Notes under the pieces: model-generated
Told to the model about the DNA's origin: nothing
The model's input: only the letters and a program-made list of their open reading frames with translations
Database searches by the model: none
Part shown: piece by piece, positions 1 through 29,615 of the stretch
Layout: every line of letters starts with the position of its first letter
Position numbering within the stretch: the first letter of the stretch is position 1
Virus record (IMG/VR): IMGVR_UViG_3300029286_000187
Span: 1-29,615 of that record
Source: a virus
DNA: 29,615 nucleotides
Reading direction: 5' to 3' (one strand)
Translations under genes and position numbers: made by a program

Positions 1-730
1 TTACAAACACTTCACCAGTAGGTGAGCCATCTTTTGTTCCAGCCACAATTACAGGTTGGTCTATTTGTAAAGGACTTGACAACGCACTGCTAATATCTGC
101 CAAATGAAGATTTGCAGTATCAATACCGCTGTCAATATCATTTAATACAACAATAGCAGATTCATCTTTAACTCTAAGGTTTAAATCACTACCTACTTTA
201 ATGACATGTTTAACACCGCTAGCAGTACCGTCTTCTGTTCCTACACTCAAGGCAGAATCGGGAGTAGCAGAAAAAGCGTCTAACTTAACATCTACGTTTA
301 AGTTTTCGACAGCCATTTCTATATCTATAGGTAAAGGATTTTCTTTAGAGTAGTATTCACCAAACTCGTCTACTAGTATAGACCGTTTAGCCATAATAGG
401 CTCTTCAGCGTATACTGCTCTTTCATGCTGTTCTAGGATGATGCCGGGACGGTCTTGCTCTGGCTGGTATATAGATGAATTAAGAGCTGTAGTATAGGCT
501 TGAATATTAGCCCTTTGCTCTATCTTGCCTTTTTCACCCACTAAGAATTGTGTTGAAGAAAGGACTCTTTTGATTTCTAATTGTAAGGTAGGTAGTGTAT
601 CGGCAGTAAGAACTACTTGGGCTTTAACTACAAAGCCTTTAGTATCAGGAACTGTGACTAAGCCGCCAGCGGTTCCATTAGATGTGAATAATACCGGACT
701 AACTAAGCCCAGCTTTCTTTCGATAGCCAT
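1..730 (-). CDS. Virion structural protein, N-terminal part (gene runs off the window)
   Basis: An open frame runs from an ATG at 730 to the window edge without a stop, giving the first ~243 residues of a longer protein. It begins MAIERKLGLVSPVLFTSN. The composition is rich in V, L, T, D and G with no lysine-rich, membrane or signal segment, as in many phage tail or baseplate proteins. It follows the sheath, tube and membrane-anchored genes in the same direction, so a tail or baseplate part is the natural guess. The ribosome-binding site is weak (AAGGAA lies ~15 bases upstream of the ATG). A YAATCTTWA element lies upstream at 779-787 and a strong terminator just beyond it, so this gene probably starts a new transcript. 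Specific function not recognised. Confidence 0.7.
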   Translation of the reverse strand, partial: MAIERKLGLVSPVLFTSNGTAGGLVTVPDTKGFVVKAQVVLTADTLPTLQLEIKRVLSSTQFLVGEKGKIEQRANIQAYTTALNSSIYQPEQDRPGIILEQHERAVYAEEPIMAKRSILVDEFGEYYSKENPLPIDIEMAVENLNVDVKLDAFSATPDSALSVGTEDGTASGVKHVIKVGSDLNLRVKDESAIVVLNDIDSGIDTANLHLADISSALSSPLQIDQPVIVAGTKDGSPTGEVFV

Positions 731-778
731 AATACCCTAACCGTTTCCTTAAGAAGTCAACCCTATGACTCCATACTA

Positions 779-787
779 TAAAGATTA
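779..787 (-). promoter_or_regulatory. YAATCTTWA element, candidate late promoter or processing site
   Basis: The minus strand reads TAATCTTTA, preceded by TAAAAGAG. It lies between the terminator at 799-826 and the start codon at 730. It is one of six copies in the window, all just upstream of minus-strand genes. Because it follows a terminator, a promoter role is most attractive at this copy. The role is inferred from recurrence only. Confidence 0.4.
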
Positions 788-798
788 CTCTTTTAAAC

Positions 799-826
799 CA
801 AAAAAAAAGGAGCGTTAGCTCCTTTC
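799..826 (-). terminator. Rho-independent terminator
   Basis: On the minus strand AAAGGAGC-TAAC-GCTCCTTT forms an 8-bp stem with a 4-base loop, followed by a run of about nine U. It lies just past the stop codon of the membrane-anchored gene (854-1159) and closes the long structural transcript before the next virion gene. Confidence 0.9.
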
Positions 827-853
827 TATAAATCTCTAATTGTGTATTTTTTA

Positions 854-1159
854 TTAAATAAACCCTTTCCATTTAGCTACCGCTGCGGCTAAAGTCAATG
901 TAGCTGTTAAAAAAGCCGCTACCTTAACATATCGTTTTAACAGGAGTTCTCTAAGTTTTTTAGGCTCTTCAAGAGAATCGATACGCTCAGTTTGAGAATA
1001 GTATAATTTCTCAAGAACGTCAGTTCTTCTCATGTGTTCTTGCAAGGAAGCTGTATTTAAGGCAAGTACTTGTTTTATATCAGAAATATCATTCTTGATA
1101 TCTTTTTGCTCTTCCCTAACTTCTTTTACAAGGTCGTATATGATTTGTTTTTCACTCAT
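854..1159 (-). CDS. Coiled-coil protein with C-terminal membrane anchor (XhlA-like)
   Basis: A 101-residue protein. Residues ~1-75 are charged and helical (KEVREEQKDIKNDISDIKQ, then LNTASLQEHMRRTDVLE), followed by a basic stretch and one hydrophobic segment (VAAFLTATLTLAAAVA) near the C-terminus. This N-out helical bundle plus single membrane span, with the 'N-T-x-S-L-x-E-H-M-x-R-T' signature, recurs in small phage proteins of the haemolysin-XhlA type, often placed near lysis or tail genes. The start at 1159 is chosen because AAGGCG lies 6 bases upstream; an ATG nine codons earlier (1186) has no comparable site. It follows the tail tube and precedes a terminator. It could assist lysis or act at the membrane during infection; the exact role is not known. 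Confidence 0.65.
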   Translation of the reverse strand: MSEKQIIYDLVKEVREEQKDIKNDISDIKQVLALNTASLQEHMRRTDVLEKLYYSQTERIDSLEEPKKLRELLLKRYVKVAAFLTATLTLAAAVAKWKGFI

Positions 1160-1170
1160 ATTAAGCGCCT

Positions 1171-1194
1171 TAAAAATAAAGCCCATCCATGGGC
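1171..1194 (-). terminator. Weak terminator or attenuator after the tail tube gene
   Basis: The minus strand reads GCCCA-TGGA-TGGGC followed by TTTATTTTT: a 5-bp GC-rich stem with a U-rich tail placed 11 bases after the tube stop codon. It would partly uncouple abundant sheath and tube expression from the membrane protein downstream. The stem is short, so read-through is expected. Confidence 0.5.
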
Positions 1195-1204
1195 AAACCG
1201 TTAA

Positions 1205-1681
1205 TTATGGAAGATTTACAGCATCACCTTCATCTTGAACTCCAGACTCATCGTAAGCAACAGTACCCATATATGAAATACGAATTCTTGAAGTTGCTTT
1301 AGCTGAATATCCGGTTCCATAAGATGTAGGAACACAGTTTTGAGCTACTAGGATTGGAGCTGCATTGGCAGCGCCTTGTCTGTCTGTAACAGCTCTGTCT
1401 GTAACAGCGATTGTTACTGTTTCAAGTTGAAGAAGGTCTTGTAGTTTAGGCATTTTTGGAAGAATATGTCCACCGTTACCAATCAAACGAAATCCTGAGC
1501 AGTTTAAAGAAACAGCTTCATAACTTGTTGGAGTGATTTCAGCGGCGCTATAACGACCTAAAAGGTGAATAGCTTCCGTACCTACGTTTACTGAGTAGTC
1601 GCATGAATCAAAGATTCCTACTAGAACGTTGTCTACGTAGACTTTCGCTCTTGCTCCTACCATTGTTTTTGCTTTAGCCAT
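1205..1681 (-). CDS. Tail tube protein
   Basis: A 158-residue protein directly behind the sheath gene, the usual position of the tube protein in contractile-tailed phages. The N-terminus MAKAKTMVGARAKVYVDN, followed by VLVGIFDSCDYSVNVG, has the beta-rich 'small variable, then v-x-v-d-g-x-x-v-G' pattern typical of myovirus inner tail tube proteins. Tubes of this class are commonly 140-170 residues. Many copies would stack as hexameric rings inside the sheath to form the DNA conduit. A good ribosome-binding site (AGGAG, 9 bases upstream) and the attenuator after the gene fit high expression. The assignment rests on position, size and pattern rather than on a diagnostic motif. Confidence 0.85.
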   Translation of the reverse strand: MAKAKTMVGARAKVYVDNVLVGIFDSCDYSVNVGTEAIHLLGRYSAAEITPTSYEAVSLNCSGFRLIGNGGHILPKMPKLQDLLQLETVTIAVTDRAVTDRQGAANAAPILVAQNCVPTSYGTGYSAKATSRIRISYMGTVAYDESGVQDEGDAVNLP

Positions 1682-1708
1682 ATAATATCTCCTATAAAAT
1701 CTTAGTTA

Positions 1709-3862
1709 TTAAGCAGCGTTATTTTGTACTTGTGAAATCTCAATAGAAATTGGGATAAAGTAAATAGCAGTTGCTAGTTTTATCTCTACACCTACAGACA
1801 TGATAGGTCCTGAGATTTCAACTTTTGCGTTCTTGAATCCAAGAGGAGCGTCATCACTAGCAGCAATCAATTTTTGCTTCTTGTAAAGGTCCATCTTAGA
1901 AGCCAAGAAGCTAAGACCTGTAGAGGCGTCAACGTCAGCTAAAGATTTACCTACGAAAGCAGTTTGGAAGCTATTAGCAAGGTCAAGAGCTACTAAGTCA
2001 GCAGCGTACATAGCTTGGATAGAGTTATAAACAAAGTTTGTATCAACACCATAAGTTGTTTGGTCAGATACCCATTTATTACCTACTACACCTTTTTCGA
2101 GGAATAGCAATCCAGAGTCAAGAGCTGTTTCAATATCGCCCGGTGAACCAGAATCAAACCCAGAAGGGTCTTTGAAGCTGATAACGTTAGCGAACTTGTT
2201 AACGATGGCTTTGTAGAATCCAGCAGCTTGCATACCAGCAGCAATTGCAGCGGTATGCCAAGGGAAGAATTCTTTAATATCGCCCTGAGCATTAACTTGA
2301 CTTGTCTTTTGGAAAGCAAGAGAAATACGAGCGTTAGCAAGAGATGAAGCTTCAGCCTGAGCTGAGGCAAATGTATTATCCCAGAAGCTAAGGAAAGCGG
2401 TTCTGTGCTTCTTGATTTTAGCTGTAGACATTTTAAGTACGTGAGACTTAACAGCAGCGTTAACAGCAGCGATAGTATAAGTTGAAGATGAATCAGTTAG
2501 ACCATCGGCAATATCACTAGCAGCGTTTCTAGAGAATAGAGGTACTACGAAGTTAACGTTGATTGATTCACACTCATCGATTGCATTGATAACGTCAGCA
2601 GCTAAAGTTGCACCAAGAGCACCTCCAGACAAGTAAGCAATATTGCTCATTTCATCAGGAAGACCTTTAGTTGCAGTAGCTGAGAAGTCAACAACTGCTG
2701 ATTGACTAACTTTTTGTTTAAAATTACTAAGAGCTTTCTTGATTCTTCCCGACTTAGCAGAAGCTGCTGTAGAGCAAATTCCAACTGCTGACACTTGGTC
2801 AAGAGATGAAGTAGGAAGTTGACCTGAACCAGAAACTACAGAACAAGAATAACCAGTCTGAGAGTTGATAAAGGCAGCTAAATCTGCAAGAGTTGCGTAT
2901 TGAGCTAAAACAACGCTAAGGTTAGCGCCAGCTCCACCAGTAACGGTAGCAGCTAAAGTTGTAGCATTTACAGTAACGGTAGCGGTTGTACCGGCATATC
3001 CGATCAATAGAGCTACTTCAGCAAGAACTGAAAAAGATTCGTTAGTATTATTGTCAGTACGCTTGACATCCAATTGGATTTTAGGTTCTTGAGAAGATAC
3101 TGAAAGAGCTTCGTCAAGTCCAAGAGCAGCTAAGTCGCCCGGAGATGAATCGATAAGCTCAAAAGACTTACCGTTACCTTTTTGATTAGCGGCAGCGTCA
3201 ACGTCAGCTTCAATTTTGATTGAATCAGTAGCAGCTCCAGCAACACAAGCTAATCCAGCAGGAAGAGCGGCGTCAATAAGAGCAATAACTTCAGCGATAC
3301 TGTCGTAAGCTGTAGTTGGTCCAGTGAAAACATTAATTAAAGTTTCAGCTCCACCGTTAACACGAACCTTAAACTCAACGCCTGTAAGAGCGGCTCCCAA
3401 AGTTGCAATAGTTGTGCCAGAAACTGACGGAGCTACTTCATCTTCAAGTTGAGTAACTTGGAAATAGTACTTATTACCATCTAGACCAACGTTCTTATCG
3501 CTAAGTGAACCATAAGACGAAGCTAGTACAGCAGAAGCTTTTGAGCTATCGTTTGTTTTAGCAATATAGATTCTGCTTGCAGAACCTGTAACGTCAGCGT
3601 CAGAGCTAGGAGATGATAGCGCTCTAAAAGCATCTACGATTGGTCCAGATACATACTTACTAAGTACTCTGTCCAATTGGTCAGGTGTATAGAAGTTATC
3701 TTTTAAAACTTCGTCAGCAAATTGTTTACCGGCAGATGATTCCCCGATAATAACAATGTTACCGCTTGAAGCTACGCCAACTGGGTTAGAGCGTACTTTA
3801 ACGTCGAAATAAGCACCGGGTCTGTTGGTGTTTACAAAACTGGTTGTAATTCTTTGAGCCAT
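1709..3862 (-). CDS. Contractile tail sheath protein
   Basis: A 717-residue protein. The N-terminus carries the sheath signature TNRPGAYFDVKVRSNP followed by a VIIGESSAGK-type strand. The C-terminus (residues ~640-717) ends in beta-rich sequence with SVGVEIKLATAIYFIPISI, matching the conserved core that joins neighbouring sheath subunits. Residues ~120-360 look like inserted domains rich in A, T, G and V (for example VEFKVRVNGGAETLINVF and TVTVNATTLAATVTGG), explaining a length above the usual 400-660 residues. Such insertions decorate the outer sheath surface in large myophages. The ribosome-binding site is strong (AGGAG, 7 bases). The tube follows 27 bases later. Sheath subunits contract to drive the tube through the host envelope. 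Confidence 0.93.
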   Translation of the reverse strand: MAQRITTSFVNTNRPGAYFDVKVRSNPVGVASSGNIVIIGESSAGKQFADEVLKDNFYTPDQLDRVLSKYVSGPIVDAFRALSSPSSDADVTGSASRIYIAKTNDSSKASAVLASSYGSLSDKNVGLDGNKYYFQVTQLEDEVAPSVSGTTIATLGAALTGVEFKVRVNGGAETLINVFTGPTTAYDSIAEVIALIDAALPAGLACVAGAATDSIKIEADVDAAANQKGNGKSFELIDSSPGDLAALGLDEALSVSSQEPKIQLDVKRTDNNTNESFSVLAEVALLIGYAGTTATVTVNATTLAATVTGGAGANLSVVLAQYATLADLAAFINSQTGYSCSVVSGSGQLPTSSLDQVSAVGICSTAASAKSGRIKKALSNFKQKVSQSAVVDFSATATKGLPDEMSNIAYLSGGALGATLAADVINAIDECESINVNFVVPLFSRNAASDIADGLTDSSSTYTIAAVNAAVKSHVLKMSTAKIKKHRTAFLSFWDNTFASAQAEASSLANARISLAFQKTSQVNAQGDIKEFFPWHTAAIAAGMQAAGFYKAIVNKFANVISFKDPSGFDSGSPGDIETALDSGLLFLEKGVVGNKWVSDQTTYGVDTNFVYNSIQAMYAADLVALDLANSFQTAFVGKSLADVDASTGLSFLASKMDLYKKQKLIAASDDAPLGFKNAKVEISGPIMSVGVEIKLATAIYFIPISIEISQVQNNAA

Positions 3863-3878
3863 ATTGTTCTCCTACTTA

Positions 3879-4220
3879 TTAATGTATTCCAAAATGTTTT
3901 AAGCCGTCTTCAAATTTTTCTTTTTCAGCATGTCCCGTTGCCACAAAATGTAACCACAAAATGTGCTCCATAGAAGAATCAAGGCTTAGTTTTTCACGTT
4001 TTTTAGCAAAAAACTTTCTAAATTCGTCTCTCTGGTCAAGTTCAGCTACCTTAGCAGCTTTCTTAGCTTCACCAACTTCTCTACGTTTTTCTCTCATTTC
4101 TTCAAGAGTATTCTCAAGAGCTGCTTCAACGGCAGCTTCGGGAGCTGCTTCAACGGCAGCATCTATAGCTGCTTCAATTTGCTCTACTTCAACGTTTTGT
4201 TTTTTATTTTTCTTACTCAT
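3879..4220 (-). CDS. Conserved small phage protein with W-L-H helical C-terminus
   Basis: A 113-residue protein. Residues 1-60 are helical and low in complexity (alternating A and E, then REKRREVGEAKKAAKVAE). Residues ~66-113 form a distinct segment, FRKFFAKKREKL, then MEHILWLHFVATGHAEKEKF, ending HFGIH. This 'K-L-x-L-x-x-x-x-E-x-I-L-W-L-H' ending is familiar from small proteins next to tail sheath genes of large phages, but I know no assigned function. The FRKFFAKKRE part resembles the KLKxF(L/I) motif in the next two upstream genes. It sits one base after the stop of gene 4222-4674 and 16 bases before the sheath start, so it is co-transcribed with tail genes. It could be a tail assembly chaperone. 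Confidence 0.7.
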   Translation of the reverse strand: MSKKNKKQNVEVEQIEAAIDAAVEAAPEAAVEAALENTLEEMREKRREVGEAKKAAKVAELDQRDEFRKFFAKKREKLSLDSSMEHILWLHFVATGHAEKEKFEDGLKHFGIH

Positions 4221-4221
4221 A

Positions 4222-4674
4222 CTATTTCTTCTTTTCTGATTTGCTCATCTGTCCACCAACTTTAGGTAAAGCCGGTTTAGGAGCATTTACAGGAGCTGCG
4301 CTTTGAGCTTGCGGAGCCATAGGTTTAGCTGAAGCTTTAGGCTTATCCATAGTATTTGGAGCTGCTGCTGGAGCTACAGGAGCTTTTTCTCCAATCCCCA
4401 TCATCTTTTCCATTTTAGCTGCTTTTTTAGCTTTTCTCTTTTCGATGAAGCTTTTAAGCTTAGGATGCATTTCTTGAACGCCCTGAGGTTGAACTACTTC
4501 TTTTTCCTCAACCTTATCAAGTTCAGCTTTAAATTTTTCTTTTTTCTCAGCTTTCATTTCTCCACACTTATCAATAGCTTCAGCTTTTTCAATCTTTTGA
4601 GAATTGTACATTTCTTGACACTTCTCCAAGACTTTCTTGGCAGCTTCTACGGGTGTGTAATTCTTTTCTGACAT
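4222..4674 (-). CDS. Lysine/alanine/proline-rich small structural-region protein
   Basis: A 150-residue protein, not recognised as a family. The N-terminal ~60 residues are helical and charged (KKVLEKCQEMYNSQKIEKAE), the middle holds HPKLKSFIEKRKAKKA, and the last ~60 residues are a P/A/Q/K-rich linker ending MSKSEKKK. The C-terminus contains M-S-K-S-E, one of the recurrent hydrophobic-x-K-[SAND]-E sites shared with the scaffold-like protein. The KLKSFIEKRK segment parallels KLKGFLDKKM in the gene upstream. A ribosome-binding site AAAGGA lies 10 bases upstream and a YAATCTTWA element at 4701-4709. The makeup suggests a flexible virion or assembly protein. Confidence 0.6.
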   Translation of the reverse strand: MSEKNYTPVEAAKKVLEKCQEMYNSQKIEKAEAIDKCGEMKAEKKEKFKAELDKVEEKEVVQPQGVQEMHPKLKSFIEKRKAKKAAKMEKMMGIGEKAPVAPAAAPNTMDKPKASAKPMAPQAQSAAPVNAPKPALPKVGGQMSKSEKKK

Positions 4675-4700
4675 AATATATCCTTTAAACTATGATATTT

Positions 4701-4709
4701 TAAAGATTA
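4701..4709 (-). promoter_or_regulatory. YAATCTTWA element overlapping the upstream stop codon
   Basis: The minus strand reads TAATCTTTA with A-rich sequence before it. Its first three bases are the stop codon of gene 4707-4946. It lies 27 bases upstream of the start of gene 4222-4674. Its role is inferred from six similarly placed copies. Confidence 0.35.
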
Positions 4710-4946
4710 ACATTTTTTCTTTTTTAACATCTTTTTATCTAGAAAACCTTTTAATTTCGACGGCTTAGCTTTATTCATAACTGATTCTTTAGGAGCTGGT
4801 ATCTTAAGTGGGTCAGCTTCGGGCTTAAAATTAGGGTCAAGAACATCCTCGACCGGAGATTTTCCAGCTAAAGCCTTCTTAACATTACCTATAATTGACT
4901 TAGTAAGCAGTTTTGCCACTTCGTCCTGTTTATATTCCTTGGACAT
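4707..4946 (-). CDS. Small basic protein with KLKxFLDKK motif
   Basis: A 79-residue protein of unknown function. It begins MSKEYKQDEVAKLLTKSI, has a proline-containing linker (DPLKIPAPKES) and ends in a very basic tail, SKLKGFLDKKMLKKKKC. The N-terminal 'Y-x-x-x-E-[VA]-A-K' and the KLKxF[LI] motif recall the next gene (4222-4674), so the two may be diverged copies or share a partner. The ribosome-binding site GAGGG lies 5 bases upstream of the ATG, and the stop codon falls in a YAATCTTWA element. It is an accessory gene in the tail module. Confidence 0.6.
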   Translation of the reverse strand: MSKEYKQDEVAKLLTKSIIGNVKKALAGKSPVEDVLDPNFKPEADPLKIPAPKESVMNKAKPSKLKGFLDKKMLKKKKC

Positions 4947-4966
4947 ACAACCCTCTATTTATATAT

Positions 4967-4975
4967 TAAAGATTA
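4967..4975 (-). promoter_or_regulatory. YAATCTTWA element upstream of gene 4707-4946
   Basis: The minus strand reads TAATCTTTA followed by ATATATAAATA. It includes the stop codon of gene 4973-5950 and lies 21 bases upstream of the next start. The adjacent TATAAATA-like stretch is also reminiscent of T4-type late promoters, which is a second possible reading at this site. Confidence 0.4.
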
Positions 4976-5950
4976 AGATTCTGAATCAATAGTATCCCAT
5001 AAATCATTTTCCGATTCTTCCGAATCAGGGTCGGTATTTTCATTGCTAATTATTCTTATTCCAGTAGCTTCACCATCTTCTATTCCTACCGCTTCAATAG
5101 TTCTATAAGGAGTCTTAATCCAGCTCTCTTCTGTTTGACCTGAAAGAGTTATAAATCTAGAATATACGTTTTCAGCTTGAAAGGCTGTGTTTCTAATTAA
5201 GTCGGTAGCGCTAAGGTTAGATAATTGAAAATTATTAGCCTCAAGAAGACCTTCACGGTATCTCAATAGACAATATTTAACAAAACCGAATAAAAACAAT
5301 AATGTAGCAGGGTCTCCATGTGTATGGCATCCAATACTATAGCTTTCTTGAGATATAATACGTTCTCTTCTAGCTCTATACATTTGATATTTAGGAGCCA
5401 CTCCAAATTTTTCACCGTCTAATTCAGAGCCGGGGTCTATAAGGAGCTTATTCCCAGCTTTCTTACCTCTAATAACCCAAGCATTTCCAGTACTTGAATC
5501 TACTAAAAGCATACCTTCATTAACATATTGGAAATTATCATCTTTAGGTATAGTCACCGTACCGGTAGCTTGATTATAACTAACCACTTCAAAAGGCTTA
5601 ATAATGTATTGAATTGGTTTACCAATATCTTCAGCGCTCATATCTTCAATATCAGCACTTTGGTCAGCTAGGGTAGCTAGAGACTTATCTTCAGTAGAAT
5701 CTCCAAGAGCTATTGTGATACATGGTAGCTCCTCTTTGTCTAATCTATGCGCCATAAAAATATGTATCTTATTGTTTTTTAAGAAATTTTTAGCATTTTC
5801 AATTTCTTTCATACCGTATTGTTGCGCTAAAATAGGATTCTCAATAAAGTCTGAGAAGATATCCTCAATTAGCCAATTATTTTTACGTAAATCATCTAGC
5901 CCTAGTTCTATAGCGGTTTTAATGATTACATCGCCAGCAAAAATCGCCAT
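4973..5950 (-). CDS. Probable tail terminator / neck protein
   Basis: A 325-residue protein. It begins MAIFAGDVIIKTAIELGLDD with helical sequence to ~60, has a beta-rich middle (residues ~110-185, including GTVTIPKDDNFQYVNEG), and then HTHGDPATLLFLFGFVKYCL and SRFITLSGQTEESWIK. The pattern of 'A/H-x-x-x-D-P-x-x-L-x-x-L-Y/F-x-x-V-x-Y-x-L' followed by an R-F-I-T-L-S-G strand is seen in neck or tail-terminator proteins of large myophages. The C-terminus is acidic and probably disordered. It lies between the gp10-like protein and the sheath/tube genes, matching a tail-completion role at the head-tail junction. Its start follows the GIY-YIG gene by 6 bases with AGGT upstream. The exact role is inferred from position. 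Confidence 0.5.
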   Translation of the reverse strand: MAIFAGDVIIKTAIELGLDDLRKNNWLIEDIFSDFIENPILAQQYGMKEIENAKNFLKNNKIHIFMAHRLDKEELPCITIALGDSTEDKSLATLADQSADIEDMSAEDIGKPIQYIIKPFEVVSYNQATGTVTIPKDDNFQYVNEGMLLVDSSTGNAWVIRGKKAGNKLLIDPGSELDGEKFGVAPKYQMYRARRERIISQESYSIGCHTHGDPATLLFLFGFVKYCLLRYREGLLEANNFQLSNLSATDLIRNTAFQAENVYSRFITLSGQTEESWIKTPYRTIEAVGIEDGEATGIRIISNENTDPDSEESENDLWDTIDSES

Positions 5951-5956
5951 ATTTAC

Positions 5957-6526
5957 CTACACGTAATTAATAATTACTTTTGTTTTATTTGTTTTGTTTA
6001 TTTTCTGAGCAATTGCTCTGCCTGTAGAGTAATTTATATTTAAATAATCACAAGCGTACTTTAAGCAGTAAAAAGAAGCTATCTCTTTACCCGCCTCACT
6101 TACAATGGTGACTTTTTTACTTCTTGCATTTAAATGACCTGTTCTATCGATACTCATTTTATTTCTAGTTTCTAGGGATGTAATCCTATTTTTTGCTTTT
6201 TGTCTGATTTTTTCTAGAGCTTCACCTTCCTGAGCGCCACCGTCTCCGCCATTAGTAAGATTATAGCCATCTATAAATGAATTATATTTACATATCCAAT
6301 AAATCTCTTTTTCATTTAGTTCACATAGAGTCAACGCCGTATCAATAGTCTCAATTTTAAAATTTTGAATACCGTTTTTGTTGATAGTATTAGCTATTTT
6401 AGTTTTACAGTATTTTGGATTTTTTGAATACCTAACATGTCTTTGCCATCTTTTTTCAACAGACCCTATAGTTTTTCCTATGTATACTTTTTTATTAATT
6501 ATATTGGTTATTTTGTATATAAACAT
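5957..6526 (-). CDS. GIY-YIG homing endonuclease
   Basis: A 189-residue protein. The nuclease domain spans residues 1-~95: FIYKITN (equivalent of the GIY strand), KVYIGKT (YIG strand), the conserved R-W-x-x-H segment, and a glutamate in CELNEKEIYWI. After YNLTNGGDGG come two DNA-recognition segments: a NUMOD3-like stretch (EKIRQKAKNRITSLETRNKM) and a C-terminal helix-turn-helix-like IENR1/NUMOD1-type segment (SFYCLKYACDYLNINYSTGR). Free-standing genes of this type cut cognate phage genomes to spread themselves. It is wedged between the two-TM protein and the tail-terminator candidate, with GGAG four bases before the ATG. It is probably not required for growth. A second, larger relative lies at 22543-23409. 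Confidence 0.9.
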   Translation of the reverse strand: MFIYKITNIINKKVYIGKTIGSVEKRWQRHVRYSKNPKYCKTKIANTINKNGIQNFKIETIDTALTLCELNEKEIYWICKYNSFIDGYNLTNGGDGGAQEGEALEKIRQKAKNRITSLETRNKMSIDRTGHLNARSKKVTIVSEAGKEIASFYCLKYACDYLNINYSTGRAIAQKINKTNKTKVIINYV

Positions 6527-6527
6527 A

Positions 6528-6710
6528 TTACTCCAGAGGTCTTATTAATAAACTTAACATAACTAAACTGGGTAAGAAGAATATAAAAAGTCTTCCAACC
6601 AGAATACGCTTACTGCAATTCTTTGACATATTATCCCATTCAAGATAGACAATAACGATACTTAAAATCTGAAACAGTAAGAATATATCTATAGCTACCG
6701 CATTATTCAT
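6528..6710 (-). CDS. Small membrane protein with two transmembrane segments
   Basis: A 60-residue protein of unknown function. Residues ~5-23 (VAIDIFLLFQILSIVIVYL) and ~40-57 (GRLFIFFLPSLVMLSLLI) are strongly hydrophobic, separated by a polar, basic loop (NMSKNCSKRI). The start codon overlaps the stop of the tail-completion gene as ATGA, which supports translational coupling and a real gene. Its final codons carry the sequence that serves as ribosome-binding site for the GIY-YIG gene. Possibilities are a holin-like, superinfection-exclusion or other membrane factor; nothing decides between them. Confidence 0.6.
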   Translation of the reverse strand: MNNAVAIDIFLLFQILSIVIVYLEWDNMSKNCSKRILVGRLFIFFLPSLVMLSLLIRPLE

Positions 6711-7465
6711 TTAAATTTACCTAATACTTCAGGTAAAACTACAGTATCAAAATATGTACTAGCCCACATGAAACACTCATCAATAATGAAAGCACCTTTA
6801 GAGCCCGGATGATTCCATCTTCCTTCAGCTTTATGGTCTTCAGTAATAATACGAAAAGTCATAACATCTCTTTTAACAGTACCGTCAGCATCTTTTCTTT
6901 GATAAATACTTACACCTTTAAGAGCTGGGTATTTAGCTTTAGCTGAGGGTTTAGCACTAGCAATATCGAACTTATGTAATAAACCTAACTTAGGGCTTCC
7001 GTCAGCATTGAAATCTAACTTGGTAGTTGAGATTTTTTTGTCATCCAAAAAAACTTTAATCTGGTCCATTAAACCTTGAGCTTTAGGAGTTTGACCTTGC
7101 TCTTTAGATTTATTATGTTGAAATGGAATAATTGCGTATTTTTTACCGCTCTTACCTGTCCTAGAAGATTTACCTCTAAGAAGCTCTTCCATAAATCCAG
7201 ACTTACGCCCTTCTTCTATCCATCCAGCCTTCTTCATATCAAGCTCTACTAACCAAAAGCCATCTGATACTTTCTTCCAAGATAGAGCATCCATATAGGC
7301 ATACTTAGTACTACCTAATTTTTCAGCAGCCATCTCCCTAGCTCTAGCATGAGTAACTAAGGACGTAGCTTCAACTGCTTTAGTAACAGCCTCTTCTACA
7401 TCTTTATTTAATTTACCAAATTCTTTAGCTATCTCTTTGGCATCGATTTCAATTTTAAAATCCAT
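6707..7465 (-). CDS. Probable tail completion protein (HK97 gp10-like)
   Basis: A 252-residue protein. The N-terminal ~95 residues fit the HK97-gp10 fold pattern: KIEIDAKEIAKEFGKLNK, a long helix through AVEATSLVTHARAREMAAEK, then beta strands ending WLVELDMKKAGWIEEG. The middle (RTGKSGKKYAIIPFQHNK and onward) and the C-terminal segment GRWNHPGSKGAFIIDECF are typical of longer versions in large phages, where 'W-x-H-P-G' precedes the last helices. Members of this family sit at the head-tail interface or cap the tail. It precedes the tail-terminator candidate and sheath genes, in agreement. The ribosome-binding site GGAAG lies 7 bases before the ATG. Confidence 0.6.
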   Translation of the reverse strand: MDFKIEIDAKEIAKEFGKLNKDVEEAVTKAVEATSLVTHARAREMAAEKLGSTKYAYMDALSWKKVSDGFWLVELDMKKAGWIEEGRKSGFMEELLRGKSSRTGKSGKKYAIIPFQHNKSKEQGQTPKAQGLMDQIKVFLDDKKISTTKLDFNADGSPKLGLLHKFDIASAKPSAKAKYPALKGVSIYQRKDADGTVKRDVMTFRIITEDHKAEGRWNHPGSKGAFIIDECFMWASTYFDTVVLPEVLGKFK

Positions 7466-7467
7466 AC

Positions 7468-7740
7468 TTATTCTTCCGGCATCTCAGGCATTTTACCATC
7501 AGTAGGTGCTTTACCGGTTTTACCCTTAGCTCCACCGTGTACCTTATGACTGATTTTCATATCCTTATTAGAGTAATTGGTAGAGATTGCATCACCATCA
7601 TAATCACGCACCAGTCCTTTCTTACCAGAACGCCACGAAACTTTACCGGTAGTTCCATCCTGAACTTTTATTTTCATTTTACGCTTAGCGCCAACCGGTT
7701 GTTGATGTACGGGTATGTGTTTCACAGGTTTATCAGGCAA
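7468..7740 (-). CDS. Small basic protein; true start uncertain (possible AUA start at 7761)
   Basis: Ninety residues if TTG at 7740 is used. The body is basic and glycine-rich: MKIKVQDGTTGKVSWRSGKK, then GLVRDYDGDAISTNYSNK, ending in a proline/glutamate-rich tail. The 'D-x-x-T-G-K-V-S-W-R-S-G-K-x-G-x-x-R-D-x-D-G' pattern is familiar from small proteins of large phage structural modules, function unassigned. No ribosome-binding site precedes the TTG. The reading frame stays open upstream, and the well-placed GGCGAGGG (CCCTC on the plus strand at 7765-7769) stands four bases before an ATA codon at 7759-7761. Other genes here have GAGGAATATATG at that place. Either an AUA start is used, adding seven residues, or the start codon has mutated. 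Confidence 0.6.
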   Translation of the reverse strand: MPDKPVKHIPVHQQPVGAKRKMKIKVQDGTTGKVSWRSGKKGLVRDYDGDAISTNYSNKDMKISHKVHGGAKGKTGKAPTDGKMPEMPEE

Positions 7741-7772
7741 AGAAAATGGTGAATTTGGTATATTCCCTCGCC

Positions 7773-9512
7773 CTACTGCTTTTTTACAGGAGTCACCTTT
7801 TTATTCTCAGACTTTTGAAATGGTTGAGTCTGTTTTTGAGCTTGAGGTGGCTGAGACTGTCTTTGCTGCATAGGAGGCTGTTGTTTTTGTTGCCCAGCTT
7901 GCGCTTGCTCCTCGTCATCCATCATCTCATCTTGGTCAGGCATTTCTTCTGAAGCTCCCTGATTAGCAGAAGCTTGATTAAAGTTTTGCTCAGGTTTCAT
8001 CTTTAACTTCTTAGCCATCTCAATCATAGAACGAAGCATCATAATATTAGCTTGATAAAGCTTAGGATTACTCTGTTTAAGTTCTTCTAACATTTCTTTA
8101 TTTTCTTTGAAAGCCATCAGAGATTCTACGATATCAGAATTAAGTTCAGTATCACTGTCCTCAGAAGGCTCTTCTTCACCCATTTCTTCACCGTCTTCAG
8201 GAAGATTTGAGTTCATCATTTCAGACATAATTCCGTATTGACTATCCCCACCCTCTTCAGGCTGTTCTTCACCATCTTGAGCAATCTCATGTTCTCCTAA
8301 TTCAGGAATTTCAGATTCTTCACCTTCCATATCTTCTTCATCTGCTAATTGATTATCGATAGATTCTTCAGAATCTTGTTCAAAATCTTCATCGTCAGGC
8401 TCAGTATTACCATCAAGAGCATTAGGCTCCTCGTCAGCTTCAATATTATCAGCATCCTGCTCATCATCTTCTTGCTCTTCAGCATCATGAGCCATTTCTT
8501 CTTCAGGATTTAATCCTTGCTCATGAGGAGGATTACTAGGGTCTTCTAACTCATCTTCAGATTCTTCACCTTGAAATTGCTCTTCTTCGCCCTCTTGAGG
8601 TAATTGACTTTCTTCAGACTCGTCCTGCTCATCATCTTCAGCCATTTCTTCTTCAGGGCTTTCAGATTGCTCATGCTCTTCTTCAAACTGTTCTTCGCCT
8701 TCTTCAGACTCTTCACCTTCCGGCTGTTCTTCATTGTCAGCGTATTCAGCTTCCTCTTGCTGACCCTCTAGGTCTTCAAGTTCAGAGCTTTGCTCTTCTA
8801 ACTGTTGTTGGTCATCTTCTTTACCGGGAGATTTTAAAGCACCTACTAATTTCTTATGTTCATCAACAGCGGCTTTAAGAGGCATCTTAGCTTGAGGCTC
8901 TTCAGACTCTTCTTCGCCTTCCATGCCTTCAGATTCTTCACCTTCAAACTGTTCTTCGCCCTCTTGGGATTCCTCTTCACCCTCAGCACCTTGCTCGAAA
9001 GCTTCTTGCTCCTGACCTTCTTGTTCAATTCCATCTGGAGATAGTAGTTCAGATTCTTCACCCTCTTCTTGAGCTTCTTCAGGGAATTGAGACTCAGCTT
9101 GCTCTTCTTGTTGTTGAGCTTCGCCATCATTAGCAATATAGTCATCGATTTGCGGTTCGTATTCTACGATTTGATTCTTATTGTTCATCTTACCGTATAT
9201 CAAAGCTTTTGAAGCTTCTGACATACTACTACCAACACCCACTGTTAAAGTAGTATTAGCCATCTTTTGATATTCAGCACGAATACTCTCTAATTGCTGA
9301 AGAGCTTGTTCATCGATTTCGTAGATTCCTTCGTCACCTGAAGTTACAATTACTTTACCGCCGTGAGATTCAACCCACTGGTCAATAAATTGGTGAGCGC
9401 TTTTAACCGCTTGTGAAACTCTAGATAGTTCTTCGTGATTATCTGAAACAATTGCGTTTCCAATAGAATCACCCACTGAATCTCCATTAACGGCGATGTA
9501 CTTACGTGCCAT
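7773..9512 (-). CDS. Palm-domain (mCpol/GGDEF-like) protein fused to a highly acidic tail
   Basis: A 579-residue protein. Residues 1-~120 resemble a nucleotide cyclase/polymerase palm domain: a first strand YIAVNGDSVGDSIG with D11, a helix, the hairpin GGKVIVTSGDEGIYEI with G59-D60-E61, then TTLTVGVGSS and KALIYGKMNNKNQIVEY. This order (metal-binding Asp in GDxxG, a GDE turn, an SVGVG-like strand, a final K-x-x-x-K-N helix) is that of the minimal CRISPR polymerase (mCpol) and GGDEF relatives. The first residue of the usual DGD is Asn here. Residues ~130-470 are a low-complexity E/Q/S/D/G region with one ordered island, PLKAAVDEHKKLVGAL. A helical segment follows (~478-510), and a Q/P-rich C-terminus contains F-Q-K-S-E. 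It sits among virion genes, so it may be a head protein. Enzyme activity is inference. Confidence 0.6.
   Translation of the reverse strand: MARKYIAVNGDSVGDSIGNAIVSDNHEELSRVSQAVKSAHQFIDQWVESHGGKVIVTSGDEGIYEIDEQALQQLESIRAEYQKMANTTLTVGVGSSMSEASKALIYGKMNNKNQIVEYEPQIDDYIANDGEAQQQEEQAESQFPEEAQEEGEESELLSPDGIEQEGQEQEAFEQGAEGEEESQEGEEQFEGEESEGMEGEEESEEPQAKMPLKAAVDEHKKLVGALKSPGKEDDQQQLEEQSSELEDLEGQQEEAEYADNEEQPEGEESEEGEEQFEEEHEQSESPEEEMAEDDEQDESEESQLPQEGEEEQFQGEESEDELEDPSNPPHEQGLNPEEEMAHDAEEQEDDEQDADNIEADEEPNALDGNTEPDDEDFEQDSEESIDNQLADEEDMEGEESEIPELGEHEIAQDGEEQPEEGGDSQYGIMSEMMNSNLPEDGEEMGEEEPSEDSDTELNSDIVESLMAFKENKEMLEELKQSNPKLYQANIMMLRSMIEMAKKLKMKPEQNFNQASANQGASEEMPDQDEMMDDEEQAQAGQQKQQPPMQQRQSQPPQAQKQTQPFQKSENKKVTPVKKQ
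8310..9065 (-). repeat. Degenerate 18-bp repeats encoding the EGEESE motif
   Basis: Within the acidic region of the palm-domain gene the plus-strand sequence TTCAGAYTCTTCACCYTC recurs at 8310-8327, 8703-8720, 8928-8945 and 9048-9065, with a shorter copy at 8556-8572. Each encodes EGEESE. Spacing is irregular and all copies stay in frame, so this is coding repeat expansion, not a CRISPR or origin array. Such sequence is prone to in-frame length changes. Confidence 0.75.
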
Positions 9513-9521
9513 ATATTACCC

Positions 9522-10394
9522 CTATTTTTTACCTTTAATTGCTTCTATCAGCATACTAATACTTTCAGCATCAAAATCTTTAGGGAAATTAAAATTAACA
9601 CCCTTCTCTGATTTTTTAAATTTGATTTCTTTATTATGATACGAACCATAGCAAATACAGCATTTAATAGCTGATTCACCTGATTTAAATATTTTAAAAC
9701 TACAGTCTGGACATCTAATATCTTCTTTCTTGTCCATATCTACTGGCTGTAATTTTCTATTCTCTAAGAATTCTTTGAGTTTTAATTTCTTGTCCATTGT
9801 AGGCTCACTATGATGTTCCTCTGACTCTTCCATAATTGGCTTGAGTCTCATAAGGAGAAGTTGTTGTATAGCCTCTCTCTCCGAGAGTCTCTGGTCTACT
9901 ACTTCTCTAATAATACCATGAAGTTTCAATCTTTCATCGATTAAATCTTGCAATGACTTAGTTTCTGGTTCTGCTGGTGTAATGGTTACGACAGGCTCAG
10001 GCGCTTGGTGCATTTCTTCTAAATCATAAAGCTCAAACGTGGTCAGGATGACCAATCCTACGGAAGGAAGAGAGCGGTACTTGAATTCATAAATAATCTT
10101 ATTTTCAGCGCTTGTAATCTGACCACTATAGATATCCGGTCCATGTTTCTCAACGTGCAATACACCCGGAGCCCAAGGAATATGAATATCTTTATTTTCC
10201 TTAGCTTTCATAGGCTTAAGTTCATTAATCAAAAATGACAATAGGATTCTAGGAACAATACTTAAGGCTGCTTTAATTTCAAGAGGGTCTACAGTTGTTT
10301 TAGTATCGGGTTTATATAGCTCTGACTTTCCTAGAGTTTCTAGAAAATCATCACCGACCATAGATTTTATAAAAGCTAACTGTTTAGAATTCAT
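9522..10394 (-). CDS. Zinc-ribbon protein of the structural region
   Basis: A 290-residue protein without a recognised family. Residues 1-~125 look globular and include IHIPWAPGVLHVEKHGPDIY and SLPSVGLVILTTFELYDLEE. Residues ~130-195 form charged helices rich in E, R and L. Residues 200-220 include KLKLKEFLENRK, similar to a motif in two small tail-module proteins. A zinc-ribbon-like finger follows: C228-P-D-C231, then C245-C246-I-C248. It also holds F-K-K-S-E shortly after. The stop of the preceding gene and this start form TAATATG, but no clear ribosome-binding site is visible, so translational coupling is likely. The N-terminal part could be an assembly domain and the finger a nucleic-acid or protein contact; both are inference. 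Confidence 0.6.
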   Translation of the reverse strand: MNSKQLAFIKSMVGDDFLETLGKSELYKPDTKTTVDPLEIKAALSIVPRILLSFLINELKPMKAKENKDIHIPWAPGVLHVEKHGPDIYSGQITSAENKIIYEFKYRSLPSVGLVILTTFELYDLEEMHQAPEPVVTITPAEPETKSLQDLIDERLKLHGIIREVVDQRLSEREAIQQLLLMRLKPIMEESEEHHSEPTMDKKLKLKEFLENRKLQPVDMDKKEDIRCPDCSFKIFKSGESAIKCCICYGSYHNKEIKFKKSEKGVNFNFPKDFDAESISMLIEAIKGKK

Positions 10395-10395
10395 A

Positions 10396-10803
10396 TTATT
10401 TCATTGTTGTATGGTCATCGATAATAAATACTAACAATAGGGCGTTTTGAGTAATTACCCAAGTATCTTCAGAAGCTGCAAGATACGTCCAGTCATTAGG
10501 CTTACATGCACAGGAAACATTTCCAGAAGCATCTACAGCTCCTGCGGCTGCGGCTGCTACAGATGATGTTTGTCCAAATGTTGCACTATAAAGCGTGGAT
10601 GAATTATTATAAATAGCCAATTGAGTACCGGCTTGAATCTGACGAGCTGTAGTAGCATCAGTTGTCCAAGTTGTAGCCGTAAGCTGAATAGGTTTAAGCT
10701 TAGGTCCTACAACTACATTCTTCTGAGCACCGGCTGGGTCGTTATAAGAATTACTCGCAGTTAATTGCGGGTCAAAGTTTTTGTTTTTGCCTTTTCTTTC
10801 CAT
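10396..10803 (-). CDS. Small virion-type beta-rich protein
   Basis: A 135-residue protein. After a polar N-terminus (MERKGKNKNFDPQLTASNSY) it is rich in T, A, V and S with strands such as KPIQLTATTWTTDATTARQI and LAIYNNSSTLYSATFG, then CKPNDWTYLAASEDTWVITQ, and ends with a hydrophobic strand. This resembles small phage decoration, head-completion or fibre-associated proteins, but no family is certain. The start at 10803 is chosen because GAGAGG lies five bases upstream; a TTG six codons earlier has no such site. It follows the 302-residue structural protein and precedes the zinc-ribbon gene. Confidence 0.65.
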   Translation of the reverse strand: MERKGKNKNFDPQLTASNSYNDPAGAQKNVVVGPKLKPIQLTATTWTTDATTARQIQAGTQLAIYNNSSTLYSATFGQTSSVAAAAAGAVDASGNVSCACKPNDWTYLAASEDTWVITQNALLLVFIIDDHTTMK

Positions 10804-10813
10804 ATATTCCTCT

Positions 10814-11722
10814 CTATTCAAGTGTATTAACGTTTACTTTTACTTGATATTTGTTAGGTTCAACATCTTCGTCTGGTTTCGGAGAAACACGACTTGGCTG
10901 ACCATTTTCTTTTTTATTTTCATTTTCACCATCGTTATTTTTTTGATGATAAACATACTCTCTCTGAATCATTGCGTGGTAAGGCATCCTAGAAGGTTTT
11001 CTCACACCATTTTCAGTTATATTCCCAACTCTAATTTCATTAATAATACTAGCTATATACCAATGAGCTGAGTATCTGTATCTTACACTATAAACTCTTC
11101 CAGCTTTAGTATCTGGGTCTATTCCGGGGTTTTTTCCACCATCAATCCAATCAATACATCCATTACTAGCAATTCTAAAATCATGACCTTGCTTATATTC
11201 AAGTCCACGGGAATCAATCAAGAATTCTACGCACAAGGCTGGGTATTGTAAAAAGTCCATACCTGCTGGATTATAATCAACTCTTTGATAATTAACTACA
11301 GCAACTTCCATATCCTTAATATAAACTCTATCACCCGGAGCTAAATGAATTGTTTCGCCTTTATGAGTATCATCTTCATCATAATATCTAGGAAGAGTTA
11401 ATCTAGCGGTAGAATAATCAAACATCCCACCCTCTACATCTTGCTCTCTCTTATTATTACCCAAAAGAACAGCAGTAAAGGTCCCACATTTCTTATAAAT
11501 AAAACCATTTGAAGAAATAGTATCGAGAGAATCACTTCTTCTGTATTCTCCACGGTCCTTTAAACCAATAGGAGATGGTATAGCTCTATAATGTTCAAAA
11601 GTAACGCCATGAGACTTAATAAAACTATCCTGCTTATCCAAATTGAAACTAATCTGCTCTAGCTGATTAGAAGCCTTTGGTAGGGTGTTTAATTGAGGTC
11701 CTTTAGCGGGTCTTTTAGCCAT
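10814..11722 (-). CDS. Virion structural protein of the head-tail region, unknown role
   Basis: A 302-residue protein, probably structural. The core (residues ~35-260) is globular with many aromatic residues: VTFEHYRAIPSPIGLKDRGEY, FIYKKCGTFTAVLLGNNK, IHLAPGDRVYIKDMEVAVVN, and VEFLIDSRGLEY followed by SNGCIDWIDGG. Both ends are polar and disordered; the C-terminus is rich in N, E, K and P. The alternation of short strands and 'P-G-D-R-V-Y' suggests a beta-barrel core of the sort found in connector or baseplate proteins of large myophages, though no specific homologue is recalled with confidence. It overlaps the preceding gene by eight bases and has AGGA before its ATG. Confidence 0.6.
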   Translation of the reverse strand: MAKRPAKGPQLNTLPKASNQLEQISFNLDKQDSFIKSHGVTFEHYRAIPSPIGLKDRGEYRRSDSLDTISSNGFIYKKCGTFTAVLLGNNKREQDVEGGMFDYSTARLTLPRYYDEDDTHKGETIHLAPGDRVYIKDMEVAVVNYQRVDYNPAGMDFLQYPALCVEFLIDSRGLEYKQGHDFRIASNGCIDWIDGGKNPGIDPDTKAGRVYSVRYRYSAHWYIASIINEIRVGNITENGVRKPSRMPYHAMIQREYVYHQKNNDGENENKKENGQPSRVSPKPDEDVEPNKYQVKVNVNTLE

Positions 11723-11927
11723 TTTTTCCTATCTCAATCATTTTCTTCATTACTTCTTTCATATCTTTCTTAAGTTCTTTAAGCTCAGGCATATCGTTCA
11801 TTTCTAAATATTTCAAGCATTTTTCAATACATGTGTAGCTGGCTGAAGCATCTAACATTCTCATACTAGATTTTTGTTTCTTGTCTGAGCGAACTTTCTG
11901 TAAACTTACTATCTTATTCTCGGTCAT
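11715..11927 (-). CDS. Small helical hypothetical protein
   Basis: A 70-residue, lysine- and methionine-rich helical protein (MTENKIVSLQKVRSDKKQK; later LKYLEMNDMPELKELKKDM). Function unknown. The start is uncertain: ATG at 11927 overlaps the upstream gene by 14 bases, while ATG at 11948 would add seven residues; neither has a good ribosome-binding site, so coupling to the upstream gene is likely. It overlaps the next gene by eight bases. The heptad-like spacing of L, M and I in its second half fits a short coiled coil and perhaps an assembly-chaperone role, which is a guess. Confidence 0.5.
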   Translation of the reverse strand: MTENKIVSLQKVRSDKKQKSSMRMLDASASYTCIEKCLKYLEMNDMPELKELKKDMKEVMKKMIEIGKNG

Positions 11928-12414
11928 TAATAATTTCTGCAATAACATGGCAAATAGAGCTTGTTTCTTTAGTTCCCTTATTTGAAACAGGGTATACTCT
12001 ATCTAATTCAACACCGTCAACGCCAATAGAACCTTCAAAGTTCAATACTTCAGCACCACGTTTAGTAGCTACGAAATTAACTTTTTCATTTTTAGTTAAA
12101 GTGAATAATTCATATCCATTATCAACCAATTCTTGAGGTAGCTTTTTTGTATATTCTTTAACAATAGGTAGTAATTCAGATTCAGACTTAAACATAGCTG
12201 GTCTGAATTCGTTTTTAAACTGTTTATCAAGTTGGTGAGAAACTAATGCAACGTGAGAACCTGCTGCAAGAGGCTCTACGGTTTTCTTATTTTTAGACTT
12301 ACGCCCGACAGCACAGAAAAACCCGCCAATGGTCTTAATAACCTTAACGTCCTCTCCATGAAGCTCCCCAATAACCTTAATCGACTCAACCTCTTCAGGT
12401 TTGATATTATCCAT
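11914..12414 (-). CDS. Hypothetical protein of the structural operon
   Basis: A 166-residue globular protein without signal or membrane segment. Segments include KVIGELHGEDVKVIKTIGGF, FCAVGRKSKNKKTVEPLAAG, then SHVALVSHQLDKQFKNEFRP. A site M-F-K-S-E occurs at roughly residue 75. I do not recognise the family. It has a strong ribosome-binding site (AGGAG, 8 bases) and a YAATCTTWA element at 12432-12440, so it may head a transcript covering the small genes down to the palm-domain protein. The mixed alpha/beta composition would fit a tail or head accessory protein. Confidence 0.6.
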   Translation of the reverse strand: MDNIKPEEVESIKVIGELHGEDVKVIKTIGGFFCAVGRKSKNKKTVEPLAAGSHVALVSHQLDKQFKNEFRPAMFKSESELLPIVKEYTKKLPQELVDNGYELFTLTKNEKVNFVATKRGAEVLNFEGSIGVDGVELDRVYPVSNKGTKETSSICHVIAEIINDRE

Positions 12415-12431
12415 AATATACTCCTATAAGG

Positions 12432-12440
12432 TAAAGATTA
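12432..12440 (-). promoter_or_regulatory. YAATCTTWA element upstream of gene 11914-12414
   Basis: The minus strand reads TAATCTTTA preceded by AAAAATCG, 18 bases from the start codon and between two genes. The AAAATCG flank is shared with the copy at 25302-25310, which makes these two the best-conserved pair of the six. Confidence 0.4.
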
Positions 12441-12446
12441 CGATTT

Positions 12447-12746
12447 TTAAAGGTTTTCTAGGTCTTCTTCACTAAGCTCTGTTTCTGGAATTCCAAACGA
12501 CTGGTCTCCGAAATATCGTCTTGAATGGTCGTACTGGTCAGACACTCTCTCAGCTTTTTCAGTTTCGTATATAAGTATAAGTTGTTGAAATAACTCAATT
12601 TCTTTAGGTGTTAGATGTTCTTTAAGCTCTTCAAATTCAATCTGAAGCTTAATCAAATCTATAGCCAATTCATCCCAATCAAAAGTTTTTACAACTTTCT
12701 CGTATTCTTCCCTCTTGAAAGGCTTAATTGTTGGCGATTTTTTCAT
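12447..12746 (-). CDS. Small acidic helical hypothetical protein
   Basis: A 99-residue protein, mostly helical and charged: YEKVVKTFDWDELAIDLIKL, QIEFEELKEHLTPKEIELFQ, then an acidic C-terminus (ETELSEEDLENL). No family recognised. It overlaps the end of the lytic transglycosylase by 23 bases and has AAGGG eight bases before its ATG, so it is likely coupled to lysin translation. The location invites a lysis-related or chaperone role, but the sequence does not show it. Confidence 0.6.
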   Translation of the reverse strand: MKKSPTIKPFKREEYEKVVKTFDWDELAIDLIKLQIEFEELKEHLTPKEIELFQQLILIYETEKAERVSDQYDHSRRYFGDQSFGIPETELSEEDLENL

Positions 12747-13260
12747 TATAGCCCTTTTTTACATAAAATCTGTTTACTAACGATTTGTACTTATTTCTTA
12801 AGTGCTTGGTTTTCGAGTGATAGCAGCTCCATGCATCTTCTTTCAAGTACTTACAAGCTTTTTTCTTATCAGTAACAACTTTAAAATAACTTTCTACGGC
12901 ATAATCAATATTTTTAATCAGTTCTTTCTTATTAAATCCATATTCTTTAATAGTGCGAATATTTATCTGAAACATACCAACGTCAAAATGACTCCCATGC
13001 TTAGTAGTAGCTATATTTCTGTAGCCTGATTCCTGCATAGCTATTGCTGCGGCTCTATGAGGGTCAGCTTTATATATTTTAGCATATCTTTCAATTGAAC
13101 TAGCGAGTTTTTTGGCTAAATTCTTATCGATATCCGGCTTGTTCTTGATAATCTGTTCTAATACTTTACTCTTAACTGGCTTAACTCGTGGTGTTTTAAA
13201 ATCATAAGCGTTAAGCGTAGTTGCGGCTATTAAACTAATAAATAAAAATATTTGTTTCAT
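12724..13260 (-). CDS. Secreted lytic transglycosylase (SLT domain), probable endolysin or entry lysin
   Basis: A 178-residue protein. Residues 1-18 form a Sec-type signal peptide (MKQIFLFISLIAATTLNA), cleaved before YDF. The soluble lytic transglycosylase (goose-lysozyme-like) motifs follow: AAAIAMQESGY with catalytic E77, then DVGMFQIN (residues ~93-100). The enzyme would cleave the MurNAc-GlcNAc bond of peptidoglycan in the periplasm. The start at 13260 has a perfect GGGAGGG site; an in-frame upstream start at 13290 has none and would bury the signal. A sigma70-like promoter and a ribosome-binding-site-sequestering hairpin sit immediately upstream. A signal peptide on the lysin means export could use the host Sec system rather than a holin pore. 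Confidence 0.88.
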   Translation of the reverse strand: MKQIFLFISLIAATTLNAYDFKTPRVKPVKSKVLEQIIKNKPDIDKNLAKKLASSIERYAKIYKADPHRAAAIAMQESGYRNIATTKHGSHFDVGMFQINIRTIKEYGFNKKELIKNIDYAVESYFKVVTDKKKACKYLKEDAWSCYHSKTKHLRNKYKSLVNRFYVKKGYNEKIANN

Positions 13261-13308
13261 AAGCCCTCCCTTACTTGAATTATACCACAATAAGGAGGGC
13301 TTTTACAA
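13261..13308 (-). promoter_or_regulatory. Lysin promoter nested in a hairpin that masks the ribosome-binding site
   Basis: On the minus strand a -35 TTGTAA (13303-13308), 18-base spacer and extended -10 TGG-TATAAT (hexamer at 13279-13284) predict a start near 13272, 12 bases before the lysin ATG. Inverted arms at 13294-13302 and 13261-13269 (AAGCCCTCC / GGAGGGCTT, nine base pairs, 24-base loop) pair across this promoter. The 3' arm contains the ribosome-binding site GGAGGG. Read-through RNA would hold the masked site, whereas RNA started at this promoter lacks the 5' arm and stays open. Confidence 0.7.
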
Positions 13309-13322
13309 GCCTTAAACGTAAC

Positions 13323-16300
13323 CTATTGATTCTCCATACCAAATTTAACTTTAGTAGCCTTAATTCCATTTCTCCAAGCATGGTCTATCTTTTCATTATC
13401 TCCACCAAACTCTTGATTCAACTTAGAGTAGTGAGCCTCGCCAACTTCTTGACCCATTGTAGGGTGGCTTTGAACTAATTCAGATAAAGCCGGTTTACTC
13501 ATTTTAAGAGCGTATCCGTATTTATTCATCAAATCAGGACTTGACTTGATAGTTTCTTTCATAGCAATATGACTTGGCTTATAAGGATTGTGCTTAACAA
13601 AATTACGCTGCATAATTTGAGCTACGTCAGCGTCAGCTTGCGCTCTACCTGATTCCCTAGCTCTTTGAGCTGGGTCAATTGGTGCGGCTGCAACTTCTCT
13701 TGAGGCTGGCGTTTTAGCAGCTTCAACATTTTCTTGATTCATATAATGAGCGCCATGAGCTAAAGCTAAAGCTAGAGCCCCTGACTTGAGAGCCTTACCT
13801 TCCCATTTTTGAATTTCATCAGAAGATACTTTACGTTTCTTTTTAGACTTAAAAGGTTTTTGTAAAGAACCTTCTAATTGCTCAGGAACTACTGGACTAG
13901 AAGCTACTGAAGATTTCTTAATTTGAGGTTTATTAAAATCATTGGAATGAACTTTAAGTCCTTTGTAATTAAGGCTAGTGTCCTTACTATTATCAAAACC
14001 TACAGTATAGTGACCATCGCCATGAGATTGACGTACAGTTCCAACTCCGTGGGCTTTATGATTAACTCTGTCGCCAGTTTTGAAAGGCTTAGGAGCTTCG
14101 GCTTTATTGAAATCTTTGAATTTATCTAAAGCGGCATCAAGTGGTTTTTTAGCACCTGTTTTCTGCCTATCTTTTTCAGCGATGATTTTGCGCTTCTCTT
14201 GAGACTTCTTATCCTTATACCAATTACGAGGATGTTGACCGAATGGCTTAGATACGTCTTTTTCACTAGCTGCCATATCATCTAAATCTTCCTGAGGAAT
14301 ATTGGCTCTAGACTTACGCTGCTCAATTAATTGACGACGAATCTTACCAAATAAGCCTGAGTCTTTATGTGACTTAGCATTAATTAATGTGTTTGGATTA
14401 GCTTGTAATTCTTTCTCTCCAGTAAATGGGTCGAATCTATAAAAACCTTGGTCCAAGTCATTAAGAGTCTGTTTAGCATGTTCTCTAGCAAGCTCTTCTG
14501 AAGTTCCTTCCTTCCCACGTTTAGGAGTTCTGAAAGGTTCAATACCAGCTCTACGAGCAATACCACCCTCCATGTGCTGAGCTGTTTGCTCAGGCATACC
14601 GCCGCCATGCATTGGTTTTAATTCACCAGATGTCTGTGTTTGTTTTAACTTACCTAAAAACCCCGGCGCTCCAATACGATTTTGATATTCAGGTAAATTC
14701 ATCCCCGGAGGAGTAAGTAAGGCATGTCCAGCCTCGTGTAGAACTTGCTGGTCATGCGGGTCGCCTTGTCTATTAATAGTCAAAGATGTAGGGCTTTTAC
14801 TTCCTAAATCTCTTCCGCTTTCATCATCTTGTACGTCTGGAGTAAGTCCTAAAGATGTTAAATAATTGTGTAATCTATCTACTCTACCTTTGACGTTCTT
14901 ATCGTAGTCAAACCCTTCACTAGCTGTACGCTTAGCGTGGATAGGTTTAGTAAACTCACCTTTTTTAATCTTATTAAGGTTAGTTAGATGTAAGTGAGCT
15001 TCAGCAGCATGTTTTCTGTAGTTCTCATCAGGATGATTTTCTGAAGCATGTTTTAGATACTCAGCAATAGTATTAGGATTCCTCATTTTCATGATTCTGG
15101 CTGAATGTCTATAGTCAGGATGATGAATTTCAATAACGTGAGCGTCTGGGAAATGCTCAGGTAATTGCATACCTATTTTCTCAATAAGCTCTTCTGTTTT
15201 ACCATCTTGACCGTATGGCGATGTATGAACTAAAAGAGTCTTATTATCATCCATTAAACGAACTACAGGATAGTGAGCGCCATAAATATTGATAGAGCTA
15301 GGAATTTGACCTGTTTTTTGTGCCATTTTCGAGCGCTTCATTTTATCAGCGCTAGGCATACTGTAGATACGGCTATTCATTCCAGCCGTAGTCTGTTTAT
15401 CGGTAGCTAGATTAGATAAAGCCTCTCCGACCTTCTCTTCTTCTTGCTTTGCGCCTTTTGATTTTTTAGGCGCTTCGTCCATCTCTTCATCTTTTCTAAG
15501 TGAATTATTGATTTTTTCTGAGGCTGCAAGTTTTTCTTTTGGAGTCCAGCCAAATTGACCTTGGTGAGTATCTCTAGGTTTCATTTGTTTTAAATCTTTA
15601 GCTTTATAAGAAGACTTATCGCCAGACTTGCCTTGTTTTTGATTAATTTTAGCGTCAGCTTTGTGTGGTACTAAAGCGTCTAGGTTTGCATGATGAAAGC
15701 CATGTTTATCGTGTTCTACAATCCATTCTTTCTCTTCTCTTTCGGTAACTGAGCGGTCTTTGAATTTTGAGCCGTACTTACCTATAGATGCCTTTGTTGA
15801 GTTGAGTTGTTTCTGAAACTCACTTAAATTACCTTCGTCTTTAATATTACTAGGAGCGTTGAATTGATTAGGGTTATGGATAAGATTTGACTCTGGAATC
15901 CAAGCAGAAACTACTCCGCCGCCATAAGTAGCTCTATCGCCGTTTTCTTGACCAAAATTTTCAGCTACTTCTTTATCTGGAGTCCAACTAGTTCTTTCTC
16001 CTGCAATATGCACTGTTTTACCATTTTTATTAGTTCCAGCAAACTCTTCCTGACCCATACCTCTATGCATAAGGTATAGATTTTCACCAGTTTGAGGGTG
16101 TTTTCTAACATGAGTTTGACCTGCTAGTTTTCTTAAAGAACGAAATTTAGCAGTATCGTCCATCGGCTGTAAAGAATCTCTAGCTTCAGATTCTTCATCA
16201 TGAGTCCAAGCTCTTTGCTGTAATCTAGTTTTATCGTTTTCTGGAGCTTTAGGATTAAACTTATGTCTACGCTGTAAAGAACCTTTTTCAAGCTTTTCAT

Positions 16301-16388
16301 ATTCTTCTGACTTACCTAATATACCTAAGTTTTCAAGCTCTTCTAGATATTCTGATGTATTACGTCTGTGTTTTTTATGTAAAGACAT
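13323..16388 (-). CDS. Large multidomain protein: ADP-ribosyltransferase-like, HExxH metallopeptidase and Tudor-like domains
   Basis: A 1021-residue protein. Residues ~100-225 fit an R-S-E ADP-ribosyltransferase: LYLMHRG with R109, T133-S134-W135 in ERTSWTPDKEVAENFG, VVSAWIPESNLIH, and E219-K220-E221. Residues ~350-480 form another globular region (INIYGAHYPVVRLMDDNKTL; HVIEIHHPDYRHSARIM). HEAGH at 550-554 is a zinc-peptidase HExxH motif in QQVLHEAGHALLTPPG. Residues ~770-810 (GDRVNHKAHGVGTVRQ, then YTVGFDN) look like a Tudor/SH3-like DNA- or protein-binding module. Linkers hold L-R-K-D-E and F-N-K-A-E sites. A short hydrophobic stretch lies near 870. This architecture matches polyvalent proteins that phages inject to modify host targets. 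An accessory or internal virion role is inferred from position; no signal peptide is present. Confidence 0.7.
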   Translation of the reverse strand: MSLHKKHRRNTSEYLEELENLGILGKSEEYEKLEKGSLQRRHKFNPKAPENDKTRLQQRAWTHDEESEARDSLQPMDDTAKFRSLRKLAGQTHVRKHPQTGENLYLMHRGMGQEEFAGTNKNGKTVHIAGERTSWTPDKEVAENFGQENGDRATYGGGVVSAWIPESNLIHNPNQFNAPSNIKDEGNLSEFQKQLNSTKASIGKYGSKFKDRSVTEREEKEWIVEHDKHGFHHANLDALVPHKADAKINQKQGKSGDKSSYKAKDLKQMKPRDTHQGQFGWTPKEKLAASEKINNSLRKDEEMDEAPKKSKGAKQEEEKVGEALSNLATDKQTTAGMNSRIYSMPSADKMKRSKMAQKTGQIPSSINIYGAHYPVVRLMDDNKTLLVHTSPYGQDGKTEELIEKIGMQLPEHFPDAHVIEIHHPDYRHSARIMKMRNPNTIAEYLKHASENHPDENYRKHAAEAHLHLTNLNKIKKGEFTKPIHAKRTASEGFDYDKNVKGRVDRLHNYLTSLGLTPDVQDDESGRDLGSKSPTSLTINRQGDPHDQQVLHEAGHALLTPPGMNLPEYQNRIGAPGFLGKLKQTQTSGELKPMHGGGMPEQTAQHMEGGIARRAGIEPFRTPKRGKEGTSEELAREHAKQTLNDLDQGFYRFDPFTGEKELQANPNTLINAKSHKDSGLFGKIRRQLIEQRKSRANIPQEDLDDMAASEKDVSKPFGQHPRNWYKDKKSQEKRKIIAEKDRQKTGAKKPLDAALDKFKDFNKAEAPKPFKTGDRVNHKAHGVGTVRQSHGDGHYTVGFDNSKDTSLNYKGLKVHSNDFNKPQIKKSSVASSPVVPEQLEGSLQKPFKSKKKRKVSSDEIQKWEGKALKSGALALALAHGAHYMNQENVEAAKTPASREVAAAPIDPAQRARESGRAQADADVAQIMQRNFVKHNPYKPSHIAMKETIKSSPDLMNKYGYALKMSKPALSELVQSHPTMGQEVGEAHYSKLNQEFGGDNEKIDHAWRNGIKATKVKFGMENQ

Positions 16389-16444
16389 GTATAATCCTAT
16401 TAAATAGATTTTAATTCTTCTATATATTCGTCAGTGTTTTTTCT
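16335..16444 (-). repeat. Diverged duplication at the endonuclease / 1021-residue gene border
   Basis: The segment 16412-16444 encodes RKNTDEYIEEL at the endonuclease C-terminus, and 16335-16367 encodes RRNTSEYLEEL near the N-terminus of the next protein. Eight of eleven residues are identical, with many differences at third codon positions. Confidence 0.55.
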
Positions 16445-17302
16445 AAAGAAATCTTGTTTTTTGGTAGAAGGTACTTTCGGTAGTACACCTATAAAACTCA
16501 AAAAGATTCTGCTTTGCCAAATTTCTTGAGCTTCCCAACTATCTTCAGCTATATGTAAAACTTCAATCCCGATACTACTAAAAAAAGCATCCTTATCGGC
16601 GTGATAGTTACTAGCTTCCTCTATCGAAATGTTCTTATTTTTAGCCAATACACTTACTGAGTGCCAATAAGTACCATCGTACTCTATACCCTTATTAAGA
16701 CTTGGGATATAGATATCCAACTGATATCTGCTTTGCCTAAATCTCTTATCTTTATTAAAGAAATACCTCTGAATTGCATCGGGATGGTATCGCTGGACTT
16801 TGCTTAAGATAAATCTCTCTGCTGTTGATGAGTTAGTACTCCTTATCATATGTTGGCAAATATCATCTATCCAACCATTTTTAAGCGCCGCTAAATAAGA
16901 ACCCGCATCGTTAATACAAAATTCCCTTTTGGTCTTGTATTTTACAGCATCTTTAGCTGCGCTTTCTTTAGTGTGTTTTTGTATTTTTTTTACACAATGC
17001 ATATGTGAGCATACGCTGTCTAAGGAATCCTCGCCCATTAAAAGAGCCTGAGTGTAAGCTTGCTTATTACTTTTTTGGAAAACAGTTCTTGTTCTATATA
17101 GCCCTGCTATATCCTTGATTTCTTCGCTAGAATATTTTTTATAATTTTTCTGTTGCATATGAGAGCATATATCATCTAAAACACCCTGTCTGGAGGCTGA
17201 AAGATAGGCAGGATTGTCAAATTTTTGAAAATGACTTTTTTTAGTATACTTTGCAGCTACTTGCTTTAATTTATCTAAAGACCATTTTCTAGAACGGCTC
17301 AT
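16400..17302 (-). CDS. EDxHD (Vsr-like) homing endonuclease with three DNA-binding repeats
   Basis: A 300-residue protein. Residues 1-~150 contain three repeats of ~50 residues, each with 'K/R-x-x-F/V-x-x-x-x-x-x-A/S-Y' and ending in [IV]C-x-HM: LDDICSHM, LDSVCSHM and IDDICQHM. Residues ~155-285 form a nuclease core: QLDIYIPSLNKGIEYDGTYW, with E207, D209 and H213, followed by ADKDAFFSSIGIEVLHI and an EDSW element. This fits the Vsr-related EDxHD homing endonucleases exemplified by I-Bth0305I. The gene lies between the 251- and 1021-residue proteins, overlapping the former as ATGA. Its last 14 residues (RKNTDEYIEELKSI) resemble the N-terminus of the next protein, a likely trace of its insertion. 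Confidence 0.8.
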   Translation of the reverse strand: MSRSRKWSLDKLKQVAAKYTKKSHFQKFDNPAYLSASRQGVLDDICSHMQQKNYKKYSSEEIKDIAGLYRTRTVFQKSNKQAYTQALLMGEDSLDSVCSHMHCVKKIQKHTKESAAKDAVKYKTKREFCINDAGSYLAALKNGWIDDICQHMIRSTNSSTAERFILSKVQRYHPDAIQRYFFNKDKRFRQSRYQLDIYIPSLNKGIEYDGTYWHSVSVLAKNKNISIEEASNYHADKDAFFSSIGIEVLHIAEDSWEAQEIWQSRIFLSFIGVLPKVPSTKKQDFFRKNTDEYIEELKSI

Positions 17303-18054
17303 TTTTCACCATGCCATTTACTATTATAAACCCATTCAGGAACAAGTCCAGCTTTTTGTGGAGCGTAGATAGTATTTTTAGGATTTTTCTTATTATTCTC
17401 TGCATGAGGTCCGAAATTCACCCAAGAATTCTGCATAATTAACTCATTAGCGAGAGCTGGTTGAGCTGACTGGCTATACATTTTTTTGTGGGTCAAATAA
17501 GCCTGATGCTCTCCTGTAGGACCGAATCCTGATTTGCCACCCATATGATGACCATTTATGTCATGAACTTGCCTCAGTAGGTCATTAGCCATCATTTGCT
17601 CCCCATCATGAGAGTAAAACTCAGTAGGTTGCAATAAAGGGTGGTCTTTTGGATGCTCTCCCTCAGAGCCAAAACCCATAGAAGTGGGAAAGTAATACAA
17701 ATGCTTATTGTTTTCGATATCGTAATGCATTTCTTTAGAGTTTTTATACGGTTGAAAATCTGGGTCTGTTATCCTAGAAAATTTATAACCCTTACCTAAT
17801 AAATCCTTATATTGTTTTTTAGTTTCTTTGATTAGTGAATTATAAGCGTTTTTAACTTGAGGATGATTAGGCTCATGCTTCATTGTTTCATAGGCGTGAG
17901 CAATTCTCGCACCATGTTCTGGATTTAAAGAAACCTTAGGAACTACTGAAGATTTTTTATTAAGCATATCTGTATCAATAAAGCCTTTTTTAAGCTCTGA
18001 TTCTACAATATCCTCAATCTTACTGAGTAGTTCTAGATTTTCTTTAATACTCAT
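17299..18054 (-). CDS. Conserved phage domain protein with HDINGHH and NFGPH motifs
   Basis: A 251-residue protein. After ~45 variable residues it carries a highly conserved phage/mobile-element domain: ARIAHAYETMKHEPNHPQVK, LIKETKKQYKDLLGKGYKF, SMGFGSEGEHPKDHPLL, then MANDLLRQVHDINGHHMGGK, a GFGPTGEHQAYLTHKKMYS stretch, and NSWVNFGPHAENNK, ending in APQKAGLVPEWVYN. The same block occurs in large polyvalent proteins and as stand-alone proteins of jumbo phages. Its invariant H-D-x-x-G-H, G-E, Q-N-S-W and N-F-G-P-H suggest an enzyme active site, but I know of no established activity. The start at 18054 is preferred (GGGG seven bases upstream, stop and start joined as TAATATG); an ATG four codons earlier is weaker. 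It lies between two giant proteins of the same cassette. Confidence 0.75.
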   Translation of the reverse strand: MSIKENLELLSKIEDIVESELKKGFIDTDMLNKKSSVVPKVSLNPEHGARIAHAYETMKHEPNHPQVKNAYNSLIKETKKQYKDLLGKGYKFSRITDPDFQPYKNSKEMHYDIENNKHLYYFPTSMGFGSEGEHPKDHPLLQPTEFYSHDGEQMMANDLLRQVHDINGHHMGGKSGFGPTGEHQAYLTHKKMYSQSAQPALANELIMQNSWVNFGPHAENNKKNPKNTIYAPQKAGLVPEWVYNSKWHGEK

Positions 18055-18055
18055 A

Positions 18056-21000
18056 TTAAACCCCATACCCTAGGTACTTTCTTAAAACTTTAATTTTGTC
18101 TAATAGTTTATCAGTATCTTCATTTTTAGCAAGTGTATTTACAAAAAGAACTTCGACCTTCATTAGCGTATCAGCAACATCAATAAAATGCTTAATTAAT
18201 CTAGGGTTAAGTTCTAGAGTATGACCGCCAAGAGCCTTATCGCCTTCAATTGGTTTATTTAATAAATCATCATTTTTATGAGGTACGTGCTCGGCAGTAA
18301 GACCTGCATTATTAGCATCGCTTCTTAAGTGTTCTATATCTGTCAGGTTTTCTGCAACGTTAGGAATACTCATTCCATTATAACCATGGTCTGAGTCTAT
18401 CTGCTTAAGTTTTGCGCCGTGTTGTCCAAACAAGTCTTTATGATGTTGTGATAATTTCCTATGAGTGTCTGCCGCTGGATTAGTACCCAACTCACTAGCT
18501 ATTTTATCATGAATTAAATTCATTTGAGCATGATGGTCCATAGCCATCTTATGTTTTGTAGGGTCACTACCAGACGAGCCTTTCTTAACAAAAGTGCTTT
18601 TGCCAGTATCTGTTAATGGTAATGTATCGCCAGATACAGGCTTAAAACCCATAGATTTAGGAACTTTACCGTAACTATCATTATAAACACTATGAGTAGT
18701 GTCCGAACCGGTGTGAGCTGACTTAGACTCTGGAGAGTGAGTTGAGATTTTTTCTACGCCATGTTTCTTAGCTTCTTTAATAATGTGATTCAGTAAAGCT
18801 TCACGCCAGTTTTTATGGTAATCAGAAATCTTCTCGATATGACTAGCCTTATCTTCATGACCGTTACTCTTAAGATACTGAGTCATTGTCTTACCAAAGT
18901 CCGATTGAAGTTCATCAACTAGCCAGTGTTTCGGGTCTGACATATCTACACGAGACCAAGCAATCGTTCTATCTTTAGTAGGATGTCCAGAACGCTTAGA
19001 AGTTTCCATTACTTTATTGAAAGTTCTAAACATTTCAGGGTCTTCTTTGATAGGAGCTAAAGACTCATCCGTATGGTCTAAACGCATAATGGTCTCATCT
19101 TGACGATTAAGATTCTGCATTTTATTAGAATCCCATTTACCGTAACTTATTCCATACTTAGTCTTAGGTATCTGAGCTATTTTTTCATCTACTTCAGCTT
19201 CAGTTAATTTACCTTTACCGTCAAAAATTTTCTTCCACTTCTCTTTCTGGTTAGGGAATATTTTATGCATAGTTCCAACGTCAATAGAGCCACCGTTAGC
19301 TTTAGCGTGGTCTTTTACCATTTCATAAGCGTGTTGGTCTTCTCCATACTCATGCTCTCTAGAACGCTCTTTTATATACTTATCTAGAAATGGACCATTA
19401 GCTCCATCTCCAGTTTTATTAATCCTGTTCTCTTTTAATTGCTGATATTCTGGTAAATGGTCACGAATATGCTCAGGAACAAATCTATCATCATTATGAG
19501 AGTTAGCGTAAAGGTCTGGTAAAAGCTCTTCTTTGAAGTGTCTTTCTTTCCATTCTTTCTCACCTTCTGCACGAGAGTTATTATATCCTTCGCTATAGTA
19601 ATAATCATCTGAATGGTCTTCGTAATAATCATCAGGTAAGTCACCTGAATTATCCATGTGAGTACGCCACTCATTTACAGCGTCAGTATATCTGTCGTCA
19701 AAATCAGGGTGGTTATGAATAGTGTAGTCGTCATGATTAGCGTAATCTATCTGTAAAGGACCGCCAAATTCATCTAATTTATCATGAATATGGTCCATGT
19801 CGATAGTATCGGCTTTCTCATTATACGGAATACCAATTTCAGAAGGATGCTCCATCCCTGTATGTTCTTTAAAATCGTCTAAATTAATAAGATTATTTCT
19901 ATCGTATTCTTCAGCTAGTTTATTTAAAGCATCAAAGTCATTACGACCTTCATTTTGTTTAGATTTAGCGTTATCGCCTTTCCAATCGTGATTCTCTCTT
20001 AGATGCTCATCAACCCAATCCTCTCCGCCTCTATGGTCTGAAGGGTCTTTATCTTTCCAAGCATTGATATTGTTATCACGAAGATATTTATCCATAGAAT
20101 AGCTTTCGTTAGCCCAGTTATCTCCAGCTTCACGCATATCGTCTTCGTGCTCATTCCAATAATCTTCTTCTACATCATCGATATCAAAAACATCTTTTTT
20201 GTCTTTTTTAAATCTATTCTGTAATTGCTCGTCATCATAACCATGCTGCTCATGGTCTTGATTCCATTTACGGAACATTTCAACGCCATGTTTAGGGTCT
20301 ATATCTTGATTATGGTATAAATTATATTTTTCATCAAAAGAGCCGTGTCTTTTGATGTGGTCTGCTTGGTCATCAGAGATATGTTTAGAGGCAGCTAATT
20401 TACTAGCCATTCCTTGGTCGTAGCCTTCGCCGTGATTCCAATTATTCCAATTATGCTCACCTTCAAATTCAACCTCAGGAAGTTCATTATCTTGAAATGG
20501 AGTTAATCTATTACCTTCAGCATCAGTCTGCTCTCCACCTTCAATACCAAGATACTTATCTGCAAAAGCCTTTCTTTCAATTTCAGGTAATTTACCTAAT
20601 ACATGGTCAAACTGGTCTTGGGATGTTAAATCTTTATGTCTCTGAGATGGATGATTGAGAATAGCTCTAGCTTCAGCGGCTCCAAACTTCTGGTCACTAC
20701 CTTCAGGATTAGCCATCTCGGATTCAATATGATTTCTTAAATCTCTACCAGAAATTTTATCTATAGTCTTATCATCTTTAATAAGGCTGTTTTTAATATC
20801 ATCTGGTAACTTATCAAACATTCTAGCTACGGCTGCCGGATTCTTATCGTGTAGAAATCTAAAGTGTTTTTCTTCTAAATTATCATTTTGAGCAAGTCTA
20901 CCAAATACATCATTTGCCACTTCTTCGTCACTATCAGTCCTATGCCTAGTTGCTATAATACTATCTTTGCCTTTAGCAACATCTTCTAGTAGAGATTGAG

Positions 21001-21364
21001 GAACTTGTCCATGTCTGACTATAGCTTCTAAAGTATCTCTAGCGCCTTCATTTCCCTTAGCTTTCTTTTTTAAGGCTTGGAATATTTTCTCGTTATTTGC
21101 CTCAGTATTTTGACCGCTTTCTTGAATCATAGTTCTTATAGCTCTAGGATTTTCGTTTAAAAAGCCCGGATGTGTAGTTAGAGCATGAAAATACTCTTCT
21201 GGGGTGAAACCATGTTTTTGAGCGTGTCTTTGGATATTACTTGATGATTTATAACTACCGTCATCAGCTATTAATTGCTGATATTCATTTCTTAATCCAG
21301 AATTACTCTGCTCTTCTTGAGGTAACTCTGAATCTGGGAATAGTGGAAGTTTAGTTTTTTTCAT
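18056..21364 (-). CDS. Giant phage protein: helical repeats, acidic/aromatic centre, conserved VDELQSD domain
   Basis: A 1102-residue protein. Residues ~35-290 are alpha-helical and repeat-like (TLEAIVRHGQVPQSLLEDV; later NPAAVARMFDKLPDDIKNSL), as in HEAT- or LRV-like arrays. Residues ~300-620 are rich in D, H, N, W and Y (NWNNWNHGEGYD; later DDYYEDHSDDYYYSEGYN), probably disordered or repeat-like. From ~790 a conserved module begins: RTIAWSRVDMSDPKHWLVDE, with LQSDFG at ~817-822, then WREALLNHIIKEAKKHGVEK and ISTHSPESK. A 'V-[DE]-E-[LI]-Q-S-D' block followed by a long helix and a THTPE-like strand is found in large phage and mobile-element polyvalent proteins, activity unassigned. The C-terminus carries L-A-K-N-E and a basic helix. 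A packaged or injected internal protein is inferred. Confidence 0.6.
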   Translation of the reverse strand: MKKTKLPLFPDSELPQEEQSNSGLRNEYQQLIADDGSYKSSSNIQRHAQKHGFTPEEYFHALTTHPGFLNENPRAIRTMIQESGQNTEANNEKIFQALKKKAKGNEGARDTLEAIVRHGQVPQSLLEDVAKGKDSIIATRHRTDSDEEVANDVFGRLAQNDNLEEKHFRFLHDKNPAAVARMFDKLPDDIKNSLIKDDKTIDKISGRDLRNHIESEMANPEGSDQKFGAAEARAILNHPSQRHKDLTSQDQFDHVLGKLPEIERKAFADKYLGIEGGEQTDAEGNRLTPFQDNELPEVEFEGEHNWNNWNHGEGYDQGMASKLAASKHISDDQADHIKRHGSFDEKYNLYHNQDIDPKHGVEMFRKWNQDHEQHGYDDEQLQNRFKKDKKDVFDIDDVEEDYWNEHEDDMREAGDNWANESYSMDKYLRDNNINAWKDKDPSDHRGGEDWVDEHLRENHDWKGDNAKSKQNEGRNDFDALNKLAEEYDRNNLINLDDFKEHTGMEHPSEIGIPYNEKADTIDMDHIHDKLDEFGGPLQIDYANHDDYTIHNHPDFDDRYTDAVNEWRTHMDNSGDLPDDYYEDHSDDYYYSEGYNNSRAEGEKEWKERHFKEELLPDLYANSHNDDRFVPEHIRDHLPEYQQLKENRINKTGDGANGPFLDKYIKERSREHEYGEDQHAYEMVKDHAKANGGSIDVGTMHKIFPNQKEKWKKIFDGKGKLTEAEVDEKIAQIPKTKYGISYGKWDSNKMQNLNRQDETIMRLDHTDESLAPIKEDPEMFRTFNKVMETSKRSGHPTKDRTIAWSRVDMSDPKHWLVDELQSDFGKTMTQYLKSNGHEDKASHIEKISDYHKNWREALLNHIIKEAKKHGVEKISTHSPESKSAHTGSDTTHSVYNDSYGKVPKSMGFKPVSGDTLPLTDTGKSTFVKKGSSGSDPTKHKMAMDHHAQMNLIHDKIASELGTNPAADTHRKLSQHHKDLFGQHGAKLKQIDSDHGYNGMSIPNVAENLTDIEHLRSDANNAGLTAEHVPHKNDDLLNKPIEGDKALGGHTLELNPRLIKHFIDVADTLMKVEVLFVNTLAKNEDTDKLLDKIKVLRKYLGYGV

Positions 21365-21365
21365 A

Positions 21366-22550
21366 TTATTTGACCTTAAATGATTCTTTCAAATTATGTA
21401 AAAACTCAGGATTGTGATGACCGTAAACATTAGCGTGGGATTGGGCGTTAGACATTGATTTTTGCTCATCATGATGATTCTTTGAACTAGCTTCGTCATA
21501 ATCTTTAGGGTGCATCTCGTGTTCTTCGTTTACATCGGTTGGATGAAACATACCGACAACCATACCCATAGTATCTTTATCTAATCCGCTATTGTAAATA
21601 CCGTGATATCCAGCGTCTTTAATAGCTTGGTGGAAATCATCTTTATCTACTACGCCGGGATTGATTTGTCTTTGGTCAGCAAGGGCTTTAGCCTTACTCC
21701 ACAACTTATCTTTATCTTTAGCGATATCGTATATTTTTCTATTACCTAGATTAGTTACGTATTTAGATTTACTACCTGAAGTCACCAAACTCTCAGGCTT
21801 AGCACCTTCAGCATAGAAAAAAGCTAATTTGTGAGTTGGAGCGCCTTGCTTAGCTTCAGAGCCAATCTTACGAACACCATGAAATTTAGGCTCAATAGAT
21901 TTAAGACCTTGCTCAGGAGAGTAATGGATAAGATTTAAGTTAGGGCTAGGGTTGTCTAAAGGATGTTCTGAATCGTCTTCATTCTTACAAAGGTAGAAAG
22001 AACTACCCTCAGATTTTTGCATTTTCTTAGGAGGTTTAACAAACTTAGATTGAGTATGTAAATCATCGCCCATAAGATGGGTGAAGTGAGTACCGTCTTC
22101 TAGAGTTGAATAGAAATCCTCGGGCTCTTGATTATGGATAGTAGTTCCTTGACCCTTCTGATGCTTTCCAGCTTTGTCGCCGTTAACATAGTGAAGCTCG
22201 TGATTATATCCATCACCGCTTATAATAATACTCTCCTGACCTAACTTGCGAGCTAATTCATAAAAATGTTTATTGGCGTGTTTAGGAGGATTTTTTATCA
22301 ATAATGACCTTTCTAAGCCACCATACTTACCTTTCATATCTTCAATATCATATCCCTTACCCTCAAGCAATGCTTTAACGTCCTCATGACTTAAAGATGT
22401 TTCGGTAGGATATAATGGATTTTCAGCAGATATTATTATATGAGACTGTCTAAAAGGATAGTCCTTAGATGAAATATTTTTTTTAATATCTTCTAGATAC
22501 TTTTCCTTATTTGTATTTTTCTGAATTGTTTTTAAGGTTTTTTTATACAT
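21366..22550 (-). CDS. Two-domain phage protein: DUF3293-like N-terminus and ADP-ribosyltransferase-like C-terminus
   Basis: A 394-residue protein. Residues ~30-150 resemble the small DUF3293-type phage domain: SHIIISAENPLYPTETSLS, KGKYGGLERSLLIKNP, and ELARKLGQESIIISGDG. The linker (170-200) holds two hydrophobic-x-K-[SN]-E sites, M-Q-K-S-E and L-C-K-N-E. Residues ~203-345 form a second domain: LNLIHYSPEQGLKSIEP, HKLAFFYAEGAKPESLV, NRKIYDIAKDKDKL, and FHQAIKDAGYHGIYNSGL. The H-Y-S start, a central FFY strand and a late 'AGYHGIYN' element recall H-Y-E-type ADP-ribosyltransferase-like folds; the catalytic call is tentative. The C-terminus is H/N-rich. It overlaps the GIY-YIG gene by eight bases and starts the cassette of large proteins. 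Confidence 0.55.
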   Translation of the reverse strand: MYKKTLKTIQKNTNKEKYLEDIKKNISSKDYPFRQSHIIISAENPLYPTETSLSHEDVKALLEGKGYDIEDMKGKYGGLERSLLIKNPPKHANKHFYELARKLGQESIIISGDGYNHELHYVNGDKAGKHQKGQGTTIHNQEPEDFYSTLEDGTHFTHLMGDDLHTQSKFVKPPKKMQKSEGSSFYLCKNEDDSEHPLDNPSPNLNLIHYSPEQGLKSIEPKFHGVRKIGSEAKQGAPTHKLAFFYAEGAKPESLVTSGSKSKYVTNLGNRKIYDIAKDKDKLWSKAKALADQRQINPGVVDKDDFHQAIKDAGYHGIYNSGLDKDTMGMVVGMFHPTDVNEEHEMHPKDYDEASSKNHHDEQKSMSNAQSHANVYGHHNPEFLHNLKESFKVK

Positions 22551-23409
22551 AATTAAACTTATACTTATATTTTACTAAATTTGTTCTATTATGGAGATTG
22601 TCGGTTATAGATTGAGGAGAACATTTAAACTCTTCGGCAGCGGAATTTATAGAACTAAATATTTTATTTGTAGATAGCTCAATTACTTTCTTGCGAAAAG
22701 TAGGTTTTTCTATAATTACCTTATTTGATATTTTGCCGTCCCAATCGGTAAGTTTTATAAACTTTCTGCCTTTGCAACTATTAGAAACTCCTCTTAAATT
22801 TTCATTTATAGAAACGATAGAAATGTTTAATTTATTACTTAAATCATACTTATCTAAATAAACTATTCCTGTAGTTGTATCTACGATAGGGTTTGTTTTC
22901 TTAGTTTTAGGAAGTATAATACCATCCCAATTACATAAAAAATCAAACTTTCTATTTTTACAGAAAGAAGTTCTTCTGTTTATATTATTCATTAATACTT
23001 CACGACTGATGCTGAATTTCTTACATACTACTTCTGGGTTTTTATAAATATCTCCAGTTGTTGTATCTACAATACTTTTCTCTTTAATTTCCTGACGATT
23101 TTTCTTATACTCACGACTAAGAGTTTTATTATTACCTCCATGCGATAGATTATATCCATCAGGAGATAGAGTATTGAATTTATAGATATAATAAGTTTCT
23201 AAATAATTTAATTCAGTTAATGAATTAGCTCCATCAATTTCTTCTATTTTAAAGTTTTGTTTTCCGTACTTTTGAATAGCTTTAGAGATAGCACTAACTC
23301 TCTCTCTACTAGGTTTACAATGACAATTCCATCTTGTTTTTATACTTTGGATAGTCTGACCTACGTAGACTTTATTATTGATTAAATTAGTTACCTTATA
23401 TATGAACAT
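22543..23409 (-). CDS. GIY-YIG homing endonuclease with three NUMOD/IENR repeats
   Basis: A 288-residue protein. The nuclease domain (residues 1-~95) has FIYKVTNLINNKVYVGQT, the conserved R-W within KTRWNCHC, and the catalytic-type glutamate in LNYLETYYIYK, followed by DGYNLSHGGNN. Three repeats follow, beginning IVDTTTGDIY, IVDTTTGIVY and VIELSTNKIF, each with a helix-turn-helix-like half and a 'C-K-x-R-K-F' or 'K-Y-K-F' ending (NUMOD1/IENR1 type); these would read the target DNA. There is no ribosome-binding site before the ATG, but an extended -10 promoter lies five bases upstream, so the mRNA may be leaderless. The gene separates the adaptor from the 394-residue protein. It is larger than the relative at 5957-6526 but shares the N-terminal pattern. 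Confidence 0.92.
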   Translation of the reverse strand: MFIYKVTNLINNKVYVGQTIQSIKTRWNCHCKPSRERVSAISKAIQKYGKQNFKIEEIDGANSLTELNYLETYYIYKFNTLSPDGYNLSHGGNNKTLSREYKKNRQEIKEKSIVDTTTGDIYKNPEVVCKKFSISREVLMNNINRRTSFCKNRKFDFLCNWDGIILPKTKKTNPIVDTTTGIVYLDKYDLSNKLNISIVSINENLRGVSNSCKGRKFIKLTDWDGKISNKVIIEKPTFRKKVIELSTNKIFSSINSAAEEFKCSPQSITDNLHNRTNLVKYKYKFNYV

Positions 23410-23414
23410 AATTT

Positions 23415-23442
23415 ATTATACCATAAATAGAGGATTTTACAA
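23415..23442 (-). promoter_or_regulatory. Extended -10 promoter abutting the GIY-YIG start codon
   Basis: On the minus strand TTGTAA (23437-23442), 16 bases, then TGG-TATAAT with the hexamer at 23415-23420. The predicted +1 falls on the ATG at 23409-23407, predicting a leaderless mRNA. The whole element is closely similar to the lysin promoter at 13279-13308 (both CTTGTAAAA...GGTATAAT). Confidence 0.6.
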
Positions 23443-23446
23443 GGGT

Positions 23447-24265
23447 TTATATGTTGCTTAAATGATATTTTGTAAAATAAACTTTTTTAAGCTGTTGAAG
23501 GATTTTTTCACGTTGTTCTGAAAGTTGAGCTATTCTAGGCTCGTATATTTTAGTTCCAGCACTTGCTGATGATTGGCTTATGCCGTCCTGCGAGAGAGAC
23601 TGACTGTTATAGATATTATTAGTACCTAAGTTACCTAAAATATTAATAGCCGCTGTCATACCTATAATTGAGTTAAACAACACAGGAACATGACCTTCTT
23701 TATGACATACACCGGTCGTATATTCGATTTCCCAAAAAGCCGCAAGCCATGGAAGATTCGTTTGACCCTGTAAGAAAATCAAAGCGCCGCTTGGTACTCC
23801 GTTAACAACAGTACCTGAACTTCCAAATACCGAAAGAATAGGAAGTACGTTAATTTGACCTTTATGAAAGAAGCCTGATTCAACCCATTCTAAAGGTAGT
23901 CTATAAATCTCTTGACGATTCGTAGACATAACTTTAATTGACTCAACGCTTAGGATAGGTTTATGATTTACCTTGATATGAATAAAGCTCTTATATAGCT
24001 GAGAATCATAAGGAATACGTTCTTGCATCTGAACTTTATCTATATGCAATCCAGTCATAATTTCCATCTCTTGGATAGCTACTACAATCTGGTCTTTAAG
24101 CTCATCGCTATTGTAACTAGTCATATCGATACCATGTAAGTACCTAGATAATAGTAGTTCAGGAGTGATAATCGGCTCAATTCTCTGATTTAAATTAGAT
24201 ACTTCTTTAGCGTCTGCCGGGAGAGCTTTAGTTCCGTAACTTTTACTCTTGCTATAATCAGCCAT
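23447..24265 (-). CDS. Probable head-tail adaptor (connector) protein
   Basis: A 272-residue protein. Residues ~25-110 follow the pattern of head-tail adaptors that dock below the portal: ITPELLLSRYLHGIDMTSYN, ELKDQIVVAIQEMEIMTGLH, then ERIPYDSQLYKSFIHIKVNH and KPILSVESIKV. Later segments (LPLEWVESGFFHKGQINVLP; LPWLAAFWEIEYTTG) are typical of the longer versions in large myophages. The C-terminus is a helix after a serine-rich linker. The start at 24265 is chosen since GGTGGG lies eight bases upstream and the preceding stop joins as TAATATG; a GTG four codons earlier is possible. Lying a few genes after the major capsid protein, it would bridge portal and tail. No catalytic features. Confidence 0.6.
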   Translation of the reverse strand: MADYSKSKSYGTKALPADAKEVSNLNQRIEPIITPELLLSRYLHGIDMTSYNSDELKDQIVVAIQEMEIMTGLHIDKVQMQERIPYDSQLYKSFIHIKVNHKPILSVESIKVMSTNRQEIYRLPLEWVESGFFHKGQINVLPILSVFGSSGTVVNGVPSGALIFLQGQTNLPWLAAFWEIEYTTGVCHKEGHVPVLFNSIIGMTAAINILGNLGTNNIYNSQSLSQDGISQSSASAGTKIYEPRIAQLSEQREKILQQLKKVYFTKYHLSNI

Positions 24266-24266
24266 A

Positions 24267-24695
24267 TTAACACCCACCGATTTCTAAGAATTCAACAGTA
24301 ATTGCGTTCTTAACTACGAAGCTTCTTACTACTCCGTCTTCAGTAACATTAACTTTAATAGCTCCGCTATTAGGTACTTGAGCTGCGCTTAAAGTAAATT
24401 TCCAGATACTTTTATCGTCAGCGAACGGTTGAGTTCCTACTATATTAAAAGCAGCCGCATCGTCAATTGATTGAAAATCAACAGAAGCCGATAAAGCTGT
24501 AGCTTGCGATATATAACGCATAGGCATTTGTGGAAATGCTGGAGATTTTTCAGCATCTACCGCCGTACTTACATCTAAGTCAATTAATTGTAAATAAAGC
24601 GTATTTGGTTGACCTTCAGCCATAAACGCTTGAGCTGCGTTCTGCCAAGAATTTACATTATTTACGTTTTTTAATACTTTTGCACTAAGTCTCAT
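24267..24695 (-). CDS. Virion-type protein downstream of the capsid gene
   Basis: A 142-residue protein of unknown function. It begins MRLSAKVLKNVNNVNSWQNA and continues with beta-rich sequence (TLYLQLIDLDVSTA, then RYISQATALSASVDFQSID, KSIWKFTLSAAQVPNSGAIK) to a strand-rich end, VVKNAITVEFLEIGG. The hydrophobic/polar alternation with few charges is typical of small virion proteins such as head decoration, stopper or fibre-associated subunits. It comes right before the adaptor and joins it as TAATATG, so the two are likely co-translated. AGAGG lies four bases before the ATG. A YAATCTTWA element sits at 24725-24733. Confidence 0.65.
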   Translation of the reverse strand: MRLSAKVLKNVNNVNSWQNAAQAFMAEGQPNTLYLQLIDLDVSTAVDAEKSPAFPQMPMRYISQATALSASVDFQSIDDAAAFNIVGTQPFADDKSIWKFTLSAAQVPNSGAIKVNVTEDGVVRSFVVKNAITVEFLEIGGC

Positions 24696-24724
24696 AAGAC
24701 CTCTTTTATACCATGGGTTTATCT

Positions 24725-24733
24725 TAAAGATTG
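24725..24733 (-). promoter_or_regulatory. YAATCTTWA element upstream of gene 24267-24695
   Basis: The minus strand reads CAATCTTTA preceded by AAAAAG, 30 bases from the start codon and just after the HNH gene stop. One of six copies in the window. Confidence 0.4.
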
Positions 24734-24737
24734 CTTT

Positions 24738-25283
24738 TTATGTAACTTCTCTCCAGCTATCATTGTTATACGTTCCATCAAAGCTATTTTTCTTCTTTAA
24801 ATTCATAGACTTATCAATTATTTGTAAATTCCAAGGTACGTGTAATCCGCATACATCTTTATGTTTTAACGGTATTATATGGTCAACAACCATTAGAAGG
24901 TTGTTATTAGTATTTAAATCTGTACACTTCTTATATATATCGTATAGTTGCGCCTCAAAACCAACTAAAGTTGCTTTGAGTTTATAAGCCCTTCTTTCCG
25001 CTATTTTGGAATTAAAATAACCTCTATTTTGCCTATAGTAATTACTTTGATACTTATTTACAAGTTCTCTATTTTGTTCTTTGTACTCATTGTTCTTGCT
25101 ATTAATCCTATCTTTGTGCTTAATATATTTCTTAGCTGCGTATTCTTTATATTTATCTCTATTATTTTTGAAATACGCTTTAGTTCTTTGTGTTATTTTT
25201 TCTTTATTTTCAATATAGTACCGCTGAGCTTTTTCCTTGTTTTTAAGATAATACTCTCGTTTTTTTTCTTTTTTTGTCTTCAT
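24738..25283 (-). CDS. HNH homing endonuclease
   Basis: A 181-residue protein. Residues 1-~90 are very basic with repeated 'Y-x-x-N-K/R-E/D-K' units (YYLKNKEKAQRYYIENKEK), a DNA-binding helical arm common in phage HNH endonucleases. The catalytic segment is near the C-terminus: VVDHIIPLKHKDVCGLHVPW with D134-H135, followed by NLQIIDKSMNLKKKNSFDG, whose asparagines complete the beta-beta-alpha-metal motif. There are no paired zinc-binding cysteines. A good ribosome-binding site (AGGAG, 9 bases) precedes the ATG. The gene lies exactly at the junction between the minus-strand structural genes and the plus-strand island, divergent from the kinase-like gene, suggesting that it moved in with, or next to, that island. 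Confidence 0.88.
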   Translation of the reverse strand: MKTKKEKKREYYLKNKEKAQRYYIENKEKITQRTKAYFKNNRDKYKEYAAKKYIKHKDRINSKNNEYKEQNRELVNKYQSNYYRQNRGYFNSKIAERRAYKLKATLVGFEAQLYDIYKKCTDLNTNNNLLMVVDHIIPLKHKDVCGLHVPWNLQIIDKSMNLKKKNSFDGTYNNDSWREVT

Positions 25284-25301
25284 AATTTCTCTCCTATATG
25301 T

Positions 25302-25310
25302 TTAAGATTG
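25302..25310 (-). promoter_or_regulatory. YAATCTTWA-type element upstream of the HNH gene
   Basis: The minus strand reads CAATCTTAA with the preceding AAAATCG shared with the copy at 12432-12440, 18 bases from the HNH start codon. It overlaps the candidate -35 of the divergent plus-strand promoter, so minus and plus initiation here may exclude each other. Confidence 0.35.
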
Positions 25311-25338
25311 CGATTTTGGCTAGTTTTTGTGGTATGAT
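25308..25338 (+). promoter_or_regulatory. Extended -10 promoter for the plus-strand island
   Basis: TTGCGA at 25308-25313 is a weak -35 with a 19-base spacer; TGG-TATGAT with the hexamer at 25333-25338 is a good extended -10. The predicted +1 coincides with the ATG at 25344, predicting a leaderless message, as at the GIY-YIG gene at 23409. Confidence 0.5.
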
Positions 25339-25343
25339 AAGGT

Positions 25344-25871
25344 ATGAAACCAAGAATTTACATCATTGAAGGACCGTCAAAAATAGGAAAAAGCAGTCAA
25401 AGCTTCCTATTGAGTCAAAAAATTGAACAAAATCAGATATTTAGAATGGATAGTGTTTTAACCGTTGAGCAGGTGGCTGATTTTCAGGTTAAAATTAAAG
25501 AATGGTTAGATTTAGACCCTAGTAATATTGCTATTTTAACGGGCTCTATTGCATTTACTATTGTAAGTAAAGATATGTCAGCGATTTCTTTTGGAAAATC
25601 ATACTTAGAATATGACGATGAACTACGTGATTTTCTTGAGATGGTAAGGGTTTATGGCTGTAAAGCATTTCTTCTTAAGCCTAATAAATACGATTTCCTT
25701 GATGCTCGAAGAGTTGAGACTATTAATACAGTACACGAAGATTCAATATATAAAGGCTTAGAGCATTTTGTAAATTACTACTCTAACGCTAACTTCAGAT
25801 GGATAGTCATCCCGGTTTTCCATTACGATTCAATGCTTCAGCTTCAAAAAAAGATTCAATCCTACATTTAA
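25344..25871 (+). CDS. P-loop kinase-like protein (thymidylate/dNMP kinase-like)
   Basis: A 175-residue protein. The N-terminus has a strand and Walker A motif, IYIIEGPSKIGKSSQ (G10 to S17), typical of thymidylate and deoxynucleoside-monophosphate kinases. Residues ~60-70 (NIAILTGSIAFTIVS) form a second core strand, and DARRVETINTVHEDSIYKGL may be the helical lid region with R and E. It would phosphorylate a (deoxy)nucleotide with ATP during phage DNA synthesis. A true DRY/DRF motif of thymidylate kinase is not visible, so the substrate is open. The ATG at 25344 is required to keep the P-loop. No ribosome-binding site is present; an extended -10 box ends five bases before the ATG. Confidence 0.6.
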   Translation: MKPRIYIIEGPSKIGKSSQSFLLSQKIEQNQIFRMDSVLTVEQVADFQVKIKEWLDLDPSNIAILTGSIAFTIVSKDMSAISFGKSYLEYDDELRDFLEMVRVYGCKAFLLKPNKYDFLDARRVETINTVHEDSIYKGLEHFVNYYSNANFRWIVIPVFHYDSMLQLQKKIQSYI

Positions 25872-25875
25872 GTAC

Positions 25876-25904
25876 TTGCGCTGTAACGAAAACTACTGTA
25901 AAAT
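25876..25904 (+). promoter_or_regulatory. Sigma70-type promoter
   Basis: TTGCGC (25876-25881), a 17-base spacer and TAAAAT (25899-25904), followed by AAGAGG before the ATG at 25922. The spacing is ideal. It would drive the genes from 25922 to 26626 independently of the kinase-like gene, consistent with early expression. Confidence 0.7.
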
Positions 25905-25921
25905 AGTTACAAAGAGGTTGT

Positions 25922-26092
25922 ATGAACAACGTCACGCACATACCTTTATCTAAAGATAAGGTAAAGAAATTATTAGGTCTTTTAGTAAAAAAACAACAAA
26001 GAATGGGTCCTAATCCAGCGCTTAGGGATTGGCTGGACCTGCAAAACAAAATAAGACTATTAAGGAGAATTTTAAATGTCGCACATGATTAG
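25922..26092 (+). CDS. Small basic hypothetical protein
   Basis: A 56-residue protein beginning MNNVTHIPLSKDKVKKLLGL and continuing with a basic, helical sequence containing RMGPNPALRDWLDLQNKIRL before the final RRILNVAHD. Unknown function. It follows a well-formed sigma70-type promoter with AAGAGG four bases before the ATG, and its end overlaps the next start by 17 bases. Size, basic charge and promoter context are those of early phage proteins that act on host machinery, but nothing here proves this. Confidence 0.6.
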   Translation: MNNVTHIPLSKDKVKKLLGLLVKKQQRMGPNPALRDWLDLQNKIRLLRRILNVAHD

Positions 26093-26279
26093 AGTTCTAA
26101 CAAAACAGCTACAGTTGATTGAAATTGAATTAGGTGATTATATGATTTCAAAAAATCAAAAACTTCCTACTTTACAATCCACCCAGTATTATGCTAATCT
26201 AGCTCATGCCTATAAGTCATTAAAAGCGACTCTTATGGCATTAGAACATAATTCACAGGAGGAAATACATGTACACTAA
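26076..26279 (+). CDS. Small hypothetical early protein
   Basis: A 67-residue helical protein (MIRVLTKQLQLIEIELGDYM; later YYANLAHAYKSLKATLMALE). Family unknown. AAGGAG lies eight bases before the ATG, and the ORF overlaps both its upstream and downstream neighbours by a few bases, which supports a translationally coupled set of early genes. Confidence 0.65.
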   Translation: MSHMIRVLTKQLQLIEIELGDYMISKNQKLPTLQSTQYYANLAHAYKSLKATLMALEHNSQEEIHVH

Positions 26280-26487
26280 AAATGACCAAATAGATAAGAT
26301 GATGAGTTGGGAGGAAGGGTCTTTGTCTGAGGTTGAGGAAATTAAATTATTCTCCGAATTGATTAAAAATGGAGCTGCTTGGTTATTTCAGGGCTGCTAT
26401 GGAAGAACGGCTTCAGATTTTATTCAAAACAATATTATTTCACGAAAAGGTGAGATTTTTGTGAATCTTAATGAAATTTATGACTAA
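26269..26487 (+). CDS. Conserved small phage protein (EEG-x-L-S-E...LQGCYGR type)
   Basis: A 72-residue protein. The sequence MSWEEGSLSEVEEIKLFSEL, followed by IKNGAAWLFQGCYGRTASDF, matches a short family common in early regions of many phages, where a 'W-x-L/F-Q-G-x-Y-G-R-x-A' signature ends the second helix. No function is established as far as I know. A perfect AGGAGG precedes the ATG by six bases. It overlaps both neighbours in the coupled early set. Confidence 0.7.
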   Translation: MYTKNDQIDKMMSWEEGSLSEVEEIKLFSELIKNGAAWLFQGCYGRTASDFIQNNIISRKGEIFVNLNEIYD

Positions 26488-26626
26488 AAGTGTTAGCTAT
26501 ATCTTTCCTACGGAAAATAAAGAATTGATTGATAGTTGTATTAGGGATTTAACTACTCATGATTGGGTCCTAACTAGTGGAATTGACGACAAATATGGAT
26601 TAACTACATTAGAGTTTGAAAAATAG
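26471..26626 (+). CDS. Small hypothetical early protein
   Basis: A 51-residue protein (MKFMTKSVSYIFPTENKELI; later THDWVLTSGIDDKYGLTTLE) whose start lies inside the end of the preceding gene (17-base overlap). The nearest purine-rich sequence is weak, so translation probably depends on coupling; an ATG three codons later (26480) is an alternative start. Unknown function. Support comes from its position filling the space between coupled genes and the next promoter. Confidence 0.45.
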   Translation: MKFMTKSVSYIFPTENKELIDSCIRDLTTHDWVLTSGIDDKYGLTTLEFEK

Positions 26627-26627
26627 T

Positions 26628-26655
26628 TTGCAAAACATTTTCTTTCCTGTATACT
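26628..26655 (+). promoter_or_regulatory. Sigma70-type promoter
   Basis: TTGCAA (26628-26633), a 16-base spacer and TATACT (26650-26655), then AAGGAG before the ATG at 26687. It is placed directly after the stop codon of the preceding gene and should serve the last two plus-strand genes. The TTGCAAAA start echoes the TTGTAAAA of the lysin and GIY-YIG promoters. Confidence 0.65.
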
Positions 26656-26686
26656 CTCCATATTGACAACAACTAAGGAGATCGGA

Positions 26687-26938
26687 ATGAACAAGGCAAA
26701 AATCGGTGACAGAATCAAGTCTATGAATGTTGTAGGTATGCCTGAAAGAGGTCATTTTATCGGTATGGTAACTAAAGTTGAGTTTGATGCTGATTATCAA
26801 GTTGACTATGTTTACTATACTGCAATTGTTGAAAATAGAGATGGTGTAAATAAGAATGTTTTTAAGGAAATGAGAGTACTACAGAACGGTACAAAAACTT
26901 TATTTGAAGGCTTAACCAATAATATCGAAATACTTTAA
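26687..26938 (+). CDS. Small hypothetical protein, beta-rich
   Basis: An 83-residue protein of unknown family with a strand-rich, SH3-like look: KIGDRIKSMNVVGMPERGHF, IGMVTKVEFDADYQVDYVYY, then ENRDGVNKNVFKEMRVLQNG. The 'G-D-R-[IV]...G-x-[IV]...V-x-Y-Y-x-A-x-V' flow resembles small barrel domains. The start at 26687 is fixed by AAGGAG six bases upstream and by the promoter; an upstream in-frame TTG at 26663 has no ribosome-binding site. It lies in the early plus-strand island. Confidence 0.7.
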   Translation: MNKAKIGDRIKSMNVVGMPERGHFIGMVTKVEFDADYQVDYVYYTAIVENRDGVNKNVFKEMRVLQNGTKTLFEGLTNNIEIL

Positions 26939-26947
26939 GGAGTAATT

Positions 26948-27301
26948 ATGTCATTACAAGAAAATATGGACCAGATGGATAAAATCGTAACAGGATTAGA
27001 AGAAGACAAAAGAACTAGAGAGCAAAAACTTCAGGAATCCCTAGTTAGACTAGTGGAATACAAAGAGGCTCTTAAAGCTCAAATGAAAGATACTGACGTA
27101 CAGCTAGAAAGCGTACTAAAAGCCCTAGGATTGAATCACTCATTCCAAGCACCTGATGGTGTAGTCTATAAGATAACTAAGCCTACAGGTACTTATATCT
27201 CATTTAAAGAGATTGATTACGCACGTACTAAGAAGGTTGGAGAGGCTAAGGGGGGTCTAAGTAAGACAGAAGCTAAAGAGTTAGGATATACAGTAGATTA
27301 A
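26948..27301 (+). CDS. Coiled-coil small phage protein
   Basis: A 117-residue protein. Residues 1-~60 form a charged coiled coil (MDQMDKIVTGLEEDKRTREQ; later ESLVRLVEYKEALKAQMKDT), and residues ~70-117 form a compact end with APDGVVYKITKPTGTYISFK and DYARTKKVGEAKGGLSKTEA. This arrangement of a helical hairpin and a small C-terminal fold recurs in phage early proteins that bind nucleic acid or other phage factors, but the function is unknown. AAGGAG precedes the start. It ends at the bidirectional terminator facing the major capsid gene. Confidence 0.65.
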   Translation: MSLQENMDQMDKIVTGLEEDKRTREQKLQESLVRLVEYKEALKAQMKDTDVQLESVLKALGLNHSFQAPDGVVYKITKPTGTYISFKEIDYARTKKVGEAKGGLSKTEAKELGYTVD

Positions 27302-27303
27302 AA

Positions 27304-27331
27304 TAAAAAAGCCCGGACGAACCGGGCTTTT
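27304..27331. terminator. Bidirectional terminator between convergent genes
   Basis: AAAAAGCCCGG-ACGAA-CCGGGCTTTT: a 6-bp GC stem extended by A-T pairs, with U-runs on both strands. It ends the plus-strand island and the scaffold/capsid transcript on the minus strand. Confidence 0.95.
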
Positions 27332-27355
27332 AAAACTTTAAATTTTTAGAACTAA

Positions 27356-28738
27356 TTAACCTTGTTGTCCAGAAATATTCTCGAACAATACGTTCTTACG
27401 TGGCTGCTTAACAGCTAGACACAAGAAACGAAAGTGAGCTTCAGGTAAGCTAAGGTCAGAGATAGCAAGCTTCATGCGGCTATAAGCAGCAAGTTGGTAG
27501 AACGAAGCTGTATTTGACTGAAGCAAGTAACCTGTAACTGAACCCGGCTCTCTGTTTCCAAGGTCTGTGAACACAGAAGTAGCAGCGCCAGAATCTTTAA
27601 CTTTACCGATGAACTTAGCAGAAGCAGCGCTTCCACCAACAGCAGAACGGTATACGTTATAGTGACGAGCACCTTGAACTTGAGAGATAGTTAGAACAGC
27701 AGCATCACCAGCAGCAACTGGAACGATTTGAGCAGCAGAAGCCAAAGACTCGCCTCTTTCGTTAGCAGAAGTTACATAGTAAGCATAAGAACCGGCATCC
27801 AACATTGAATCAGCGTTAACCGGAGAAGTTGGAGCGAAAGACGGAGCCGCTGGAGAACCAGCACGAGCACGAGCTGGACGAGTCTTACCAGAAAGGAAAC
27901 GAGAAGCTTCCATAGAAATCACAGATGAACTAGTCCATTGTGTTCTAAGGTGAGCGCCAGTTGCCTCTTGAGCAGAACCAGCAAGCATAATTCTTTCTTT
28001 AGCGTGTGCAATCTTGTTGTACTGAGCTAGAGAAATAGGGTCAAGGATAAGTTTATCAGCTTCACCGTGGTTCATTGCTGAACGAACTGCACCATCTTCA
28101 ATCAAAGACTGAGTAAGAGTACCGTTTACAGAAAGAATAACTGATTGGTCAGAACCGTACTCAGCAAACATCAAATCTTGAGTGTTTGAAAGAGCATCAG
28201 ACATACGAATCTGAACGTCTAGACCTTGCATAGCTGGCATGTTAGAGATAGCTAGTGGATTTCCGTCAAAAACACCTGCGTTAGAGAAATCTGATTGACC
28301 ACGGAAAGAGTCAAACTCGATATCAGCAGAAAGTTTCATAGCAGCATCGTTAGCAGCTCTATCTTCAGCTTTCGTACCGTCAAAAGCAGCTACCATGTTA
28401 GCAGCAACTGATACACGACGAGTAGTTGAGTAATAAGCCATAGGCACGATAGCACGAACGAAGTTAGAAGTATCTTCTTCTCCGATTCCGCCTTCATACT
28501 GAGCTGAACCACCAAAAATACCGTAGTCAAGCTGACGGTTATATTGGATAAGTGTTGACTTAGCGTCTTTTGAGCTAAGCATTTTTTGAAGCTTGATGTG
28601 CTTGTCTTCAAAAGTTACAAGTTCCATTACAGGAGAAAGGTCTTCTACCTGCAAAGCACTACCTTGTGTCAAAGTACTTGGTGCTGCGTTGTAACTACCA
28701 GCTTCCAAAGCCTTCATTAGGTCATTAAATTGTTCCAT
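27356..28738 (-). CDS. Major capsid protein with fibronectin-III-like insertion
   Basis: A 460-residue protein. The N-terminal arm and core show features of HK97-fold capsid proteins of large phages: LQVEDLSPVMELVTFEDKHI, STLIQYNRQLDYGIFGGSAQ, and a long E-loop and P-domain region; the C-terminal half returns with YQLAAYSRMKLAISDLSLPE and ends ENISGQQG. Residues ~290-395 are an inserted domain (GSYAYYVTSANERGESLAS, GARHYNVYRSAVGGSAAS, then SVFTDLGN) with the strand pattern of a fibronectin type III/Ig-like fold, which would project on the capsid surface. It is preceded by a scaffold-like gene and a strong ribosome-binding site (AGGAGG) and followed by a bidirectional terminator. Hundreds of copies would form the head shell. 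Confidence 0.85.
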   Translation of the reverse strand: MEQFNDLMKALEAGSYNAAPSTLTQGSALQVEDLSPVMELVTFEDKHIKLQKMLSSKDAKSTLIQYNRQLDYGIFGGSAQYEGGIGEEDTSNFVRAIVPMAYYSTTRRVSVAANMVAAFDGTKAEDRAANDAAMKLSADIEFDSFRGQSDFSNAGVFDGNPLAISNMPAMQGLDVQIRMSDALSNTQDLMFAEYGSDQSVILSVNGTLTQSLIEDGAVRSAMNHGEADKLILDPISLAQYNKIAHAKERIMLAGSAQEATGAHLRTQWTSSSVISMEASRFLSGKTRPARARAGSPAAPSFAPTSPVNADSMLDAGSYAYYVTSANERGESLASAAQIVPVAAGDAAVLTISQVQGARHYNVYRSAVGGSAASAKFIGKVKDSGAATSVFTDLGNREPGSVTGYLLQSNTASFYQLAAYSRMKLAISDLSLPEAHFRFLCLAVKQPRKNVLFENISGQQG

Positions 28739-28747
28739 GTTGTCCTC

Positions 28748-29377
28748 CTATAATAGATGTTTTACTAATTCGATTGAACCGTTATCGTAGTATTTATTAA
28801 TTGCGTCTTTATCTTTTTTCTCAAGCTTACCGCTTCTGATTTTAGCTGTTAGCTTAGAGCTAATTTCGCTCTTAGTTACTTTACTCAAATCAACTTCGTT
28901 AATCTTGTTATCTTCTTCAGACTTCTTAATTACTTCCATATTAACGATAGCTTTTTGTTTTGGAGCTTGCGAGCCCTTACCAAAAGCCTTATTCAATACC
29001 TCAGTAACCTTATCTAGAGATTTCTTAAGAGTCTCATTTTCAGACTTCAAAGTTTCATTTTCAGACTTCATCATTTTAGCTTCTTCAGAAACTTCAGATT
29101 TAGTCATTACTTCTTCAACGCCGATTGTCTTCTTAAGAGTCTCAAAATGAGCCTTGGCTTCAGCCTTACTCATAGAGCGATACAAACCTTCCATTTCAGC
29201 CATATCTTCAGCATCGTAATCAAGTTCTTTAGTCTCTTTAGATTCTGATTTAGCTTCCACGGCAGTTTCTGTCTTCTTAATTTGTTCACCTTCTGCTGTA
29301 GGGTCTAAGTGTTTTTTAAACTCAACTTCTACTTCAGCAATAAGGTTAAGCAAATCTTGTTCAGTATATTTTTTCAT
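28748..29377 (-). CDS. Scaffold-like (assembly core) protein
   Basis: A 209-residue, highly charged, helical protein right before the major capsid gene, the standard place of the scaffold. Residues ~95-135 are a coiled coil with a perfect heptad duplication (MKSENETLKSENETLKKSLD). It carries several hydrophobic-x-K-[SA]-E sites: M-S-K-A-E, M-T-K-S-E, M-M-K-S-E, I-K-K-S-E and V-T-K-S-E. In phages with a prohead protease, scaffold proteins are cut at many such sites before DNA packaging, so these are good candidates. The basic C-terminus (KLTAKIRSGKLEKKDK) would contact the shell, as in other scaffolds. The start has GGGAG eight bases upstream. The assignment is by position and composition. Confidence 0.65.
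   Translation of the reverse strand: MKKYTEQDLLNLIAEVEVEFKKHLDPTAEGEQIKKTETAVEAKSESKETKELDYDAEDMAEMEGLYRSMSKAEAKAHFETLKKTIGVEEVMTKSEVSEEAKMMKSENETLKSENETLKKSLDKVTEVLNKAFGKGSQAPKQKAIVNMEVIKKSEEDNKINEVDLSKVTKSEISSKLTAKIRSGKLEKKDKDAINKYYDNGSIELVKHLL
29030..29071 (-). repeat. 21-bp tandem duplication (heptad repeat)
   Basis: Two adjacent 21-base units (29030-29050 and 29051-29071) identical at 19 positions encode two copies of a 7-residue coiled-coil heptad, K-S-E-N-E-T-L, in the scaffold-like protein. Confidence 0.8.
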
Positions 29378-29407
29378 GCTTAACTCCCATTAAGTTAAAA
29401 GTTGATA

Positions 29408-29615
29408 TTAGATACCTTTAGTAGGCCACTGAGTTTCTACTTCAAGTGAAAGAGCTACGGCAGTAGCATCCATAGAAGCGGCAGAAACAGCAGTTCCGTC
29501 AGCGATTTCTTTGATATCAATTTTCATACCAATTTTAGAAACTTCTTGCATAACTTTAGCAAGGTCAAGACGAGAAGGCTCGGCTTCAGTAGCGTCTAGT
29601 TCGTAAGCAACTTCG
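29408..29615 (-). CDS. C-terminal part of an unknown virion-region protein
   Basis: The last 69 complete codons of a gene entering from the right edge, including the TAA stop at 29408-29410. The visible part (SRLDLAKVMQEVSKIGMKID; later AVSAASMDATAVALSLEVET, ending WPTKGI) is mixed alpha/beta without special motifs. It precedes the scaffold-like gene in transcription by 30 bases, so a head-assembly protein is likely, but the fragment does not identify which one. Confidence 0.6.
   Translation of the reverse strand, partial: EVAYELDATEAEPSRLDLAKVMQEVSKIGMKIDIKEIADGTAVSAASMDATAVALSLEVETQWPTKGI

Follow-up and report, generated by a model that had tools for sequence, protein, structure and literature searches.

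Polyvalent proteins, which join several unrelated enzyme domains in a late structural context, include ADP-ribosyltransferase (ART), lysozyme-type and metallopeptidase domains, and their processing by built-in zincins has been proposed (PMC5512222). T4 Alt is packaged in the head and ejected (PMC5512222) and, among the anti-restriction, head-packaged Dar proteins of P1 (DarA, DdrB and others), DarA is cleaved by the P1 head protease (PMC12810830, PMC5512222). The head protease of giant phages such as SPN3US acts on several head proteins (PMC10052503), in SPN3US mostly by removing propeptides with a cut C-terminal to Glu at P1. T3 SAMase, in turn, precedes all other proteins in expression after infection, and its protection against restriction is disputed.

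The locus described here lies in a window of 29,615 nucleotides, the whole stretch of DNA that was analysed (IMG/VR virus record IMGVR_UViG_3300029286_000187). It resembles the polyvalent proteins in joining several unrelated domains per protein, in its late structural context and in its ART-like, lysozyme-type and putative metallopeptidase domains, with LPD and ART-PolyVal domains occurring in its relatives; it is unlike them in carrying lineage-specific sites that resemble head maturation protease substrates, in including a SAM-lyase-like domain (the terms SAMase, SAM hydrolase, S-adenosyl and AdoMet are absent from PMC5512222) and in its fluid number of open reading frames (ORFs). As with T4 Alt and the SPN3US-type giant phages, the effectors are predicted to be packaged in the head; unlike the SPN3US cuts, those predicted here fall after K and between many domains, so that each enzyme would be freed. 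Head packaging would likewise be shared with the P1 Dar proteins, to which no homology was found and which are separate proteins, whereas a multi-site polyprotein is predicted here. The SAM-lyase-like domain is akin to T3 SAMase and Svi3-3 (PMC7877911, PMC8406200) in its match to a PII-like fold and in its active-site residues G-x-Y, E and Q-E but, in contrast to T3 SAMase, is predicted to be ready-made in the virion. What is new is the cleavage-like motif in the linkers of the cargo and the prediction of a SAM lyase as virion cargo, apparently the first such prediction. The locus bears on how giant multidomain effectors are readied for passage through the tail, which has been suggested in print to happen through metallopeptidases of their own: in this lineage a short, specific motif, placed between domains and present in scaffold and capsid protein as well, suggests that the head protease is responsible, and it opens the matter to direct tests.

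Results

Late gene order and layout of the cassette

In the window lie the late genes of a tailed phage with a large genome, a myovirus, among them a tail sheath gene (1709-3862). A major capsid protein of SPO1 type (27356-28738, minus strand; PHROG 752) has an N-terminal LMK/ALEAG, where the slash between residues, here and below, marks the predicted cut position. A putative scaffold (28748-29377, minus strand), named for its position before the major capsid gene, contains five [LMIVF]xK[SA]E sites. The lineage is that of a SPO1-like myovirus, the nearest isolate of which is Myxococcus phage Mx1 (56% capsid identity, same late gene order); relatives of the capsid protein are encoded by 42 viral contigs. 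Synteny with Mx1 bears out the placement of the cassette in the late operon, as proposed in an initial annotation made from the sequence alone.

That annotation recognised four genes of 394, 1102, 251 and 1021 residues in the cassette: the ORFs stand but their number does not, as there are five genes, a homing endonuclease having been missed. All lie on the minus strand. PV394 (21366-22550, 394 aa) has an N-terminal SAM-lyase-like domain and a C-terminal H-Y-S (possible ART) domain; PV1102 (18056-21364, 1102 aa) has a conserved helical N-terminal region, an acidic middle and a DELQSD domain; PV255 (17299-18066), an HDINGHH/NFGPH domain protein, has 255 aa if read from the first ATG and 251 from the second. 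The homing endonuclease (16400-17302, 300 aa; PHROG 3339, 2.9e-19) follows, and then PV1021 (13323-16388, 1021 aa), which combines an R-S-E ART, an HEAGH putative zincin, a Tudor-like stretch, a hydrophobic segment and an SLT-type C-terminal domain. The upstream edge of the cassette is formed by a GIY-YIG homing endonuclease (22543-23409, minus strand; PF01541 4.6e-8, PHROG 314 3e-24), and past PV1021 lies an SLT transglycosylase gene (12724-13290, minus strand; PF01464 4.5e-8) with a hydrophobic, signal-peptide-like segment at its N-terminus. The window's own four cargo proteins gave no Pfam match above cut-off, and tblastn with PV1102 and PV1021 against named phages found none. The joints between genes overlap by 4-11 bases or sit 11 bases apart, which leaves no room for an intron or intein, and this origin of the split was therefore rejected. 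A +1 frameshift at the PV1102/PV255 joint (GTTTAA) was also considered, reinitiation being simpler.

A hypervariable slot

The cassette occupies a slot bounded by a neck-like gene (23447-24277) and the gene at 11914-12414. Synteny of the slot is kept from Mx1 to metagenomic relatives, while its content is very different among them: an SLT-type domain, often degenerate, is the sole constant part (26 of 26 complete slots, with a PF01464 match in 10 of 60 slot proteins) and the other cargo is swapped. Mx1 has in the same slot, and with the same motif, a GNAT, ART-PolyVal, NUDIX and SLT-type polyvalent protein (the SLT-type domain by profile); its cargo is otherwise unlike that of the window and its SAM-lyase-like domain lies elsewhere, in WNM70344, adjoining the tail sheath. 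ART-PolyVal, LPD1, NUDIX, GNAT and SLT domains, all part of the published polyvalent inventory, are carried by relatives' slots, which supports the polyvalent reading, and PV394 and PV1021 each have at least two unrelated domains of disparate activity on one polypeptide.

The number of ORFs varies as well. In contig G003, PV1102, PV255 and the part of PV1021 spanning residues 300-695 form a single protein of 1,951 aa, and in contig G009 most modules are joined in one of 1,667 aa; fused slot homologues range from 1314 to 2135 aa, and minimal slots have 214-276 aa. The view that a split over several genes is unusual is thus wrong: given that relatives' slots hold from one to several ORFs, splitting and fusing is the rule in this lineage. 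Given the predicted cutting of the polyproteins, the number of ORFs is probably nearly neutral.

Domains of PV394

PV394 residues 32-165 (22056-22457, minus strand) are predicted to form an S-AdoMet lyase domain. Of its homologues, the one in L063 matches Pfam PF23780 at 36.8 bits against a curated cut-off of 28 (4.4e-9), four others match below the cut-off, and PV394 itself has no match. The structure model (pLDDT 80-90 in this domain) has a PII-like fold whose best Foldseek neighbour is 7ock_K of the MAT-SAMase complex (prob 1.00, E 5.5e-3), and viral structural matches include annotated SAM hydrolases. Residues G74, Y76, E80, Q105 and E106 of PV394, largely conserved in 16 phages, correspond to the active-site residues G56, Y58, E69, Q104 and E105 of Svi3-3 (PMC7877911). 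An hhalign comparison of the domain alignment with T3 SAMase alone found nothing. The label 'DUF3293-like' given previously to this domain is explained by the Mx1 homologue, which also matches DUF3293 weakly; SAM lyase is the better name.

The second domain, H-Y-S (residues 203-350; 21501-21944, minus strand), is a possible H-Y-type ART, in which the columns of H and of Y are invariant. It has no Pfam, PDB-sequence or clear fold match, and the hhalign comparison of its alignment with the Mx1 ART-PolyVal region was not significant. PDB sequence searches with the ART, SLT, PV255, SAM-lyase-like and H-Y-S profiles gave nothing useful.

Domains of PV1102, PV255 and PV1021

The VDELQSD, HDINGHH and NFGPH motifs reported initially are all present and lie within conserved domains. 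The DELQSD domain of PV1102 (residues 641-1060; 18185-19444, minus strand) has 6 homologues, and a Pfam search with PV1102 was without match. The domain of PV255 (17311-17940, minus strand; PHROG 3170) is widespread in phage polyvalent proteins, being found in at least 579 viral contigs and in proteins with a median length of 1,260 aa (79 examined). It is joined, in L036 and L059, to ORFs with a match to the Mx1 head protease, and further proteins of that family have their PHROG match in the head maturation protease.

In PV1021, residues 31-290 (15519-16298, minus strand) form an R-S-E ART-like domain with R109, S134 and E219-x-E221, the R, S-T-S-like and E-x-E motifs following one another in this order. 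As the initial annotation had it, R109, TSW (133-135) and EKE (219-221) are present, and equivalents are conserved in most of the 13 ART copies aligned from relatives, one of which has four to five copies in tandem. The assignment as an R-S-E ADP-ribosyltransferase is good by motif; there was no Pfam or PDB-sequence match, and the Foldseek neighbours of the model, TreTu and Tpt1 (prob 0.77 and 0.80), were not significant (E above 0.2). Residues 301-700 (14289-15488, minus strand) contain the HEAGH motif, likewise confirmed, with HEGAH and HEAAH in the sole two homologues, so that HExxH is kept in 3 of 3 sequences. Only 3 genomes yielded this domain, its model is of low confidence and built on three sequences only, and its identity as a zincin metallopeptidase, read from the HExxH motif, is putative. 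The catalytic roles of the ART, H-Y-S and zincin domains are assigned by motif and are putative. Of the Tudor-like module, a Tudor/CarD-like stretch is kept, with Pfam matches that are sub-threshold only. The C-terminal SLT/lysozyme-like domain (residues 881-1021; 13326-13748, minus strand), overlooked previously, has a degenerate active site and may be replaced by the SLT gene at 12724-13290.

A cleavage-like motif in the linkers of the cargo

Comparison of the cargo linkers drew attention to a motif, [LMIVF]-x-K-[SA]-E. Against counts expected from shuffles, in which related sequences are not independent, it was observed 55 times in the cargo for 6.6 expected (about 8-fold), and was not enriched in control proteins (7 for 6.6 expected); K[SAG]E in the putative scaffold reached 272 for 13.3 expected (about 20-fold, across 46 partly redundant loci). 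The Mx1 head region has 14 for 1.5 expected, while the rest of the sampled Mx1 genome is not enriched (7 for 6.6), and proteins of related phages chosen afterwards have 16 for 1.8. Enrichment was likewise not seen for the PV255 domain in unrelated phages (16 for 20.9 expected).

Outside domain cores the motif occurred 52 times, compared with 2-9 for each of the five other orders of its letters, and 49 of 52 sites fell outside the cores, which make up 45% of residues (p about 4e-10). Enrichment near N-termini was not significant (p 0.06). The sites bracket domains one by one, as in the 1667-aa protein of L061. In the window, all on the minus strand, predicted sites lie at K179/S180-E in PV394 (22008-22016), in the linker of low pLDDT (174-194) that joins its two domains, at K26/S27-E after the N-terminal leader of PV1021 (16305-16313), and at K762/A763-E between its zincin and Tudor-like parts (14097-14105). 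A KGE site of PV1021, K476, sits inside the putative zincin and was counted against the reading as cut sites, and neither PV1102 nor PV255 has a canonical K[SA]E site. Elsewhere in the window it is seen in some ORFs for the neck or other structures (4222-4674, 7773-9512, 9522-10394 and 11914-12414), and the motif is therefore no proof of a location inside the head.

The same pattern is found at the start of the capsid protein. The capsid proteins of relatives start with a conserved L-x-K-A-L-E, and in Mx1 the N-terminal capsid sequence is repeated within the head protease, just past its protease part. The capsid protein of phage 812 has 463 aa in 5lii and 439 aa in 9row, where it starts at S25 after VVK24. 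The cleavage register deduced from these deposited chain ends, VVK/S, aligns with LMK/ALEAG of the window and has the pattern of the cargo motif; a search of the open literature for where the capsid protein of SPO1-like phages is cut found no report. From this match to the mature chain start of phage 812, by which the recognition motif itself was also deduced, we infer that the head maturation protease would cut the polyproteins into separate effectors.

Discussion

At its core, the initial proposal, that the head carries polyvalent effectors, is supported both by the canonical domains in relatives' slots and by a cleavage-like motif in the cargo that is specific to head assembly. We consider it likely that the slot holds modular cargo of virion-delivered polyvalent effectors that are cut in their linkers by a protease. 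With somewhat less assurance, though still on balance, we favour the fuller reading that this lineage makes virion polyproteins of anti-defence enzymes, a SAM lyase among them, which the capsid-maturation protease cuts in the head and which can be swapped, split and fused, even onto the protease itself, without a change of products. The synteny of the slot, its domain content, the statistics and lineage specificity of the motif, the signature of the SAM lyase and the fission and fusion of ORFs were read from sequence; we infer from them packaging, cleavage, ejection and the activity of each enzyme. The cargo proteins would be synthesized late and then enter the prohead, where the head maturation protease would cut at [hydrophobic]-x-K/[SA]-E within the linkers while also trimming the capsid protein and destroying the scaffold. 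The freed enzymes would be ejected together with the DNA: the SAM lyase would starve SAM-dependent restriction, the R-S-E ADP-ribosyltransferase would modify host targets, the SLT-type domain would open the cell wall, and the putative metallopeptidase and uncharacterised domains would be among the enzymes delivered. As cutting follows, one giant ORF would be nearly equivalent to several small ones. If this is true, a SAM lyase already packed in the virion would be at work ahead of any phage gene expression, when restriction threatens the incoming DNA; given that the protection afforded by T3 SAMase is disputed, the benefit of a packaged SAM lyase is put forward with caution. Within this lineage, the motif could predict virion-delivered effectors in uncultured phages.

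It could be argued that the cargo is packaged and ejected, but that K[SA]E is a scaffold-binding or prohead-targeting tag and that the cargo's own zincin carries out the processing. The motif is indeed densest in the putative scaffold, processing by zincins has been published (PMC5512222) and PV1021 has a zincin-like HExxH. However, this is unlikely for three reasons: first, the sites bracket single domains, as in L061; second, the same pattern surrounds the apparent processing point of the phage 812 capsid protein; and third, the zincin occurs in only 3 genomes and the motif in most.

Another reading is that the proteins are made late and stay unpackaged, serving in superinfection exclusion, host takeover or lysis. 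Placement in a late operon is alone no proof of packaging, but this scenario is improbable, given that cargo, scaffold and capsid protein have a head-assembly-specific motif in common, that head maturation proteases of L036 and L059 have the PV255 domain fused to them, and that T4 Alt and the P1 Dar proteins are head-packaged precedents. It is still less probable that the proteins are mainly structural, a conduit for ejection or in the neck, with a murein hydrolase, to which the enzyme-like modules are secondary. The constancy of the SLT-type domain across complete slots would suit such a role; nevertheless, the minimal slots suffice in relatives, the large modules are therefore dispensable cargo, and the catalytic residues of the SAM-lyase-like and ART-like domains are conserved. 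That the split genes are decaying remnants of a giant gene broken by a homing endonuclease is very improbable: an endonuclease does lie at a joint that G003 has fused and the SLT-type domain of the window is degenerate, but every ORF is intact, PV255 and the endonuclease are arranged alike in L063, L072 and L097, and the ORF that was split off starts independently, with a leader and a predicted site of its own.

Under the preferred reading of protease-cut virion cargo, homing endonucleases at the joints would aid the splitting and movement of modules. In the window and in the three loci just named, the 300-aa endonuclease or a homologue immediately follows the PV255 domain on its 3' side, and the positions of the endonuclease genes at the joints and edge of the cassette fit the report that nuclease genes mark exchange boundaries between phages (PMC10448857).

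The first ORF of the slot, the hypervariable cargo region of the late operon, carries a common N-terminal leader, MYKKxLxxIK, in the window and in the viral sequences L005, L062-L070 and L086. The domains behind this leader differ from phage to phage and it is possible that the leader acts as a head-targeting signal. Within the window, the C-terminus of the homing endonuclease (16400-17302), RKNTDEYIEELKSI, resembles the N-terminal leader of the next ORF (13323-16388), RRNTSEYLEELENL, and a similar likeness is seen in L063. This likeness may be the trace of an insertion or duplication. Two more nuclease genes are present in the window, at 5957-6526 and 24738-25283: another homing endonuclease of the GIY-YIG family, the second in the window, and a gene resembling endonuclease VII. 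L063 also encodes a 2,135-aa protein (343-6750, minus strand) in which the R-S-E ADP-ribosyltransferase-like domain occurs in four to five tandem copies, most of them with a KGSLQR-type site at their start.

The head maturation protease of Myxococcus phage Mx1 (13002-16721 of Mx1, sequence L002, 1239 aa) has a long additional C-terminal part and, directly after the protease part, a stretch (residues 234-285) that nearly repeats the N-terminal sequence of the capsid protein (FAKAMEAGNFNAAPSTL). ORFs matching this protease in two other viral sequences, L059 (5772-8171) and L036 (1656-3887, minus strand), bear a fused HDINGHH domain of the PV255 type; the HDINGHH domain is also found in mycobacteriophages as a hypothetical protein, for example gene 97 of Mycobacterium phage Pinkcreek (L091).

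In NC_003298 (L094), the gene found where the T3 SAMase lies (901-1359) is labelled 'SAM-dependent methyltransferase', which is probably a misannotation. Finally, a relative of the window phage, L095 (contig DBCB01000051.1), is included in a Planctomycetaceae metagenome assembly bin, at best a weak hint to the host.
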